Source: Pacificibacter marinus (GTDB taxonomy: Bacteria; Pseudomonadota; Alphaproteobacteria; Rhodobacterales; Rhodobacteraceae). Taken from it: a DNA stretch of 64,000 bases. Shown here in pieces: positions 1-64,000 of the stretch. The DNA lies in the NCBI RefSeq assembly GCF_018860505.1, contig NZ_JAHKPU010000049.1, forward strand, positions 1 to 64,000. The letters are read 5' to 3'. A program made the position numbers and the translations under genes. The notes under the pieces were generated by a model that did not search any database, was not told the origin of the DNA, and saw only the letters and a program-made list of their open reading frames with translations. The first letter of the stretch is position 1, and every line of letters starts with the position of its first letter.

Positions 1-65
1 AGGGACAGTCCCTCATCGCGATAGGGCCAGATGGCGTCCTCATGGTCTAGGATCGACGAACCAAG
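1..65. other. window edge, downstream of fdsD, no gene assigned
   Basis: These bases lie just beyond the stop codon of fdsD. The first 13 bases form a perfect short inverted repeat (AGGGAC-A-GTCCCT), but the window ends there, so it cannot be judged as a terminator. On the minus strand the stretch is open in the fdsD frame after its stop codon, but too little is visible to name a further gene. Confidence 0.3.
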
Positions 66-272
66 CTATGCCATCATTTGTGCCGCTTTGATCACTTCTG
101 CGTCTAAGCCAGAGCCACCTTCTGCAACATAGTCACACAATTGTTGACGCATGCGCGGTTCCCAAAAATCAATGATATGTTCGAGTGTTTTCGCTGCGGG
201 ATCAATACCAGGTTGCGTTCTGAAGAACTCGGCGATTTGGTTGCCCATTCTGATCATTTTATCAGGTGCCAT
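66..272 (-). CDS. fdsD: NAD-dependent formate dehydrogenase, delta subunit
   Basis: A 68-residue protein that matches the small FdsD subunit of soluble NAD-dependent molybdenum formate dehydrogenases, with the features RMGNQIAEFF near the start and a FWEPRMRQQL segment mid-protein. It carries no cofactor motif; in characterised Fds enzymes the delta subunit supports assembly of the complex. The start codon overlaps the 3' end of fdhD by 11 bases, so the two are probably translationally coupled. It is the last visible gene of the fdsGBA-fdhD-fdsD operon. Confidence 0.9.
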   Translation of the reverse strand: MAPDKMIRMGNQIAEFFRTQPGIDPAAKTLEHIIDFWEPRMRQQLCDYVAEGGSGLDAEVIKAAQMMA

Positions 273-1083
273 CGGGGGTATCCTCTACGATACGGTTGGG
301 GTGTGAATATATGTCGAAACCGCCTTGGCGCGCGAATGCCGCAAGGGTTATTCGTACGTTTTGCGCCACGCGGACAGCTTGTGCTGTAGGTGCAGAAACC
401 GCAATCAGGGTAGGGACGCCAGCAAGGGCGCATTTTTGCACCAGATCAACCGACAGGCGAGAGGTCATCACGACCGCGCCAGATGTGGGGTCGATGCCAG
501 AGCGCAGTAACGCCCCCAGAAGTTTGTCGAGCGCATTGTGCCTGCCCACGTCTTCGCGTGCCAAAACGATGCCTTGAGCGGGAACAAGGAACCCCGCGGC
601 ATGGGTGGCATGCGTTTGGTCATGCAAGCTTTGATGTGATCGCAGGTCATCGGTGGCGCAGGCCACTTCGGCGCTGGTGATGCGAAAATCATCTTGGTTA
701 AGTTGTGGCAATGCGCGCATCGCCTGTTCGATGCTGTCAATGCCACACAGGCCACATCCCACAGGGCCTGCCATGCTGCGCCGTCTGGCGGCAAGCATCT
801 CTGCGCGGTCTTCTGCCAACCACATCTGGACTTCTATACCTTGGTTGTGTGGCACAACTTCGATGTTTTCGATCTGGCCTATATCGGTGATCGCCCCCTC
901 AGTCAGCGAAAAACCATAAGCGAAGTCTTCAATATCGCAGGGCGTTGCCATCATTACAGCTTGAGTGGAGCCATTGAAAACGATGGCGACTGGCGTTTCT
1001 TCGGGCAAGGTCCGATGAATTTCCAGCGCGCCGTCCTTTTGGTGTGACCAGCCCGAAGTGCTGACTGTCGGAGCAATCCGCAT
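262..1083 (-). CDS. fdhD: formate dehydrogenase accessory sulfurtransferase FdhD
   Basis: FdhD passes sulfur from a cysteine desulfurase to the bis-MGD molybdenum cofactor, which formate dehydrogenase needs for activity. The conserved catalytic CxxC loop is visible as GPVGCGLCGIDS, followed by the family segments LAREDVGRHNALDKLLG and VVMTSRLSVDLVQKC. The frame is open up to 1137, but the ATG at 1083 is preferred because it gives MRIAPTVS and falls five bases after the fdsA stop codon rather than deep inside fdsA. It sits between fdsA and fdsD, the usual place in fds operons. Confidence 0.95.
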   Translation of the reverse strand: MRIAPTVSTSGWSHQKDGALEIHRTLPEETPVAIVFNGSTQAVMMATPCDIEDFAYGFSLTEGAITDIGQIENIEVVPHNQGIEVQMWLAEDRAEMLAARRRSMAGPVGCGLCGIDSIEQAMRALPQLNQDDFRITSAEVACATDDLRSHQSLHDQTHATHAAGFLVPAQGIVLAREDVGRHNALDKLLGALLRSGIDPTSGAVVMTSRLSVDLVQKCALAGVPTLIAVSAPTAQAVRVAQNVRITLAAFARQGGFDIYSHPNRIVEDTPDGT

Positions 1084-1087
1084 TGGC

Positions 1088-3982
1088 CTATTCCGCTGCG
1101 GTGACAATGCGGCGTGCTTTTGTCGCTTGTGCTGCATAGTCTTCTTGCCAGTCAGTCGGCCCGTTTGAGGGGCTGATCTGCACCGCTGTCACCTTATACT
1201 CAGGGCAATTGGTTGCCCAATCCGAGTAATCGGTAGTGATGACATTAGCCTGCGTATCAGGGTGGTGGAACGTAGTATACACCACACCGGGGCTGACACG
1301 ATCCGTCACAGTTGCGCGCAATGTCGTTTCGCCTGAACGCGAAGCAAGGCGGACCCAATCCCCGTCATTCAACCCACGATTTTCGGCATCATGCGGATGG
1401 ATTTCAAGCAGATCTTCCTCATGCCAGACCACGTTATCGGTGCGGCGTGTTTGCGCTCCGACATTGTATTGCGACAAGATGCGGCCTGTGGTCAGCAAAA
1501 GCGGAAAGCGTGGGCCGGTTTTCTCATCGGTGGCCACATATTCTGTGACGATGAAACGCCCTTTGCCGCGCACAAACCCGTCAACATGCATAAGCGGCGT
1601 GCCTTCGGGGTGGGCTTCGTTACAGGGCCACTGCACGCTGCCTTTTTCTTCCAAAAGCGCATAATCAACCCCCGCAAAACTGGGCGTTGTTGCCGAGATT
1701 TCTTCCATGATTTCAGCAGGATGTGTGTAGGTCCAGCCCGCGCCCATGGCATTGGCCAAAAGCTGAGTTACTTCCCAATCCGCATAGCCATTGCGCGGCG
1801 CCATGACTTTGCGCACGCGGTTGATACGGCGTTCGGCGTTGGTAAATGTGCCGTCTTTTTCCAAGAACGTCGAACCGGGCAAAAAGACATGCGCGTAATT
1901 TGCTGTTTCATTGAGGAACAGGTCATGCACAATCACGCATTCCATTGCGGCCAAACCAGCGGCGACATGTTTTGTGTCTGGGTCAGATTGCAAGATGTCT
2001 TCGCCTTGGCAATACAATCCCTTAAACGTTCCGTGAACGGCCGCATCCAGCATATTGGGAATGCGCAGGCCTGGTTCTGGGTCGATGTCGACGCCCCAAG
2101 CTTCTTTAAACAGGTCGCGCACCTCGGGGTCTTTGACATGGCGATACCCCGGCAACTCGTGTGGGAATGATCCCATATCACAAGAACCTTGCACGTTGTT
2201 TTGGCCCCGCAATGGGTTTACGCCGACGCCTTTACGGCCAATGTTACCTGTGAGCATAGCAAGGTTGGCAATTGCCATGACTGTTGTCGAGCCTTGCGAA
2301 TGTTCTGTGACGCCAAGCCCGTAATAAATCGCACCATTGCCACCTGTCGCAAACGTGCGCGCAGCGGCGCGCAGCTCGGATGCGGGCACGCCTGTCAGCA
2401 TTTCGTTCGCTTCGGGACTGTGGCGTGGATCGCTGACAAATTCAGCATAGGTTTGGAATTCATCCCAATCACAGCGCTCACGGATAAACGCCTCATCCAT
2501 CAAGCCTTCGGTGACGATCACATGGGCGAGCGCCGTGACGACAGCCACGTTAGTCCCGGGGCGTAATGGTAGGTGGTGGGCGGCTTTGATATGCGCGGAT
2601 TTCACCAGATCGATCCTGCGCGGATCAATGACAATCAGCTTTGCCCCAGCTCGCAAGCGTTTTTTCAAGCGGCTGGCAAAAACAGGGTGCCCGTCGGTGG
2701 GGTTGGCGCCGATGACGACAACCACGTCAGTGTGCTCTACAGAATCGAAATCCTGCGTGCCCGCAGAGGTGCCAAAGGTTTGACCAAGCCCGTAGCCCGT
2801 GGGCGAATGGCAGACACGCGCACAGGTATCGGTGTTGTTATTGCCAAACACAGCACGCGTGAGCTTTTGCACCAAAAAGGTTTCTTCATTTGTGCAACGG
2901 CTTGACGTGATAACGCCGATGGATTTCTTGCCGTAAGTGTCTTGAAGGCCGCGCATCCGCTTGGCAGCGAAGCTTAGCGCCTCGTCCCATGAGACCTCGC
3001 GCCATGGATCTTCGATGTTGTCGCGGATCATCGGGTTTAGAATGCGGTCTTTGTGGCTGGCATAGCCGTATGCAAAACGGCCCTTGACGCAAGAATGGCC
3101 GCGGTTTGCCTTGCCGTGTTTGTAAGGGACCATGCGCACCAATTGATCGCCCTGCATCTCCGCCTTAAACGAACAGCCAACGCCGCAATAGGCGCAGGTC
3201 GTTACAACGGATTTTTCGGGCGTGCCCATCTCAATAATGGATTTTTCTTGCAGCGTTGCCGTTGGGCACGCCTGAACGCAGGCCCCGCAAGACACACAAT
3301 CAGATGTCAGAAAGTTATCGTCCGCCGCGCCCGCAGAAACGCGGCTGTCAAACCCACGTCCTGATATTGTCAGCGCGAAGGTGCCTTGGACCTCTTCACA
3401 GGCGCGCACACAGCGGTTGCAGACGATACATTTCGACGGATCATAGGTGAAATAGGGGTTGCTATCGTCCTTGGCGATCCATTCAGGATTGGCTTCGCCA
3501 GAGGTGTTGCGCGTGGCAAAATGGTTCGCCAAGACTGTGTTCTCTGGGGCTTTGAAGCGCACATCTCGCAGGCCGACTGCGCCAGCCATATCTTGCAATT
3601 CGCAATCGCCATTGGCCGAACACGTCAGACAATCCAGCGGGTGATCCGAGATATACAGCTCCATCACGCCTTTGCGGATTTTGCGGACTTTTTCGGACTG
3701 GGTGTTGACGACCATGCCTTCGGCAACGGGTGTGGTGCAAGAGGCTGGAACACCGCGTCGTCCTTCGATTTCAACGGCGCATAGGCGGCACGATCCAAAG
3801 GCTTCAAGATTGTCAGAGGCGCAGAGTTTAGGCACTTTGATGCCCGCCTCTGCTGCCGCACGCATGACGCTGGTGCCTTCGGGCACAGTCACGTCAAAGC
3901 CGTCGATAATCAGCGAGACTGGCGCGCCTTCTTTGGCGGGGGTGCCCATGTCTGTATCGTCGGGAATGATGAAATCTTTCAT
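1088..3982 (-). CDS. fdsA: NAD-dependent formate dehydrogenase, catalytic alpha subunit
   Basis: A 964-residue molybdopterin subunit that oxidises formate to CO2. It has an N-terminal [2Fe-2S] ferredoxin domain (Cys54, 65, 68, 82), a NuoG-like iron-sulfur segment, two [4Fe-4S] clusters of ferredoxin type (CIVCNRC near 185 and CVSCGAC near 229), the CAYCGVGC cluster near 263, then the large bis-MGD domains. The active-site segment VCHSPTGYG places Cys391 at the metal-ligand position, so this is a Cys enzyme rather than a selenocysteine enzyme. Its start overlaps the fdsB stop codon by four bases. Electrons pass through FdsB and FdsG to NAD+. Confidence 0.96.
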   Translation of the reverse strand: MKDFIIPDDTDMGTPAKEGAPVSLIIDGFDVTVPEGTSVMRAAAEAGIKVPKLCASDNLEAFGSCRLCAVEIEGRRGVPASCTTPVAEGMVVNTQSEKVRKIRKGVMELYISDHPLDCLTCSANGDCELQDMAGAVGLRDVRFKAPENTVLANHFATRNTSGEANPEWIAKDDSNPYFTYDPSKCIVCNRCVRACEEVQGTFALTISGRGFDSRVSAGAADDNFLTSDCVSCGACVQACPTATLQEKSIIEMGTPEKSVVTTCAYCGVGCSFKAEMQGDQLVRMVPYKHGKANRGHSCVKGRFAYGYASHKDRILNPMIRDNIEDPWREVSWDEALSFAAKRMRGLQDTYGKKSIGVITSSRCTNEETFLVQKLTRAVFGNNNTDTCARVCHSPTGYGLGQTFGTSAGTQDFDSVEHTDVVVVIGANPTDGHPVFASRLKKRLRAGAKLIVIDPRRIDLVKSAHIKAAHHLPLRPGTNVAVVTALAHVIVTEGLMDEAFIRERCDWDEFQTYAEFVSDPRHSPEANEMLTGVPASELRAAARTFATGGNGAIYYGLGVTEHSQGSTTVMAIANLAMLTGNIGRKGVGVNPLRGQNNVQGSCDMGSFPHELPGYRHVKDPEVRDLFKEAWGVDIDPEPGLRIPNMLDAAVHGTFKGLYCQGEDILQSDPDTKHVAAGLAAMECVIVHDLFLNETANYAHVFLPGSTFLEKDGTFTNAERRINRVRKVMAPRNGYADWEVTQLLANAMGAGWTYTHPAEIMEEISATTPSFAGVDYALLEEKGSVQWPCNEAHPEGTPLMHVDGFVRGKGRFIVTEYVATDEKTGPRFPLLLTTGRILSQYNVGAQTRRTDNVVWHEEDLLEIHPHDAENRGLNDGDWVRLASRSGETTLRATVTDRVSPGVVYTTFHHPDTQANVITTDYSDWATNCPEYKVTAVQISPSNGPTDWQEDYAAQATKARRIVTAAE

Positions 3983-5499
3983 TCGGCAGCCTCCTTGGCA
4001 TTAGAAAACTCGTCAGGGAAATGAGTCACGGCAGACATGACAGGCAAGGGGGTGAAGCCGCCTAGCGCGCATAAGGAACCGTCCTTCATGGTTTCACATA
4101 GATCCGCCAGCAGTGGCAAAGCGTCCATATCGCCTTGGGCAATTCGGTCAATGGTTTCGACGCCGCGCACAGCGCCGATACGACACGGCGTGCATTTCCC
4201 GCAGCTTTCAACAGCACAAAACTCCATCGCAAATCGCGCCATGCCCAGCATATTAGCTGTGTCGTCAAACACGACCATACCCGCGTGACCAAGCAAACCA
4301 CCTTGGCTGTCGAGTTCCTCATACCCGAGTTTCGCATCGAATTTTGACACGGGCAGATAGCTTCCCAAAGGTCCGCCAATTTGCACCGCTTTCACAGGAC
4401 GCCCTGATAGGGTGCCGCCGCCCAGATCATTCACAACCTCATCAAGGCCAATGCCAAAGGCGGTTTCAAACAGGCCACCGCGCGCCACGTTGCCCGCGAT
4501 CTGTAAGGTTACAGTGCCGCGCGAACGCCCCAAACCGAAGTCTGCATAATACTGCGCACCCTTTTCAAAAATAACAGGGACGGTGGCCAGACTGATCACG
4601 TTGTTCACAACTGTGGGTCGGCCTAGAAACCCCTCTAAGGCGGGCAGGGGGGGCTTTGCACGCACAACACCGCGTTTGCCTTCGAGTGAATTGAGCAACG
4701 ACGTTTCTTCGCCGCAGACATAGGCGCCAGCACCCATGCGGATTTCCATATCAAAGGCGCGACCAGAGCCAAGCACATCTGCTCCAAGCACGCCAGCCTT
4801 GTGGGCGATGTCCACGGCTTTGCGCATCACGTTGATAGCATCTGGATATTCGGACCGCAGATACACGTAGCCTTTGGTCGCGCCAACACCAAGCCCCGCG
4901 ATGGTCATGCCTTCGATTAAGGTAAAGGGGTCGCCTTCCATGATCATGCGGTCGGCAAAGGTGCCACTATCGCCTTCGTCGGCGTTGCAAACGATGTATT
5001 TTTGTGGCTCTTCGGCATCATGGACAGTCTGCCATTTGATCCCCGTGGGAAACCCCGCACCGCCACGTCCACGCAGACCTGAGGCCTTGACCTCATCGGT
5101 GATCTCTTGGCCTGTCATGGATACTGCGCGTTTCAATCCGGCCAGCCCACCGTGGGCTTTATAGTCATCCAGCGACAGCGGGTCTATCACTCCGACACGC
5201 GCAAAAGTCAGCCGCGTCTGACGTTTCATCCAATCGAGCGCCTCGACAGGGCCGAGTGCCTTGTCGCTATTGCCGTCCAAAATGGCTGCGGCATCTTCGG
5301 GCGTGGCAGGGCCAAAACCGTGACGCAGGCCGTCAATTTCGACTTCGACCAAAGGTTCGAGCCAAATCATGCCGCGCGTTCCCGTGCGTGTGATCTCGAC
5401 CTCAATACCTTTATCTTTGGCGGCCGCAAGCAAGGCTTGTACGACCTCGTCTGCGCCAACGGCTTTGGCGGCGCTGTCCATAGGTACAGTTATTTTCAT
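3979..5499 (-). CDS. fdsB: NAD-dependent formate dehydrogenase, beta (NADH-binding) subunit
   Basis: A 506-residue NuoF-like subunit that binds FMN, NAD and a [4Fe-4S] cluster. The glycine-rich NADH/FMN region GLRGRGGAGFPTG is followed by YVYLRSEYPDA, GAGAYVCGEETSLLNS and the cluster motif ESCGKCTPCRIG near the C terminus. About 110 N-terminal residues form an extra ferredoxin-like extension typical of FdsB. It overlaps fdsG and fdsA by four bases each (ATGA), which indicates tight co-translation of the three subunits. Confidence 0.96.
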   Translation of the reverse strand: MKITVPMDSAAKAVGADEVVQALLAAAKDKGIEVEITRTGTRGMIWLEPLVEVEIDGLRHGFGPATPEDAAAILDGNSDKALGPVEALDWMKRQTRLTFARVGVIDPLSLDDYKAHGGLAGLKRAVSMTGQEITDEVKASGLRGRGGAGFPTGIKWQTVHDAEEPQKYIVCNADEGDSGTFADRMIMEGDPFTLIEGMTIAGLGVGATKGYVYLRSEYPDAINVMRKAVDIAHKAGVLGADVLGSGRAFDMEIRMGAGAYVCGEETSLLNSLEGKRGVVRAKPPLPALEGFLGRPTVVNNVISLATVPVIFEKGAQYYADFGLGRSRGTVTLQIAGNVARGGLFETAFGIGLDEVVNDLGGGTLSGRPVKAVQIGGPLGSYLPVSKFDAKLGYEELDSQGGLLGHAGMVVFDDTANMLGMARFAMEFCAVESCGKCTPCRIGAVRGVETIDRIAQGDMDALPLLADLCETMKDGSLCALGGFTPLPVMSAVTHFPDEFSNAKEAAE

Positions 5500-5972
5500 G
5501 CGCTTGCCTCTGAAATGATGGTGTCCATGCGCGTTGCGTCAACGCGGCCAATCACCTTGTCACCAATCATGACCGCAGGCGCACAGGCGCATAGCCCGAG
5601 GCAATAGACGGGTTCGACTGTGACAGCACCATCCGCAGTGGTGCCGTGCCAATCCAGTCCGAGTTTGGCCAGCGTGTTTTCCGCCAAAGCTGTGCCGCCC
5701 ACCGATTGGCACGCTTCTGCGCGGCAGATTTTCAGGACATGGCGTCCCTTGGGGGCGTTATGAAAATCATGGTAAAAACTGATCACACCATGCAATTCGG
5801 CGCGTGAGATGTTCAGCGCCTCTGCAATCGGGGCATGTGCCTGAGACGGCAAAAAGCCAAACGCGTCTTGCAAGGCGTGCAGGATAGGCAGCAATGGCCC
5901 CTCTAAGTCTATGTGGCTGCTGATGATGCGGTCGATTTCGACGCTATCAATCGTGGCTTCGGGCGATGGCAT
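5496..5972 (-). CDS. fdsG: NAD-dependent formate dehydrogenase, gamma subunit
   Basis: A 158-residue thioredoxin-like [2Fe-2S] protein of the NuoE family. The four cluster cysteines are seen in CRAEACQSVGG and in CLGLCACAP. The N-terminal half contains LPILHALQDAFGFLP, the usual helical segment. The ATG is preceded by a strong GGAGG ribosome-binding site, as expected for the first gene of the operon. The 87-base gap upstream separates it from the LysR gene on the same strand and should hold the fds promoter. Confidence 0.95.
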   Translation of the reverse strand: MPSPEATIDSVEIDRIISSHIDLEGPLLPILHALQDAFGFLPSQAHAPIAEALNISRAELHGVISFYHDFHNAPKGRHVLKICRAEACQSVGGTALAENTLAKLGLDWHGTTADGAVTVEPVYCLGLCACAPAVMIGDKVIGRVDATRMDTIISEASA

Positions 5973-6059
5973 ACTGACTCCTCCAATTCTTAATTCTTTG
6001 AAACATTTAGAGCTTTGCAGATCAATAATGCTATTCCGTGGGGTGATTGGATATTTCGA

Positions 6060-6947
6060 TCAATCGGTTTTTGTCAGGTTTTTGGCTTCGTTCAGCAGGG
6101 CCGCAAGAACCGGTGTCCGTGGCTCTCTGTGTGGTAAAACCAATCCAACTGAATGTTTCGGTACAGTGCCTTCAAGGTGAACAAGCGCTAGGTTTTTGCC
6201 GATAGATAGAAATTCGGCGATATCCTTTGGTAAGATGGTCACGCACTGCCCTGACGCTACATTTGCCACCAAGGCGATCGTTGAATTGGATTCAATGCAT
6301 GTACGCTGGGTGGCATCGTTCTGGGCGAAAAGCTGGTCGATGATCCGCCGGTTTTGCATGTCGGGCGTTAATAAGGCCAAAGGAGCATCGCTCAGGTCTG
6401 ACCATTTCACAGACGCGTTTTGGGCAAAGGGCGAGGATCGTGCACAAACAACAGTATAGCTTTCTTCGTACAGCGGGGCCGTATCGACCTTGCCCAAGGG
6501 TTCATTATCTAGATACGAGATGCCTGCGTCGATTTCAAAATCATCCAACATTTGAAGAATTTCGCGTGATGTGCGGGATAAAAGCGTGAACCTGACATTG
6601 GGGTGTTTGGCAGAAAACGCAGAACACAATCGCGCTGCCCATGTTTGCGCTGTCGGGATCACCGCAATGCGCACCTCGCCAGATAGACCTTTGTTGCCCA
6701 TACGCATTTCATCGCGCAGTTGTTTTGTATCTCTCAAGATCCGTTTGGCCCATGTCAGGGCAGACTGCCCCTCGGGTGTCAGCCCGCCGTAGCGCGAGCC
6801 ACGATGCACCAGTTGCACGCCAAGGTGTTCTTCAAGTTGTTTGATGCCGCCAGACAGGGTGGGTTGTGCAATATTCAAGCTCTCGGCGGCGCGACTAAAG
6901 TGGCCCTCGCGCGCCAGTGCGACGAACATTTCGAGCTTGTCTAACAT
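6060..6947 (-). CDS. LysR-family regulator, probable regulator of the fds operon
   Basis: A 295-residue LysR-type protein. The N-terminal winged helix-turn-helix begins MLDKLEMFVALAREGHFSRAAE-type sequence and includes AQPTLSGGIKQLEEHLGVQLV; the rest is the periplasmic-binding-like effector domain. It lies directly upstream of fdsG in the same orientation, and LysR regulators control fds operons in other bacteria (FdsR in Cupriavidus), so control of formate dehydrogenase is the natural inference. The effector cannot be read from the sequence. A strong terminator at 7008-7035 separates it from the transporter gene upstream. Confidence 0.85.
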   Translation of the reverse strand: MLDKLEMFVALAREGHFSRAAESLNIAQPTLSGGIKQLEEHLGVQLVHRGSRYGGLTPEGQSALTWAKRILRDTKQLRDEMRMGNKGLSGEVRIAVIPTAQTWAARLCSAFSAKHPNVRFTLLSRTSREILQMLDDFEIDAGISYLDNEPLGKVDTAPLYEESYTVVCARSSPFAQNASVKWSDLSDAPLALLTPDMQNRRIIDQLFAQNDATQRTCIESNSTIALVANVASGQCVTILPKDIAEFLSIGKNLALVHLEGTVPKHSVGLVLPHREPRTPVLAALLNEAKNLTKTD

Positions 6948-7007
6948 GATTGGGGTTTCCTATGGTTTTTTGAACCTTCAGACAGAGGCTCCGAATGAGA
7001 GATATAA

Positions 7008-7035
7008 AGCGGGGGCACAAAGCATCGCCCCCGCT
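7008..7035 (-). terminator. rho-independent terminator after the OFA transporter gene
   Basis: A perfect 9-bp stem (AGCGGGGGC paired with GCCCCCGCT) closes a 10-base loop. Read on the minus strand it follows the transporter stop codon at 7045 and is followed by TTTATAT, so it should end that transcript before the LysR gene. Confidence 0.75.
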
Positions 7036-7044
7036 TGGCGTTCT

Positions 7045-8766
7045 CTATTCCCCAGGGACGGCCTGCAATTCCGGCTCGTCATGATGGTGATGTTCTTTCA
7101 CCGGCCGCATCCACAGGTTTGCAAAGAATGCCACGACCAAAAGCGCCGCCATGCAGTACATAGTTGTATTGTATAGCGATGGCGTGGGGTCAATGGTACC
7201 GTTGGGTGCGATTTCCATCAATCTGGCAATCGTCACAGTTTTGGCTGCGACCAACTGATCAAGCTGCGTCAGTGGCGCACCAAATTTCTCGGCAAAGGCT
7301 GCCGGATCAACTTTGTCCGAAAGCTCTGTAATCGCGGCTGTCACTGACATCTGCCGCAGTGATGTGATCACCAATGGTCCCAACACACCCGCAAGCGACC
7401 ATGCCGTCAGCAAACGGCCATGAATGCCACCCACATGCATCGTGCCGAACATATCCGCGAGATAGGCTGGAATGGAGGCAAAGCCGCCGCCATACATCGA
7501 GAAAATGATCATCGTCGCCACGTAGAACCCAACCAGATAAATTACGGAAGGCGTGGTCGCGACAGCAGAGGCAAAGAAGGGGATCGATAGGTACAACAGC
7601 GTGCCCAGAACGAAGAAGCACATGTAGGTCGCTTTGCGTCCGATATAGTCCGAAGTCGAGGCCCAAAAGAAACGGCCAACCATGTTAAAGACCGAGATCA
7701 TCAAGACATAGGTGGATGCAAAGGCGGCAGTCGCGACGAGTGGCATGACCGAGCCAAAAATCTCAGACATCATGGTTTTGGCAACGCCGATAACACCGAT
7801 GCCAGCGGTCACATTCAGGCAAAGCATTAACCAAAGCTGCCAGAATTGCGGTGTCTTGAGGGCTTGATCAATATGCACGCTATTTTGCGAGACCATTTTA
7901 GAGGTCACGGTTTTGGGTTCCCATCCCTCAGGCTTCCAGTCTGGTGCGGGCACGCGATATTGGAAGGCCGCAAGAATCATCACGATGAAATAGACAATGC
8001 CGAGTGTCAGAAACGTTTGTGATGCGCCAGTCTCGCCTGTGCCGATAACGTAGATGCCAGCCTGTCCGCCAAAGTCTGCGGCCTGAGCTGCTGAAGCGAT
8101 CACAACTTCGACCTGACCCGCTGTTGTTTCGGCAAAAATCCGCCCCTTGTCGACGACGGTTGTCACTGCATCTTGCGCCCCGAGAAACTCAGGTGCCTTT
8201 GCATAGAGCCCAAGCAACCAGCCCTTGATCGGGGCTGCAATCATCGCGCCGCCGCCAAAGCCCATGATCGCCATGCCTGTCGCCATACCGCGTCGATCAG
8301 GGAACCAACGCAAAAGCGTGGATACAGGTGATACATATCCAAGGCCGAGACCGCAGCCGCCCAAGACGCCGTATCCCAGATAGACCAACCAAAGCTGATG
8401 GGTTGAGATTCCTACCGAGCCGAGGATAAAGCCGCCACCCCATAGGAATGCGGCGACGACACCAACCATACGGGGGCCGACCTCTTCGAGCCATTTACCA
8501 GCAAAGGCCGCTGAAAGGCCTAAAAATACGATGGCCACGGAAAAGATCCAGACGACCGAACTGAGGCTCCAATCATCTGCACCAGCCGAGACAACACCCA
8601 ATTCGCGTGTTAACGCCAGATTAAATACGGACCATGCATATACCGATCCGATACACAGATGGATGGCGATGGATGCTGGCGGGACACGCCAACGATTATA
8701 GCCGGGTTCGGCGACGATGTGACTTTTGTGCAAAAAAGCTAGCGGACCGCTTGCTGCATTTTTCAT
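7045..8766 (-). CDS. OFA-family major facilitator transporter (oxalate/formate type)
   Basis: A 573-residue multi-span membrane protein of the MFS oxalate/formate antiporter (OFA) family. The N-terminal part shows IAIHLCIGSVYAWSVFNLAL, typical of the first helix, and the loop WFPDRRGMATGMAIMGFGGG matches the family signature. An insert of about 60 residues near 190-250 separates the two six-helix halves. The start codon has a good GGGAGGG site. Placement between the fds genes and a two-component system suggests transport of formate or a related small carboxylate, but the substrate is inferred from family and context only. Confidence 0.88.
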   Translation of the reverse strand: MKNAASGPLAFLHKSHIVAEPGYNRWRVPPASIAIHLCIGSVYAWSVFNLALTRELGVVSAGADDWSLSSVVWIFSVAIVFLGLSAAFAGKWLEEVGPRMVGVVAAFLWGGGFILGSVGISTHQLWLVYLGYGVLGGCGLGLGYVSPVSTLLRWFPDRRGMATGMAIMGFGGGAMIAAPIKGWLLGLYAKAPEFLGAQDAVTTVVDKGRIFAETTAGQVEVVIASAAQAADFGGQAGIYVIGTGETGASQTFLTLGIVYFIVMILAAFQYRVPAPDWKPEGWEPKTVTSKMVSQNSVHIDQALKTPQFWQLWLMLCLNVTAGIGVIGVAKTMMSEIFGSVMPLVATAAFASTYVLMISVFNMVGRFFWASTSDYIGRKATYMCFFVLGTLLYLSIPFFASAVATTPSVIYLVGFYVATMIIFSMYGGGFASIPAYLADMFGTMHVGGIHGRLLTAWSLAGVLGPLVITSLRQMSVTAAITELSDKVDPAAFAEKFGAPLTQLDQLVAAKTVTIARLMEIAPNGTIDPTPSLYNTTMYCMAALLVVAFFANLWMRPVKEHHHHDEPELQAVPGE

Positions 8767-9021
8767 GGATTTCCCTCCCTAGATCGCACTGACAGCAAAC
8801 TCCTCCTAAGTTTACGCAGCGGCATACATTGGCATGCAGAGTAAAGAAAGACAGGTTGGGTGAAAGGCTGTCAACTTATTTGTAATATTTATCAATGACT
8901 TATGTGGATTTTATGTCTTTCTAAATGGGCTTGGTTGGGCCTTTGTGGGAGGTTCTGTCCTGTGCTTCGCCAGCGATGCGGTCCCTTTTGGGACATTTTG
9001 TCCAAATCGAGCGATTTGAAG
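8767..9021. other. intergenic region with stacked small hairpins
   Basis: The region between the kinase stop codon and the transporter start codon. At 8981-9003 the sequence GTCCC-TTTT-GGGAC-ATTTT-GTCC can fold in two mutually exclusive ways, which may weaken read-through from the kinase gene. The transporter promoter should lie in the AT-rich part. I looked for a sigma-54 type -24/-12 element facing the transporter and saw no convincing one. Confidence 0.35.
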
Positions 9022-10968
9022 TTATTTTTCAACGGGCAGGAAAACCTTGAAGGTGCTTCCTTTTCCGACAGTCGATTCGACGGCAATGTGCCCACCAACA
9101 CGACTCACGAGCCGCTGACTAATGGACAGGCCTAAGCCGGTGCCTTGTGCCTGCTTGGTGGTATAGAACGGATCAAAGATGCGCGGGCGTACGTCAGGTG
9201 AAATCCCAGTTCCGGTGTCTGTCACCGAAAACATAAAACCGCCTTCACAGTCACAGGTTGCTACGCTTAAAAGACCACCGCCAGACATAGCATGCACCGC
9301 ATTCAAAATCAGATTAACAACAACCTGCTGTAGCTCCGTGCGTGACATTCGCACCTTGGCGACGCTATCGGTCGACAAATTGCACGTTATCCCTGCGCTG
9401 GCGATTTGGTGCTGAGTCAGGACAATGCAATCCCGTACAACTTCGGAAGGCATAATCAGGTTTGCTGACCCCGAATATTCCTCTGGGCGAGCAAACTGCA
9501 GTAATTTGGAAACGATCACGCCGATGCGGTACACTTGATCGTCGATCAGGCGAAATTCCTCATCTACTTCATCCGCTTTGTCACCCAATGTGCTGCGTGC
9601 AAGGTCAAGGTTACCTTGAATAACAGCAACAGGGTTGTTGATTTCATGGGCAACAGAAGCCGTGATTTCGCCAACTGCGGCCAGTTTTTCCGACATAATC
9701 AGCCGCTCTGTGGTGCGTTCCAGCCGATGATTGGCTTTGCGCAGATCGCGGGTGCGGTCTTCGACCTTGGTCTCTAAGCTCTTAGCCCAGTCACGCAATT
9801 CGCGATCACGTTCTTGCAGTTGGTCCAAAAGGTCATCTAAATGGCCAGCGACTTGCGCGATTTCGCCGCCCTTATTTGGCGGATTGTTGCGCGCTGTCAT
9901 ATCCCCCGCTTCAACACGTGCGATGGTTTTGGTCATGCCCTCCAAAGGACGGAAAATATGAGAAGCCCATCGCAGGAAAAGCGGAACTGACAGAAAGGTG
10001 ATCAGGATAAAAGCACTTACAAGCGTTACAATAGAAGCCGTTTTGGCTTGGCGAAAAGGTGTTTCAAGAAACCCGACATAGAGCATACCAACACGGTTTC
10101 CAAAGCTATCAACAATCGGTTCGTATGCGGAAATGTACCAATCATCGACGACGAACGCGCGGTCCAGCCAAGTTTGGCCGTTGCTCAAGACAAGTGTGCG
10201 CACCTCTGCCGAAACCCTTGTGCCAAGGGCGCGCTGGTTTTCAAACAGACGTACATTGGTGGAAATACGCACATCATCAAGAAATAGAGTGGCGGTGCCT
10301 TGGCTGCCCTCTGGCAGGCTTTGTTCGCGGTACACAAGCGCGTTAATCGTGTCGATGAATTCAAGGTTGCGATTCAATAACACGCCGCCGACAAGTGCGG
10401 CCCGTGTTCCGTCCGGTCGTTCCAGTGGTGCCGCCGAATGAATGATCATGCCTCGGGTTTCTTTGGTCCGATCTGTCGGTGCGGCGGCGCGGGTTGGCAT
10501 CAGCGGTATTTCTGCCTGCGTGGCAAGTCCGGGTGACAGCGCATCCAGTGCGCTGCTTTCCAAAATATCAACCGCGCTATGCCAGTGCCCATCTAATGCG
10601 GCGGCGATCACGGGCTGGCGTCTTTCCGCAGGCGTATCCGGCGCGATGCGTAGAAAATCAAGGCCAAGCCGCAGCCGTTCCTGTTCTAAAAATGCGATTT
10701 GATTGTCTGAATTCAGGCTGTCATTTAGGTCGACCGACCGCGCGATGGCATCGATGCGCTCGCCCGACATTTCAAGCAGCCTTGCCAGATACTGATCCGC
10801 GATAATCAGATCACCGTTCACTTTGTTCACAAGCAGGTCGTCAACTTTGCCTTCCAATCGCCACAGCGTGCCGCCCAAAAGCAAAGGCAACAATACGAGC
10901 ATCGGCAAAAGCGCAATAACCAGCAGTCGCACGCGAACAGAACGCAAGAAATTAGAACCAGATGGCAT
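9022..10968 (-). CDS. membrane sensor histidine kinase with periplasmic Cache-type domain
   Basis: A 648-residue kinase. A first membrane helix (about 13-34) is followed by a large periplasmic sensor region (about 38-310) of the single-Cache type, a second helix (about 312-334), a HAMP domain, a short coiled coil (385-425), the HisKA domain with the phospho-acceptor His441 in VAHEINNPVAV, and an HATPase domain with the G boxes DTGTGISP and GTGLGLSIS. It is separated from the upstream response-regulator gene by only three bases, so the two form one unit. Cache domains usually bind small carboxylates or amino acids, which would fit the neighbouring transporter. Confidence 0.9.
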   Translation of the reverse strand: MPSGSNFLRSVRVRLLVIALLPMLVLLPLLLGGTLWRLEGKVDDLLVNKVNGDLIIADQYLARLLEMSGERIDAIARSVDLNDSLNSDNQIAFLEQERLRLGLDFLRIAPDTPAERRQPVIAAALDGHWHSAVDILESSALDALSPGLATQAEIPLMPTRAAAPTDRTKETRGMIIHSAAPLERPDGTRAALVGGVLLNRNLEFIDTINALVYREQSLPEGSQGTATLFLDDVRISTNVRLFENQRALGTRVSAEVRTLVLSNGQTWLDRAFVVDDWYISAYEPIVDSFGNRVGMLYVGFLETPFRQAKTASIVTLVSAFILITFLSVPLFLRWASHIFRPLEGMTKTIARVEAGDMTARNNPPNKGGEIAQVAGHLDDLLDQLQERDRELRDWAKSLETKVEDRTRDLRKANHRLERTTERLIMSEKLAAVGEITASVAHEINNPVAVIQGNLDLARSTLGDKADEVDEEFRLIDDQVYRIGVIVSKLLQFARPEEYSGSANLIMPSEVVRDCIVLTQHQIASAGITCNLSTDSVAKVRMSRTELQQVVVNLILNAVHAMSGGGLLSVATCDCEGGFMFSVTDTGTGISPDVRPRIFDPFYTTKQAQGTGLGLSISQRLVSRVGGHIAVESTVGKGSTFKVFLPVEK

Positions 10969-10971
10969 TGT

Positions 10972-12321
10972 TTACAGCCCCCAAGCCGTGCACTTGCGAT
11001 CAATGGTCTTGCGGGAAATGCCAAGCTGTCGCGCGGCCTCTGACCTGTTTCCATTCAGTGCATCAAGGGCACCTAAAATCGCGCGTCTTTCTGTCTCTTC
11101 CAGTGATGTGATCTTGCATTCTAGCGCGGTGGTTTCCAAGCTTTCTATGGGGTATCTCCCGAAAATCAATGCTCTTTCCACAAAGTTGTGCAACTCGCGG
11201 ATATTGCCAGGCCATTCGTAACGCAGCATGGCTGAACGGACGGTAGAGGACATTTCCAATTGCGGTAAATTCAGTGCTGCAGAGATTTCATTTTGAAACA
11301 GATCCGCCAAGTCCAATAGATCTGTACCGCGCTCTTTTAAGGGTGGCATCGGGATTTCGACAACATTCATGCGAAACAAAAGGTCCTCGCGAAACACTCC
11401 GTCCGCCACCGCTTGCGACAGCGGTTTGGTTGTGGAGATCACAAAGCGCAGGTTCAGCTGCACATCACGCGAGGTTCCGATTGGCCTAATGATTCCGTTC
11501 TCCAATACACGCAGCAGCGCGGTCTGGGCGTTTGCGCTCAGCTCGCTCACATCATCAAGGAAAACTGTCCCACCAGAGGCTGAGGCCAGCAGTCCCTCAC
11601 GCTCTGTTTGCGCTCCCGGAAAGGCCCCTGCTGCATGGCCAAACAGCTCATATTCGATCATATCAGACGGAATTGCGCCGCATTGAATCGACAAAAAAGG
11701 CGCATTGGTGCGGCCTGAATGATTGTGGATGTGGCGGGCGGCGACTTCTTTGCCTGAACCGCATGCGCCTGTAATCAGGATGGGTGTCGACAACGGTGCG
11801 ACACGTTCCAACGTTTTACGAACATCGGAAATAATCGCTGACTTCCCGATTAATTCTCTGCGGCGATTTCCAGCAGAAGCCGTTTCAAGTTCGCGTTTTA
11901 GTAGGAAGTTTTCGCGCTTAAGCTTGGCAAAATCCAGACTGCGACGCAGAGCATTCATGATTTGGTTCGATCGGAACGGCTTTACGAGAAAATCTGATAC
12001 ACCCGCTCTCATCGCATCAATTGCGGTCTGAAGATCGGCGTAGGCGGTGATCATGATGATATCAGTGATGCCACCTTTGTCTCGCTGGGTGTGTAGCCAC
12101 TCAAGCCCTTTTTGTCCCGGCATGATGTTATCGAGCACCATCACATCATATTGCTTTAGGGATAACAGTTTTTCCGCGGTTTGTGCGTCGGGTGCCTCAT
12201 CAACCTGTGCGCAAATGGGTCTAAGCGTTTTGACAAGAAAGTGCCGCATGCCCGGCTCGTCATCTACGATCAGAATGCGGGCGGACTTTAGTTGCTCATT
12301 ATCTTTAACCTCAATTTGCAT
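10972..12321 (-). CDS. NtrC-like response regulator with atypical AAA+ motifs
   Basis: A 449-residue protein with receiver (phospho-acceptor Asp64 in VMVLDNIMPG), AAA+ and Fis-type DNA-binding domains (C-terminal NGNRSEAARQLGISRKT). The Walker A is GACGSGKE (185-192). Two signature elements differ from the norm: the sigma-54 contact loop GAFTGA reads GAFPGA (232-237), and Walker B reads VFLDD (253-257) instead of a DE pair. The start has a GGGAGG site. It is paired with the kinase gene downstream. Whether it still works with sigma-54 is uncertain; it may act in another way. Confidence 0.9.
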   Translation of the reverse strand: MQIEVKDNEQLKSARILIVDDEPGMRHFLVKTLRPICAQVDEAPDAQTAEKLLSLKQYDVMVLDNIMPGQKGLEWLHTQRDKGGITDIIMITAYADLQTAIDAMRAGVSDFLVKPFRSNQIMNALRRSLDFAKLKRENFLLKRELETASAGNRRRELIGKSAIISDVRKTLERVAPLSTPILITGACGSGKEVAARHIHNHSGRTNAPFLSIQCGAIPSDMIEYELFGHAAGAFPGAQTEREGLLASASGGTVFLDDVSELSANAQTALLRVLENGIIRPIGTSRDVQLNLRFVISTTKPLSQAVADGVFREDLLFRMNVVEIPMPPLKERGTDLLDLADLFQNEISAALNLPQLEMSSTVRSAMLRYEWPGNIRELHNFVERALIFGRYPIESLETTALECKITSLEETERRAILGALDALNGNRSEAARQLGISRKTIDRKCTAWGL

Positions 12322-12856
12322 ATGGTGCCTCCCAACACTGTCATCGCTATTTACTATGTCTTAAATGTTGCCAGAAACAACTGCCTCTTTGTGCTGCCAT
12401 GGGGCGTAGTCCAATTGAAAAAAGCGGTCTCGTTGGTCAGCGTCTCATTTGCTGTCGTGCCCGCCTTTGAGAAATGACTGCCGTAAGAGGGAGGGGCGAT
12501 GCTATCTTGTGTCCGAAATTGCGCTTTCCACACCTTATTTTGCACCGAAAGTTCTTTTGTGCGCGCTAAAGCCGCGGTTATGTCTTGATGATGGTGTTGG
12601 GCATTTTTTTCGCCAATGGGTTACGTCTGACGGAGGACTTGCAGGCTATGCGTCGTAAAGTCCAGCCACCTGCGCCAGTGCCGCGATGTGACCTATGATA
12701 TCGCAATATTGGTCTAACCTTTGGTCGCGTATGTCTCTTATCGTTTAATCCTTACTTCGTTTACTCTTGTAAAATCGAGTTCTTGCAACCCTTGTGGTCG
12801 ACCCAAAATAGCAAGGCTCTTTATCTTAAATCGAGCAAGCGTATGTGTCTTGCGGG
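12322..12856. other. 535-base gap, no gene supported
   Basis: This gap separates two minus-strand units. The right part is the untranslated tail of the adenylation-carrier-thioesterase gene, and the left part must hold the promoter of the regulator-kinase pair. Short open frames here (for example 12449-12658 on the plus strand) have no recognisable protein character and no ribosome-binding site. I see no clear terminator with a U-tract. Confidence 0.5.
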
Positions 12857-15661
12857 TTAATTGGATTTTGTAAGTATGATTTTCCAAAATTGGTTTTGTG
12901 CGACTGGGGTGGAAGGCGCGATCCCATGACTGACCATTCTACCAACGCAGATAAACGGTAAAATTTTGTTGGGAAGCCGCAGCGTACCTTCAATAACACA
13001 GCTATCACCGGGAGCGACATCTACGTCAAGTTTGCTGAAGCCCGCGATGGCATCGCGAATGCATCCGTCCAAGTTGAAAAGTGCTATTTCGACGCACAGT
13101 CCGCTGAGGTCATAGCGATCCCATATTTTATCCGACGTGTTTTGCACGCGGACCTTGAAGGGAACGCGCGTGCCGGCAATGGGAAACCGAGGCAACTCTA
13201 CCGATTGAAACTTGGCTTTGACCCCTCGTGCCCTATCTTCAAACCCCCAAGTGCCCGATGATAAATCAGGGCGTGTAAGACAGGCCTCAGTACTATCCAA
13301 ATGTTGGCAAATGCGTTTGCTTTGAGCCCGAAACTTATCGATATCCCATGTGTGCGATGTTTCGATGTGATGAATTTCACACCCCATAGGATGCAAAGCA
13401 TTCCGAGGAGACTCAATATCGCGAAGTGTGGCTCTTGCAGAGTGACGTTGACTTTGGCTCATGCCGTGGACCACAGGAAAGCGCAGGGGTTCAGTCGGCC
13501 AAAAGTCTAAACTTATAAACAGTTTGATGTCACGTCCCGCGAGTTGTAGCGCCCGTGCGACGTGCTGCATGACCTGAGCTCCACCACAAAAGCCACCCAA
13601 AGCGATTGGACCTTGGGGTTGAATCAATTGGATTTCGTTAACCAATTGAGAGGCGAGTGCGTGAAAATCGTTTTCTGACCTTTTTTTGCGGGTGAAGCGT
13701 GATTTACCAGTCATGCGAAATAACGAGCGCACAACGTATAACGGCCGTTTGGCACCGAAAGACTCGCGCACGTGGTCGAGTTCATCGGAACTTTGGCAAC
13801 TCCAAAAGAGGTTTGTACCGTTCTGAACTGTTCCTATCCCTCGGAACAACCCATCCTTAAGCACGATTTGCCCTGGCCATCCTGACATCTGTTCTGCAAC
13901 GAACTTCACAGCACGTGGACGTGTGACGGCGGTTCCAGCATTGGGGTTAGAAACGGCCAGACACAAAGCACCAAAAGTTGGTGTCTCGAACAATTGGTTC
14001 GGCGTAATGTCGCGGCCCAAAATTTTGGATAGCTCAAGCAAAAAAGTAATCGCAGAAAGGCTGTCCCCGCCCATATTGAAAAAGTCATCCTCGGAATTGG
14101 GCATACGCGAATTTAGGTGCTGGGCCCAAAGAGCCGCAAGTTTACGGTCTTGAGGGGATTGGCTTTCTGACCCTTCATCCGTACGAACACTCTCGTTTTG
14201 AGCCTCGCGTGCGATCCTTAGGCGGTCAACTTTCGCATTTGGCAGTCGCGGCAGTTCTTTCACTTGCAGAATCTTGCGTGGCAGTTTGAAGTCTGCCAGC
14301 TCGGATGCGAGCAATGTTTGCAGATCTGAAAGCTCGATAGGGTGTCGGACGGCAACCGTTAAACCGCTGACCTCACCAAGTGAAGGGTGGGTAAGCGCGT
14401 AAGCTGCGGCTTCTGTGACATTTGGGTGAGTTAGGGCAGCAGTTTCGATTTCAAGCGGAGCGACCTTCTCGCCACCGATGTTGATCATTTCCTTCAGGCG
14501 GCCGTTGATGGATAGGAAGCCATCGTCATCAAAGACCCCCATGTCGCCAGTGCGAAACCAAGTGTCAAAAAACACTTCTGAACGGGGTACGCCTTCATAG
14601 CCCTCAAACACAGTCGGGCCCGAAATACAAATCTCTCCACTGCGCCCATAGGACACTTCACTGCCGGTGGCGTCTAGAAGCTTCACTGGCGTTGAAAACA
14701 GCCGTCCTACAGTGCCTTGGCGACGATCCTGTGCAGATCGACCGTTTGTCGCGATTTGGCCCGCAGCTTCTGTCATCCCATACATTTCGATGATTGGACA
14801 TCCAAGCAATTCTTCGGCCCGCGTTTTAAGGCTTGGAGGAACAGGGGCGGAAATGTTGCGCACAAAACGCAGCGATGTGCCGATATCGCGCAGCATGTCA
14901 GGCGGAAGTGTTTCTATCAGGTGCAACAAAATTGTTGGCACCAGTTGCACCCATGTCGGACGGATGTCGCAGATCGTTTTGTGAAGCCCTGCTGCGGTAC
15001 GATCGGTTGTTAGAAAGACCGATCCTTTCTTTTCAAAGGGCGCAAGCAAGACATCCACGACAGCGCCTATATGAAAAGTCGGCAGGGTATTCAGTGCAAT
15101 GTCATCAGCTTGTAATTCGTGAAATGTTGCGATCTGTTTGGCCGAGTGCATCATGGAAGACACGCGGATCGGCACGCGTTTTGGGGCGCCTGTCGTACCA
15201 GATGTATGCAGAATCAAGCGGCCCGGCGCATTCGGCTGAAGGATAGATCTAGGCTTTAACGTTTCAGCTTCAGCTGAGGTCAATGCCGCGTTGAAGCATG
15301 GTTCCCATCGAAGAACGTCAAGGCCGATGCGTTGCAATTGTGGTGCGAAATGATCAAACTTATCCGATGCCAAAATCACTGAATCTGCTTGACCGTTTTT
15401 GGCAAGATTCAGAATTTCATGATCCGTAAGTTTTGGATTAATGGGCATGTAATCACAGATTTCTGGACAGGCCAGCATTGCAATTATCGATCCAACGGAG
15501 TCCTCTAGACACCCAAGAATACGCTTAGGAGGCCTTGCGAACCGTTCCACCAAGTCTGACTGAACCTGAGCTTTGACACGTGACAGTGCGTCAAAGCTAA
15601 GTGAAGCATCGGGGCCGGAAAGCGCAGTCTTTGCGCCGACAGGTAAGTCAAACACGGTCAT
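12857..15661 (-). CDS. adenylation - carrier protein - thioesterase synthetase with C-terminal Ig-like domain
   Basis: A 934-residue single-module synthetase. Residues 1-485 form an ANL adenylation domain (TSGTTG at 153-158, EMYGMTEAAG near 292, TGDMG near 371, catalytic Lys477). The FHIG segment near 196 is of the acyl-CoA synthetase kind and lacks the Asp that holds an amino group in NRPS domains, so a plain carboxylic acid substrate is more likely than an amino acid. Residues 500-575 are a carrier domain with phosphopantetheine site Ser534 (MGGDSL). Residues 610-790 are an alpha/beta thioesterase whose nucleophile elbow reads GFCGG, so Cys692 replaces Ser; Asp719 and His770 are plausible partners. 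The last 120 residues look like a beta-sandwich. Its start overlaps the P450 stop codon by four bases. Confidence 0.85.
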   Translation of the reverse strand: MTVFDLPVGAKTALSGPDASLSFDALSRVKAQVQSDLVERFARPPKRILGCLEDSVGSIIAMLACPEICDYMPINPKLTDHEILNLAKNGQADSVILASDKFDHFAPQLQRIGLDVLRWEPCFNAALTSAEAETLKPRSILQPNAPGRLILHTSGTTGAPKRVPIRVSSMMHSAKQIATFHELQADDIALNTLPTFHIGAVVDVLLAPFEKKGSVFLTTDRTAAGLHKTICDIRPTWVQLVPTILLHLIETLPPDMLRDIGTSLRFVRNISAPVPPSLKTRAEELLGCPIIEMYGMTEAAGQIATNGRSAQDRRQGTVGRLFSTPVKLLDATGSEVSYGRSGEICISGPTVFEGYEGVPRSEVFFDTWFRTGDMGVFDDDGFLSINGRLKEMINIGGEKVAPLEIETAALTHPNVTEAAAYALTHPSLGEVSGLTVAVRHPIELSDLQTLLASELADFKLPRKILQVKELPRLPNAKVDRLRIAREAQNESVRTDEGSESQSPQDRKLAALWAQHLNSRMPNSEDDFFNMGGDSLSAITFLLELSKILGRDITPNQLFETPTFGALCLAVSNPNAGTAVTRPRAVKFVAEQMSGWPGQIVLKDGLFRGIGTVQNGTNLFWSCQSSDELDHVRESFGAKRPLYVVRSLFRMTGKSRFTRKKRSENDFHALASQLVNEIQLIQPQGPIALGGFCGGAQVMQHVARALQLAGRDIKLFISLDFWPTEPLRFPVVHGMSQSQRHSARATLRDIESPRNALHPMGCEIHHIETSHTWDIDKFRAQSKRICQHLDSTEACLTRPDLSSGTWGFEDRARGVKAKFQSVELPRFPIAGTRVPFKVRVQNTSDKIWDRYDLSGLCVEIALFNLDGCIRDAIAGFSKLDVDVAPGDSCVIEGTLRLPNKILPFICVGRMVSHGIAPSTPVAQNQFWKIILTKSN

Positions 15662-16881
15662 TGTTTTACGCTTTCTTTCGATCCTTGCGCATTGGCCAGT
15701 TCAATTGTGGTGTCGCGCATCCATCGGTGTCCAAAAACGGGCTCAAAACGCAGGTTGGATGTATCTATACGTTTTGTATGTTTGGCGATTTCTTGGCAGC
15801 ATGCGAGGATGACCGAGATGGCCAGCCCTTCACCAATGCATCGATGCCTGCCGAGGCCAAAGCTGAAATCTATCGCATCGGTACTGCGTGCATTCGCGCT
15901 GGCCAAAGATAAAAAGACAGGAGAACCCGCAGGGCATTTTACCCCTGCGAGATGCATGTCGTTCGTTGCAATGCGGGCAATTGTTTGGCCGGGTGTTGCG
16001 GAGTGGATGGCATCACGCACAAAGCTTTCGGTAATTTCTGTACGCTCATTTTCAGGGGCTTCAGCCCACTTCAAAAGAACCTCTCCAATCGCCGCTTCAA
16101 CGTTTTCGACTCCGTCCGCGAGAACCAAAAGCGCATTGTCGCAGAACATGAGCTGCTTTTCGTCCTCGGTCAGCGAAAGACCTTCTAACAAGTCAGCAAA
16201 CTGGTTCATCGTGGAAAACAAACTGGTTTTCTGATCTGATGCTTGAACAAGCTGAGCCCGCAAGGCTTCCCGCGAAGCAGCAAGGGCGTGATTGGTGCGC
16301 GCAAATTCTTCGGCATCATGGATCGGCGCGAAGAGCTTAAACATTGCTGCTGTGTAGCGCTTTAAATCGGCTTGTTCCAGTTCGACCCCAACAAAGTCAC
16401 AAATGGTCTGGATCGCAAACCCGCGTGCTACGGTCTCAACCAATAATAAAGGTTCATCTCTGGGCAGATCAGAAACATATAGCTGCGCTGCTTGGGGGAT
16501 CTTGGAACGAAAGTCTGTTAGATTAGCGAAAATCGCCTTGGAAAGCCATTTTCGCACGACTGTATGTCTTGGAGCATCCAAGAATGGCGGAATATTAGCC
16601 GCGACTTGAGCTGCCACATATTTAGAACTGTTATGTGGCGCCAGCGCAGAAAAGCGGGAGGGTTGGTTGGAATAGTTTTTTTGCGAAAATGCGGCCTTCA
16701 AATCCTGAGGATCTAACATCAACTGCCCACCATTTGTCAGCGGGCAAACGGACATCTGTGCCAGTTCAGTCGTCGCCAAACTTGCGAAATCTTCAATCAT
16801 TTCTGGAGCAGTGAGATCTAGCGGTAAAATTGAGTTCTCAGCGTTTTTTCCTAATTTCCGGCGGACCCACTGTCCAAACAT
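15658..16881 (-). CDS. atypical cytochrome P450 lacking the ExxR motif
   Basis: A 407-residue P450-fold protein. The haem-binding loop FGLGRHRCIG (341-350, thiolate Cys348) and the C-helix HTVVR (106-110) are intact. By position the K-helix ExxR motif reads DAIH (290-293), the I-helix oxygen-activation Thr is replaced (GVEN, 257-260), and the meander segment between the SAN at 328-330 and the haem loop is about a dozen residues shorter than usual. It lies between an amidohydrolase and a carrier-protein synthetase, so a carrier-bound acyl group is the likely substrate if it is catalytic. It could instead be a structural or non-monooxygenase member of the family. Confidence 0.85.
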   Translation of the reverse strand: MFGQWVRRKLGKNAENSILPLDLTAPEMIEDFASLATTELAQMSVCPLTNGGQLMLDPQDLKAAFSQKNYSNQPSRFSALAPHNSSKYVAAQVAANIPPFLDAPRHTVVRKWLSKAIFANLTDFRSKIPQAAQLYVSDLPRDEPLLLVETVARGFAIQTICDFVGVELEQADLKRYTAAMFKLFAPIHDAEEFARTNHALAASREALRAQLVQASDQKTSLFSTMNQFADLLEGLSLTEDEKQLMFCDNALLVLADGVENVEAAIGEVLLKWAEAPENERTEITESFVRDAIHSATPGQTIARIATNDMHLAGVKCPAGSPVFLSLASANARSTDAIDFSFGLGRHRCIGEGLAISVILACCQEIAKHTKRIDTSNLRFEPVFGHRWMRDTTIELANAQGSKESVKQ

Positions 16882-17946
16882 TTAGGCCTCCAAGTGATTT
16901 TTAATACGCTGGCGCTGCTCTTTGGTGAGCGCAACCCCACAGGCCAAGCTGGCCAGAATGTCGACGTCATAAAACCGTACCGCTGCTGACAAGACAAACA
17001 CTTCATCCGTAAGATCTGTCGTGGTGGATGGCGACAACATGTCGGCGCAATTGTCACTGCCCAATCGAACATGAACCCCTGCTGCGCAAAGTTCGAGCAC
17101 CCGTGCGATAGAATTGTGTGTAGGCGCATATACGCTGCGAATTTGTCGCATGCCAATAGCTGCGGACGGACAGCATATCACCCCAACATGTGCGGTTTTT
17201 AATCGTTCAACCAAACTTTCCCAGCGAGGTTCGTCATAGGCAGAAGGTGAGATCATATGAACAGCCCAAACGCGTGGTTCGCCCGAAGTTTTAGTAAGCG
17301 GATTATGCTGTTCCAAAACGTCCAGCAGCCTTTCGGTGGCATTTTCCAGCGCCAGATTTTTTTGATCGGTATGAACGTGTAAAAATGTGTCGTGGCGCGC
17401 GGCCAGATCGATCATACGCCTGCAATTTTCTTCATAACCAATATGGTTCGGATAGTCTGCTGTGTCATCGCGTTCGGGTAGGCAACCAATAAAATCAGCA
17501 ATTTCAGCGGCCTGCTCCATTAATCTGAACGCTGACATTTTATCGCTTTCAAAACCCAATGGAGAATAAGCTCCGATCCGAAAATCTATTTGTCCTTTAA
17601 AAGACTGCGCGACCTTACGCGCAGTCTTGATGCCGCGCAGTCCAAGGCCATCATCACTGACGTCAATAACGCTGTCGGCGCGTTGTGTTTGACAACGGAT
17701 CATCGATTTCATGGAATGTTGCAGCCGGCTTTTAAGGCCGTCTTCGGTGTAAAATTCGCTGTTATGGATCTCAGAAATTAGGCCATGTTTTTCAGGTAAA
17801 GTCAGATGCGCTTTGTTGGCCGCTTGATGCGTTTCTGGATTGAAATCATCAGTAAAAGCGCGATCTAAATGCAAATGCGCATTGTGATAGCCGCCTAATG
17901 CATCAACGCGTGCCGCAAGATCTTTATAAAATCGAGTGTCTCTCAT
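16882..17946 (-). CDS. amidohydrolase, cytosine-deaminase-like
   Basis: A 354-residue metal-dependent hydrolase of the amidohydrolase superfamily. The N-terminal HNAHLHLD supplies the paired His ligands (His24, His26), followed by FLHVHTDQ, a VHM strand end and the metal-ligand Asp in LGSDNCADML. This arrangement is that of cytosine deaminase and related N-heterocycle deaminases. The frame is open to 18042, but the ATG at 17946 is preferred because the protein then begins at the family's normal distance from the first metal motif. It is the first gene of the cluster; the P450 start codon follows its stop codon directly. The substrate is unknown. Confidence 0.8.
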   Translation of the reverse strand: MRDTRFYKDLAARVDALGGYHNAHLHLDRAFTDDFNPETHQAANKAHLTLPEKHGLISEIHNSEFYTEDGLKSRLQHSMKSMIRCQTQRADSVIDVSDDGLGLRGIKTARKVAQSFKGQIDFRIGAYSPLGFESDKMSAFRLMEQAAEIADFIGCLPERDDTADYPNHIGYEENCRRMIDLAARHDTFLHVHTDQKNLALENATERLLDVLEQHNPLTKTSGEPRVWAVHMISPSAYDEPRWESLVERLKTAHVGVICCPSAAIGMRQIRSVYAPTHNSIARVLELCAAGVHVRLGSDNCADMLSPSTTTDLTDEVFVLSAAVRFYDVDILASLACGVALTKEQRQRIKNHLEA

Positions 17947-18582
17947 CTGACCGTCTGTCCCTTTTTGCCTCACTGCATCATTTAAGGAGCAATTTTTTAA
18001 GAGGGGTGGCGTCTGTGACCCCACTATAATTGCCAAAATCACCTGATTTTTTAAAAAAATGTGTTAATTTTAACGCTCAGGTAAAGTCTTAAGCGTTCGG
18101 ATACGGGCAAAATTTAACCGTTATGTGACGATGCCGCTTAAAATTGACGCCTGAAGGAGGCAATAAAAATTCAGGTCAGCGCTTTCGATCCCGCTTTTTA
18201 TGCGGCGAGGTCTGCGTGTTGAAAATCGTTTTAGAAACCAATCCGAACTCCTAGTGTCGAAAGGCATTGCCTGAGGCGCTTTCGATAGAATGCTGTGTGA
18301 AACGTTTGCTTCAGCATGCTGAATTGTATTGAGAGCGGAAGCCAAGGCGTGCGGAGCCACCTGATAGCTGCAACATAGGCCGCATATTTTTTTGCGTGCG
18401 AATGATTTTTATAGATATTTTGATTATGCTTTCTGCACTTAAATAACTGAGCTGACCTTTGTCACGATTTTGACGACATCAATACATTGACATTTCCGAC
18501 AAATTTAGTCAGGTTGGTGCGCGATTAGGTCCTAGCCAACCCAAATGGAGAGCCCAGACCACAACATAGCAGGAGAAATGTA
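17947..18582. promoter_or_regulatory. 636-base divergent control region between the P450 cluster and the haem-uptake locus
   Basis: No convincing gene lies here. The part next to the amidohydrolase is AT-rich with a near-palindromic A/T tract around 18047-18062. A perfect 14-bp palindrome (TTCAGCATGCTGAA) sits at 18310-18323. A TTGACA box at 18487-18492 could be the -35 element for the haem locus, though the matching -10 is weak. An inverted repeat GGTTGG/CCAACC (18512-18517 and 18536-18541), which encloses a TAGGtCCTA core, lies just before the first small ORF. Control by iron (Irr, RirA or Fur) is expected but I cannot assign a box with confidence. Confidence 0.45.
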
Positions 18583-18735
18583 ATGGTCTGCCGCACACGG
18601 ACAAGCCTCATTGAAAGCCAACAAAAAGCATACCCGCTGAACAAGACCCAAACCTTGTTGCATAATGGCGGTATTCTTAGGGAAATTGCTGATCGTGTTT
18701 TGTTCAAGTTTGGAACCGAGGAGCGTTCAATATGA
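18583..18735 (+). CDS. 50-residue ORF translationally coupled to hemP
   Basis: A small ORF of 50 codons with a strong AGGAG site seven bases before its ATG. Its TGA stop codon overlaps the hemP start codon (ATGA), and the hemP ribosome-binding site GAGGAG lies inside its 3' end, so translation of hemP probably depends on it. The protein (start MVCRTRTSLIES, end FKFGTEERSI) is polar and basic, has no membrane segment, and is not a family I recognise. It may be a true small protein or a leader ORF that tunes hemP translation. Confidence 0.55.
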   Translation: MVCRTRTSLIESQQKAYPLNKTQTLLHNGGILREIADRVLFKFGTEERSI

Positions 18736-18896
18736 CTAATGTTGCAATTCCGATAAGCTCTAAAGAGATATCCCGCCCCAAAACATATGACGCGCAGGAT
18801 CTAATGCCTGATGGACAGCCTGCGTGTATTGTCCTCGGCGATCAATCCTATTTTTTACGAATAACGCGGGCGGGCAAGCTCATTCTCACCAAATAG
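18732..18896 (+). CDS. hemP: hemin uptake protein HemP/HmuP
   Basis: A 54-residue protein with the characteristic C terminus FLRITRAGKLILTK of the HemP family, preceded by the ACIVLGDQSY strand. HemP proteins sit beside haem-uptake genes throughout Proteobacteria; in Bradyrhizobium HmuP acts with Irr as a co-activator of the haem receptor gene. Here it lies upstream of the receptor gene on the same strand, 373 bases away. A GAGGAG site eight bases upstream supports the start. Confidence 0.92.
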   Translation: MTNVAIPISSKEISRPKTYDAQDLMPDGQPACIVLGDQSYFLRITRAGKLILTK

Positions 18897-19020
18897 AATG
18901 CACCCCGACAGCAAGTGCCAAACGTCAAATGGAAAAGCGGCCTTTCTTGCGAAAACGGTATGGTTCGGGTCACATTTTTGGCCCAGATTAAGGGATGCCA
19001 AAGGCAAGGTTCGTGATACA

Positions 19021-19048
19021 TGGCGGTCAACTGTTAGGTTGGCCGCCA
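19021..19048 (+). other. stable 12-bp hairpin upstream of the receptor gene
   Basis: TGGCGGTCAACT pairs with GGTTGGCCGCCA through 12 base pairs (two of them G-U) around a four-base GTTA loop. No U-tract follows on either strand, so it does not look like an ordinary terminator. It may be part of a structured leader, the 3' end of the hemP transcript, or a protein-binding site. Confidence 0.5.
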
Positions 19049-19228
19049 GTATTCGTTGCGACGGTATTAGATGTGGATTTCAAGCACATCTCCGCAACGC
19101 ACGGAATTTTTTTACTGTTAAATGATGTCCAAGACCTGCGACTGCAAGCGGGGTGAAGATGTGAATGATTAATTCTTGACAAAAATAATAAGGTTAAGGT
19201 AGTTGGTCCACAAATGACGCAAGCTCCC

Positions 19229-19263
19229 TCCCTTGGTAGCCAGCTAAAGGAATAACCAAGGGG
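19229..19263 (+). promoter_or_regulatory. hairpin that would mask the receptor ribosome-binding site
   Basis: CCCTTGGT (19230-19237) pairs perfectly with ACCAAGGG (19255-19262), and T229/G263 adds a wobble pair. The Shine-Dalgarno sequence AAGGGG (19258-19263), six bases before the receptor ATG at 19270, lies in the 3' arm. If the helix forms, ribosome access is blocked, so translation could be controlled by temperature, a ligand, an sRNA or a protein. Confidence 0.55.
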
Positions 19264-19269
19264 ACAACC

Positions 19270-21279
19270 ATGAGAACTCAAACAAGCTTGCGTGCGCTTA
19301 TGACAGCCGTCGCTGTTGCGCCGGCATTGGCGGGGGCAACTTTCGCCCAAGACATCGATACCACAGATTTTGGCGACTACATCGGCGCAGTGACATTGGG
19401 GGAAAGCCGCAGGGGCATTCAGACCGAAACGGCAACATCCGAAACCGTTATTTCACAAGAAGAACTCGATGCGCGTCAGGCCTCGACCTTAGCTGAACTG
19501 CTCGGCACAATTCCGGGGGTGACGCTTTCAAACTCTGCTACGCCTCAGGGGTCATCTATCAACATTCGCGGCCTTGGCGCGGACGCAGGCACATACGGAT
19601 CGAACACCAAAGTGGCTGTTGTGATCGATGGTGTCGCAAAAGGCCAAGAAGAGATCTATCGCCAAGGCAGTATTTTGACGATGGAGCCAGAGTTGTTCAA
19701 AACAGTCAAAGTGATACGTGGGCCTGGCGAAAGCTTCCGTTTCTCGGGAGGGGCGATTGGCGGTACTGTCGAAGCTGTCACCAAAGATGCGTCTGACTTT
19801 TTAGAAGATGACGACACATTTTCAGTCCGCCAAAAACTGGCTTATGAAAGCAATGGCGATGGATTTCTGACCAGCTCAATCGTGGCTTGGGCCCCAGATG
19901 ACAAATTCGAAGTGCTTGGATTCTACGGGTACCGGTCCAATGACGATTACACTGACGGGGCGGGCACGACACAAGTTGATACGGCTTATGAAATGCCGTC
20001 AGCGATGCTCAAGCTCAAATACAGCGCCTCCGAGGCATTAAGCTTTACTGCATCCGTGTCGAAAACCAACAATCGTTTAGAAGATGTGAGCTATGATTAT
20101 ATTGGCTCCTTGTTTGACGCGCGTGTGGATGCGGATATTGAAGACACCACAGCCTATGCGCAGGTGCAATATAATCCGCTCGACAATGATCTTGTGAACT
20201 TGACCGCTAAACTCACATATTCTGACGAATTGATTTCGAATATTTCAGATACGACATCTTCGACAATCTACAATGCAGACAACAGAACCGAACGATTGTC
20301 TTTAAGTTTTGAAAACGAAGCAATTTTCGCGACAGGAAGCGCGGATCATACCGTACTAGTCGGTGCCGAAGTAGGTAAGCGTACGCGTTCTTCCATCAGT
20401 CACACCGGTTCCAATGCGGGTTCGTCACCGGGTGGAACAGATGAATTTATTGCAGTCTACGCGTCAGATGAAATCGTTATGGGCAACCTCACGCTGACGC
20501 CTCAATTGCGCTTTGAGAAACAGAAAATCACTTCTGAAGGCAATGACACAATCGCCGATGGCACGTCATATGAAAAAGACTTGACCGTAGGTGCTTTGTC
20601 TTCGCGTTACAGGCTTGGTGAAAACTTCGCCGTGTTTGGTACGCTTGCGTATAACGAAAACATGCCGATTATTGATGACCTGTCCAACGCCTTTATCGAG
20701 ACGTCTGAAAAAGCGACAACGGTTGAATTTGGTGTCTCTTATGATGCTGTCGATGTGTTCAAATCTGGTGACAGTGTGAAAGCCAAATTGACGGGCTTCA
20801 AAACACAAATTTGGGACAACACGACCTATTCTGATTCAACAGGTTCATACGAAGATATCGAGTTGCAGGGTGTCGAATTTGAAGCCTCATACGCCACTGC
20901 GGCGTTCTATATGGATTTCAATGCTTCTCGTATTCGCGGCGAATGGGTCACGGGAGAGTATTTCAACAATACGCCAAGTGACACAGCGCAGCTCACGCTT
21001 GGCAAACATTTCCTGAATGACCAGTTGGATTTGGCTGTTGAAGTGTTGCACGGGTGGTCGAATGATCGCACGACCAGCACCTCAGGGGCCACTGCTGCCA
21101 GTGACAGTTACACAGTTGCAGGTCTGACGGCGGCCTATATTCCAGACAGCGGTTTGACGCAGGGTGTGGAGTTCCGCGCATCGCTCGATAACGTCTTCGA
21201 CCTTGATTACCAACCCTATCTCAGCAGTCGATCTGCGCCTGGCCGCAATCTGACGCTTTCGATCACCAAGACATTCTAA
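19270..21279 (+). CDS. hmuR: TonB-dependent outer-membrane haem receptor
   Basis: A 669-residue receptor. A signal peptide (about 1-26, ending GATFAQ) is followed by a plug domain (about 60-180) with STLAELLGTIPGVTLSNS, INIRGLGADAG and VIRGPGESFRFSGGAIGGTV, and a 22-strand barrel that ends in the outer-membrane signature LTLSITKTF with terminal Phe. I could not pick out the FRAP/NPNL pair seen in many haem receptors, so the ligand is inferred from hemP and hmuSTUV on either side. Energy would come from the ExbB-ExbD-TonB genes at the end of the same locus. Confidence 0.88.
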   Translation: MRTQTSLRALMTAVAVAPALAGATFAQDIDTTDFGDYIGAVTLGESRRGIQTETATSETVISQEELDARQASTLAELLGTIPGVTLSNSATPQGSSINIRGLGADAGTYGSNTKVAVVIDGVAKGQEEIYRQGSILTMEPELFKTVKVIRGPGESFRFSGGAIGGTVEAVTKDASDFLEDDDTFSVRQKLAYESNGDGFLTSSIVAWAPDDKFEVLGFYGYRSNDDYTDGAGTTQVDTAYEMPSAMLKLKYSASEALSFTASVSKTNNRLEDVSYDYIGSLFDARVDADIEDTTAYAQVQYNPLDNDLVNLTAKLTYSDELISNISDTTSSTIYNADNRTERLSLSFENEAIFATGSADHTVLVGAEVGKRTRSSISHTGSNAGSSPGGTDEFIAVYASDEIVMGNLTLTPQLRFEKQKITSEGNDTIADGTSYEKDLTVGALSSRYRLGENFAVFGTLAYNENMPIIDDLSNAFIETSEKATTVEFGVSYDAVDVFKSGDSVKAKLTGFKTQIWDNTTYSDSTGSYEDIELQGVEFEASYATAAFYMDFNASRIRGEWVTGEYFNNTPSDTAQLTLGKHFLNDQLDLAVEVLHGWSNDRTTSTSGATAASDSYTVAGLTAAYIPDSGLTQGVEFRASLDNVFDLDYQPYLSSRSAPGRNLTLSITKTF

Positions 21280-21323
21280 TCTTGGTGCTGGCGATGCGGC
21301 GTACCCTCGTGCGCAGCATCGCC
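21264..21323 (+). other. two hairpins at the end of the receptor gene
   Basis: CACCAAG (21264-21270) pairs with CTTGGTG (21281-21287) across the stop codon. A second 8-bp helix, GGCGATGC (21290-21297) with GCATCGCC (21316-21323), is followed by a pyrimidine-rich CTTTCCCCCCTTTT run. Together they may act as a partial terminator or an mRNA-stabilising element between receptor and transporter genes. Confidence 0.45.
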
Positions 21324-21373
21324 CTTTCCCCCCTTTTGTGTTTCCACGCAATTCAAGCCAACAGGACATTGCT

Positions 21374-22429
21374 ATGACAACGCCTCTTTCCGCCATTGAT
21401 ATTCGCCAAGCCAAATCCGATGCCACGATGCGAGATCGTGATCTCGCGCAAAGCTTGGGTATTTCCGAAGCCCAATTGGTTGCTGCTTTTGTTGGTCAGC
21501 ATGACGGTCAAAGTGTGACCCGTATCGCTCATCTCCCCGATGAGGTGATGCCAATGATCACATCTTTGGGCGAAGTCATGGCGCTCACGCGCAACGAGTC
21601 TTGCGTGCATGAACGGGTTGGTACATTTGAGAAATACTCCTCTGGTCAACACGCCTCTATGGTGCTGGGCTCCGATATCGACACTCGTATTTTCCCCAAA
21701 CACTGGAGTTTTGGTTTCGCTGTTGAGACACAAACCGAAAAAGGCCTGCGCAAATCTTTGCAGTTCTTTGATGCCTCAGGTGATGCGCTGCAAAAAATTT
21801 ACATGCGTGAGACGTCAAACCACGACGCCTGGGCACCGCTTGTTGCAGCTCTGAAACTCGATGACACCAGCGACAGCTTAGAGGTTGCGCCGCGCAAGCC
21901 CGTTGAAGGCGCGCAAGGCAGTGCGGATAAACGCGATGCCTTGCTTGAAGCATGGGCGACGATGACCGACACGCATCAATTTAATCGCATCACACGCAAT
22001 CTTGGCATGAACCGCCTTGGGGCATACCGCCTTGTGTCAGGTGAAAAATGGGTACGCCCAGTGGCCAAGGACAGCTCTGCTGCCTTTTTGAATGCTGTCT
22101 CTGAGGCGCGTCAAAAGGTGATCTTGTTTGTTGGCAATCTCGGTAATATTCAAATCCATTGGGGCACGCTTGATACCATCAAGCCAATGGGGCCGTGGCT
22201 TAATGTGCTTGATCCGAAATTCAATCTGCACCTGCGCGATGATCATGTCGCCGAGGCTTATGTCGTTGAAAAACCGACCAAACGTGGCCCTGCGTTGTCA
22301 TTCGAGGCCTTCGATGCTGCTGGAAACCTGATTTTTCAATGCTTTGGTCAAAAGACCGAAGAGGGGGATGCAGCGCGTTGGGCTAATATTTTGGCCTCAT
22401 TGAACACAGAAGAAGAGGCCTTGGCATGA
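21374..22429 (+). CDS. hmuS: haem-degrading/haem-carrier factor HmuS
   Basis: A 351-residue protein of the HemS/HmuS/ChuX family, made of two similar halves. The first half includes LAQSLGISEAQLVAAFVG and the second repeats the fold, with KPTKRGPALSFEAFDAAGN near its end. Members bind haem in the cytoplasm after import and either pass it on or help break it down. The ATG at 21374 has an AGGA site; a longer frame from a GTG at 21338 is less likely. Its stop codon overlaps the hmuT start codon by four bases. Confidence 0.92.
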   Translation: MTTPLSAIDIRQAKSDATMRDRDLAQSLGISEAQLVAAFVGQHDGQSVTRIAHLPDEVMPMITSLGEVMALTRNESCVHERVGTFEKYSSGQHASMVLGSDIDTRIFPKHWSFGFAVETQTEKGLRKSLQFFDASGDALQKIYMRETSNHDAWAPLVAALKLDDTSDSLEVAPRKPVEGAQGSADKRDALLEAWATMTDTHQFNRITRNLGMNRLGAYRLVSGEKWVRPVAKDSSAAFLNAVSEARQKVILFVGNLGNIQIHWGTLDTIKPMGPWLNVLDPKFNLHLRDDHVAEAYVVEKPTKRGPALSFEAFDAAGNLIFQCFGQKTEEGDAARWANILASLNTEEEALA

Positions 22430-23286
22430 AGTATTTCCTTGCAGCGATGGTTGTCGCCTTTCCAATAATGGCACTGGCCGAAAGTTATCCTGATGCCAGA
22501 TCTATCGTTTCCATCGGCGGCCCCGTTACTGAAGTGATTTACGCCCTTGGGGCAGGGGGCCGCATCGTGGCTCGCGATACCACATCGCATTTCCCAAGCG
22601 CGGTAGAATCCCTGCCTGACGTTGGATATATGCGCCAATTGTCAGCAGAAGGCGTGCTGTCGGTCAGCCCTGATCTTATTGTCACACGGGACACAGCAGG
22701 TCCGCCTGAGACTTTAGATCAATTGCGCGCCGCCAACGTGCCGCTGGTCGAGGTTCACGATGCTTTCACAAAAGAAAGCGTTTTGACTTCGGTCGAAATT
22801 ATCGGCGAAGCCCTTGGCAAGCAAGATTCTGCGGCACAGTTATACAAACAGATCGAAGGGGCATTCATCGCGCTTGAAGCAGAGGTCGCGCAACAAGAAA
22901 CAGCCCCGCGTGTATTGTTTATTCTATCCAATCAAGGTGGACGGTTGAATGTTGCTGGGCGCGGCACGGGCGCGCATGGCATGATCACGCTTGCGGGCGG
23001 TGAGAACGTCATGGGCGAGGCGTTTGAAGGTTACAAAATCATGAGCGATGAAGCCTTGATCGAGGCCGCACCAGATGTCGTTTTGATGATGACAGGACGC
23101 GAAGATCATGCAGGCCGTAAAGAGGACATCTTTGCACTCCCGTCCTTGGCGCATAGTCCTGCTGCGTTGAATGATGCTTTCATCACCATCGACCCAGCGG
23201 CTCTTGGTTTTGGCCCTCGCACCGCTCAATTCGCAAGAACGCTCAATGCGGATCTTGCGGTTGTGACGACAGCAAAGGCGCAGTAA
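22426..23286 (+). CDS. hmuT: haem ABC transporter, periplasmic binding protein
   Basis: A 286-residue class III (helical-backbone) binding protein with a signal peptide ending near residue 18 (MALAES). The family strand RSIVSIGGPVTEVIYALGAG and the GYMRQLSAEGVLSVSPDLIV segment match HmuT. It receives haem from the outer-membrane receptor and delivers it to HmuU. It overlaps hmuS by four bases and is five bases from hmuU. Confidence 0.94.
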   Translation: MKYFLAAMVVAFPIMALAESYPDARSIVSIGGPVTEVIYALGAGGRIVARDTTSHFPSAVESLPDVGYMRQLSAEGVLSVSPDLIVTRDTAGPPETLDQLRAANVPLVEVHDAFTKESVLTSVEIIGEALGKQDSAAQLYKQIEGAFIALEAEVAQQETAPRVLFILSNQGGRLNVAGRGTGAHGMITLAGGENVMGEAFEGYKIMSDEALIEAAPDVVLMMTGREDHAGRKEDIFALPSLAHSPAALNDAFITIDPAALGFGPRTAQFARTLNADLAVVTTAKAQ

Positions 23287-23290
23287 TCCG

Positions 23291-24394
23291 ATGGCATTCG
23301 TATCTCTTCCCGCGGTTAAACGCACCTTGATCACTCTGCGCGCGCCCGCACAGCAGGGGGATCGCACGGCAAAATCATTTGCCCTACAGGCTGGCTTATC
23401 GGTCCTTTTGCTGTTGATGATGCTGCTCAGTTTGGGCTGGGGTGCTGCGTCTGATACGGATGTCTTAGGCGCAATTGGCGCGAAATTTGGGGTTGGTTCC
23501 GCAAGCGCGCGCGACATGTCTATCGTTTGGGATATCCGCATGCCCAGAATGCTGACCGCCACTGTGGTCGGTGCCGCACTGGCTGTGTCTGGTGCCGTGA
23601 TGCAAGGTCTATTTCGCAATCCACTGGCTGATCCCGGCTTGGTCGGCATCAGCGCTGGCGCGGGATTCGGCGCAGTTGTCGCCATCGTTTTGGGTGGATT
23701 TTTGCCTGTGGCATTGCTCGGTCTTGTTGGGCCTTACCTCATCCCCTTGGCGGCATTCTTTGGTGGTTGGGCGTCTACATTAATTCTGTATCGCATTGCG
23801 ACCCGTGGCGGGCGGACATCCGTGATTACGATGTTGCTTGCAGGCATCGCGCTTGGCGCGCTTACGGGCGCGGCCACTGGTTTTTTGGTCTACCGCGCCG
23901 ACGATGATCAACTGCGTGATCTGACCTTTTGGGGCATGGGATCGGTTGCTGGTGCGTCTTGGTTTAAATTCATGACAGCAGGCCCGATTATCATTTTGGC
24001 GCTGGTGGCAACGCCGTTTTTAGCCCGCGCCCTTGATGCCTTGGCGCTGGGCGAACCGGTTGCGGAACATATGGGCATTGATGTTCAGCGGATGAAACGC
24101 ATCTCCATCTTAAGTGTGGCAGCTTCGGTTGGTGCATCGGTCGCCATCACGGGGGGCATAGGGTTTGTGGGCATTGTTGTGCCGCATCTTTTGCGTCTCT
24201 TTCAAGGGCCTGTGCACCGTTTGCTTTTGCCAAACGCGGCGCTCTTGGGGGCTGTGTTTCTTTTGATTGCGGACATGCTGAGCCGTGTTGTTGTCGCGCC
24301 CGCAGAACTGCCTGTTGGTATCGTGACGGCCACAGTTGGCGGGCCTTTCTTTTTGTGGATCTTGCTGAAAAACCGCGCAATGTTGGACGTTTAA
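23291..24394 (+). CDS. hmuU: haem ABC transporter, permease
   Basis: A 367-residue permease of the FecCD/BtuC family with about ten membrane helices. Clear family segments are RMPRMLTATVVGAALAVSGA, RNPLADPGLVGISAGAGFGA and GFVGIVVPHLLRLFQGP. The N-terminal 35 residues are basic and soluble. It forms the membrane channel of the HmuTUV importer; hmuV starts two bases after its stop codon. Confidence 0.95.
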   Translation: MAFVSLPAVKRTLITLRAPAQQGDRTAKSFALQAGLSVLLLLMMLLSLGWGAASDTDVLGAIGAKFGVGSASARDMSIVWDIRMPRMLTATVVGAALAVSGAVMQGLFRNPLADPGLVGISAGAGFGAVVAIVLGGFLPVALLGLVGPYLIPLAAFFGGWASTLILYRIATRGGRTSVITMLLAGIALGALTGAATGFLVYRADDDQLRDLTFWGMGSVAGASWFKFMTAGPIIILALVATPFLARALDALALGEPVAEHMGIDVQRMKRISILSVAASVGASVAITGGIGFVGIVVPHLLRLFQGPVHRLLLPNAALLGAVFLLIADMLSRVVVAPAELPVGIVTATVGGPFFLWILLKNRAMLDV

Positions 24395-24396
24395 CA

Positions 24397-25206
24397 ATGC
24401 TAAAAGCCAAAAATATCACGGTCACATTTGGCCAGCGGCAAGTGCTGCAAGGCGTTGATTTCGAAGCGCGTCCAGGTGAATTAACTGCAATCGTTGGGCC
24501 CAATGGCTCTGGTAAAACCACGCTGTTGAAAGCCATCACAGGCGAAGTTCCATCGACAGGTGATGCGCTTTTGGATGGGCATTTGCTGTCGGATATGTCG
24601 CCTGTTGAACGCGCCACGCGCAGGGCGGTGCTGCCACAGTCAGGATCAGTCGCCTTTCCATTCACTGTGCTGGAATTGGTGCGCCTTGGTCTGACCAGTG
24701 GTCGTGGCACCGATAGCCTAACTGCCATGGAGGCGCTGCCGCACAAAGCTTTGGCGCGTGTTGGTCTGCGTGGGTTTGAAGGGCGGTTTGTACAAGATTT
24801 GTCTGGCGGAGAACGTCAGCGTGTCCAGTTGGCGCGTGTTCTTGTGCAAATTTGGGACCCTGTGTTGGATGGTTCTCCGCGCTGGCTTTTACTTGATGAA
24901 CCTGTGTCTGCGCTCGATATCGGACACCAATTGGTGGTGATGGAAATCGCACGTGACTTTGCGCAAGCAGGTGGTGGGGTGATTGCTGTCATGCATGATC
25001 TCAATTTAACATCCATGTTTGCCCACAAAGTGGTCTTGCTCAACGAAGGCAAAGTGCAAAGCACAGGCACGCCGCAACATGTTCTGACGAATGAGAACTT
25101 GTCGACGTGTTATGGCTGCGCCGTACGTACCAATACCCCGCCACCCTTGGGGGGGCCATGGATACTGCCTCAAGCGGCATCTTGTGCTGCAGGTTTTGCA
25201 GAATGA
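24397..25206 (+). CDS. hmuV: haem ABC transporter, ATP-binding protein
   Basis: A 269-residue ATPase with Walker A GPNGSGKTTLLK, signature LSGGERQRVQLARVL, Walker B RWLLLDEPVSALD and the switch His in AVMHDLNLTSMFA. It powers HmuTU. The ATG at 24397 follows the hmuU stop codon by two bases and gives the normal start MLKAKNITVTFG; upstream in-frame ATGs lie inside hmuU. Confidence 0.95.
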   Translation: MLKAKNITVTFGQRQVLQGVDFEARPGELTAIVGPNGSGKTTLLKAITGEVPSTGDALLDGHLLSDMSPVERATRRAVLPQSGSVAFPFTVLELVRLGLTSGRGTDSLTAMEALPHKALARVGLRGFEGRFVQDLSGGERQRVQLARVLVQIWDPVLDGSPRWLLLDEPVSALDIGHQLVVMEIARDFAQAGGGVIAVMHDLNLTSMFAHKVVLLNEGKVQSTGTPQHVLTNENLSTCYGCAVRTNTPPPLGGPWILPQAASCAAGFAE

Positions 25207-25228
25207 GCCGTTATATGGGGAACATCCG

Positions 25229-25630
25229 ATGACAGATTTAACCGTTATTCCAGTCCTGAGATCAAGTGACCTGAATAAGACGTCGGCCTTTTATACGGAC
25301 CAACTCGGATTTACGCCGGAACGCGTTATGCCAGAGTATCTCATTATGCGCCGAGATCAGATCGAGCTGCATTTTTGCCTACCTGACCATGCGCAATCTT
25401 ATGCCGCCAACGGCAGGGGGCCATTGGACACCGAAGCGCGCTGCTACATTCGTGGTGCAGGCATTGATGCGCTGCATGACGAATTCGCAGCGCGCAAGGT
25501 AGCGGGGTTTCGCGGGTTTGTTCAAACCCCATGGAACATGTTTGAATTTTATGTGTCGGACCCGTCTGGCATTTTGCTTGTCTTTGGCCGCTCCGCCACC
25601 GAAGGGCCTGTGCCCACTTCTCTTTCATGA
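25229..25630 (+). CDS. VOC-family protein (bleomycin-resistance type)
   Basis: A 133-residue protein of the vicinal oxygen chelate fold. It starts MTDLTVIPVLRSSDLNKTSA, continues with FYTDQLGF, and has the strand EFYVSDPSGILLVFGR with a Glu/Asp pair near the C terminus. It resembles the drug-binding, metal-free bleomycin-resistance branch more than glyoxalases. It sits 22 bases after hmuV and 10 bases before the next gene, so it is co-transcribed with haem uptake. A role in binding haem breakdown products or protecting iron chelation is possible but only a guess. Confidence 0.8.
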   Translation: MTDLTVIPVLRSSDLNKTSAFYTDQLGFTPERVMPEYLIMRRDQIELHFCLPDHAQSYAANGRGPLDTEARCYIRGAGIDALHDEFAARKVAGFRGFVQTPWNMFEFYVSDPSGILLVFGRSATEGPVPTSLS

Positions 25631-25640
25631 TGGAGTTTTC

Positions 25641-26054
25641 ATGACCCAGACCTCAAATATTATACACGCGACCTTACTTGCGCTTGTTCTGTCATCCGCT
25701 CCTGCTTTTGCCGCACAGCCTGCTGTGGTCGATTTGAACAGCATCGCACAAACTGACAAGGCGTGCCGCCTGACCTTTACGGTGACAGCCGATCAAGGCC
25801 TGTCCGAGCTGCAAACCCAAACGGTGCTGTTTGATCAAGACGGTGCGGTGCAGACCTTTACCTTGTTTGATTTTGGTGCGGTGCCGTCTCAGGGGGTGCG
25901 TGTGCGTCAATTTGATATGCCACAGACCCAATGCGACGACATAAAAATGGTGCTGTTCAACGAGGTGTCCATTTGTACCACGACGGATGGGGCCGCTTGC
26001 ACCGTTCTGCCGACGTTTTCGTCGCGTGTTGATACCATGGAGGTTCAGCAATGA
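25641..26054 (+). CDS. small secreted protein of the haem-uptake operon
   Basis: A 137-residue protein with a clear signal peptide (ALVLSSAPAFA, cleavage near residue 24) and a TGGAG ribosome-binding site. The mature part is predicted beta-rich, has four cysteines (in KACRL, TQCDD, SICTT and AACTV) that could form two disulfides, and no known catalytic motif. Its stop codon overlaps the exbB start codon (ATGA). I do not recognise the family. Position between the ABC importer and the ExbB-TonB genes suggests a periplasmic part of the haem system. Confidence 0.75.
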   Translation: MTQTSNIIHATLLALVLSSAPAFAAQPAVVDLNSIAQTDKACRLTFTVTADQGLSELQTQTVLFDQDGAVQTFTLFDFGAVPSQGVRVRQFDMPQTQCDDIKMVLFNEVSICTTTDGAACTVLPTFSSRVDTMEVQQ

Positions 26055-26665
26055 TTACGCTTGCTCAAGACCGTCTGTTTGAAATCATCGCTTTGGGGGG
26101 GGCGGTTGTGGCGATCTTACTGGGGTTTTCCGTGATCGCCTTGGCCTGTATTTTATGGAAATTCAGTGTGTTTGCTGTGGAAGGTATTGGGCCACGTGTG
26201 AGCCGTGGTTTTGCACGATCCATTCTGACACAGATCGCCGAGGCAAAAGCAAATGGAGTCACAGAAGAGGCTCTGCGCGCACGCGCCGCCGCGAGGTTGG
26301 AACGGGATTTTCAGCGGGCAGGCTCAGGTTTGCGCCTGTTAGATGTGATCTCGCAGGTCGCCCCGTTGCTGGGTCTGTTTGGCACGGTTTTGGGCATGAT
26401 CGACGCCTTTCGCACGCTCCAAGAGGCGGGCGGCACAGCAGACCCCGCTGTTTTGGCAGGCGGGATTTGGGTGGCCTTGGTGACCACCGCCGCAGGGCTG
26501 ATCGTGGCCATGCCTGCGTCTATGGCGCTGTCGTGGTTTGATGGCCGCTTGGAACGTTTCGAGCTTGTGGTTCGGGATGCGCTGGAAGAAATTCTATCCC
26601 CTCAGGTCTTTGCGCAAGGCGCTGTGGGGGCAATCCCAGCGCGAGGTGAATATGCCCCAGCGTAG
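26051..26665 (+). CDS. exbB: ExbB/TolQ-family proton channel protein
   Basis: A 204-residue MotA/TolQ/ExbB protein with three membrane helices: about 13-36, then a pair covering LLDVISQVAPLLGLFGTVLG and GGIWVALVTTAAGLIVAMPA, where the conserved Thr residues of the proton path lie. The cytoplasmic loop is helical and charged. ExbB forms the pentamer that houses ExbD and drives TonB. It overlaps the first exbD by 14 bases. Confidence 0.92.
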   Translation: MITLAQDRLFEIIALGGAVVAILLGFSVIALACILWKFSVFAVEGIGPRVSRGFARSILTQIAEAKANGVTEEALRARAAARLERDFQRAGSGLRLLDVISQVAPLLGLFGTVLGMIDAFRTLQEAGGTADPAVLAGGIWVALVTTAAGLIVAMPASMALSWFDGRLERFELVVRDALEEILSPQVFAQGAVGAIPARGEYAPA

Positions 26666-27035
26666 TACCAAACGGCGCGGGCGGCTGTCTTTGACCTCTC
26701 TTATTGATGTCATTTTTCTGCTTTTACTGTTTTTCATGCTGTCCTCGACGTTTTCGAAGTTCGGGGACATTGAATTGACGGTGGCAGGCGGGTCAGCCCG
26801 CACGGACTTCAATGATACCGCTCTTGTTTTTGCCCGTCTCACGGCAGATGGGCTGAAAATCAATGGTCAGACAACGACGTTGGACGCCTTGCCTACCGCT
26901 ATCGACCCTTTGCGGCGCAATGGGGATGTGCGTTTACTTCTATCGATTGGCCAAGACGCGCAGGCGCAGGGATTGGTCGACACTTTGCAAGTTTTTAACA
27001 CTTTACCCGATGTAAAATTTGCCGTTTTGGAGTGA
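26652..27035 (+). CDS. exbD: ExbD-family protein, canonical copy
   Basis: A 127-residue single-span protein. The membrane segment LTSLIDVIFLLLLFFML carries the essential Asp (Asp19 here, equal to Asp25 of E. coli ExbD) that takes part in proton flow, followed by a periplasmic domain. The ATG at 26652 lies within the exbB 3' end with a GAGGTG site; longer frames upstream are inside exbB. It pairs with the second, divergent ExbD two bases downstream. Confidence 0.92.
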   Translation: MPQRSTKRRGRLSLTSLIDVIFLLLLFFMLSSTFSKFGDIELTVAGGSARTDFNDTALVFARLTADGLKINGQTTTLDALPTAIDPLRRNGDVRLLLSIGQDAQAQGLVDTLQVFNTLPDVKFAVLE

Positions 27036-27037
27036 TC

Positions 27038-27445
27038 ATGAGCTTTGTCGTAAAACGCCGAGGTAGCGGTAGTGAGCCAACTTTACCTTTGATCAACATC
27101 GTATTTTTGATGCTGATATTTTTCCTTGTGGCCGCGCAGGTTGCCCGCCCTTTGGATGCGGACCTGTCGTTGGTTCAGATGGACGATCCAAATGTGATCC
27201 CGCCGAGTGACGCGTTGGTTTTGCACAAAGACGGCAGGCTGACGTGGCTCGGATCAACAGTGACGATAGACGAAGGATTGGACGCGATACGTGACATGCA
27301 AAAAGATGTCGACGATGCAGGGCAGTTGCGCATTATGCCTGATCGCGATGCGCCTGCGCTTGAATTGTTAAAAATCGCTCGCGCGGCCCATACCATGTCA
27401 CAGACACAAAAGGTTATGATTCTGACCGAAAAGAGTTTGCCATGA
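27038..27445 (+). CDS. ExbD-like protein with Asn replacing the membrane Asp
   Basis: A 135-residue ExbD homologue. The membrane segment reads LPLINIVFLMLIFFLV, so Asn20 (codon AAC at 27095-27097) stands where ExbD proteins have the essential Asp. The rest has normal ExbD layout with a periplasmic domain ending near TQKVMILTEK. A TTGGAG site supports the ATG at 27038; a GTG six bases upstream is also in frame. The pairing with a normal ExbD suggests a heterodimer inside the ExbB pentamer. It overlaps tonB by four bases. Confidence 0.88.
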   Translation: MSFVVKRRGSGSEPTLPLINIVFLMLIFFLVAAQVARPLDADLSLVQMDDPNVIPPSDALVLHKDGRLTWLGSTVTIDEGLDAIRDMQKDVDDAGQLRIMPDRDAPALELLKIARAAHTMSQTQKVMILTEKSLP

Positions 27446-28317
27446 GACCCTACTGGTTCCCTGCTGCGCTTGGGCTGTCAATCACACTGCACGTATTCGG
27501 CGCAGGCTGGGGGCAAAGCGCACCATCGCCCGTGCTTGAGGGCGCAGAGGTTTCAGGTGCGGTGGCGCTTGGGTTGGGGTTCGAGGATTTGGTCAAAGCC
27601 AGTGCTGGTGCCAAAGCGACCTCGGCGCCCATCACAGAACCTGTCACACCCGATGCGGTCGTGGCTGCGGCCACTCCAACAGTCGTGACTGCAAGTGCGT
27701 CTCGGGTGTCACTTCAGCCTAGCCGCACTCCGATGATGGCCGCAAAGGCGACGCCTCATGACGCATCGCACGTGGACCACAAACCAGCGCCCGCCGCAGA
27801 GCCGCGCAAGATCACGGGGCAATCTGTGACTGCGCAAACCGATGTATCAAAACCGTCAGCCACACGACCCACGCCGAGACCTGCGAAACAGAACCCCGCA
27901 CCTCGCGCGCAGAAAAAAACGGAACCACGACAAGCCAAAGCAGGAAATGCGCCAGTCAGTGCACGCAAAGGACAAGCCACAGGCGCAGCGCAAGGTACAA
28001 AAGCAGAAACGTCAAAAAACGCGACAAAATCAACGGCAAAAACAGCCGGTGATGGGGCCGTGCGATCCTACAAAAGCACTGTGCTGCGCAAGATCGCGCG
28101 TGTTCCCAAGCGCTCTGCCGGTGCGCGCGGCAAGGCCATGGTTGGCATCACCATTTCCGCTTCAGGTGTCATTGCAAAAGTGGTGATCGTTACGTCTTCA
28201 GGGCATGCTGGTATTGATAAGGTTGCCATGGCACAGGTCAAACGTGCAGGACCGTTTGCGCCTCCACCCAATGGAAAATCCCTGAATGTCGTGGTGCGAT
28301 TTGAGAGTGTGGCGTGA
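27442..28317 (+). CDS. tonB: TonB-family energy transducer
   Basis: A 291-residue TonB protein. The N-terminal membrane anchor contains the SxxxH motif (Ser13 and His17 in LSITLHVFG) that couples to ExbB/ExbD. Residues about 55-205 are a long Ala/Pro/Lys-rich spacer that spans the periplasm, and the C-terminal domain (RSYKSTVLRKIARV to the end, VVVRFESVA) has the TonB receptor-contact fold. As the last gene of the locus it should energise the haem receptor at 19270. Confidence 0.9.
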   Translation: MRPYWFPAALGLSITLHVFGAGWGQSAPSPVLEGAEVSGAVALGLGFEDLVKASAGAKATSAPITEPVTPDAVVAAATPTVVTASASRVSLQPSRTPMMAAKATPHDASHVDHKPAPAAEPRKITGQSVTAQTDVSKPSATRPTPRPAKQNPAPRAQKKTEPRQAKAGNAPVSARKGQATGAAQGTKAETSKNATKSTAKTAGDGAVRSYKSTVLRKIARVPKRSAGARGKAMVGITISASGVIAKVVIVTSSGHAGIDKVAMAQVKRAGPFAPPPNGKSLNVVVRFESVA

Positions 28318-28451
28318 GATTCACTTTGCTCTGTGCGGCGTCTTGATAGAACTCCGAAGCTTTTAGATGCGTCACTCTATTTGATGCTGTACGTTGCGAA
28401 GGCACCTGCCATGATGCGCGTGGTATCCGTTCTATGTTAAAACGCGGCCAA

Positions 28452-29072
28452 TCATGTCAGCGGGATCATCACGTTTTCTCGATACGTACTGCGCTCGACC
28501 AATCTGTCCCACCAGGCTTTTACATTTGGCAAATCTGGCCGCTCAAATTCCATTGTATGCCAACGATATGCTGAGCTTCCCAATGGAATGTCTGCCATAC
28601 TCAGCGTTTCTCCCAAAATGAAATTTCGGGTGGCGAGGTGCTGATCCAAGATTGACCAAAACTTTGTTGCCTCATTGATGGCGGCATCGACTTTTGCCTC
28701 ATCGCGCGCTTGGGCTTCGGTGCGAACAAGCTGCCAAAACAAGGCCGTCATCGGCAGGTGCATCGTCGTCAGATACCAATCCATCCACTGCCCAGCCAAT
28801 GCCGTCTGTTGCGCTGATGGCAATGCCCACGGGCCAGTTACGTATTGATCACACAGATACCGCACAATGGCGTTGGATTCCCATAGTATCAATTCACCGT
28901 CGATCAAAACCGGAATGGTGCCGTTGGGGTTCATGGCGCGAAATGCATCGGTATGGTTGCCGCCAAACGGCCCACCAACATCATCGCGCGCCACATCAAG
29001 ACCAAGTTCGGCGGCGCACCACATGACCTTTTGTACGTTGACCGAATTGTCACGCCCAAGAACTTTAATCAT
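28452..29072 (-). CDS. glutathione S-transferase
   Basis: A 206-residue soluble GST. The N-terminal thioredoxin-like domain starts MIKVLGRDNSVNVQKVMW and has NPNGTIPVLIDG (the cis-Pro) and ESNAIVRYL (glutathione gamma-Glu site); the C-terminal helical domain includes the N-capping segment TLSMADIPLGSSAY. Substrate unknown. A second GST gene lies 44 bases upstream in the same orientation; the two share fold but differ in sequence. Confidence 0.9.
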   Translation of the reverse strand: MIKVLGRDNSVNVQKVMWCAAELGLDVARDDVGGPFGGNHTDAFRAMNPNGTIPVLIDGELILWESNAIVRYLCDQYVTGPWALPSAQQTALAGQWMDWYLTTMHLPMTALFWQLVRTEAQARDEAKVDAAINEATKFWSILDQHLATRNFILGETLSMADIPLGSSAYRWHTMEFERPDLPNVKAWWDRLVERSTYRENVMIPLT

Positions 29073-29116
29073 AGTCTTACCCAGTCTTTCATAACAGATA
29101 TAATGAGGTTTGAAGT

Positions 29117-29746
29117 TTAGCCTGCGGGAATCTCTGTTGTGAAAACAGGAACATGGTAGCCTTTTTGAACCGCTTCACGCCCCAAAATACGCTGGTACCA
29201 AGCGCGAACATTCGGATAATCGGCCAAATCAATGCGGTGCCATTCATAACGCGAGACCCACGGCCAGCTGGCCATATCAGCAATGGAATAGTCACCGCAG
29301 ATGTAATCTTGTTCGGCGAGCTGCTGATCGAGCACAGTGTAAAGCCGTGCGACTTCGGTCTTGAACCGGTCTTCTGCGTAGGGCGCTTTGCCAGGGTTGT
29401 TCTTGACGAAATGATGGGTTTGTCCAGCCATTGGCCCAAGCCCAGCCATTTGCCACATCAACCATTGCGTCACTTCTGCTTTGGCTTGCGGATCCGTGGG
29501 TAGGAATTTTCCGTGCTTTTCGGCAAGATATAAAAGGATCGCGCCGGATTCGAACAGGGCAAGACCGGTGTCGCGGTCTACGATCGCTGGCACCTTGTTG
29601 TTGGGATTGATCGCTAGAAACTCCGGCGTGTTCTGCGCGCCGTTGTTGATGTCGATAGGATGTACCTCATAGGGCACTGCGAGCTCCTCCAACAGGATCG
29701 AAACCTTGCGGCAGTTGGGGGTGGGCCAAGTGTAAAAATCGATCAT
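29117..29746 (-). CDS. glutathione transferase of the YfcG/Nu class
   Basis: A 209-residue GST. MIDFYTWPTPNCRKVSILLEEL at the N terminus, the NPNNKVPAIVD loop and the FESGAILLYLAEKHGKFLP segment match the YfcG/YghU-like disulfide-bond oxidoreductase branch, which reduces small disulfides with glutathione and has little transferase activity. The C-terminal YSIADMASWPWVSRYEW segment is typical. It is upstream of the other GST gene and downstream of a weak terminator that isolates it from the catabolic operon. Confidence 0.9.
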   Translation of the reverse strand: MIDFYTWPTPNCRKVSILLEELAVPYEVHPIDINNGAQNTPEFLAINPNNKVPAIVDRDTGLALFESGAILLYLAEKHGKFLPTDPQAKAEVTQWLMWQMAGLGPMAGQTHHFVKNNPGKAPYAEDRFKTEVARLYTVLDQQLAEQDYICGDYSIADMASWPWVSRYEWHRIDLADYPNVRAWYQRILGREAVQKGYHVPVFTTEIPAG

Positions 29747-29854
29747 TCGATAGGTCCTTAAATTCGTTTATTTGTCCGATGCTTCAGAAAACCGGAGTGA
29801 CAAAAGCGCATCGGAACTCCCAAATTTTACCAGAGCTGCTTTAGCAGGCCTTGC

Positions 29855-29879
29855 GTAAAAAATGAGCCCCTCAGGAGCT
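29855..29879 (-). terminator. probable terminator of the TRAP/catabolic operon
   Basis: On the minus strand AGCTCC-TGA-GGGGCT forms a six-pair stem (one G-U) followed by CATTTTTT. It lies about 45 bases after the stop codon of the decarboxylase-like gene. Confidence 0.5.
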
Positions 29880-29923
29880 TTTGGACGTCATAAATGAGTG
29901 CGCCCTTTGCCCAGTTTTTTGCG

Positions 29924-30913
29924 CTAACGGCCGAAAAGGTTCAATGTAGAAGCGTGGAATAATTCCTCTACGCTAAGTTTACGGGGGGACAATCCTTGTC
30001 GGTTGTGGTGACGCAAAAAAGTATCAAGGGTGTCGTGGTTGCCTTTGAGGCCATAAGACCAAAAATCTGATCCCAGCAAATCCTGTGTGGCGCGCAATTG
30101 TTCGTCTAAAAATGGTAAGGACGCCTTGGGCGTTTGCGTGTCACAAAGGTCTTGGATAGCGGTATCTTTAGCCGCATTAAAGGCGTTGAACAATGTGGCC
30201 GGTAGCCATGGGTGAGCTTTAGCGAGACTGGTGCGTAGCCCCACGATATGCATGATCGGGAAGATGCCCGTTTCGCGGTAATATTCCTGCGCCAAAGCAA
30301 CTGAATCCGGGAAAAGCCTTTTCACGCCTGCATGTCCATCAACAAAGCTTGCGGGGGGTCTAGGGCCAATAAACCCATCGATGTCGCCACTTAACAACAG
30401 ACTGTCCAAAGACCGATTTACGTCCGCATGAACAGCATTGACGCCCTGCGGCACCACCGATTTATCGCGCGTTGGGCCAACCTCGTTTAAATTGCCGCGC
30501 ACCCAATTGATATCGGATGTTTCCACGCCGTACTCGTCTTGCAATATCGCTCGCGCCCAGACATTCGCTGTGGATTGGAACTCTGAAATGCCAATTTTGC
30601 GGCCTTTCAAATCCTGCGGTTTTTCAATACCGCTGCCCGCGCGCACATAGAATGAAGCGTGCCGAAATGCGCGCGACAAAAACACGGGAATGCCAATATA
30701 AGGCGGGTTTTCTTTGGTCAGGCTTGTGGCATAGCCAGACAATGACAGTTCGGACACGTCAAATTCGTGGTGGGTAAACGCGCGAAACATCATTTCTTCG
30801 GGCGGCAACGTCAAATAGACAGGATCGACGCCGTCGATGAGCACGGAGCCCCGCACAAGGGGCTGAACCCTGTCATAATTGCCCAACGCGATTGAAAGTT
30901 TTAGTTGACCCAT
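29924..30913 (-). CDS. 4,5-dihydroxyphthalate decarboxylase-like protein
   Basis: A 329-residue protein that resembles 4,5-dihydroxyphthalate decarboxylases, a family with the periplasmic-binding-protein fold. The start KLSIALGNYDRVQPLVRG, the segment EFDVSELSLSGYA, then GIPVFLSRAFRHASFYVRAG and the DINWVRGNLNEVG region are the family landmarks. It has no signal peptide, so it is cytoplasmic. It ends an operon with a peroxiredoxin-like protein, an isochorismatase-like hydrolase and a TRAP importer, so it probably acts on a carboxylic acid taken up by that importer. Some relatives are ABC binding proteins, so enzyme function is not certain. Confidence 0.75.
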   Translation of the reverse strand: MGQLKLSIALGNYDRVQPLVRGSVLIDGVDPVYLTLPPEEMMFRAFTHHEFDVSELSLSGYATSLTKENPPYIGIPVFLSRAFRHASFYVRAGSGIEKPQDLKGRKIGISEFQSTANVWARAILQDEYGVETSDINWVRGNLNEVGPTRDKSVVPQGVNAVHADVNRSLDSLLLSGDIDGFIGPRPPASFVDGHAGVKRLFPDSVALAQEYYRETGIFPIMHIVGLRTSLAKAHPWLPATLFNAFNAAKDTAIQDLCDTQTPKASLPFLDEQLRATQDLLGSDFWSYGLKGNHDTLDTFLRHHNRQGLSPRKLSVEELFHASTLNLFGR

Positions 30914-30969
30914 ATTCCTATCCTCGATTTCAAGTTCTGGGGGGGTAGCTGGACCCTATCCGGTCAGGT

Positions 30970-31494
30970 TTAGGCGGGTGTCTTCATGCCGCGAGCGGGA
31001 TAATTGCGCTCAAGTGCGAAAGGGATTTTTTGCAAAATTTCATGCAGGTCAGGACGCCCCCAAGGCATGTTGGTGATATTTGCCAAAAAGAGCCTTCCAT
31101 CAGGGCGCACGAGGAAGAATCCGGGCTCTGAGAACACGTCAGCTTCGCCTTCTCTGATGGAGGACGAGATATACAGATCCCAATCTTGGGCGACCTCTTC
31201 CGTTAATCCATACCCGATGCGCAGTTGATCAAGGGACCAGTCCTCACGGGTTTGGGTTGCGATGGTTTCATCGTTCATCGAGGCGGCTATGATGCTGACG
31301 CCAATGTCTGCATAGTCTTTCGTGAGGGTGTTCAAGGTGGTCAGAAATTTCTTACACATCGGGCAGTGCAAGCCGCGATAAAAAACGACCATCACAAAGT
31401 TCTCAGGGGTCTCTACAGCAAGATCGAAGGTCTCTCCTCCGACGATTTGCAGTTTTAAGTCTGGGACTTGTTGATCAGGTTGGGTACGTGCCAT
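30970..31494 (-). CDS. peroxiredoxin-like (AhpC/TSA) protein
   Basis: A 174-residue thioredoxin-fold protein. The active-site region reads VVFYRGLHCPMCKKFL, a CxxC where classical peroxiredoxins have the TxxC motif with a single peroxidatic Cys. It ends with the strand GFFLVRPDGRLFLANI and helix DLHEILQKI. The ATG at 31494 gives the normal start; the frame runs further upstream without protein character. It lies in the TRAP/decarboxylase operon, where it may remove peroxide formed during catabolism or reduce a disulfide; the role is inferred. Confidence 0.8.
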   Translation of the reverse strand: MARTQPDQQVPDLKLQIVGGETFDLAVETPENFVMVVFYRGLHCPMCKKFLTTLNTLTKDYADIGVSIIAASMNDETIATQTREDWSLDQLRIGYGLTEEVAQDWDLYISSSIREGEADVFSEPGFFLVRPDGRLFLANITNMPWGRPDLHEILQKIPFALERNYPARGMKTPA

Positions 31495-31561
31495 GGTTTT
31501 AGTATTCCTTAATATATAGGCTCGGCCATTGCAGTTGGGCGGCCAATTGGATGTGAGGTCG

Positions 31562-32188
31562 TTACGCGCCAAGCGCCGAAATAACCGACGTGGCCTCAGA
31601 TAAAGTGATGACCTCGCCATATTTGCTGTGGATGTCGATCAAGTTGCTTTCGTGCTGGGCAGCCGTGCGATCTGCAACGCAATCGCGGATGACAAACGGC
31701 GGGTATCCGTGAGCCATTGCATCGACTGCACTGGCACGGACACACCCGCTTGTTGTGCAACCGGCGACAAACAGTGTGTCACATTTGGCTTGCGCCAGCA
31801 GGGCCGACAAGGACGTTCCGAAAAACGCCGACGCCTGATTTTTGTATAGAACGATGTCTTCGTTTTCTGAGTACCCAAGACGGGGGTCCAATTCGCATGT
31901 GGGCGTGCCCCGCACGAGCGTTTCGAGTGAACTGCATTTTTCGCCCCACCGCCCCATGTCGGACAGGTTCGGGGCATAGCCATTGACCGTAAAAATGATT
32001 GGTCCGTGCCCGCGAAAGGCCTCGATAAAACGTGCCGTGCTGAGCACTTCTTTGTCACAGTCGCTTGCAAGCGGGCTGAGTGCGGGTTCAGTAAAGCCGC
32101 GCTGAAAGTCGATGACCAGCAAGGCCGGAGTTTGGCCCGCTTGAAGTGAGCGGTCAAAGCCGCTTTGAATGTTGTCTGGATCTTTCAT
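31562..32188 (-). CDS. isochorismatase-family cysteine hydrolase
   Basis: A 208-residue hydrolase. The catalytic triad can be read as Asp in ALLVIDFQRGFTEP, Lys in VLYKNQASAFFGT and Cys in FVAGCTTSGCVRASAVDA. The GCTTSGCVRA signature is that of the N-carbamoylsarcosine amidase/maleamate amidase branch, which cleaves C-N bonds. It lies seven bases downstream of the TRAP large permease gene, so its substrate is probably an amide or carbamoyl compound imported by that system or formed from it. Confidence 0.85.
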   Translation of the reverse strand: MKDPDNIQSGFDRSLQAGQTPALLVIDFQRGFTEPALSPLASDCDKEVLSTARFIEAFRGHGPIIFTVNGYAPNLSDMGRWGEKCSSLETLVRGTPTCELDPRLGYSENEDIVLYKNQASAFFGTSLSALLAQAKCDTLFVAGCTTSGCVRASAVDAMAHGYPPFVIRDCVADRTAAQHESNLIDIHSKYGEVITLSEATSVISALGA

Positions 32189-32195
32189 GTTTTAT

Positions 32196-33494
32196 TTACC
32201 GCAAGCTAGGAAGGAAAAGGGCGATTTCGGGGAAGGCGATCAAGATCAAAATGCACAGCAGCTCAATCCCGACAAAGGGCAGCGCGCCGCGTATGATCTG
32301 ACCGATGGTCAAATCAGGTGCAATTCCGTCAATGACGTAAAGGTTCAACCCGACTGGCGGGGTGATCACCGCCATTTCACAGGTCAGAATAAGAATGACG
32401 CCAAACCAGATCGGATCAATGCCCATGGCTGTGATAACAGGCATCAGAATGGGTGTCGTGATGACGATGATTGACACGATATCAAGGACCATGCCGACCA
32501 AAAGAAGAAACAACAGCACAAAGGACAGGATGACCCATTTGGGTTGATCGACGCTGACCACGAACATAACGATCTTTTGCGGGATCATAAGTCGGGTCAT
32601 GATATGGCCAAACATCAGTGCGCCTGCGAGAATGAGCAAGATCATTACGCTGGTCAAAACTGTGGATCTTAGCACCTTACGCACAAGTTCAAAGCTAAGT
32701 TCTTTGTACAGTGCCGCGACGAAGAACGCGCCAATCGCACCGATGCCTGCGGCTTCTGTGGGGGTGGCAATGCCAAAGTAAATCGTCCCGAGCACCAGCA
32801 AAACGATCATCACCGCAGGCCAGATGTCACGCAAGGAGCGCCAACGTTCTGCACGACTGATGGTACGCTCCTCAGAGGGAGCCATATCTTTGCGGAACAC
32901 CGCAACCAGCACGACATAGGCCATCATCATCGAGGTGAGCAACACCGCAGGCAGCACGGCTGCGACGAAGAGTTTGCCCACTGATTGTCCAGCCACTTCA
33001 CCGAATAAGACAAAGCCGATGCTGGGCGGGATTAACAATGCCAGCGCACCAGCTGCGGCGACGGTGCCGCCAGCAAGCGAGGGGCTATAACCGCGTTGCA
33101 ACATCTGCGGAATGGCAAAGCGACCAATCGTTGCCGCACCTGCAACGCTGACGCCACTCATCGCGCCAAACACCGCAGAGCTGGCAACGCTGGCGACCCC
33201 AAGGCCACCAGGCAAACGCGCAAGCCAACAGGCGAACATATTAAACAGTCTGGCCCCGATGCTGGTGCGGGCCATAACCTCACCCATCATAATGAACAAT
33301 GGCACGGCCAGCAGCGAATAGCTGACCAACCCGCGGTGCAAAATGTCGGGGATGGTTTCCAGCGAAGACAGGCCACCATGCAGCAAAAAGCCAACAATAC
33401 TAGAGACGCCAAGCGCTGCAAAAATTGGGGTGCATAGGGCAATAAGCCCAAAGAAAACGGCGATAACAATGGTGAAAATGAAGACAGGATCCAT
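32196..33494 (-). CDS. dctM: TRAP transporter, large permease subunit
   Basis: A 432-residue DctM-type permease with about 12 membrane helices. The start MDPVFIFTIVIAVFFGLIAL, the GVASVASSAVFGAMSGVSVA loop and the LIPPSIGFVLFGEVAGQSVG segment are family landmarks, and the second half repeats the fold (ITPPVGLNLYVIDG). The frame extends to 33638, but the ATG at 33494 has an AGGAGG site and follows the dctQ stop codon by one base. It imports a substrate with the small permease and the binding protein encoded upstream. Confidence 0.93.
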   Translation of the reverse strand: MDPVFIFTIVIAVFFGLIALCTPIFAALGVSSIVGFLLHGGLSSLETIPDILHRGLVSYSLLAVPLFIMMGEVMARTSIGARLFNMFACWLARLPGGLGVASVASSAVFGAMSGVSVAGAATIGRFAIPQMLQRGYSPSLAGGTVAAAGALALLIPPSIGFVLFGEVAGQSVGKLFVAAVLPAVLLTSMMMAYVVLVAVFRKDMAPSEERTISRAERWRSLRDIWPAVMIVLLVLGTIYFGIATPTEAAGIGAIGAFFVAALYKELSFELVRKVLRSTVLTSVMILLILAGALMFGHIMTRLMIPQKIVMFVVSVDQPKWVILSFVLLFLLLVGMVLDIVSIIVITTPILMPVITAMGIDPIWFGVILILTCEMAVITPPVGLNLYVIDGIAPDLTIGQIIRGALPFVGIELLCILILIAFPEIALFLPSLR

Positions 33495-33495
33495 G

Positions 33496-33981
33496 TCAGC
33501 CCTCCTTATTTTCGGTGTATATAGCCCAGCAACGTGAGACGGACACCGCCCCCAAACCAAATGCGCCGATGGGAATAAGTGCGAGCAAAATCCACTGCGG
33601 AAATGCCAACAAGGTGGCTGACTTATATCCACGTTCAAGCGCTGTCAGAACCGAGACTGTGCCTGCATAGATAAGGGCCGTGCAAAAGATCATAATCGAA
33701 ATTTCGCTCACGACAGCTGAGATCAAAGTCATCACCCCGTATTTGCCATCCTTGAAATGTTCAAGACTGACATGTTGGTTTTCGATATGGGCCCAGCCAG
33801 CCGCAAACCAAATCGTAACTGCAAGAAGGTAAGCACTTATTTCAACGGCGTGAACACTTGCCGCGTTGAAAACATACCGTGCGACCACAGCGTAACAAAT
33901 GATGATCATCAAGAGAAATAGAGCACATTCGGCGATCCTCAAATACAAGAGGTTTAGAGAGCGAATCCAATGGTTTATCAT
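33496..33981 (-). CDS. dctQ: TRAP transporter, small permease subunit
   Basis: A 161-residue DctQ-type protein with four membrane helices, starting about residues 15, 45, 88 and 132. The amphipathic stretch between helices 2 and 3 (AAGWAHIENQHVSLEHF) is a DctQ hallmark. It lies between the binding-protein gene and the large permease gene. Confidence 0.9.
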   Translation of the reverse strand: MINHWIRSLNLLYLRIAECALFLLMIIICYAVVARYVFNAASVHAVEISAYLLAVTIWFAAGWAHIENQHVSLEHFKDGKYGVMTLISAVVSEISIMIFCTALIYAGTVSVLTALERGYKSATLLAFPQWILLALIPIGAFGLGAVSVSRCWAIYTENKEG

Positions 33982-34051
33982 TTTCTGTTTTTCTTTATTT
34001 GGCCAGTGTCAGGCTTTGGTGATTGGCGGATCGCCGAATGTTTGAGCGGGG

Positions 34052-35065
34052 TTACTCGCGTGTCGCCTCGACAAGATCAAGATACTCTTGACCGTTCGGT
34101 ACTTTCGCGAGCCATTCCTCGACAACTGTTGAGGTTGCCGCTTTCATGTTTTCAATTTCTTCTGGGCTGATCTGGTTGATCTCCATGCCTTTGGCTTCAA
34201 AGTCGGTCAAAGCTTCGCCCATGAAGGCATCCACAAGCGCGAACTGTGATTTGTCACGTGTTTGCGCCGCAGTGGTGATGATCTCTTGAATGTCGGCAGG
34301 CAGTGAATCCCACTTGTCTCCGTTAAAGGCCAGCACAGAGGTATCAACACCAAAGGTAGCCAGCGACAAGTAACCCACAACTTCATCAAGGCTTCTGCCT
34401 ACGCCTGTCAAAAGCGGACGTGGTGTGCCATCGATCACACCGCGATCAAACGAAAGATACAGCTCAGACGATGACATACCCGTTGGAGAGCCGCCCATCA
34501 GTTGGATCGAGCGCGCATCCATCGCGCCAGTTGTGGCCCAAACCTTTTTCTTGATGTCATCAACCGTAACGATTGGTGATTTTTTCGAGTAAAACTGATA
34601 AGGGTCAAACGGACCAACGCCCAAGACAACCGTATTATGCTGCGCACGCAAATCATCTGTGATGCCAAGGTCCAAGAGGCCATTATCAAGGGCACGTTCC
34701 AAGTGTCCAACGTCCGAGAACAAGAACGGCAATGTGAAAATGCTCATCGCGGGCACTGTTCCACTTGCGTAAGTCCCCGTTAGGTTGACGATATCCGCAT
34801 CGCCGCGCGACACAGCGCCCAGTTCTTGGTAGCCGTCAAACAACTGTCCCGAGTGGAATACATTGATTTTGACGCGGCCTTCGCTTTTGCTTTCGACTTC
34901 TGCCACAAAATCTTCGATGGGGTGCCAAGTATACTCATAGGTCGGCGGCAGATATGTCGACAACGTCAATTCAATTGGCGTTTGTGCAAAAGCGCCTCCC
35001 AAATTTGCACCTAATGCGAATACTGACGCAATTAGAGACATCGAAATCTTTTTATGAAGTGTCAT
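34052..35065 (-). CDS. dctP: TRAP transporter, periplasmic substrate-binding protein
   Basis: A 337-residue DctP-family protein with a signal peptide ending near residue 27 (LGGAFAQ). The segments VFHSGQLFDGYQELGAVSRG, DADIVNLTGTY and KKVWATTGAMDARSIQLMGG are typical; the conserved Arg that holds the substrate carboxylate is expected in the RS segment that follows AMDA. It is the first gene of the operon and is divergent from the LysR gene. Substrate unknown, presumed a carboxylic acid. Confidence 0.92.
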   Translation of the reverse strand: MTLHKKISMSLIASVFALGANLGGAFAQTPIELTLSTYLPPTYEYTWHPIEDFVAEVESKSEGRVKINVFHSGQLFDGYQELGAVSRGDADIVNLTGTYASGTVPAMSIFTLPFLFSDVGHLERALDNGLLDLGITDDLRAQHNTVVLGVGPFDPYQFYSKKSPIVTVDDIKKKVWATTGAMDARSIQLMGGSPTGMSSSELYLSFDRGVIDGTPRPLLTGVGRSLDEVVGYLSLATFGVDTSVLAFNGDKWDSLPADIQEIITTAAQTRDKSQFALVDAFMGEALTDFEAKGMEINQISPEEIENMKAATSTVVEEWLAKVPNGQEYLDLVEATRE

Positions 35066-35243
35066 CTTGTTCTCTCTTCTGTTGGATAGACCGCCAAGGG
35101 TCCTGTAGTGTTTTGTTTTTGTTTGTTTTTATGGTTGGTGTGGCGATTTTTGTCGCCGCGTTGTCTGTTGTGATGACTATCGGGTCATATTGATAAACAT
35201 AAAACAAGCTGTATATTCTATCCAAATAGATTAGGAATATTTA
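35066..35243. promoter_or_regulatory. divergent promoter region of the TRAP operon and its LysR gene
   Basis: A very T- and G-rich 178-base intergenic region. Close to the LysR start, TATTCTATccaaATAGattagGAATA (35214-35238) holds nested inverted repeats and T-N11-A spacing, a fair candidate for the LysR-binding site. A small GGCGA/TCGCC hairpin lies at 35143-35158. Confidence 0.4.
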
Positions 35244-36119
35244 ATGAATAAGAACCTGAACATGGATTGTATCCGCTCTTTCGTGTCCATTATTGAGCAA
35301 GGAAGTTTCTCCAAAGCTGCATTGCATGTCGGGCGTACAGCCGCTGCAATCAGCCTTCAAATGGATCGTTTGCAAAGCCAGCTTGGCATTCAATTATTCC
35401 AAAAAGACGGTAGAAATCGGGTGGTTACGGCATCGGGGCAAGAGTTCTTTGAACACGCTCGGGCAATCTTGGCACAGAATGACGCGGCCATCAGATTGGC
35501 GAATTCCCGTGACCTGAAAGGGGCGGTGCGGCTTGGGATTGTGCAAGACTTTGCAGACGACTTTTTCCCTAAGGCGCTGTCCTCATTTTCGCAGCAATTC
35601 AAGAACATCAGAATCAACGTCATCGTAGAGAGGAGTGAAAATTTAATCGAACTGCTCGAAAATTCAGCACTTGATCAAGTTATCGCCTTTCGCCACACCA
35701 CAGATTCCAAGGCAACGCTGCTCAGAGAATCCGAAATGATCTGGTTGGGCAAGGCTGATACGACCATTGCAGATATCACCCCGCTTCAATTGGTTTTGAT
35801 GGATGGCCCCTGCCAGTTTCGCAAAGCGGCGCTTAAATCGCTGGGGGACGCTGGCGTGGCGTGGGACGTGAAGCTGGCAAGTGCCAGCATGTCTTGCGTG
35901 TCGGCGGCTGCAGAGGCTGGTTTGGGCGTGGCTGTGCGCACGGCAGATGTGCTTCAATCCAAAAAGCTTAATCTTTCAAAAATCACCAACTTGCCGGACC
36001 TGCCATCGATCAATCTTCAGCTTTACACTCAAGGCGAGGATCACAGTCCTGCAATCCAAAAGCTAAGCGAATACTGGATTGCGCAAATGGGGCGACCTGG
36101 ACCTATTGCACAGCTTTAA
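35244..36119 (+). CDS. LysR-family regulator of the TRAP operon
   Basis: A 291-residue LysR-type regulator. The helix-turn-helix (SFVSIIEQGSFSKAALHVGR, then AAISLQMDRLQSQLGIQLF) and the effector domain are complete. It is transcribed away from dctP, the classical LysR arrangement, so it probably controls the TRAP/hydrolase/decarboxylase operon in response to the transported compound or a product. Confidence 0.88.
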   Translation: MNKNLNMDCIRSFVSIIEQGSFSKAALHVGRTAAAISLQMDRLQSQLGIQLFQKDGRNRVVTASGQEFFEHARAILAQNDAAIRLANSRDLKGAVRLGIVQDFADDFFPKALSSFSQQFKNIRINVIVERSENLIELLENSALDQVIAFRHTTDSKATLLRESEMIWLGKADTTIADITPLQLVLMDGPCQFRKAALKSLGDAGVAWDVKLASASMSCVSAAAEAGLGVAVRTADVLQSKKLNLSKITNLPDLPSINLQLYTQGEDHSPAIQKLSEYWIAQMGRPGPIAQL

Positions 36120-36165
36120 CCTCGCGCGCATTCAACGTGCAAAGTCGTTATCTCTGTGCCTCATT

Positions 36166-37434
36166 TCAGTTTGAGGACAAGTGACGCCTTGCCCCCAAGA
36201 GGCCACCACAGATCCCTGGAAGCGCAAACAACGCAAAGCAAAGCGGATAACTTCCGAGATAATAATATGACGCCGCAAACAGTGACGGCCCGATCATCAC
36301 GCCAATGAATGTATAAGACAGGATGGCACCCGTGGCGGCGCCAACACGCTCGGGGGCGACCGATTTTGCAATGGCCGCCAGAAATACGCCATTCCATCCT
36401 GAGGCGCAGGCCCCTAGGCCCATAAAGACGATGATCAGTGCTGGCACAGGTAAGGCCGTTTGAAAGTACAATATCAACGATAGGCCGCCGCCCGTAAAAC
36501 CAAGAAAGGACAGGATACAAAACGGTCCAAATCTGTCTGCGGCACTGCCCCAACCGACACGCCCCATCGCGCCCGCAATCTGCAACGCGGCCCCAAGCAG
36601 TCCGGCCGCAGGAATACTCCACCCCATTTCGACCAAGGACACGACCGCAAAGGCCGTGACCGTCAATTGCATCGCTGAGAAAAGCCCACCAAGCGCTGCT
36701 AAGGTGCGCAAGGCTGGGTTGGCCATAACGCCGCGTTGCTCTGATAGAGCCGTCGCCAGCACACCGCGTTTGACCTGTTTGGCAGGCTTTGGATCGCGCC
36801 GCACATGTGGGATAGAGATCACAAGAATGCCCAGCGGAAAGATTGCTAAAACGAGGATGGCCATTTGCCATCCTGCAACCCACAGGGCCAGTAATGGCAA
36901 AAACACGTTGGCCATGACCGCGCCCAAAGGAACGCCTGTTTGTTTGAGCGAAAAGATAAGGCTGCGCCGAGCGGAGGGTGTGATTTTCTGCAAGATGACA
37001 GAGGACGCCGGATTGTTAATGCCGTAGGCGACGCCGAATAGTATTGAAGCGATGATCATTAAAACAGGCATCGCCGTCGCCAAAAGCACAAGGCCCACGA
37101 TCAATAGGACCAATTCAAGCGCGATGATTTCTTCGCCGCTGCGCGCGGCCAAAAGACTGCCCGCACTAAGCGATGCAAAGAGACCCGCGAAATAAATAAA
37201 GCTTACTTGGTAGCCGATCCAATAGGCGCCAACACCCAAGTCGGCGGCCACATCGGGGGCCAATGCCGTCAACGCCAACACGCAGGCCGTGGCCGCGATC
37301 TGCACGATTGTAACACGTGTTAGAGTAAACCAAAGGTGTCGGTTGGCAGTCTTCGTTTCTGTTAGGTCAGAAATCGTGGCTCGTGTTGGGGTCGGCACTG
37401 TTTTACCTCGATTAGGTCGCGTGAAGCGGCTCAT
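36166..37434 (-). CDS. major facilitator superfamily transporter
   Basis: A 422-residue MFS protein with 12 predicted helices after a soluble 35-residue N terminus. Landmarks are GVGAYWIGYQVSFIYFAGLF in helix 2, the loop RSLIFSLKQTGVPLGAVMAN and the central loop RRDPKPAKQVKRG. It is convergent with the LysR gene and divergent from the GntR gene, so it is probably its own unit. A perfect 16-bp interrupted palindrome lies 87 bases upstream of its start. No substrate can be assigned. Confidence 0.85.
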   Translation of the reverse strand: MSRFTRPNRGKTVPTPTRATISDLTETKTANRHLWFTLTRVTIVQIAATACVLALTALAPDVAADLGVGAYWIGYQVSFIYFAGLFASLSAGSLLAARSGEEIIALELVLLIVGLVLLATAMPVLMIIASILFGVAYGINNPASSVILQKITPSARRSLIFSLKQTGVPLGAVMANVFLPLLALWVAGWQMAILVLAIFPLGILVISIPHVRRDPKPAKQVKRGVLATALSEQRGVMANPALRTLAALGGLFSAMQLTVTAFAVVSLVEMGWSIPAAGLLGAALQIAGAMGRVGWGSAADRFGPFCILSFLGFTGGGLSLILYFQTALPVPALIIVFMGLGACASGWNGVFLAAIAKSVAPERVGAATGAILSYTFIGVMIGPSLFAASYYYLGSYPLCFALFALPGICGGLLGARRHLSSN

Positions 37435-37837
37435 GTGAGATCGTCTTTCTCATGTGCCTAAGTCCCTAATTTTAAATATACGCAGAACATGAACTCGTAC
37501 TAGTGTAGATTCTTTTGTCAGGAAAGATGTCTTTCCATGTTTCGTCACAGGGGCTGCCCCTCATGTTTGATTTGGGTGTTGTAGCGTCGCTGTCAGGCTG
37601 AAATGAATGAGTGACTTTCGCAAGGGCGCAGTCTGTCTCGCGCTGAGCAGTGGCTGACATGCACCTATATCGTCGACATTTCTGGGCCGTTTGCCCCCAA
37701 TTGGGTCTTAAATCCGTATGGCATCAATTTCACGTTGCTCAGTTGCGAATGTATGAGGCTGGTCGCTTATTTTGTGTGCAAATGTCCTCTGGGCGATCAG
37801 TGAAGTGGGTTTGAAGGTAAAATTCAGTTGATCGACC
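37435..37837. promoter_or_regulatory. divergent intergenic region between the MFS and GntR genes
   Basis: This gap holds no gene. A perfect inverted repeat GGAAAGA-TG-TCTTTCC lies at 37521-37536, upstream of the MFS gene, and may bind a regulator. The GntR-side operator is listed separately. Confidence 0.45.
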
Positions 37838-37862
37838 ACTGGTATGCCGACACCATACCAGT
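37838..37862 (+). promoter_or_regulatory. GntR-type operator abutting the GntR start codon
   Basis: A perfect 9-bp inverted repeat, ACTGGTATG (37838-37846) and CATACCAGT (37854-37862), with a seven-base spacer. The TGGT...ACCA pattern is that of FadR-branch GntR operators. Its right arm ends one base before the ATG at 37863, so bound protein would block transcription start or elongation, which implies autoregulation. Confidence 0.65.
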
Positions 37863-38558
37863 ATGACACAAGCACCTCCTTCCCCCAAAGAATCGGTTCA
37901 CAAGCTGATCCTAGATGCCATTTTAAATGGCGATATTGATGTGAAAGACCAGATATCAGAGCGCGGCATTGCTGAGCGTTTTTCGGTTGGTCGCACGAAG
38001 GTCCGTGAAGCGCTGCGCGATCTGATCAATGATGGCATTTTGTCTGCGGAGCCCGCGCGCGGCACCTTTATTCGAGAACTGACGCTGACCGAAATGCGCG
38101 AAATCTATGAGGTCCGCTATGCGCTGGAAAGTATGGCAGCGCACCTTGCGGCCAAGCACGGCCCGCTGCCAGAACTTGCAGCTTACGCTGAGCGGTTCGA
38201 GGATATGCGCGATAATACAGCCAATTATGACCTGAAAGAAATCGACGAATACGGCGCAGAGTTTCACACCGAAATCTTTCGATCCGCCCGCAATGAAAAA
38301 TTGCTGCAAATCTATCAACCTGTGCGCCTGCGCTTGGCGACAGCGCTGACTTTGCCACGGTATTACGAACCCGATTGGGTTCTCAAGGCCTTGGATGAGC
38401 ACATCGAAATTCTAAAGGCGATCACGGACCGAGATAGCATGTTGGCGCAGTCGCGTCTTGTGGAACACATGGCGAGAGGGTTCGAGACCCGCATGCGAAT
38501 ATTTGATCGCTTGGATGGATATAGTCTGCCGCCATTGAACACCAAAGGCATGACGTAA
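37863..38558 (+). CDS. GntR-family regulator (FadR branch) of the amino-acid operon
   Basis: A 231-residue regulator with an N-terminal winged helix (ISERGIAERFSVGRTKVREAL, then DGILSAEPARGTFIREL) and a C-terminal FCD ligand domain (LTEMREIYEVRYALESMAA, with the metal-site His in EFHTEIFRSARNEKL). No Shine-Dalgarno sequence precedes the ATG; the operator palindrome occupies that place, so the mRNA may be leaderless. Only 75 bases separate it from the Aap binding-protein gene, so regulator and transporter are probably one transcript. Confidence 0.9.
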   Translation: MTQAPPSPKESVHKLILDAILNGDIDVKDQISERGIAERFSVGRTKVREALRDLINDGILSAEPARGTFIRELTLTEMREIYEVRYALESMAAHLAAKHGPLPELAAYAERFEDMRDNTANYDLKEIDEYGAEFHTEIFRSARNEKLLQIYQPVRLRLATALTLPRYYEPDWVLKALDEHIEILKAITDRDSMLAQSRLVEHMARGFETRMRIFDRLDGYSLPPLNTKGMT

Positions 38559-38633
38559 CGCCCCTTCATTCCCCAGCGCCTAAGGGGGCGCATGAACTAC
38601 CTAAATCTCCCCACTCATTCGAAAGGAAGACAA

Positions 38634-39686
38634 ATGGATATGACTAAAAAGCTATCTCGTTACGCCGGACAGGCGACAGGTGCTGCGTTGGCGTTTGTGG
38701 CGGCTCAGGCTGTTGCAACCACTGCATCAGCAGAAACCACACTGGAAAGTGTGATCGCGGCGGACGTCGTGATGTGTGGATCAAACGGCGGTCGTGCAGG
38801 GTTTTCTGCGCTGGACAGCAAAGGCGAATGGCAAGGCTTGGACGTTGACATGTGTCGCGCCATTGCGGCCTCTGTTTTGGGGGATGCCTCCAAAATCCAG
38901 ATGGTAAAAACCAGCAGCCAAACACGCTTTACCGCGTTGCAAACAGGCGAGATCGACGTGCTTTTGCGCAACGCAACATGGACGTTGAGCCGCGATAGCA
39001 AACTGGCGCTCGATTTCGTGGCCCCTACGTTTTACGATGGTCAGGGCTTTATGGTCAGTGCCGCTTCTGGTGTGAACGCCATTGAAGAACTGGACGGCGC
39101 GACTGTTTGCTTGTTGCCTGGGTCTACGTCTGAATTGGTGGCTGAAGAAGTCTTTACAGGGCGCGGCTTGGAATACACGCCTGTTGTCATTCAAAGCTCA
39201 AGCGAATTGGACTCTGCGTTTTTCAATGGTCGCTGTGACGTGAACATTCAATCCACATCTGGTTTGGCTGCGAAACGCGCCACTGTTGCTGAAAACCCTG
39301 CTGATTGGGTGATCTTAGATGAAATCGTCGGCAAAGATCCAATGGGGCCTGTTGTGCGCCAAGATGATCCGCAGTGGAAAGACATCGTGGCATGGACTGC
39401 CTATGCGATGATGGAAGCCGAAGAATTGGGCGTCACATCTGAAAACGTCACTGAATTGCGTGATGAGGGCAATGTCAAATATGCGCTTTTCCTTGGTGCC
39501 GACGGAGATTTGGGTGAACTCTTGGGTCTACAAAATGACTGGGTTTACAACGTGGTGTCCCAAGTTGGGAATTACGGCGAAATGTTTGAGCGCAACTTGG
39601 GACAAGAGTCTCCGTTGAAACTTGCGCGTGGACTGAATGCGCAATGGGTCGATGGTGGCCTGCTCTACGCTCCGCCCTTTAAATAA
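38634..39686 (+). CDS. aapJ: general amino-acid ABC transporter, binding protein (AapJ type)
   Basis: A 350-residue periplasmic binding protein with a signal peptide ending near residue 35. The segments LESVIAADVVMCGSNGGRAG, GLDVDMCRAIAASVLGD, VLLRNATWTLSRD and GPVVRQDDPQWKDIVAWT are AapJ/BztA landmarks. The ATG at 38634 has an AAAGGAAG site. It starts the transporter part of the operon. Glutamate, aspartate and related amino acids are the usual substrates; the enzymes downstream fit aspartate or a relative. Confidence 0.92.
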   Translation: MDMTKKLSRYAGQATGAALAFVAAQAVATTASAETTLESVIAADVVMCGSNGGRAGFSALDSKGEWQGLDVDMCRAIAASVLGDASKIQMVKTSSQTRFTALQTGEIDVLLRNATWTLSRDSKLALDFVAPTFYDGQGFMVSAASGVNAIEELDGATVCLLPGSTSELVAEEVFTGRGLEYTPVVIQSSSELDSAFFNGRCDVNIQSTSGLAAKRATVAENPADWVILDEIVGKDPMGPVVRQDDPQWKDIVAWTAYAMMEAEELGVTSENVTELRDEGNVKYALFLGADGDLGELLGLQNDWVYNVVSQVGNYGEMFERNLGQESPLKLARGLNAQWVDGGLLYAPPFK

Positions 39687-39707
39687 GCTGTAATTGTCAG
39701 GATGCCG

Positions 39708-40931
39708 ATGACCTATTCTCATGCAAAAACCACAGATGAAAGCCTGCCGCGACGCAAACCGCCCAAGACGCAAGGCCTGTCCTTGAACGGATTTTGGAAT
39801 GACCAGCGGTTCCGCAACTTCGCGGCTCAGGCGATTGTTATTGCTGTGGTCATCGGCTTTTTTGTTTACATTATTGGCAATGCCCAACGGGCCTTGTCAG
39901 ATCAAGGGATCAAAACCGGTTTCGGGTTCTTAATGGACAGCGCTGGCTTTGCGATTGGGGAATCTCTCATACCGTTTTCAGCCTCTGATAGCTTTTTGCG
40001 CGCTTATGGGGTCGGCATTTTGAACACGTTGAAAGTGTCTTTTGCAGCGATCATTCTGGCCAGTATTATCGGTGTTTTGCTTGGGGTTGCGCGTTTGTCG
40101 CGCAATGTCATGCTGAACCGCTTTGCCTCAACCTATGTTGAGGTGTTTCGCAATACGCCGCAATTGTTGCAGATCGTGTTTTGGTACATGTTGGCAGTAC
40201 AGCTGCCTGGACCAAAGCAAGCATTTAACTTTGGTGACATCGCCTTTTTGAGCAACCGAGGGCTGGCCCTTCCCGGTCCCGGTGAGGGATCAGGATTTGG
40301 GTTTGCTGTGATCGGTTTGGTGCTGGCCGCAGTGGGCGTTGTTTTTTGGCGTCATCATCTTGAAAAGCGCTTGCGCCAAACTGGCAACAAAGCCAACGGC
40401 TTGCCTGTATCTATTGCGATTATGGTGATCGTACCTGTTGTGATTTGGACGGTTTTCGGATCGCCCAGCCAGATCGAAGTCCCAGCCTTACGTGGCTTTA
40501 ACATTCGCGGTGGATTGCAATTGTCGCCCGAGTTCTTGGCGCTGTTCTTAGGGCTGTCGCTATACATCGCAGCCTTTATCGCGGAAATCGTGCGTGCAGG
40601 TATTGCCTCGGTGAACCAAGGCCAGATCGAAGCCGCCACTGCCATGGGGATCAAAAAAGCAGATGTTTTATGGCGCGTTGTGTTGCCGCAAGCGATGCGT
40701 GTCATCGTGCCACCGACAACTGCGCAATATGTCAGTCTGCTGAAAAACAGCTCGTTGGGTGTGATGATCGGCTACCCTGAACTGTTCAACCTGAACAACA
40801 CAATTTTGACGGCCAGCGGCAACACGGTCGAGGCAATTATCATCATGATGGCAATCTATCTCAGCCTGACGACCACCATCGCGGTGATCATGAATTGGTA
40901 CAATCGATCCGTTCAGTTGAAGGAACGCTAG
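39708..40931 (+). CDS. aapQ: general amino-acid ABC transporter, permease (AapQ type)
   Basis: A 407-residue permease of the HisMQ type with an extended N-terminal half, as in AapQ/BztB. The EAA loop reads VNQGQIEAATAMGIKKADVL. The ATG at 39708 is preferred over one six bases upstream because of spacing to the CAGG site; both are in frame. It ends two bases before the second permease. Confidence 0.92.
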   Translation: MTYSHAKTTDESLPRRKPPKTQGLSLNGFWNDQRFRNFAAQAIVIAVVIGFFVYIIGNAQRALSDQGIKTGFGFLMDSAGFAIGESLIPFSASDSFLRAYGVGILNTLKVSFAAIILASIIGVLLGVARLSRNVMLNRFASTYVEVFRNTPQLLQIVFWYMLAVQLPGPKQAFNFGDIAFLSNRGLALPGPGEGSGFGFAVIGLVLAAVGVVFWRHHLEKRLRQTGNKANGLPVSIAIMVIVPVVIWTVFGSPSQIEVPALRGFNIRGGLQLSPEFLALFLGLSLYIAAFIAEIVRAGIASVNQGQIEAATAMGIKKADVLWRVVLPQAMRVIVPPTTAQYVSLLKNSSLGVMIGYPELFNLNNTILTASGNTVEAIIIMMAIYLSLTTTIAVIMNWYNRSVQLKER

Positions 40932-40933
40932 AT

Positions 40934-42055
40934 ATGACATCACATCACTTGATTTCAAATGCGCAAACCGGTGCGAGTGCGGCACGGCCAGCCCCCGTGG
41001 CGGCGCCAGGGCTGATCCATTGGGCGCGCCAAAACCTGTTTGATGGCATTTACAACACGATCTTTACGGTGCTGTGTTGCGCGTTGTTGATTGCGACCGT
41101 GCCAGATCTTTTCCGCTGGGCCATTTGGGATGCCGCTTGGACGTCTACCAATGGCGCTGATGCGTGTAAGGCCACTACCGGTGCGTGTTGGGCTGTGGTG
41201 CAAGAAAAATACCGTCTTATGCTGTTTGGTACCTATCCCTATGAGCAACATTGGCGCGGGGCGTTGGTGGTGCTGATCTTAGGTGGCATGTCGATTGTCA
41301 GCGGCTTTCGTGTGTTTTGGACCAAATGGTTGCTTATCGCATGGGGAGGCGCATGGGTGGCTATTTTCGTGCTGCAACTTGGCGGTGTGTTTGGCCTTGT
41401 ATCGACGCCGACCCATTTGTGGGGCGGGCTGCCGCTGACCTTATTGATCTTTTTTGGCACTGTGATTGGTGGGCTGCCTGTCGCGATTTTGCTGGCACTG
41501 GGGCGCCAATCCAACTTGCCGATCATCAAGGCGCTGTGCATCGGCTTTGTCGAAATGGTGCGCGGCGTGCCTTTGGTCACAGTGCTGTTTATGGCGGCTT
41601 TGATCTTTCCGCTGTTTGTGCCAGAATCGATGACGCCCGATAAATTCGTGCGCGCGCTGATCGGGATGTTGATGTTTTTCGCGGCCTATGCGGCGGACAT
41701 CTTTCGTGGCGGATTGCAAGCGATCCCGCGGGGCCAATACGAGGCGGCAGAGGCGTTGGGCTTGCCCTATTGGCAAAAGACCACGCGGATTATTTTGCCT
41801 CAGACACTACGCATCGTTTTGCCGGCTTTGATGAACGACATCATTCGCGCGTTTAAAAACACCACTTTCATCGCCATCATTGGTCTGTTTGACATTCTTG
41901 GCGCCACGAAATCCGCATTAGAAGACCCCATATGGGTCAGCTACGGCACAGAGGCCTACCTCTTTGTGATCGCTCTCTACTTCGTCGTCTGTTTCAGTAT
42001 GTCGAAATACAGCGTGTCCCTTGAGCGTGATCTGAATAAAGGAAATGTAAGATGA
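40934..42055 (+). CDS. aapM: general amino-acid ABC transporter, permease (AapM type)
   Basis: A 373-residue permease, partner of AapQ. It has a soluble N terminus of about 40 residues, then membrane helices, the GFVEMVRGVPLVTVLFMAAL segment and the EAA loop IPRGQYEAAEALGLPYWQ. Its stop codon overlaps the start codon of the ATPase gene by four bases. Confidence 0.92.
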   Translation: MTSHHLISNAQTGASAARPAPVAAPGLIHWARQNLFDGIYNTIFTVLCCALLIATVPDLFRWAIWDAAWTSTNGADACKATTGACWAVVQEKYRLMLFGTYPYEQHWRGALVVLILGGMSIVSGFRVFWTKWLLIAWGGAWVAIFVLQLGGVFGLVSTPTHLWGGLPLTLLIFFGTVIGGLPVAILLALGRQSNLPIIKALCIGFVEMVRGVPLVTVLFMAALIFPLFVPESMTPDKFVRALIGMLMFFAAYAADIFRGGLQAIPRGQYEAAEALGLPYWQKTTRIILPQTLRIVLPALMNDIIRAFKNTTFIAIIGLFDILGATKSALEDPIWVSYGTEAYLFVIALYFVVCFSMSKYSVSLERDLNKGNVR

Positions 42056-42804
42056 CAAACGCATCTGACAGCGCGACCATCGAGCTGCGCAATGTGAACA
42101 AATGGTATGGCGATTTTCACGTGCTGCGCGATATCAACATGCAGGTCGGGCGTGGCGAAAAAGTGGTGATTTGCGGGCCTTCTGGGTCGGGTAAATCCAC
42201 GTTGATCCGCTGCATCAACCGTCTTGAGGAACACCAAGAAGGCGATATTATCGTCAACGGTGTCGAGCTGACGCAGAACGTTAAAAACATCGATGAAGTG
42301 CGCCGCCATGTGGGGATGGTGTTTCAGAACTTTAACCTGTTTCCGCATCTTACTGTGTTGGACAATCTGGTGCTTGCGCCCAATCTTGTGAACAGCGTGC
42401 CCAGACAAGACGCCGAGAATTTGGCGATGGAACTTTTGGAACGCGTGCGTATTCCTGAGCAGGCCAATAAATATCCCGGTCAGCTGTCGGGTGGGCAACA
42501 ACAACGTGTGGCCATCGCGCGCTCACTGATGATGAAGCCAGAGGTGATGTTGTTTGACGAGCCGACATCGGCGCTGGACCCTGAAATGATCAGCGAAGTT
42601 TTGGATGTTATGGGCGAATTGGCCGATGACGGTATGACTATGATTTGCGTCACCCATGAAATGGGATTTGCCAAACAGGTGGCCGATTTGGTTGTCTTTA
42701 TGGCGGACGGCGAAGTTGTCGAAGCGGCACCACCTACCGAGTTCTTCACCAATGCGCAAAATCCGCGCACGCAACAGTTTCTAAAACAAATTTTGTCCCA
42801 CTGA
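42052..42804 (+). CDS. aapP: general amino-acid ABC transporter, ATP-binding protein (AapP type)
   Basis: A 250-residue polar amino-acid ATPase with Walker A CGPSGSGKSTLIRC, signature LSGGQQQRVAIARSLMM, Walker B VMLFDEPTSALDPEM and switch His in ICVTHEMGFAKQVA. It drives AapJQM. The aminotransferase gene follows after 15 bases. Confidence 0.95.
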   Translation: MTNASDSATIELRNVNKWYGDFHVLRDINMQVGRGEKVVICGPSGSGKSTLIRCINRLEEHQEGDIIVNGVELTQNVKNIDEVRRHVGMVFQNFNLFPHLTVLDNLVLAPNLVNSVPRQDAENLAMELLERVRIPEQANKYPGQLSGGQQQRVAIARSLMMKPEVMLFDEPTSALDPEMISEVLDVMGELADDGMTMICVTHEMGFAKQVADLVVFMADGEVVEAAPPTEFFTNAQNPRTQQFLKQILSH

Positions 42805-42819
42805 GGTCAGCCTAAGAAT

Positions 42820-44016
42820 ATGAATAAGAACACCATGAATTTTGACACATTCCGCGCAGGGTTTCCCGCACTGGCCGATCAGACGTATTTGTCTATTGCT
42901 GATAAAATGATTCTGCATGACACCGTGCGCGGCGCGATAGACGTCTATCTGGATCGTCTCGCGTTGGCGTCCGTCGGGCGGCTAGGTCATGAGGCGGCCG
43001 TCGAGGACGCAAGGGGCAAATTTGCGCAACTGGTCAACGCCGATCCGAAAAACATCGCGGTGACGCGTAATGTGTCAGACGGCGTCAATTGTATCGCATG
43101 GTCCTTTGAGGATGTGCAGGGAAAAAACATGGTCTTGAGCGCCGATGTTGAGCATCCCAACAACATTTATCCTTGGCTGCGCCAACAAAAACGCGGGTTA
43201 GAGCTGCGTCTTGTGCCAGCCATGCCGGACGGGCAACTTGATACAGAGGCTATGATTGCCGCGATGGATGATAACACCATCATTATGACGTGCCCTTCTG
43301 TGTCTTTCGCACCGGGCTATCGCAGTGATCTTGATCGTCTGGGGGCGGCCTGTCGCAAGCGCGATGTGTTTTTCCTTGTGGACGGTGTTCAAACGGCAGG
43401 CGTTTTGCAACACGACTTTTCCCAAGAGCCGATCGACGGCTTCGCGACCTCTGCCTCTAAAGGGCTGCTAGGGTCTTACGGTATCGGTTTTTTGTATGTT
43501 TCCGATCAGTGGCTTGATCGTCTGACGCCTGCGTATTTGTCACGCCCTGCGGTGTATCAAGACTCCGAAGATCATTCGAGCATGGGAAGTTTCGCTTATC
43601 AGCTACAGCCCAATGCGCGACGTTATGAAGTTGGCAGCTATAACCTTGCGGGGGCTTATGCTGTGGCTGCGTCTTTGGGATTGCTGCTTGATCTTGGTCC
43701 TGCCGCCACCCAGACCCGTGTCTTAGGTTTGGCCTCTGATCTGCGCTGCGGTTTGCAAGACACGATGTTTGGATCACGGGTCACGACATCGAACGATCCT
43801 GACAAACTGTCGCATATTATCACCATCGGAACGCTTGATGCGGGCGGGCATGACACTTCCACCTGTCCCGATATCATGGGGCTGTCCGCAAAGCTGAAGG
43901 ACCACAAGATCACCCATGCCATCAGGCGCGGGCAAATTCGTATGGCGGTCCATGCGTTTAACAACAGTGATGACATTTCGAAAACGCTTGATGTTGTTGC
44001 ACAATATCGACCCTAA
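42820..44016 (+). CDS. class V aminotransferase (cysteine-desulfurase-like fold)
   Basis: A 398-residue PLP enzyme of fold type I. The PLP phosphate site is TRNVSDGVNCI, the His stacking on the ring is in SADVEHPNNIYPW, the Asp is in FLVDGVQTAG, and the Schiff-base Lys is in TSASKGLLGSYGIG. The cysteine-desulfurase Cys loop is not evident, so transamination, lyase or epimerase activity is more likely than desulfuration. Co-location with amino-acid import and aspartate dehydrogenase suggests catabolism of an imported amino acid. The ATG at 42820 is weakly supported; one at 42835 is in frame. Confidence 0.8.
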   Translation: MNKNTMNFDTFRAGFPALADQTYLSIADKMILHDTVRGAIDVYLDRLALASVGRLGHEAAVEDARGKFAQLVNADPKNIAVTRNVSDGVNCIAWSFEDVQGKNMVLSADVEHPNNIYPWLRQQKRGLELRLVPAMPDGQLDTEAMIAAMDDNTIIMTCPSVSFAPGYRSDLDRLGAACRKRDVFFLVDGVQTAGVLQHDFSQEPIDGFATSASKGLLGSYGIGFLYVSDQWLDRLTPAYLSRPAVYQDSEDHSSMGSFAYQLQPNARRYEVGSYNLAGAYAVAASLGLLLDLGPAATQTRVLGLASDLRCGLQDTMFGSRVTTSNDPDKLSHIITIGTLDAGGHDTSTCPDIMGLSAKLKDHKITHAIRRGQIRMAVHAFNNSDDISKTLDVVAQYRP

Positions 44017-44073
44017 ACTCACTCAATTCGGCCCGTTACCCGCGTAAAGCCCGTCTTTAAAAAGGAAGATCAA

Positions 44074-44874
44074 ATGACTGTTCCAGTTGCCCTCATCGGG
44101 TTCGGTGCTATCGCCCAAGACCTGTTTGCCAAAGTACAGTCGGATCCGCATTTGAGGGTTAAACAAATATTGGTGCGTGCCTCAGCCCGTGAGGCTGCTC
44201 AGGCAAAGATCGATCCGCAGACCGAGATTATCACCTCGGTAGATGCCTTGGATGATGACATCGACTTTGTGTTGGAATGCGCAGGCCACGGCGCGCTCAA
44301 AGACTATGGCGCCGCTGTTTTGGCGCGTGGATTTGATCTGGGCATCCTGTCTGCTGGCGCCCTGTCTGACGAAGGGCTTGTCGCACAGCTCAACGCCGCC
44401 TCGGCACAGTCAAAGGCGAAAGTGATCGTCGTGCCTGGGGCCATCGGCGGGATTGATGCGATTTCGGCCGTTGGAGCCGACGGATTGACGTCTGTTTGCT
44501 ACACGGGTCGCAAAGCGCCGATCAGTTGGAAAGGCACGCCTGCGGATGCTGTCTGTGATCTCGATGCTTTGACTGAGCCTTGTGAGATTTTTTCCGGTAC
44601 AGCACGCGAAGCCGCGCAGGCGTTTCCAAAGAACGCCAATGTCGTGGCTACAGTTGCGCTGGCGGGACTTGGATTTGATGCCACAACAGTGCGTTTGATT
44701 GCGGACCCCGCTGTCACACGCAACACCCACCGCGTCCAAGCGGTTGGTGATAATGTGGCTTTTGATTTTGAAACCAGCTCTGGCACTTTGCCAAACAACC
44801 CGCGTACGTCGGCTTTGACCTCGCAAAGTGCGTATCGTGCACTCAAGCTTCGGGCCCATCCGTTTTCAACGTAA
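44074..44874 (+). CDS. L-aspartate dehydrogenase-like protein
   Basis: A 266-residue NAD(P)-dependent enzyme. The Rossmann start VPVALIGFGAIAQDLFAKV, the DFVLECAGHGALKDYG segment, the GAIGGIDAISA loop and the catalytic region NANVVATVALAGLGFDATTV match the AspDH family, which converts L-aspartate to iminoaspartate/oxaloacetate and ammonia. An AAAAAGGAAG site precedes the ATG. As the last gene of the Aap operon it would feed carbon from an imported amino acid into central metabolism. Confidence 0.85.
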   Translation: MTVPVALIGFGAIAQDLFAKVQSDPHLRVKQILVRASAREAAQAKIDPQTEIITSVDALDDDIDFVLECAGHGALKDYGAAVLARGFDLGILSAGALSDEGLVAQLNAASAQSKAKVIVVPGAIGGIDAISAVGADGLTSVCYTGRKAPISWKGTPADAVCDLDALTEPCEIFSGTAREAAQAFPKNANVVATVALAGLGFDATTVRLIADPAVTRNTHRVQAVGDNVAFDFETSSGTLPNNPRTSALTSQSAYRALKLRAHPFST

Positions 44875-44903
44875 GGCATCAGCCTGATTGCAGAACAAGA
44901 AAA

Positions 44904-44927
44904 CCCCCGATGCGCAAACATCGGGGG
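44904..44927. terminator. bidirectional terminator between aspartate dehydrogenase and rpsU
   Basis: A perfect 9-bp stem (CCCCCGATG paired with CATCGGGGG) with a six-base loop sits between two convergent genes. On the plus strand it is followed by CTCTATTTTTA; on the minus strand by TTTTCTTG. It should stop both transcripts. Confidence 0.85.
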
Positions 44928-44978
44928 CTCTATTTTTATATGCCTTCGAAAAGGCCATTCGCTGTCAGATCAAAAGAC

Positions 44979-45185
44979 CTAGAGCATGCCTTCGCGTTGA
45001 GCTTTTTTACGAGCCAACTTGCGAGCACGGCGGACGGCTTCGGCTTTCTCGCGTGCTTTTTTGACGGAGGGTTTCTCGAAATGTTGCTTAAGCTTCATTT
45101 CACGGAAAACGCCTTCGCGCTGAAGTTTTTTCTTCAGGGCACGGAGAGCTTGATCGACATTGTTGTCGCGAACGCTAACCTGCAT
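44979..45185 (-). CDS. rpsU: 30S ribosomal protein S21
   Basis: A 68-residue basic protein starting [20 protein letters not shown] with the [15 protein letters not shown] segment, a complete S21 of the longer alphaproteobacterial form. It binds the 30S platform near the anti-Shine-Dalgarno region and aids initiation. Its own start is preceded by AGGAAGG overlapping a small palindrome. Confidence 0.97.
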
Positions 45186-45198
45186 GTGGTGTCACCAC
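45186..45198 (-). promoter_or_regulatory. palindrome at the rpsU ribosome-binding site
   Basis: GTGGTG-A-CACCAC (minus strand) lies directly between the AGGAAGG Shine-Dalgarno sequence and the rpsU ATG. It could form a tiny hairpin and tune initiation of this ribosomal protein gene. Confidence 0.4.
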
Positions 45199-45295
45199 CT
45201 TCCTAGTTAGATTTGCATGAATTGCAGGAGTTCGCCCTATAGCAAAGCCGCGCTAGCTTGTCTACCATGTGAGTAAGCCCAAAAGGAGAGATCCC

Positions 45296-46009
45296 ATGCA
45301 AACGTCCGCTTATCCCGATTCAACCCGTGAAAAACTGGTGGAAGCTGCTATTCCGCATGTGGTTTTCGATGGCTGGGGGCCTGAGACCTTCCAAGCGGCA
45401 GTGAATGATTCGGGGGTTCCTGCGCAAATGGCCCGTGTCGCGGCGCCGCGTGGTTCGGTTGATTTGGCCGCAGCCTATCACAAGGGCGGTGATCGCGCGA
45501 TGGTTCAAGCGCTGCAAGCGGCAGACCTAAGCGACATGCGGTTTCGCGATAAAATCGCCCATGCGGTTTGGGTACGCATTGAGGCCGTCGACCGCGAGGT
45601 TGTGCGGCGCGGGATGTCGCTGTTTTCCTTGCCGCATTACGCACCCGAAGGTGTGCGTCTGGTTTGGGAAACCACGGACACGATTTGGAACACTTTGGGC
45701 GATACGTCCAAGGATGTGAATTGGTACACAAAACGCGCGACCCTATCAGCGGTGTTCACCTCGACCATTTTGTTTTGGCTCGGCGATGACAGCGAAGGTT
45801 TTGCAGACACCAAGGCATTTTTGGATCGCCGTATTGATGATGTGATGTCGTTCGAGAAAGCCAAAGCAGGTGTGCGTGACAACAAGGCGCTCTCGGCCTT
45901 GTTCGCTCTGCCCAATGCCATTTTAGGTACGATCAAAGCGCCTGCAGGGGCGCGCCGCGATGATATTCCCGGCACTCAAACACCCAGCACACAAGCAGGA
46001 GATCAATAA
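45296..46009 (+). CDS. COQ9-family ubiquinone biosynthesis protein
   Basis: A 237-residue COQ9 homologue. The N-terminal TetR-like region (LVEAAIPHVVFDGWGPETFQ) and the WETTDTIWNTLGDTSKDVNW-type segment, then KRATLSAVFTSTILFWL, are diagnostic. COQ9 proteins bind lipids and support the hydroxylation step of ubiquinone synthesis with COQ7. An AAGGAG site precedes the ATG. Its stop codon overlaps the quinone oxidoreductase start codon (TAATG). Confidence 0.92.
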   Translation: MQTSAYPDSTREKLVEAAIPHVVFDGWGPETFQAAVNDSGVPAQMARVAAPRGSVDLAAAYHKGGDRAMVQALQAADLSDMRFRDKIAHAVWVRIEAVDREVVRRGMSLFSLPHYAPEGVRLVWETTDTIWNTLGDTSKDVNWYTKRATLSAVFTSTILFWLGDDSEGFADTKAFLDRRIDDVMSFEKAKAGVRDNKALSALFALPNAILGTIKAPAGARRDDIPGTQTPSTQAGDQ

Positions 46010-47016
46010 TGTCTTTGCCTTCCGCAATGCCAACCACGATGCGCGCGGTTGAAATCACCGAGGCCGGTGCGCCCGAGGTTCTACAGCTTTGCGAACGTCC
46101 CGTACCGACGCCCAAAGCGAATGAAATCGTCATTAAAGTCGCCTATGCGGGGGTGAACCGGCCTGATGCACTGCAGCGCGCTGGCCTGTATAATCCACCT
46201 GCCGAGGCTTCGGATTTGCCGGGCCTTGAAGGCGCGGGTGAGGTTGTGGCGGTCGGTGTGGACGTGACCGAGTGGCATGTCGGCGATCAAGTCTGTGCCT
46301 TGCTGCCCGGTGGCGGCTATGCCGAATATGTCGCAACGCCTGCGGTGCACGCCTTGCCTGTCCCTAATGGGTTAAGTTTTCGCGAAGCCGCTTGTTTGCC
46401 AGAGACGTTTTTTACCGTCTGGAGCAATGTATTCATGCGCGGTGGTTTGCAGTCCGGCGAAAAGTTTTTGGTGCATGGCGGCTCGTCAGGGATCGGCACA
46501 ACGGCGATCCAACTGGCACGGGCTTTTGGTGCGCGGGTCTTTGCGACGGCAGGATCGGCCGAGAAATGCGCGGCCTGCGTGAACCTTGGGGCCGAGCGGG
46601 CGATCAACTACCGTGAAGAGGATTTTGTTGAGGTCCTGAACGCTGAAGGCGGCGCCGATCTGATCTTGGACATGGTCGGTGGTTCGTATTTCCCGCGAAA
46701 TCTCAAGGCTCTTGGTCTGGATGGTCGTTTGGTTAACATCGCGTTTTTGAACGGTATGAAGTCCGAGATTAATCTTTTGCAGGTTATGACAAAGCGACTG
46801 ACGCTGACGGGATCAAACCTGCGCCCGCAATCTGTGGCTGCCAAAGCGCGGATTGCAGACGAGCTGTTAAGTCGCGTCTGGCCTTTGATTGAAGCAGGGC
46901 AGGTGGCCCCTGTCATGCATTCCGACTTCGCACTTGAAAACGCCGCCGAAGCACATCGTTTGATGGAAACCAACGCACATATCGGCAAAATTGTTTTAAA
47001 GGTTAAGGACTTGTAA
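46009..47016 (+). CDS. NAD(P)H-quinone oxidoreductase (zinc-free MDR, PIG3 type)
   Basis: A 335-residue medium-chain dehydrogenase/reductase without the zinc-ligand Cys set. The segments VAYAGVNRPDALQRAGLY, LPGLEGAGEVVAVG, the nucleotide loop HGGSSGIGTTAIQLARAFG and GADLILDMVGGSYFPRNL match the PIG3/QOR subfamily, which reduces quinones with NADPH. Coupling to COQ9 fits a quinone-related role. Confidence 0.9.
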   Translation: MSLPSAMPTTMRAVEITEAGAPEVLQLCERPVPTPKANEIVIKVAYAGVNRPDALQRAGLYNPPAEASDLPGLEGAGEVVAVGVDVTEWHVGDQVCALLPGGGYAEYVATPAVHALPVPNGLSFREAACLPETFFTVWSNVFMRGGLQSGEKFLVHGGSSGIGTTAIQLARAFGARVFATAGSAEKCAACVNLGAERAINYREEDFVEVLNAEGGADLILDMVGGSYFPRNLKALGLDGRLVNIAFLNGMKSEINLLQVMTKRLTLTGSNLRPQSVAAKARIADELLSRVWPLIEAGQVAPVMHSDFALENAAEAHRLMETNAHIGKIVLKVKDL

Positions 47017-47144
47017 AGAAAAGGTGGTGGGTATACTTGTTGTTAGGGAGGTAAGATTTTGAATGTATAAGGAATTTAGAAATTTCTATTTCATCCGCAT
47101 CCTTCAAAGGGCTTGTAATTGTTCCGCGTGTTGCAAATGAAACT

Positions 47145-47858
47145 TTGGCCACATGGTCGCACCGCGGTACGAGTGATAAACTGGTCCTGTGTTTTTCCGG
47201 CATAGGAAACAACCCAAACGCCTGTCCGCGCTATGAATTTGCAGCAAAGGCAACTGGTAATGGACAGCACAATGCTCTGTTCATTGCGGACCCAAACCGC
47301 ACTTGGTTAAATGCTCCTGATCTTTTGGAGCAAATAGCAAATGAGATTGCGGCCTTCAAAGCCAGTTGTGATGTGACGCGCGTGATTGCTATGGGCCACT
47401 CTATGGGGGGCTTTTGCGCTTTGGTCGCGCCTGCGATCACGCATGTCGATTCTGTTCTGGCCTTTGCTCCGCAGATTTCAATCCATCCCAAGGTCGTGCC
47501 AAACGAGACACGCTGGATGGGGTACCGTGAAAAAATTACGCGGTTCAGAATTATATCCGCTGGCGATCATTTTAATAAGGATACCGCTTATACGGTGATC
47601 CATGGGCGTCACAGCTGCGAGGCCCCGCAACGTGACATCTTTCCCAAAATGGCAAACCTACGCCATTACATTATGCCGAAAACCAAGCATAATGTGCCGC
47701 AGCGGTTGAAGAGCATGAATTGCCTTGGAGAGGTCATTCAATACTCCATCGATGATCGTCCACGTAAACAGAGACTACTGTTGAAAAACAAGGCGGGCGC
47801 GGTGCTTTTGCCGCATCAGGGCGATCCGCTCAAAGTCGAAAAATCCGTCAGCAGCTAG
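47145..47858 (+). CDS. alpha/beta-hydrolase-like protein with uncertain or broken start
   Basis: A protein of at least 237 residues with an alpha/beta-hydrolase elbow (VIAMGHSMGGFCALVAP), a preceding strand KLVLCFSGIGN and a His-containing C-terminal segment MPKTKHNVPQRL. The first usable codon in frame is a TTG at 47145, which has no ribosome-binding site. The frame is open back to 47055, and the peptide there (ISISSASFKGLVIVPRVANE) looks like real protein. A good AGGGAGG site (47045-47051) precedes an ATG at 47063 in a different frame, so a frameshift or a rare start codon is possible. Function unknown. It ends convergently with the RNase gene. Confidence 0.6.
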   Translation: MATWSHRGTSDKLVLCFSGIGNNPNACPRYEFAAKATGNGQHNALFIADPNRTWLNAPDLLEQIANEIAAFKASCDVTRVIAMGHSMGGFCALVAPAITHVDSVLAFAPQISIHPKVVPNETRWMGYREKITRFRIISAGDHFNKDTAYTVIHGRHSCEAPQRDIFPKMANLRHYIMPKTKHNVPQRLKSMNCLGEVIQYSIDDRPRKQRLLLKNKAGAVLLPHQGDPLKVEKSVSS

Positions 47859-48496
47859 TCGATGTGATCCAAGCGCGCTTTGTCCAAGGTGCAATCGCGG
47901 ATGGTGTCTTGGCCACATGACCGAGGCTCTAGGTCTTTCGACAGACAAATGCGCACCTCTTGGATGCGTTGGTCTTTGCAGGTCACTGTGATCTCATCTT
48001 TATGCAGGCCTGCATTGGCTTGCATAAAGGCTTGCTCAATCACGGACGCGGGCAGAAGCACGTCTTTGGTTAAGCTCTGAAACGCAGCGGGGCGGGTGAC
48101 AGATTCATATGCCTCGCGCGCGGTGTCCAGATACTCTTGTGCTGGCAGGCCCGCGCAACGCCCGTGTTTTTTCCACTGATACCAAGCAGCGCCATCTGTG
48201 CCCATGATGTCTTCCATCGCAGCGGTTTGACGCCTGCTTGGATCGCGCATCGATGTGTTGCAGTAAGACGGCCAGCCGCGTTCATATTGCGGCCAAAGCC
48301 CGTGCATCACCCAACCAAGCTGGCGGTCGCATTGCGGGGACTCTCTGTCATCGCCTTCCAGCGCGCACCACGTCGGCGACCATGACAAAGCCAAGACGTA
48401 ATAGTCAAAATCGCCAGCCTGTTCGCCCTCAGAAAAAGCGGCTGTGGTGCTCATAAAGCCAGCAAGCGCTAGACCAGTAACAATTGCTTTACGCAT
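47855..48496 (-). CDS. secreted ribonuclease T2
   Basis: A 213-residue RNase T2. A signal peptide (about 1-22) is followed by YYVLALSWSPTWC, the first active-site segment MHGLWPQYERGWP and the second WYQWKKHGRCAG, which together supply both catalytic His residues, Glu/Lys and the typical Cys pairs. It degrades RNA in the periplasm. Its 3' end overlaps the hydrolase gene by four bases. Confidence 0.93.
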   Translation of the reverse strand: MRKAIVTGLALAGFMSTTAAFSEGEQAGDFDYYVLALSWSPTWCALEGDDRESPQCDRQLGWVMHGLWPQYERGWPSYCNTSMRDPSRRQTAAMEDIMGTDGAAWYQWKKHGRCAGLPAQEYLDTAREAYESVTRPAAFQSLTKDVLLPASVIEQAFMQANAGLHKDEITVTCKDQRIQEVRICLSKDLEPRSCGQDTIRDCTLDKARLDHID

Positions 48497-48644
48497 TTTC
48501 TCTTCCCTCTCACATCGATCCGCAGTATACAGGCCTTAAGTTCCCCCCACAATGTGAACCGTCCCTTTCGGGAAAGCCCTTTTCAGGCGACGGAGAAGTT
48601 GTATCTGGGGCCTATCGTATTCAAGGTATTCAAGGAGAGTATCC

Positions 48645-49379
48645 ATGGCAAAACCTATTATGGCGAAAGCCACAGCTGTTTGGCTCGTCGACAACACAAC
48701 GCTGAGCTTTGTTCAAATTGCAGCCTTTTGTGGTCTGCATGAACTGGAAGTCCAAGGCATCGCTGACGGCGATGTGGCGACGGGCGTGAAAGGCTTTGAT
48801 CCGATTGCAAACAATCAGTTGACGCAAGACGAGATCTCAGTTGCCGAGGCCGACCCAATGGCGCGTCTCAAGCTGAAGCACAATCCGGCCTCTGAAGGCG
48901 AAGAAAAACGCCGCGGCCCACGTTACACGCCTTTGTCAAAGCGCCAGGATCGCCCGAATTCAATCTTGTGGTTGGTGAAATTCCACCCTGAATTGGCTGA
49001 CGCGCAGATCACCAAACTCGTCGGCACAACCAAGCCAACGATCCAAGCGATCCGCGAGCGGACGCACTGGAACATCAACAACATGCAGCCGATCGATCCG
49101 GTTGCTTTGGGCCTGTGTAAACAAACTGAATTGGACGCAGCGGTGCAAAAAGCCGCCGCCAAACGCGCTGCCGAAGGCAATGCGATGTCTGATGATGAGC
49201 GCCGCAAGTTGCTGTCCACTGAACAGACTTTGGGCATGGATGCAGAACCACGCATTCCAACAGCTATTTCTGGCTTGGAGGCCTTCACTTTGGGTGAAAA
49301 TTCCGAGGACGAAGCAGAAGCGCCGCTGCCAGACGCAGATAGCTTCTTTAACTTGCCGGATGACGACGACAAAGACTAA
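48645..49379 (+). CDS. trcR: cell-cycle transcriptional regulator TrcR (DUF1013)
   Basis: A 244-residue protein conserved in Alphaproteobacteria. The start KPIMAKATAVWLVDNTTLSF, FCGLHELEVQGIADGDVA and PNSILWLVKFHPELADAQI segments are diagnostic, with a helix-turn-helix-like TKPTIQAIRERTHW; the C-terminal 60 residues are acidic. It is linked to the CtrA/CcrM cell-cycle circuit in this class. Two tandem copies of GTATTCAAG (48617-48634) run into its AAGGAG ribosome-binding site. Confidence 0.92.
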   Translation: MAKPIMAKATAVWLVDNTTLSFVQIAAFCGLHELEVQGIADGDVATGVKGFDPIANNQLTQDEISVAEADPMARLKLKHNPASEGEEKRRGPRYTPLSKRQDRPNSILWLVKFHPELADAQITKLVGTTKPTIQAIRERTHWNINNMQPIDPVALGLCKQTELDAAVQKAAAKRAAEGNAMSDDERRKLLSTEQTLGMDAEPRIPTAISGLEAFTLGENSEDEAEAPLPDADSFFNLPDDDDKD

Positions 49380-49401
49380 GCGCTTTGATCAATTGATGAG
49401 C

Positions 49402-49428
49402 AAGGCCCGCCAAATTGGTGGGCCTTTT
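49402..49428 (+). terminator. rho-independent terminator of trcR
   Basis: AAGGCCCGCCA pairs with TGGTGGGCCTT (one G-U) around a three-base loop and is followed by TTGCGTTTT, 22 bases after the trcR stop codon. Confidence 0.8.
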
Positions 49429-49623
49429 GCGTTTTAAGCGATGTTGCAGTGAGGCGAGGTGGCGCCTACTGAGCTCAATGATGGCAAAAAGTTGCACAGT
49501 GACAGTGAAAATCAGCCTGTAGTGGCCATCAAGCGGGACATCGCCATTTCCTATTTACCTTGCGGATTGTGATGACCTGTGAATAGTGATTGCACGATGA
49601 CCAGTATATATTGAGGGCGGAAC

Positions 49624-49863
49624 GTGTCGGCAATTTCTAGGCAGTACATTCTGCGCAAGCTTCAATTGTTATGCATTTGGTTCGTCGTGATTACTGTGGT
49701 TATTTATCTGTATGCAGATGACAGTGGTCCGATGCCGGTCAGTCTTTTCAACAGGCTGCTTATTGCCGCAGGTATAGTCGTTTTTCTAAGCATCCCTGTT
49801 GTCAAGAAGATCGGGCGAGTTTACCTAAACACCACACCTGACGACGCCGATCTTGATGATTGA
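49624..49863 (+). CDS. small membrane protein, unknown function
   Basis: A 79-residue protein with GTG start and a GAGGG site. Two hydrophobic helices (about 15-30, LLCIWFVVITVVIYLY, and about 44-59, LLIAAGIVVFLSIPVV) flank a short loop, and the C terminus is acidic. No family recognised. It stands alone between trcR and recR, convergent with recR. Confidence 0.6.
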   Translation: MSAISRQYILRKLQLLCIWFVVITVVIYLYADDSGPMPVSLFNRLLIAAGIVVFLSIPVVKKIGRVYLNTTPDDADLDD

Positions 49864-49870
49864 TGACGTC

Positions 49871-50467
49871 CTAAAATCCTTTGCGCGCCCGTAATGCGGC
49901 AGTGATCGTCCCGTCGTCCAGATAATCCAGCTCGCCGCCAATTGGCACGCCTTGGGCCAGCGAGGTCACGGTACAGACTCCCGCCAGCTCGTCGGCGATG
50001 TAATGCGCGGTGGTTTGTCCGTCGATGGTGGCGTTGAGCGCGAGAATGATCTCGGTGATGCCCTCATCGCGTACGCGGCTCATCAGCAATGGAATACGCA
50101 ATTCTTCTGGGCCAATGGCGTCCAGTGCCGACAGGGTGCCGCCCAGCACATGATATCGCCCGCGAAACACTGCGGCGCGTTCCATCGCCCATAGATCGGC
50201 CACATCTTCTACAACGCAAATTTCGCCCGTGGCGCGTTTTTCAGAAGCACAAATATCGCAGATCGTGCCCGTGCCGATATTGCCGCATTTCACGCATTCT
50301 CGGGCGTTTTCGGATACGGCTTTCATCGCATCGGCCAAGGGCGACATGAGGCGTCCACGTTTTTTGATCAGGTGCAATACCGCACGTCGTGCCGAACGCG
50401 GGCCGAGACCCGGCAGCTTGGCCATCAGATCAATCAGTGCATCAATGTCTTTACGGCCCGCGTCCAT
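49871..50467 (-). CDS. recR: recombination protein RecR
   Basis: A 198-residue DNA repair protein. It has the helix-hairpin-helix start [17 protein letters not shown], the zinc finger [16 protein letters not shown], and a Toprim domain with [15 protein letters not shown] and the glycine-rich [14 protein letters not shown]. With RecF/RecO it loads RecA at gaps. It follows ybaB by nine bases, and the order dnaX-ybaB-recR is widely conserved. Confidence 0.96.
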
Positions 50468-50476
50468 TGTGTCGGC

Positions 50477-50821
50477 TTAAAACGGCATTTTGAAATCAGC
50501 CGGAAGCCCAAGACCTTCGGTGAGTTTCGCCATTTCGGACTGTGCTTTGGCAGTGGCTTTGCCTTGCGCATCTTTGATCGCGGCCAAGATCAAATCTTCG
50601 ACCACTTCTTTTTCATCGGGGTGAAAAATAGACGGATCAATATCAAGCGCCGTCAACGTGCCTTTGGCGTTTGCTGTGGCTTTCACCAGACCTGCACCAC
50701 TTTCGCCCACAACGGTGACATTTTCCAACTGCTCTTGCATGTCAGCCATATCTTGTTGCATTTGTTGCGCTTTTTTCATCATGCCGGCCATATCGCCAAG
50801 CCCGCCAAGTCCTTTAAGCAT
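50477..50821 (-). CDS. ybaB: YbaB/EbfC nucleoid-associated protein
   Basis: A 114-residue DNA-binding protein with a Met/Gln-rich helix (MAGMMKKAQQMQQDMADMQE), the GAGLVKATANAKG strand pair and the DPSIFHPDEKEVVEDLILAA helix. It is usually co-expressed with dnaX and recR, as here. Confidence 0.95.
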   Translation of the reverse strand: MLKGLGGLGDMAGMMKKAQQMQQDMADMQEQLENVTVVGESGAGLVKATANAKGTLTALDIDPSIFHPDEKEVVEDLILAAIKDAQGKATAKAQSEMAKLTEGLGLPADFKMPF

Positions 50822-50907
50822 GTTGCTTTCCTTATCTTATGTCCTGCGCCAGTTATGATCCAATTATGGATCAGGGCAGGGAATTCAACCTATGTGTATG
50901 CGAGACG

Positions 50908-52695
50908 CTAGTCTTCTTCAAACGGATCCCATTCGTCTTCGACCTCTGGCAGCGCCTCAACGGCCGCTTCCAAAGCAATGGCCTCGGGCGTGCGGATTTT
51001 CGCGATTTTCGCACTGGGGAACAACTCAAACACCTTGGCGACAATCGGATGCGCACGGGCTTGGGCGCGTAGGGCAAGCTCTTTGGCGTTCTTAACCTCG
51101 TAAATCGTTTTGGTGCCCTCAGGCGCGCGTGAAATTGTCACGGCCCAACGCACACCGGTAAAGGCATTCAAGCGGCTGGCCAGGCGCGCAGCCAAATCTT
51201 GAGGGGCGTCATCGCTGGGCTCAAATTCGATCCGCCCAGGGGCATATTTTGCCAAACGGATGTAGTTTTCCATCTCGATCAAAAGCTTGGCATCGCGGTG
51301 ATGGCGAACCAATTCGATCACATCCTCAAAGCTGCCGTAACGCGCAAGTGAGGCCTCAGGTGCTGTTGCTAAAGCGGTGGCCGCCCCGCCGGACATGCTC
51401 GGCGCATGCGTGATTTGCCCACTTGCCCCACTAGCAGACCCGCCGCCAGACATAGGTTGACTAGAGGCTGTAACCGATTCGCCACCAGCATGTGACCCGC
51501 CGCCACCACCAGAAGGTGGACGGGGCGGGGGATTTTGTTCGTTCAGTTTGCGCACCAGATCGTCGGGCATCGGCAGATCAGCGACATGCGTCAAACGGAT
51601 CACAGCCATTTCAGCTGCCATCATCGCATTGGGCGCGGCAGCGATTTCTTCTAAAGATTTCAACAGCATTTGCCACATCCGGGACAAGACGCGCATGGGG
51701 ATTTTCTCTGACATGGTCAGCCCGCGACTGCGTTCATCTGGTCCGATAGTGGGATCATCAGCGGCGTTTGGCGTGATCTTGATGACAGAGACCCAATGGG
51801 TAATGTCAGCCAAATCGCGCATCACCGCCAAAGGATCAGCGCCATCGGCATATTGCCCGCCGATCTCTTCCAGCGCGGCTGCTGCATCGCCCATCATGAT
51901 CATATCGAACAGGTCTAAAACGCGGCCACGATCTGCAAGGCCAAGCATCGCGCGCACTTGGTCGGCTGTTGTCTCGCCTGCGCCGTGCGAAATGGCTTGG
52001 TCTAGCAACGATTGCGCGTCACGGGCCGAGCCTTCTGCGGCGCGGGTGATCAGCGCCAGCGCATCGTCGGTGATTTCCGCGTTTTCAGCCGTGGCGATTT
52101 TGCGCAGCAAGGCGATCATCACTTCGGGTTCAATACGACGCAAATCAAAGCGTTGGCAGCGCGACAGAACCGTCACCGGCACTTTGCGAATTTCCGTGGT
52201 CGCCATGATAAATTTCGTGTGGGCCATCGGTTCTTCAAGCGTTTTCAGCAGCGCGTTGAACGCGGCTGTCGACAGCATGTGAACCTCATCGATGATGAAG
52301 ATTTTGTAGCGCCCTTCGGCGGGCCGCGTGCGCGCCATCGAATTTAGCTCGCGTATGTTGTCAACGCCGGTAGACGATGCAGCATCGATTTCAAGCACAT
52401 CGAAAAACCGCCCCTCAGAGATGCCCCTACAGGGTTTGCATTTCCCACAAGGGGATGTGGTTGGGCCGCCAGTGCCATCTTCTCCGATACAGTTCAGACC
52501 CTTGGCGATAATACGTGCCGTGGTGGTTTTTCCCGTGCCGCGAATGCCGGTCATGATAAAAGCCTGCGCGATGCGGTCCGCATCAAAGGCATTCTTTAGC
52601 GTGCGCACCATGGCATCTTGGCCAACAAGGTCGGCAAAGGTTTCGGGGCGGTATTTGCGCGCCAGAACCTGATAGCCTGTGTCCGTCTCGGTCAT
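50908..52695 (-). CDS. dnaX: DNA polymerase III subunits gamma/tau
   Basis: A 595-residue clamp-loader subunit. Walker A is GIRGTGKTTTARI, the zinc site CGKCKPC, Walker B IFIIDEVHML, and sensor 1 KFIMATTEIRKVPVTVLSRC. The AAA+ core runs to about residue 370; a Gly/Ser/Pro-rich linker (about 395-440) leads to the C-terminal tau part and an acidic end. No slippery A-run for a gamma frameshift was evident. Confidence 0.96.
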   Translation of the reverse strand: MTETDTGYQVLARKYRPETFADLVGQDAMVRTLKNAFDADRIAQAFIMTGIRGTGKTTTARIIAKGLNCIGEDGTGGPTTSPCGKCKPCRGISEGRFFDVLEIDAASSTGVDNIRELNSMARTRPAEGRYKIFIIDEVHMLSTAAFNALLKTLEEPMAHTKFIMATTEIRKVPVTVLSRCQRFDLRRIEPEVMIALLRKIATAENAEITDDALALITRAAEGSARDAQSLLDQAISHGAGETTADQVRAMLGLADRGRVLDLFDMIMMGDAAAALEEIGGQYADGADPLAVMRDLADITHWVSVIKITPNAADDPTIGPDERSRGLTMSEKIPMRVLSRMWQMLLKSLEEIAAAPNAMMAAEMAVIRLTHVADLPMPDDLVRKLNEQNPPPRPPSGGGGGSHAGGESVTASSQPMSGGGSASGASGQITHAPSMSGGAATALATAPEASLARYGSFEDVIELVRHHRDAKLLIEMENYIRLAKYAPGRIEFEPSDDAPQDLAARLASRLNAFTGVRWAVTISRAPEGTKTIYEVKNAKELALRAQARAHPIVAKVFELFPSAKIAKIRTPEAIALEAAVEALPEVEDEWDPFEED

Positions 52696-52791
52696 GTTGT
52701 GATCCCTTAAACTCTTGGGGTTAAGGTATGCGCGCAGAGGCCAAGTCGCAACCCAAGTTGCGATCTGTATAGCATGTCAGGCCTTAGCTGT

Positions 52792-53838
52792 TTATTCGAT
52801 TTCGCCGCGCCGCACGCGCTTGGCCTTAAAGGCCGTGCGTTTGAGCTTGCTAAACTTGCGCCCGCGTTCTTTGGACGTGGCGATGGTGCCTGTGTTCTCG
52901 GCATCTTCATCGCGCAGTTTTTTCCAGCGCTCAACACGCTCTTGAGTTAAATCACCCGATTCCACAGCCGCAAGAATGGCGCAGCCTGGTTCTGTCGTGT
53001 GTTTACAGTCGGAAAATTTACACTCAGTCACCAAATCGGTGATATCTTCAAACAAAGTATTGATACCCGCGGCAGCGTCATGCAAAGCCAGTTCGCGCAT
53101 CCCCGGTGTGTCGATCATCCAGCCGCCCGCGTGCATCAAATGCATCGAGCGCGCCGTGGTGGTGTGTCGCCCTTTGGCATCATCTTCGCGGATGTCAGCC
53201 GTCAGCAGATTTTCCCCCGTCAGCGTACGTCCGATGGTGGATTTGCCCACGCCAGACGATCCGACAAGGGCCACGGTTTGACCCGCGCCGCACCATTTAT
53301 TCATTTTCGCCACATCATCTGCGTCTTTGGAATTCAAAGCCAGCGCGTCGACGCGGTTGGAAATGGCAAGAGCGCGGTCCACATAAGATTGCGGGACGCC
53401 CAAAGGCGTATCGGCCTTGGTCATCACGATCACGGGCTTGGTTTCTGCCTCAATGGCCAAGGCGACATAGCGCTCAAGGCGGGCCTCATTAAAGTCGGCA
53501 TTACACGATGTGACGATGAACAGTGTGTCGATATTGGCCGCGATCAACTGCGCTTGCGAAGTGTGCCCAGCAGCTTTGCGCGAGATGACCGATTTTCGGG
53601 GCAAGACGCGGACAAGGCGTTGGCCATCGCTCAGTACGAAATCTCCGACAGCCATATCGGTCGCCACATTGTCGCCAGACAGGGCCAAATCGATCCGTTC
53701 GTTTTGGGGATTGAGCCCGATCACACGATTGCGGCGCACTTCGGTTAAGCGCACTGGCGATAGGCCGGTCGCCTCATTGGCGCTGACTTGATCGGCGAAA
53801 TGGTCGGACCAGCCGAGAGCTGTGAAAAACGGGGTCAT
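52792..53838 (-). CDS. rsgA: ribosome small-subunit maturation GTPase RsgA
   Basis: A 348-residue circularly permuted GTPase. An OB-fold region is followed by the motifs in order G4 (VIVMTKADTP), G1 (VGSSGVGKSTIG) and G3 (MIDTPGMRE), and a zinc domain (CKFSDCKHTTEPGC). It acts late in 30S assembly. The ATG at 53838 is preferred over 53916 because it begins the normal N terminus. The basic C-terminal tail is typical. Confidence 0.94.
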   Translation of the reverse strand: MTPFFTALGWSDHFADQVSANEATGLSPVRLTEVRRNRVIGLNPQNERIDLALSGDNVATDMAVGDFVLSDGQRLVRVLPRKSVISRKAAGHTSQAQLIAANIDTLFIVTSCNADFNEARLERYVALAIEAETKPVIVMTKADTPLGVPQSYVDRALAISNRVDALALNSKDADDVAKMNKWCGAGQTVALVGSSGVGKSTIGRTLTGENLLTADIREDDAKGRHTTTARSMHLMHAGGWMIDTPGMRELALHDAAAGINTLFEDITDLVTECKFSDCKHTTEPGCAILAAVESGDLTQERVERWKKLRDEDAENTGTIATSKERGRKFSKLKRTAFKAKRVRRGEIE

Positions 53839-54003
53839 TGTAGCAGTGTCATTCTGAGAAGCCTTTAAACATGAGCGTATAATGCCCAAGGGGGCGGGCA
53901 CAGCAAGCGATAACAACCGCGTGTGCTCAAAGGCATCGCACGCGTGGCATATCTGCGCGTATCGGCTTTCGTTGATTGGGGTTTTAAATTTGGGAGGGAG
54001 AGG

Positions 54004-54105
54004 TGAGAGGCTGGACAGCGACCCAAACGGGACTCGTTGCGGCTGCTTCCTTCCGGATCTGACCGGGTTGGCGAGGCGCTCGCCCGCGCCAACCTCTCAA
54101 GGCCC
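54004..54105 (-). ncRNA. ffs: bacterial signal recognition particle RNA (4.5S type)
   Basis: On the minus strand the apical domain IV reads GGTCAGATCCGGAAGGAAGC (54068-54049), the invariant SRP RNA core that binds Ffh. The ends close with GAGAGGTTGG pairing CCAGCCTCTC, with internal pairing between. The length of about 100 bases is that of the short bacterial form. End positions are estimated from pairing. It lies between rsgA and the nucleotidase gene. Confidence 0.92.
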
Positions 54106-54176
54106 ACATAAGTGACATGAGGCGGATTCGCAAGAGGGTGGTGCAAAATCTGTAACGCCTTTATGAAATTCTGTGC

Positions 54177-56087
54177 TTATAACGCAATGCGAAAGCGCGA
54201 GAACCCATTGGCCCCATCGCCCGCAGGAGTGACCTGTATAGATGTCAGGTCCGTCAAATGGTCGCGGGCTTTGGGGCCTGTCTCGAAAATCACCGATGTG
54301 TCGGGCAGGGGGGCGAAGGTCCAGTTGTTGTCCGCTTTAGGGTCGACTGTGCCTTGCTCGACAATATAGCGCACGATGATATCGCGGTTTGTATCGGGGC
54401 CTTCAAAAATAATCGTTGTCCCGTCCGCGCCCGGAAACGCGCCACCGCCGCCTGCGCGATAATTGTTGGTGGCGACGATGAATTCCATATCGTCGGTCAC
54501 AGGCTTGCCCTGATAGGCAAGATCAACGATGCGCGTGGCATTCGCGTTCAGAAGTTCGCCCTTGGCAGTGAAGCGCGAGGGCTGGGTAAGATCGATCTTA
54601 TAGGTCACGCCATCGATCACATCGAAATTGTAAGGCGGGAACTCTGGGTTCAACAACAGTTGATCTTTGCGACCAGCTTTGATTTGCAAAAACATACCTG
54701 CAGAGCGATCAAGCCAGCCTTTAAGTTCTGCGCCAGTGATGCGAACTGCGCGAATGGTGTTGGGATAAAAATAGAGATCGGCGATGTTTTTGATTGCCAA
54801 GTTTCCAGGGGCGACATCTGTGTAATGTTCAGGGCCTGCGCGTCCACCCGCTTTGAACGGCGCGGCGGCTGATAGGATCGGCAATCCGTCATGTTCGGTG
54901 CCTTTGAACATGTCCTTGAGATACCAAAGCTGGGCGTTTGCGACGATCTGCACGCTTGGATCATCTGCAACCAATGCGAAATAGGAATGCAAAGACGTGG
55001 CCGTTTTGCCGACAGCGCGGCGGATGTATTGCAAGGTCTCGTCATGCACGGCTGCGACAGAGTGCAGAACGTTTTGGTGACTGTCCACCAAAGATGCGAT
55101 TTTGCGATCAGTCCCGCGTGCCGCGATGGGGCGCGTTTCGACGGACGAGGTGATCACGCGCCATGCATTGCCGCTGCGTTCAATCATTAGGTCGATCAGG
55201 CCAAGGTGTGAGCCCCAAAATCCGCCCATGACCGTTGGTTTGCCGTGAACAAGACCGTTCTTGGCGTCCACGCCCGCAAGCCCGTCAAAGTCGGGCGACG
55301 GAAACACCAGATGCGAATGACCCGTGACCATGGCGTCGATCCCGTCCAGTTCGGCCAAAGGCACAGACGCGTTTTCCATGCCCTCAACGTGTTTGGCAGA
55401 TCCGATGCCAGAGTGATTGAGCGCGATGATCAGATCCGCGCCCTTTTCTTTCATCTCGGGAATATAGGCGCGGGCGGTGTCAACGATATCGCGCACCACG
55501 ACATTGCCTTCCAGGTGGCGGCGGTCCCAAGTCATGATTTGAGGGGGCACAAAGCCAATGAGGCCGACCTTAATAGGGTGTTTTTGACCCGAGCCGTCGA
55601 TGACATAACGATCCAATATCACATAGGGTTTGACCAAAGTTATGTCTTTGCGTGCGGTGCTGCCCATCTTTTTGATCACATTTGCCGAGACCACAGGAAA
55701 ATCAGCGCCCTGCAAAGACTTGAGCAAGAAATCGATCCCGTAGTTGAATTCGTGATTGCCCAAGGTCGCCGCATCATAGCCAAGCGTGTTCATCGCTGTG
55801 ATGATCGGGTGCATGTCGCCGTCTTGCATCCCGCGTTCATAAGCGATGTAGTCGCCCATAGGGTTGCCTTGCAAAAGGTCTCCATTATCAACCAAAATCG
55901 CGTTGTTGGCCTCAGCGCGGATCGCATTGATATGTGCCGCAGTGCGCGCCAAGCCAACGCTGTCGCTGGGGCGATCTGCGTAGTAGTCGTAAGGGAAAAC
56001 ATGGACATGTAAATCCGTCGTTTCCATAATGCGCAGATGAGCTTGGTCAACGCTGGCGCGAGCAGAAAAGGGGTGGAGTGCGATCAA
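54177..56087 (-). CDS. cpdB: 2',3'-cyclic-nucleotide phosphodiesterase / 3'-nucleotidase (CpdB type)
   Basis: A 636-residue two-domain metallophosphoesterase. Metal-site motifs appear in order as ETTDLHVH, DNGDLLQGNP, LGNHEFNYGID, LNHSGIG and TGHSHLVF; the C-terminal 5'-nucleotidase domain includes VATNNYRAGGGGAFPGADG. CpdB is normally periplasmic, but this start (MIALHPFSARASVDQAH) shows no clear signal peptide, so the location is uncertain. It clears 2',3'-cyclic nucleotides from RNA breakdown. Confidence 0.93.
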   Translation of the reverse strand: MIALHPFSARASVDQAHLRIMETTDLHVHVFPYDYYADRPSDSVGLARTAAHINAIRAEANNAILVDNGDLLQGNPMGDYIAYERGMQDGDMHPIITAMNTLGYDAATLGNHEFNYGIDFLLKSLQGADFPVVSANVIKKMGSTARKDITLVKPYVILDRYVIDGSGQKHPIKVGLIGFVPPQIMTWDRRHLEGNVVVRDIVDTARAYIPEMKEKGADLIIALNHSGIGSAKHVEGMENASVPLAELDGIDAMVTGHSHLVFPSPDFDGLAGVDAKNGLVHGKPTVMGGFWGSHLGLIDLMIERSGNAWRVITSSVETRPIAARGTDRKIASLVDSHQNVLHSVAAVHDETLQYIRRAVGKTATSLHSYFALVADDPSVQIVANAQLWYLKDMFKGTEHDGLPILSAAAPFKAGGRAGPEHYTDVAPGNLAIKNIADLYFYPNTIRAVRITGAELKGWLDRSAGMFLQIKAGRKDQLLLNPEFPPYNFDVIDGVTYKIDLTQPSRFTAKGELLNANATRIVDLAYQGKPVTDDMEFIVATNNYRAGGGGAFPGADGTTIIFEGPDTNRDIIVRYIVEQGTVDPKADNNWTFAPLPDTSVIFETGPKARDHLTDLTSIQVTPAGDGANGFSRFRIAL

Positions 56088-56262
56088 TGCGAAGCCTGCA
56101 AATGGTTGGGATAAAAATCCCTGAAATGGTCTATTAGGGTTTTGCGCTCTCGATCATATTTGGATTTAAGACTATAGCGACTGACGAGCGCGACAACTTG
56201 TAACGAGTTGGATACTAACTATGTTTTGAACACTTCCAATGCTTCTGGGTTAAATAGTGGGT

Positions 56263-56296
56263 TTGAAATGCAACTTTTGGTTGTGTTGCGTTTCAA
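56263..56296. other. 12-bp inverted repeat between cpdB and nudC
   Basis: TTGAAATGCAAC (56263-56274) pairs with GTTGCGTTTCAA (56285-56296), one G-U, around a 10-base loop. It lies in the 292-base divergent gap upstream of both genes. No U-tract follows on either strand, so it is more likely an operator or a leader hairpin than a terminator. Confidence 0.5.
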
Positions 56297-56379
56297 GTGT
56301 TACCTATGCGCAACTATTGATGTCCGTAAGGTATTGAAATGCAGCCAAATTGCTGTGGTGAACCATAAAGGCGAAAATA

Positions 56380-57318
56380 ATGATGATCGACACAGTGACC
56401 TTTTCAGCTGGGCTTTTGCACCGCAGAGATGACCTTCGGAAAACCGCAGATGTCTTGCAAGCATCCCCTAAAGCGCGTTTTTTGCCGCTTTGGACTTTTA
56501 AACCTTTGGTCGATGACGCGGGGGGGCTTTTGATGGTGCCGCAAGGGCATCCTTTGCTCACATTTGCGGGCGTCACAGTGTTCTTGGGGCTCGATGATTC
56601 AGGCGCGCCTTTGTTTGCGGTTGATGTGTCCACGGCAGAGATGATGGACTGCGCAATGACACAGGAGGGACTGTTCGACATATCTGAGCAGCGCCACGAC
56701 AGCCTGCCCCACGCCAGCTTTCGGGATCTAAAAACGGTGATGACGGATTTAAGTCCGCTTGAGGCTGAAATTGCTTCGACTGCGCGGGCGATTCTTGGTT
56801 GGCATAAATCGCATAAATTTTGTGCAGCCTGTGGGGTGCAAAGTGAGATTGCGATTGGCGGCTGGCAACGCAACTGCGGCGCTTGCGGTACGCCGCATTT
56901 TCCACGCACCGATCCTGTCGTGATCATGCTGATCACTCATGGCAACTCTGTGCTTTTGGGGCGCAGCCCGCAATTTCCCGAAGGCATGTATTCGCTTTTG
57001 GCTGGGTTTGTTGAGCCAGGCGAGCCGATTGAGGCCGCTGTACGCCGCGAAGTGATGGAAGAAGCCGGTATTCCTGTTGGAGATGTGTCTTACATGGCCA
57101 GTCAACCTTGGCCTTTTCCCGCGTCATTAATGATCGGATGTCGCGGTACAGCATTGTCGCGTGACATTACAATTGACGAAAATGAGCTGGAAGATGCGCT
57201 TTGGCTGACCAAAGAAGACTGCGCAAATGTCATGGCGGGCACCCATCCAGATATTTTGCCAGCCCGAGAAGGCGCTATAGCGCACTTTCTACTGACTAAG
57301 TGGCTTGCGGATGAATAG
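56380..57318 (+). CDS. nudC: NADH pyrophosphatase NudC
   Basis: A 312-residue Nudix hydrolase. It has a zinc ribbon (FCAACG ... NCGACGTPHFPR), the Nudix box GFVEPGEPIEAAVRREVMEE and the NADH-type signature SQPWPFPASLMIG. It hydrolyses NADH and can remove the NAD cap from RNA. Two adjacent ATGs (56380 and 56383) follow an AAAGG site; either could be used. Confidence 0.94.
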   Translation: MMIDTVTFSAGLLHRRDDLRKTADVLQASPKARFLPLWTFKPLVDDAGGLLMVPQGHPLLTFAGVTVFLGLDDSGAPLFAVDVSTAEMMDCAMTQEGLFDISEQRHDSLPHASFRDLKTVMTDLSPLEAEIASTARAILGWHKSHKFCAACGVQSEIAIGGWQRNCGACGTPHFPRTDPVVIMLITHGNSVLLGRSPQFPEGMYSLLAGFVEPGEPIEAAVRREVMEEAGIPVGDVSYMASQPWPFPASLMIGCRGTALSRDITIDENELEDALWLTKEDCANVMAGTHPDILPAREGAIAHFLLTKWLADE

Positions 57319-57363
57319 ATTTGGGCCGATAACACTTGAATAGAGCGAGACAGGTGGACCGGC

Positions 57364-57837
57364 ATGAAATTTTCGACCCGACAAGACATTGAAGCACCAG
57401 CAGATTATGTTTTTGATCAAATCACTGATTTTGATGGGCTCGAACGGCAGGCCATGCGACGCGGCATTGATGTGCGACGTAAAAATCCCATGCAACCGCG
57501 CGGGGTTGGTGCGGCTTGGACTGTGCAGGCGCCGTTTCGCGGCAAATTGCGCGATGTCGATGCGCATGTGTCCGAATTTGATTCGCCCAACTCTTTTGTT
57601 GCCGATGCCAAATCTGGCGGGCTTGATATGACCTTGAATGTCGAACTGGTGCCTTTGTCGTCCAAGCGCACTCGTGTCACGCTTGGGTATGAGGTGCGTC
57701 CGCAAACGCTGTCCGCGCGTATTCTTGTACAATCTGTCAAGTTTGCGAAAGCTTCTTTGCAGCGCCGTTTTGAACGCCGTATCTGTGCGTATTGCGAGGC
57801 GATGTCTGCGCGCTATGAATTGCAAGCGCGCAGCTAA
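57364..57837 (+). CDS. SRPBCC-fold protein
   Basis: A 157-residue protein of the START/SRPBCC (polyketide cyclase/Bet v1-like) fold. It starts MKFSTRQDIEAPADYVFDQI, with the strand TWTVQAPFRGKLRDVDAHV and a C-terminal long helix. Such proteins bind hydrophobic ligands. It follows nudC on the same strand after 45 bases. No specific function can be given. Confidence 0.8.
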   Translation: MKFSTRQDIEAPADYVFDQITDFDGLERQAMRRGIDVRRKNPMQPRGVGAAWTVQAPFRGKLRDVDAHVSEFDSPNSFVADAKSGGLDMTLNVELVPLSSKRTRVTLGYEVRPQTLSARILVQSVKFAKASLQRRFERRICAYCEAMSARYELQARS

Positions 57838-57936
57838 GTCCAAAGACTTACGGTTTGATTTGCAAAAGCGTGCCGGTTAGAGCTCGCCAGTTTGGCCGCG
57901 TTTTCCATTTTAAATCAGAATGTTCGCGGCAAAGGG

Positions 57937-58767
57937 CTACGACCGACGCGGATCAGCGGGATAAACACCCAAAATTTCGACCATCTCGGTGAAATAGCCA
58001 AGCTCATCCATCGCCAGTTTGACGTTTGCATCATCTGGGTGGCCTTCGATGTCCGCATAAAACTGCGTTGCAGTGAACACGCCATCGACCATATAGCTTT
58101 CCAGCTTGGTCATGTTGACGCCATTGGTCGCGAATCCTCCCATCGCTTTGTATAGGGCGGCGGGGATGTTGCGGACGCGAAACATGAAAGCCGTGACCAT
58201 CTTATCTGCACGACGCGTGTGATCGGCATCGCGAGCCATGACCAAGAATCGTGTGGTGTTCAGCTTATGATCTTCGATCTGGGGCGCGATGACCTCAAGC
58301 CCGTACAATTTGGCGGCCAGCTCAGAGGCAAGGGCCGCTTGGGTCTTGTTACCACCTGCGGCCACATCACGCGCGGCACGAGCGTTGTCAGAACTGGTCA
58401 CGCCTTTGATCTCATTGTCGTGCAAAAATTTTCCACATTGCGGCAGAATCACCGGATGCCCATGGGCATGGGTGATGTCTGACAAAACGGCACCAGGCAC
58501 ACCCAAAAGATTCACATGCACACGTACAAAGGTCTCTTGAATGATGTGCAAACCGGCCTGTGGTAGCAAATGATAGACATCCTGAACTCGGCCATAAGTC
58601 GAATTTTCAACCGCGATCATACCCAAATCAGCAGCACCAGATCGCACGGCTTCTAGCGCATCTTCGAATGTGGGGCAGGGAAGCGGGTCAAAATCAGGGC
58701 GAGTCTCGACACAGGCCTGATGCGAATATGCACCCAGTTCTCCTTGAAAAGCGATACGTGCGGCCAT
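57937..58767 (-). CDS. pheA: prephenate dehydratase
   Basis: A 276-residue enzyme of phenylalanine synthesis. It has IAFQGELGAYSHQAC, PCPTFEDALEAVRSG, MIAVENSTYGRVQDVYHLL and the TTRFLVMARD motif, followed by an ACT regulatory domain with AALYKAMGGFATNGVNMTKLES (phenylalanine-binding region). The ATG at 58767 has a GGGGG site and gives the family start; one 12 bases upstream has none. Confidence 0.94.
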   Translation of the reverse strand: MAARIAFQGELGAYSHQACVETRPDFDPLPCPTFEDALEAVRSGAADLGMIAVENSTYGRVQDVYHLLPQAGLHIIQETFVRVHVNLLGVPGAVLSDITHAHGHPVILPQCGKFLHDNEIKGVTSSDNARAARDVAAGGNKTQAALASELAAKLYGLEVIAPQIEDHKLNTTRFLVMARDADHTRRADKMVTAFMFRVRNIPAALYKAMGGFATNGVNMTKLESYMVDGVFTATQFYADIEGHPDDANVKLAMDELGYFTEMVEILGVYPADPRRS

Positions 58768-58889
58768 CTGCGCCCCCATTTTAGCGAAGTTTCTGAAGTA
58801 AGTCGTTTGGTCGCGGGTCTTATACCTTGAAATACACCGATGGAAACGGGTAGATACCCTTCAACAGATGCACATATACGGAACGCGAC

Positions 58890-59405
58890 ATGTTCGACAC
58901 TATGACCCTTACCAAAGCTGTTGCAGCTCTTTGCGGCACATTTTTGTTCTTTCTCTTCGGCGCTTGGGCTGCAGAATCGCTTTACCACACAGGCGGTGGT
59001 CACGGCGATCATGCGCAAGCCTATGTGATCGAAGTCGAAGACTCTGGCGCTGAGCCAGAAGAAGTTGTTGAAGTTGACTTTGGTCCGATTTTGGCGGCTG
59101 CAGATCCTGCCTCTGGTGAAAGCATTTTCGGCAAGAAATGTACGGCCTGTCACACTGTGAACGGTGCAGACAAAACTGGCCCACACCTTGATGGCTCTTT
59201 TGATCGCGACATCGGTTCTGTTGCTGGCTTTGGTTACTCCGGTATTTTGACCGAACTTGAAGGCAACTGGACAGCAGATGCGCTGAACCATTTCTTGGAA
59301 AAACCAAAAGACTTTGCACCAGGTACAAAAATGACATTCGCCGGTTTCAAGAAAATCAGTGAGCGTGCAGACGTGATTGCCTACTTGCAGTCCTTGAGCA
59401 ACTAA
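58890..59405 (+). CDS. cycM: membrane-anchored cytochrome c (CycM/c552-like)
   Basis: A 171-residue class I cytochrome c. An uncleaved N-terminal membrane anchor (about 9-29) leads to an acidic linker (40-65) and a haem domain with CTACH (Cys84, Cys87, His88) and axial Met148 in PGTKMTF. It resembles Paracoccus c552, which passes electrons from the bc1 complex to terminal oxidases. It is divergent from pheA and ends at a terminator. Confidence 0.9.
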   Translation: MFDTMTLTKAVAALCGTFLFFLFGAWAAESLYHTGGGHGDHAQAYVIEVEDSGAEPEEVVEVDFGPILAAADPASGESIFGKKCTACHTVNGADKTGPHLDGSFDRDIGSVAGFGYSGILTELEGNWTADALNHFLEKPKDFAPGTKMTFAGFKKISERADVIAYLQSLSN

Positions 59406-59446
59406 GACTAGCGATTGAGGCTGAGCCTCATGACCATGAGATTTCA

Positions 59447-59478
59447 AACCCCATCGGTTTTTTCGGTGGGGTTTTCTT
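59447..59478 (+). terminator. rho-independent terminator of the cytochrome c gene
   Basis: AACCCCATCG (59447-59456) pairs with CGGTGGGGTT (59464-59473) with one G-U pair and a seven-base T-rich loop; TTCTTTT follows. Confidence 0.85.
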
Positions 59479-59646
59479 TTGCGCTAAAGTCGGTGGGGCC
59501 ATGCTGGGGCTGGCTTTTCTGGCGCCGCCATTCACATTTCGTCACGGTTTATTCACAGTTGTGCAACTTCGCGGTTGGAACCCGTGCAAATACAGATCAG
59601 ATTGTGGATAAGAGTATTTAAGCTCATATCCCAACGGAGGTTCTGT

Positions 59647-61545
59647 ATGTTTCACCTGTCTCACCGTTCATATCTTTTGGCGGCCTTATCGTCTTTGGCG
59701 ATCAGCAGCGCTGGCGCTGCACAAGCAGCAGATGGCGATACGGTGGTGGCAACGTGGTTTTCCGATTGGGGCACAGCCAAATATTCAGAACCTTTCGATC
59801 ACTTGGACTTTGTGAACCCAGATGCGCCTAAAGGTGGGCGTGTGGTGCAAGGCACAGTGGGGGATTTCGACAGCTTCAATCCCTATTCAACCCTGTCTGG
59901 AACGCCTGCGGCCATGTCGTCCATCGGCTATGAGCGCCTGATGGCCAGCAATGGTGCATCCTCAAGCCCGCGCATCGCTGATGAGTTCCAGTCCAGTTCT
60001 TATTGTTTTCTGTGCGAAACGATCGAATACCCCGAGTCTCAAGATTGGGTGATTTTTCACCTACGCCATGATGTTACATTTTCTGACGGCACGCCGATGA
60101 CGGCCGAAGATGTTGCCTTTACCCACAACAAATTCATTGCCGAAGGGACATTGTCTTGGCGCGCAGGCGTCAGCCAAATGATCGAAAAAGTTGAGGTGCT
60201 GGACCCGTACACTGTCAAATTCACATTCAATCCGGACGCGCCGCGCAAAGGGTTGATCGGTCAAGCTGGCGCGACGACGGTGATGAGCAAAGCTTGGTTC
60301 GAGAAAACCGGCGCAAAGCTTGATGAAAAACGTATCGAGGTGTCACCGGGCACCGGTGAATATGTTCTGGCTGATTATGATATGGGCAAATGGGTCGAAT
60401 ATAAACGCAATCCGGATTATTGGGGCGACACTCATCCGCTTATGTTGGGGCGCGGCAACGTTGATACGGTGCGCGTCGAATACTTTGGCGATTCCACATC
60501 AGAATTTGAATCGTTTAAATCTGGCGAAACCACATATCGCGCTGAAAACTCATCGCTGACATGGGCAACGGGGTATGATTTCCCTGCGATTGAAAACGGC
60601 TTTGTGGTCAAAGAAACCTTGCCCAGCGGCACGATGCGCGGCCCTGTCGGGTTCCTGTTCAATCTGCGTCAAGACAAGTTCCAAGACAAACGCGTGCGTG
60701 AAGCCATTGGCCTGATGTATAATTTCACATGGACCAACGGCGTTTTGCAATATGGGCTATTTTCGCAACGCGAAGCCTTTTGGAATGCGCCAGGGTATCA
60801 AGCCGAAGGCCTGCCAACAGGCAAAGAGTTGGAAATTCTCGAGCGGGTGCGTGATCATCTACCAGACGAAATTTTCACCGAAGAACCGCGTATGCCGCAT
60901 ACCTCTGGTGAGCGCTTGATGGATCGCGGCAACCTGCGCAAAGCACTGAGGTTGATGGGCGAGGCGGGGTGGACGCCTGGCGATGACGGCAAGCTGCGCA
61001 ATTCAGCAGGTGAAACGCTCAAGGTCGAGATTTTGCACTATCTCGCGTCTTGGGATCGCATCATCAATCCTTACGTTGAAAACCTGCTCGCGCTGGGCGT
61101 TGACGTGACTTACAACCGTGTGGACCCGAACGAATATCAAGCGCGTTCACAAAGCTTCGACTACGATATTATCTACAGCGGCTATGTGAGTTCCTTTGAA
61201 GAGGACACAGACTTTTCGCAAAAATACAGCTGCGAAGACCGCAACGACATCTTTAATCCTGCGGGGTATTGTAGCGAGGCCATCGACGAGATTGGCGACA
61301 TTCTGCTTGAGGCCAAAAGTTTTGAAGATATGCAATCGACCCTGCGCGCAGCAGACCGTATTTTGCGCGACGAATATTTCATTGTGTTGGCGCATATGAA
61401 CGATACGGCTTGGGTCTCTTACTATGATATGTATGAACATCCAGCGGTCGATCAGTTGCCGCCGCTTGGCAGTGGTGTTTTGGATACGTGGTGGGTGAAT
61501 GCGGATAAAGCCCAAGCGCTCAAAGCCGCAGGCGCGATCAAGTAG
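59647..61545 (+). CDS. yejA: peptide ABC transporter, periplasmic binding protein (YejA type)
   Basis: A 632-residue extracellular solute-binding protein family 5 member with a signal peptide ending near residue 28 (GAAQAAD). The start of the mature part (FDHLDFVNPDAPKGGRVVQG), DFDSFNPYSTLSGTPA and VTFSDGTPMTAEDVAFTHNK are YejA landmarks. The ATG at 59647 has a CGGAGG site; upstream in-frame ATG at 59575 precedes the signal peptide and is unlikely. YejABEF imports oligopeptides, and microcin C in E. coli. Confidence 0.93.
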   Translation: MFHLSHRSYLLAALSSLAISSAGAAQAADGDTVVATWFSDWGTAKYSEPFDHLDFVNPDAPKGGRVVQGTVGDFDSFNPYSTLSGTPAAMSSIGYERLMASNGASSSPRIADEFQSSSYCFLCETIEYPESQDWVIFHLRHDVTFSDGTPMTAEDVAFTHNKFIAEGTLSWRAGVSQMIEKVEVLDPYTVKFTFNPDAPRKGLIGQAGATTVMSKAWFEKTGAKLDEKRIEVSPGTGEYVLADYDMGKWVEYKRNPDYWGDTHPLMLGRGNVDTVRVEYFGDSTSEFESFKSGETTYRAENSSLTWATGYDFPAIENGFVVKETLPSGTMRGPVGFLFNLRQDKFQDKRVREAIGLMYNFTWTNGVLQYGLFSQREAFWNAPGYQAEGLPTGKELEILERVRDHLPDEIFTEEPRMPHTSGERLMDRGNLRKALRLMGEAGWTPGDDGKLRNSAGETLKVEILHYLASWDRIINPYVENLLALGVDVTYNRVDPNEYQARSQSFDYDIIYSGYVSSFEEDTDFSQKYSCEDRNDIFNPAGYCSEAIDEIGDILLEAKSFEDMQSTLRAADRILRDEYFIVLAHMNDTAWVSYYDMYEHPAVDQLPPLGSGVLDTWWVNADKAQALKAAGAIK

Positions 61546-61607
61546 CAGATAGAACAACAGGGGCAACCAAGCCCCGAGACGATAACAGGTGGAAGGACCT
61601 CTGAAAC

Positions 61608-62702
61608 ATGGGAGCCTATATTCTTCGGCGGCTTTTGCTGGTCATACCAACGCTGTTGGGCATTATGATCGTAAATTTCACGCTGACCCAATTTGTGCCC
61701 GGCGGACCGATTGAACAGGTCTTGGCCGAAATCAATGGCGAAGGCGATGTCTTTGCCTCGATCAATGGTGGTGGTGGCGATGCCGCTGGGGTTGAAATTC
61801 AAGGTGGCGCGTCCACCTCTGAATACATTGGCGCACGGGGCCTGCCGCCTGAGTTCATCAAAGAACTTGAAGTACAATTCGGGCTGGATAAACCACCGCT
61901 TGAACAATTCCTGCACATGATGTGGAACTATGTGCGGTTTGACTTTGGCGAAAGCTATTTCAAATCCGAAGGCGTCTTGGATCTGGTCTGGGACCGACTG
62001 CCAGTGTCTATCTCGCTGGGCCTTTGGGCGACCTTGATTTCCTATCTGATCTCGATCCCTTTGGGCATTCGCAAAGCAGTGAAAGACGGATCAAGGTTCG
62101 ACACTTGGACCTCAGCCATCATCATTGTCGCCTATGCAATCCCCAGCTTTTTGTTCGCCATCATGCTGGTCGTCGTCTTTGCGGGCGGGTCCTATTGGCA
62201 AATCTTTCCTTTGCGCGGGTTGACCTCGGCAAATTTTGACGAGCTGTCCTTGTGGGGCAAAGTGGTCGATTACGCGTGGCACATCACCTTGCCGGTCTTG
62301 GCGATGCTGATCTCGTCTTTCGCAACGCTGACGCTTTTGACCAAGAACTCTTTCTTGGACGAAATACGCAAACAATATGTGGTCACAGCCCGCGCCAAAG
62401 GCCTGTCCGAACACCGCGTGATGTACGGCCATGTGTTTCGCAACGCGATGTTGATCGTGATCTCAGGCTTTCCGGCGTTGTTCTTGGGCGTGTTCTTTTC
62501 GGGATCGTTGATTATCGAGACTATATTTTCGCTCGATGGCATTGGTCGTTTGGGATTCGAAGCCGTGCTCAGACGCGATTACCCCGTGATCTTTGGCACG
62601 ATGTTTTTCTTTGGTCTTATCGGTCTGATTATCGGGATTTTGTCTGATCTGATGTATATTTTTATCGATCCGCGTATCGATTTTGAAAAGAGGGATTCAT
62701 GA
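61608..62702 (+). CDS. yejB: peptide ABC transporter, permease (YejB type)
   Basis: A 364-residue permease of the DppB kind. [20 protein letters not shown] forms the first helix; a long periplasmic loop (about 40-105) typical of YejB precedes [20 protein letters not shown], and the EAA loop includes [20 protein letters not shown]. It overlaps the second permease by four bases. Confidence 0.95.
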
Positions 62703-63805
62703 AACTGTCTCCGCTCAACCAGCGCCGCTGGCGCAATTTCAAATCCAACCGCCGCGCGTTGTGGTCGCTTTGGATTTTCACCACCTTGTTTGTACTGTCA
62801 CTGTTCGCTGAATTTATCGCCAACGACAAACCTATCTTGGTGCAATATCGCGGCAGCTATTACACGCCGATTTTCAACTTCTATCCTGAAACTGAATTTG
62901 GCGGTGATTTTCGCACCGAGGCTGTGTACCGCTACGCCGAAGTCGAATGCCTGATCACAACCGGCGGGTTGGTGGACTGCTTTGACGACCCTGAAGGGCT
63001 GATCGCGGATGCACAGGATGGCATCGTAGATGGCGAGCCGATTGAAAAAGGCTGGATGATCTGGCCGATCATTCCCTATTCGTTCAACACCCAAGTCGAG
63101 GGACCAGGCGCTGCCCCATCGCCGCCCACCATGCAAAACTGGCTTGGCACTGATGACACCAAACGCGATGTCACGGCGCGGGTGATTTATGGGTTCCGCA
63201 TTTCGATCCTGTTCGCGCTGGCAGTGACTGTGGTGTCCTCGGCCATCGGCATCGTCGCTGGGGCCATTCAGGGGTATTTCGGCGGACGGGTCGATTTGAT
63301 TTTTCAACGCGTGTTGGAAATCTGGAGCTCAACCCCGCAGCTTTACGTGATCATCATCGTCTTTGCCATTTTGGGCAGATCGTTTTGGTTGCTCGTGTTC
63401 GTGACCATCCTGTTTGGTTGGCCTGCGCTGACGGGCGTGGTGCGTGCTGAATTTTTGCGCGCGCGCAATTTCGAATACATCCGTGCCGCGCGCGCGCTGG
63501 GCGTGTCGAATTGGACAATCATGTTCCGCCATATGTTGCCAAACGCCATGGTCGCCACCGTCACCATGTTGCCGTTCATCATGACAGGGGCCATCGGCAC
63601 GCTGGCCAGCCTTGATTTCTTGGGCTTTGGCCTGCCGACCTCTTTGCCGTCTTTGGGCGAAATGACAGCGCAAGCCAAACAGAACCTGCAAGCCCCGTGG
63701 TTGGGCTTTACCGCCTTTTTCACCTACGCGGTTATGCTGTCGTTGCTGGTCTTTATCTTTGAAGGCATCCGCGACGCATTTGATCCCAGAAAGACCTTCC
63801 AATGA
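62699..63805 (+). CDS. yejE: peptide ABC transporter, permease (YejE type)
   Basis: A 368-residue permease of the DppC kind. [20 protein letters not shown] is the typical cytoplasmic start; the periplasmic insert [19 protein letters not shown] is specific to YejE; the EAA loop reads [19 protein letters not shown]. It overlaps the ATPase gene by four bases. Confidence 0.95.
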
Positions 63806-64000
63806 GCCTGTTGTCGTTCGAAAACCTTCATGTGTCGTTCAAGCAAGACGGCGGGTTAAGCCCTGCTGTCAAAGGCGTGTCTTTTGATGTGAAAAAAGGC
63901 GAAACCGTTGCTTTGGTCGGTGAATCCGGATCGGGGAAATCTGTCACCGCATTATCTTCTGTCAGCTTGCTGCCTGACAGCGCGGTGATTGAAGGGTCGA
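63802..64000 (+). CDS. yejF: peptide ABC transporter, ATP-binding protein, cut by window end (YejF type)
   Basis: The first 66 codons of an ATPase gene, with Walker A LVGESGSGKSVTALS near residue 39. YejF proteins carry two ATPase domains; only the beginning of the first is visible. It completes the yejABEF operon. Confidence 0.85.
   Translation, partial: MSLLSFENLHVSFKQDGGLSPAVKGVSFDVKKGETVALVGESGSGKSVTALSSVSLLPDSAVIEGS

Follow-up and report, generated by a model that had tools for sequence, protein, structure and literature searches.

Three adjacent genes of Pacificibacter marinus, encoding an amidohydrolase (AH), a divergent cytochrome P450 and an adenylation-carrier-thioesterase (A-T-TE) synthetase, may constitute a self-contained cassette for oxidation on a carrier protein, a reading whose probability we put at about one half. 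New among the sequences compared are an Asn in place of the oxygen-activating Thr in all 17 family P450s examined and, throughout the clade of the P. marinus protein, the joint loss of two Arg residues, one of ExxR and one of the meander, with six other haem-site residues retained. The window, to which all coordinates refer, is the whole stretch of 64,000 nucleotides that was analyzed. No description of the trio or of its parts was found among the literature matches listed. A lead known by description only is CYP2334A1, which an excerpt of PMC8197338 places in an 'NRPS-like' cluster of Sulfitobacter sp. AM1-D1.

Organization of the Trio

The trio is encoded on the minus strand. The cytosine-deaminase-like AH gene (16882..17946) starts with ATG at 17946, or alternatively with GTG at 18042, which would give a longer protein. 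Its TAA stop (16882-16884) directly precedes the ATG (16879-16881) of the P450 gene (15658..16881, 407 residues), the letters reading ...GCCTAAATG..., and the stop of the P450 gene overlaps the start of the synthetase gene (12857..15661, 934 residues) in ATGA. The genes thus abut and overlap as the original prediction described, and its view that they are made together is probably right. Promoter and terminator scans gave numbers at the level of shuffled sequence (8 found against 7.1 expected, and 12 found against 9.3 expected, respectively) and were given no weight. Features beyond that prediction are the Cys nucleophile and the Ig-like tail of about 145 residues in the synthetase, and the missing ExxR motif, missing meander and I-helix Asn in the P450.

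Distribution and Mobility

A genome scan with two peptide patterns returned at least 29 loci, of which one, L045, is fragmentary; L040 nearly duplicates L041, L014 and L015 share their genomes with L027 and L022, and the loci cut by contig ends include L023, L028, L037, and L039. Alignments A2 (16 rows), A3 (14), A4 (25), and A5 (13) each cover part of the loci; A2 and A3 are without split genes, and A5 includes the L028 and L038 parts that lie within single ORFs. An A-T-family protein is encoded in the AH locus in 27 of the 30 public loci, mostly adjacent to AH; in L032 it lies about 4 kb away, and L028, L037, and L039 are cut by the contig end. All three genes occur together in 15 of the 30, so the conservation of the trio in other genomes that the original prediction called for is borne out. 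Three gene orders are represented, namely AH-P450 with a convergent synthetase gene (10), synthetase-AH-P450 (3), and P450-synthetase-AH (2); the order in the window is AH-P450-synthetase. In Maritimibacter HTCC2654 the synthetase is kept but unlinked (906 bits, model positions 13-940 of 945). The P450 gene is missing from the available stretch of 14 of the 30 loci, several of which are short contigs, and a 2OG-oxygenase gene takes its place in three; the wider family can do without the P450. Of the 16 public loci that have the P450 gene, three (L028, L030, L038) carry it divided between two ORFs.

General conservation in Rhodobacteraceae does not hold: a P450 match at 1e-10 was obtained in 5 of 248 genomes of that family, the own genome included, and only three of these (again including the own) belong to the window P450's family. 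AH was found in one of 20 genomes of the genus, that of the window. Because the unit is scattered in this way over several bacterial phyla, we infer that the cassette moves horizontally. The edge of a probably acquired stretch lies at 12392..12856, where the window ceases to be collinear with the congener whose flanking regulator gene is most similar (collinear over 4475-12391 of the window, 84% DNA identity). Carriage by phage or plasmid was considered and rejected, with no phage match, one plasmid record (Gemmobacter aquarius) and no plasmid match for the P450. No tRNA was found in the window, and the repeats of at least 18 bases around the trio are weak, two-copy and taken for chance.

The P450 and Its Altered Motifs

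Judged by family profile and predicted fold, the protein is a P450, too divergent for the Pfam P450 model (16.7 bits, cut-off 22.8) and absent from the list of the own-genome family search. Its predicted structure (pLDDT 87.5) matched 1637 PDB chains at E<=0.001, and the best 50 of these are P450s by title or general knowledge. P450BioI (CYP107H1) was first among solved structures for the family profile (242.9 bits, against 216.6 for the runner-up) and came first, though narrowly, in the Foldseek list (3.0e-15; the highest-placed P450 from a different family had 7.3e-15). With the window sequence alone, however, it came no higher than 28th of the solved structures matched (34.8 bits), the best being 6j82 (43.1 bits); the kinship with P450BioI therefore rests on the family profile. 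P450BioI has been solved in complex with an acyl carrier protein, and its substrate, according to PDB titles, is a long fatty acyl-ACP. The idea that the window P450 works on a carrier-bound acyl group, as originally predicted, gains from this profile and fold kinship and loses from the rank obtained with the protein alone; it may do so. The motifs GHETT and ExxR and a complete meander characterize P450BioI; the corresponding features of the window P450 are GVENV, DAIH and a deletion of 13 residues.

Four minus-strand segments of the gene hold the motifs compared. The I-helix (16087..16146) reads DGVEN, with Asn260 in place of Thr, a replacement found in 17 of 17 family P450s, and the acid-alcohol pair with Thr is accordingly absent. 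The K-helix (15994..16026) carries DAIH (residues 290-293) in place of ExxR, which is present in 13 of the 17 and absent in four. At the meander (15859..15894) the protein is some 13 residues shorter than the family, and the meander Arg is among those lost. The haem-thiolate loop (15826..15867), FSFGLGRHRCIGEG, keeps Cys348, and this Cys of the FGxGxHxCxG loop is present in 14/14 rows. So are D102, R110, and H346, while H106 and R303 occur in 13/14; we take these six to be haem-site residues. The window's clade has four members and was recovered in both the AH tree and the P450 tree, built independently (100/100 and 100/99). Within it both Arg residues, that of ExxR and that of the meander, are lost in 4/4, and the six haem-site residues checked, the Cys ligand among them, are retained. 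For the split L028, L030, and L038, motifs were taken from the second ORF alone. Without ExxR, the window P450 could be inactive.

A reading that is rather unlikely, though it deserves attention, is that the P450 of this clade is a pseudo-enzyme, a non-oxidizing scaffold or activator of the synthetase comparable to P450-derived glycosyltransferase activators. To our knowledge, those activators are without the haem-ligating Cys; Cys348 and the five other residues are kept in all four proteins, which argues against the comparison, and the window P450 scores 25 bits with TIGR04515 (cut-off 343). The absence of both Arg residues (of ExxR and of the meander) in 4/4 members and the family-wide change from Thr to Asn favor it, as does the statement, in an excerpt of PMC3990721, that mutating one of the invariant residues (Cys, Glu or Arg) yielded inactive, misfolded forms in most P450s; the same excerpt says that ExxR stabilizes the meander. 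On the other hand, CYP157 proteins without the ExxR Arg are still counted as P450s in the section of PMC3599690 used here, so ExxR is not strictly required. Compared by ExxR motifs alone, the CYP157 sequences quoted in that section keep the Glu (EVLW, EQSLW), whereas the residues vary in the window's clade (DAIH, TAIT, ETVF, KSIK) and its meander loop is deleted as well. Asn for Thr also accompanies efficient catalysis in CYP176A1, although the Asn is said there not to replace Thr functionally (PMC8398027, in part).

The Amidohydrolase

AH falls just below the Pfam cut-off (24.7, cut-off 25) and is nearest to cytosine deaminases among solved structures. The metal ligands of those enzymes (HxH, H, D) are all present, with H24, H26, H192, H230, and D298 invariant in 25/25 rows. 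Cytosine deaminases, however, have a Glu three residues past the third His ligand (HCDE), which has a catalytic role, whereas AH has Gln195 at this position in 25/25 rows. PRK06886 (NCBIfam) shares the metal ligands and barrel residues with AH and was rejected as a name for it (173 bits, cut-off 340). The sole PRK06886 member above the cut-off in 385 genomes of the class has an unrelated neighborhood with no synthetase context.

The Synthetase

Pfam finds four domain families in the synthetase, each above cut-off (AMP-binding 174 bits, AMP-binding_C 36, PP-binding 43, Thioesterase 40). In the NovH/NovI and NikP1/NikQ systems, with which the trio was originally compared, an acid is loaded on a carrier, oxidized there by a P450 and released. 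This logic holds for the trio, but the substrate class does not, since the NovH and NikP1 A domains take alpha-amino acids. Such domains have an FDxS motif whose Asp contacts the alpha-amine; the window A domain (14192..15661, minus strand) reads FHIGAVVD, FHIG being residues 196-199, and His197 stands at the Asp position in 16/16 rows. The added AH and a fused thioesterase with Cys are further differences from those systems. The original view that the A domain is not of the alpha-amino-acid type is supported by FHIG and by its nearest solved relatives, the oxalate-CoA ligases AAE3 and Pcs60 (190-200 bits). These ligases have His in FHVH and MTEA[ST]H (three solved chains), presumably the residues that bind oxalate, whereas the window has G199 and G301; G199 is found in 16/16 rows, and position 301 is Gly in 10, Pro in five and Thr in one. 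Conversely, Ala/Ala/Gly of the three ligases corresponds to the invariant D203 (16/16). Oxalate was suggested as substrate by the best matches and by a nearby MFS gene that resembles an oxalate/formate antiporter by sequence (Pfam gives only MFS_1); it was rejected as both ligase His are Gly here.

The acceptor of the ligases is CoA, whereas the synthetase has a T domain instead (13952..14149, minus strand; GGDSL, Ser534). CoA is an unlikely acceptor because this carrier domain is fused and its Ser, like the A10 Lys, is present in 16/16 rows. The own genome has a single PF01648 match, an AcpS-sized protein, and six of 13 relatives also have only one, so that loading of the T domain there would rest on AcpS. 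In L039 a gene for an Sfp-type phosphopantetheinyl transferase lies near AH. A carbamoylase-type gene directly upstream of the synthetase gene in two Maritimibacter genomes hints at ureido or amino acids.

The thioesterase domain (13322..13912, minus strand) has Cys692, Asp719, and His770. The Cys nucleophile is present in 13 of 16 rows, the other three having a different kind of C-terminal domain, and the triad acid in these 13 is Asp in 10 and Glu in three. Asp719, 27 residues after Cys692, comes right after the next model strand, that is, at position I. For the T-TE part, the best match is EntF by fold and AB3403 (4zxh) by profile; both are longer modules with a condensation domain, which the window synthetase lacks, and neither terminal module has the extra tail. 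AB3403 likewise combines a Cys nucleophile with an Asp at position I, and part of PMC11298585 describes it as uncharacterized. The C-terminal tail (12860..13294, minus strand) is an Ig-like beta-sandwich matching no Pfam family.

That tail bears on the idea, unlikely in our judgment, that the trio serves surface-glycan decoration, the Cys thioesterase being guided by it and moving the T-bound acid to a sugar of a cell-surface polysaccharide after the P450 and AH have prepared the acyl group. The tail aligned in 13/13 synthetases of A5, but three other thioesterase-bearing synthetases (two in L033, one in L049) lack it, and its kinship to Wzt-type glycan-binding domains is an impression only. 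Glycosyltransferase genes above Pfam cut-offs accompany the AH/synthetase loci L032, L033, and L044, with a sulfotransferase gene in L032, and in L040 one gene resembles glycosyltransferases but scores below the cut-off (22.4, cut-off 24.3) and another looks sulfotransferase-like by eye. Against this, no glycan genes were recognized in the stretches seen of the window, L018 and L020 (that of L019 is too short to tell), and the glycosyltransferase-like ORF of L039 matches no Pfam family. Surface decoration fits the glycan-locus relatives at least as well as does a signal molecule, one of the products once suggested for the trio. Nothing found points to the latter, and the two-component pair beside the trio is also present in the examined congeners without it.

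The Cys nucleophile made a ring-closing thioesterase attractive: the P450 would beta-hydroxylate the bound acid and the thioesterase close a strained ring, giving a small beta-lactone or beta-lactam as in obafluorin and sulfazecin. SulM and ObiF, which share the Cys, are among the Foldseek matches (ranks 6 and 12), and some relatives have A-T-sulfotransferase proteins. In the portions of PMC11298585 and PMC6668435 used, however, both characterized ring-closers, by their own numbering, place the triad Asp 108 residues past the Cys (position II), and SulM has a Gln-Cys-Asn motif, whereas the window enzyme has position I and Phe-Cys-Gly; on these grounds the proposal was set aside as very improbable. 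Scarcely credible is a non-reducing NRPS-like furanone or quinone synthetase joining two aromatic alpha-keto acids, which shares the A-T-TE order, a likeness of architecture only (PMC9047271, in part), but is at odds with the oxalate-CoA ligase relatives, the tail, the Cys nucleophile, and the conserved AH and P450, which have no evident place in such a scheme.

Proposed Mechanism and Implications

In the carrier-protein oxidation cassette that we favor, the A domain, recognized from sequence, would adenylate a small carboxylic acid without an alpha-amino group, probably with a distal nitrogen, and load it on its own T domain. The P450 would dock on the loaded T domain as its relative P450BioI does on its carrier, and oxidize the acyl chain. 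The Cys thioesterase would then take up the acyl group, and either free the acid or give it to an acceptor near the Ig-like tail. AH, a putative metal-dependent hydrolase of the cytosine-deaminase branch, may supply the acid by opening or deaminating a nitrogen compound, or alternatively trim the product. In the window's clade, the P450 would bind haem and work without the E-R-R triad and meander that its sequences lack, the haem-site residues and Cys being kept. No redox-partner gene was seen among the trio neighbors.

A broader picture, which taken whole is quite improbable and is offered as speculation, makes the trio the minimal version of a biosynthetic family, not described before, that spans phyla and centers on a single tightly conserved AH. 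A nitrogen-bearing non-alpha acid would be held on a carrier and oxidized there, either by the P450 or by a 2OG oxygenase; a module with a Cys thioesterase or a sulfotransferase would transfer it to an acceptor at the surface. In the window's clade the P450 would be active although it has shed the E-R-R triad and the meander loop that the triad stabilizes.

If this P450 is active, it would be a natural test of what the P450 fold needs. Four genomes have lost both the ExxR Arg and the meander, relatives with the same neighbors keep both, and such pairs of proteins with and without the triad permit direct comparison by experiment. The cassette is also the signature of a pathway that occurs patchily among marine and other bacteria and whose hydrolase is tightly conserved.

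Organization and conservation of the gene unit

The unit occupies the minus strand of the window and comprises genes for an amidohydrolase (AH; 16882-17946), a P450 (15658-16881) and an A-T-TE synthetase (12857-15661). As the original prediction had it, they touch: the TAA of the AH gene is followed with zero gap by the ATG of the P450 gene, and the P450 and synthetase genes share ATGA. The adenylation (A), carrier (T) and thioesterase (TE) domains that it had assigned to the synthetase are likewise recognized by Pfam. The P450 is very divergent, scoring below the Pfam cut-off and being absent from the family search listing of its own genome; by family profile and predicted fold it is a clear P450.

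A scan of the genomes of 84,980 species with the AH alignment yielded 29 loci, and a plasmid search added one (L049, Gemmobacter aquarius). According to our own profiles, an A-T-family protein is encoded in the same locus as the AH in 27 of these 30 loci and a P450 in 16, and the complete trio is found in 15. The A-T protein is missing from L022, L023 (a 6-kb contig) and L045 (where the AH is a fragment). The genome of L022 (Maritimibacter HTCC2654) has a complete synthetase of this type at another site, and the best synthetase match in the L023 genome reaches 261 bits, the level of ordinary acyl-CoA ligases. The trio occurs in three gene orders (10, 3, and 2 loci) and in a fourth in the window, so that the association is not just that of one operon inherited. 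By tree assignment, family members are present in Pseudomonadota, Nitrospinota, Planctomycetota, Verrucomicrobiota, and Myxococcota, to which a Pontiellaceae bin from the AH scan would presumably add one more phylum. In 248 Rhodobacteraceae genomes, the P450 query gave five matches at 1e-10, its own genome included. Two of them, scoring 54 and 46 bits, are P450s outside the family of the window P450, with ordinary-length AMP ligases nearby, no AH, and no carrier-thioesterase match; the remaining three are the window P450 and members of its family in Mesobacterium and Maritimibacter. The trio is a real, conserved unit.

Probable mobility and genomic surroundings

At 1e-40, the AH was found in its own genome only, both among 20 genomes of the genus and in a 398-genome sample of the phylum; in a 385-genome sample of the class, the one further match was a PRK06886 protein of another kind. 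Collinearity with the congener whose copy of the flanking regulator gene is most similar (91%) ends at position 12391 of the window, immediately before the trio. The G+C content of the trio is 50.1%, versus 52.7% for the window, and its third-position G+C is 45-49%, versus 52-60% in four flanking genes. By eye, insertion-sequence-like genes lie near the trio in two relatives, L018 and L019. Taken together, these observations indicate that the trio has probably spread horizontally.

The right flank is a haem-uptake locus by Pfam (19270-25206; TonB receptor, HemS, binding protein, FecCD permease, and ATPase). It does not occupy the corresponding place in that congener, in which the TonB receptor was not found at 1e-60. 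Its position beside a haem-dependent trio is probably due to chance. On the other side, an MFS transporter, a sensor kinase and a sigma-54 response regulator (7045-12321) are conserved in the three congeners examined. In L071, an ORF (9091-10521) at the site of the single PRK06886 member above the cut-off has an N-terminal stretch that resembles, by eye, a methylglyoxal-synthase domain.

An unusual P450 family

Motifs were counted in 14 aligned P450s and in three split genes read from the second ORF, 17 in total. The I-helix Thr is replaced by Asn in all 17, and 12 of the 14 aligned P450s keep the acidic neighbor of this Asn. Thirteen of the 17 retain ExxR, among them a relative from Mesobacterium pallidum. 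In the other four, the motif is lost and reads DAIH (window), TAIT (L018), ETVF (L019), and KSIK (L020); the Glu remains only in L019 and the Arg is gone from all four. These four P450s are also the only ones with a deletion of ~13 residues ahead of the haem loop. The deletion removes the meander Arg, which the remaining 10 aligned P450s retain, as do the three split ones on inspection by eye. In a tree built without the ExxR and meander columns, the four P450s form one clade (support 100/99), and the AHs of the same genomes also form one clade (100/100). D102, R110, H346, and C348 are invariant in the 14 rows; H106 and R303 each have one exception, in both cases outside this clade. We take all six to be haem-site residues.

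Joint loss of the ExxR Arg and the meander is coherent, because ExxR is described as a stabilizer of the meander loop in the available part of one source (PMC3990721). Excerpts from two others state that the ExxR Arg can be absent in CYP157 (PMC3599690) and that Asn at the Thr position permits catalysis in CYP176A1 (PMC8398027). No report of the joint loss was found in a P450 literature search that was not aimed at it alone.

Among solved structures, the family profile ranks P450BioI first (242.9 bits; next, 216.6), and P450BioI also heads the fold search of the P450 model by a small margin; CalO2 is in both lists. The window P450 alone gives 6j82 as its best match (43.1 bits) and BioI only as the 28th (34.8 bits), which slightly reduces our confidence in the reading we favor, oxidation of an acyl group on the carrier protein.

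Two overlapping ORFs take the place of a single P450 gene in Devosia rhodophyticola (L030, 11043-12346) and D. algicola (L038, 11037-12351), with the break at nearly the same point, and the gene is broken at a different place in L028, a Hyphomicrobiales bin. Decay, error or frameshifting may account for this.

The synthetase

The catalytic Lys of the A domain and the Ser of the T domain are conserved in all 16 aligned synthetases. The nearest solved relatives of the A domain are oxalate-CoA ligases, which have a His where the window protein has Gly199 (Gly in 16/16 rows), a second His in place of Gly301 (Gly in 10 rows, Pro in five, and Thr in one), and Ala or Gly in place of the invariant Asp203. 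From these pocket residues, we infer a small acid as substrate, bound without recognition of an alpha-amine and perhaps bearing a distal cationic group.

The thioesterase triad of the window protein is Cys692-Asp719-His770; the Cys is found in 13 of 16 rows, and L032, L036, and L040 have a different C-terminal part. Asp719 lies 27 residues past Cys692, directly after the next strand of the predicted model. This is the common position, unlike in SulM and ObiF as presented in the available portions of their descriptions (PMC11298585, PMC6668435). The C-terminal tail, which has no match to a Pfam family, is a beta sandwich in the predicted model and aligns in 13/13 rows. It is absent from two synthetases of L033, and the L049 synthetase is similarly short. 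A PF01648 search of the own genome gave a single match, of AcpS size, and detected no Sfp-type transferase; the genomes of L018 and L019, two of the three clade mates, likewise have one match each.

The amidohydrolase and its other partners

The AH is the best conserved part of the unit, with a mean column identity of 63%, versus 40% for the P450 and 33% for the synthetase, over differing sets of rows. Among solved structures, cytosine deaminases are closest to it. The metal ligands are invariant in the 25-row alignment, whereas the Glu that follows the third His ligand in cytosine deaminases is Gln in 25/25. By similarity, five loci (L035, L039, L042, L043, and L044) have the AH beside A-T-sulfotransferase and C-T-TE proteins, without a P450; Pfam supports both kinds of protein in L042 and L044, the C-T-TE partner being TubC-C-T-TE there. 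A 2OG-oxygenase gene accompanies the AH and A-T-sulfotransferase in L035, L042, and L043 (Pfam, applied to L042, supports this there). In two Maritimibacter genomes, a carbamoylase-type (allantoate/N-carbamoyl-amino-acid amidohydrolase) gene lies directly upstream of the synthetase (L068, 172-4263; L021, 12245-16714, where it is broken into two ORFs), which is a slight hint that the substrates may be ureido or amino acids. A search of the window and all 30 loci revealed no other such gene.

More remote relatives of the AH, at 28-34% identity, occur on IMG/VR viral contigs (L084-L093), two of which exceed 300 kb; the stretches examined contain neither synthetase nor P450. Near the AH-synthetase pair of the L049 plasmid, a separate block (2262-7067) encodes a P450 of good Pfam score, a sulfotransferase, two alpha/beta hydrolases, and an outer-membrane protein.

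Implications

The neighborhoods of some relatives, though not that of the window, suggest a glycan as acceptor of the acyl group. For the trio as a whole, we give roughly even odds (about 0.5) to a carrier-bound oxidation cassette, in which the A domain would load an acid on the T domain, the P450 would oxidize the acyl group, the thioesterase would release or transfer it, and the AH would supply the acid or trim the product. Judged from its sequence, what would be new relative to known cassettes of this kind is a P450 that combines two linked losses, of the ExxR Arg and of the meander, with a family-wide Asn.
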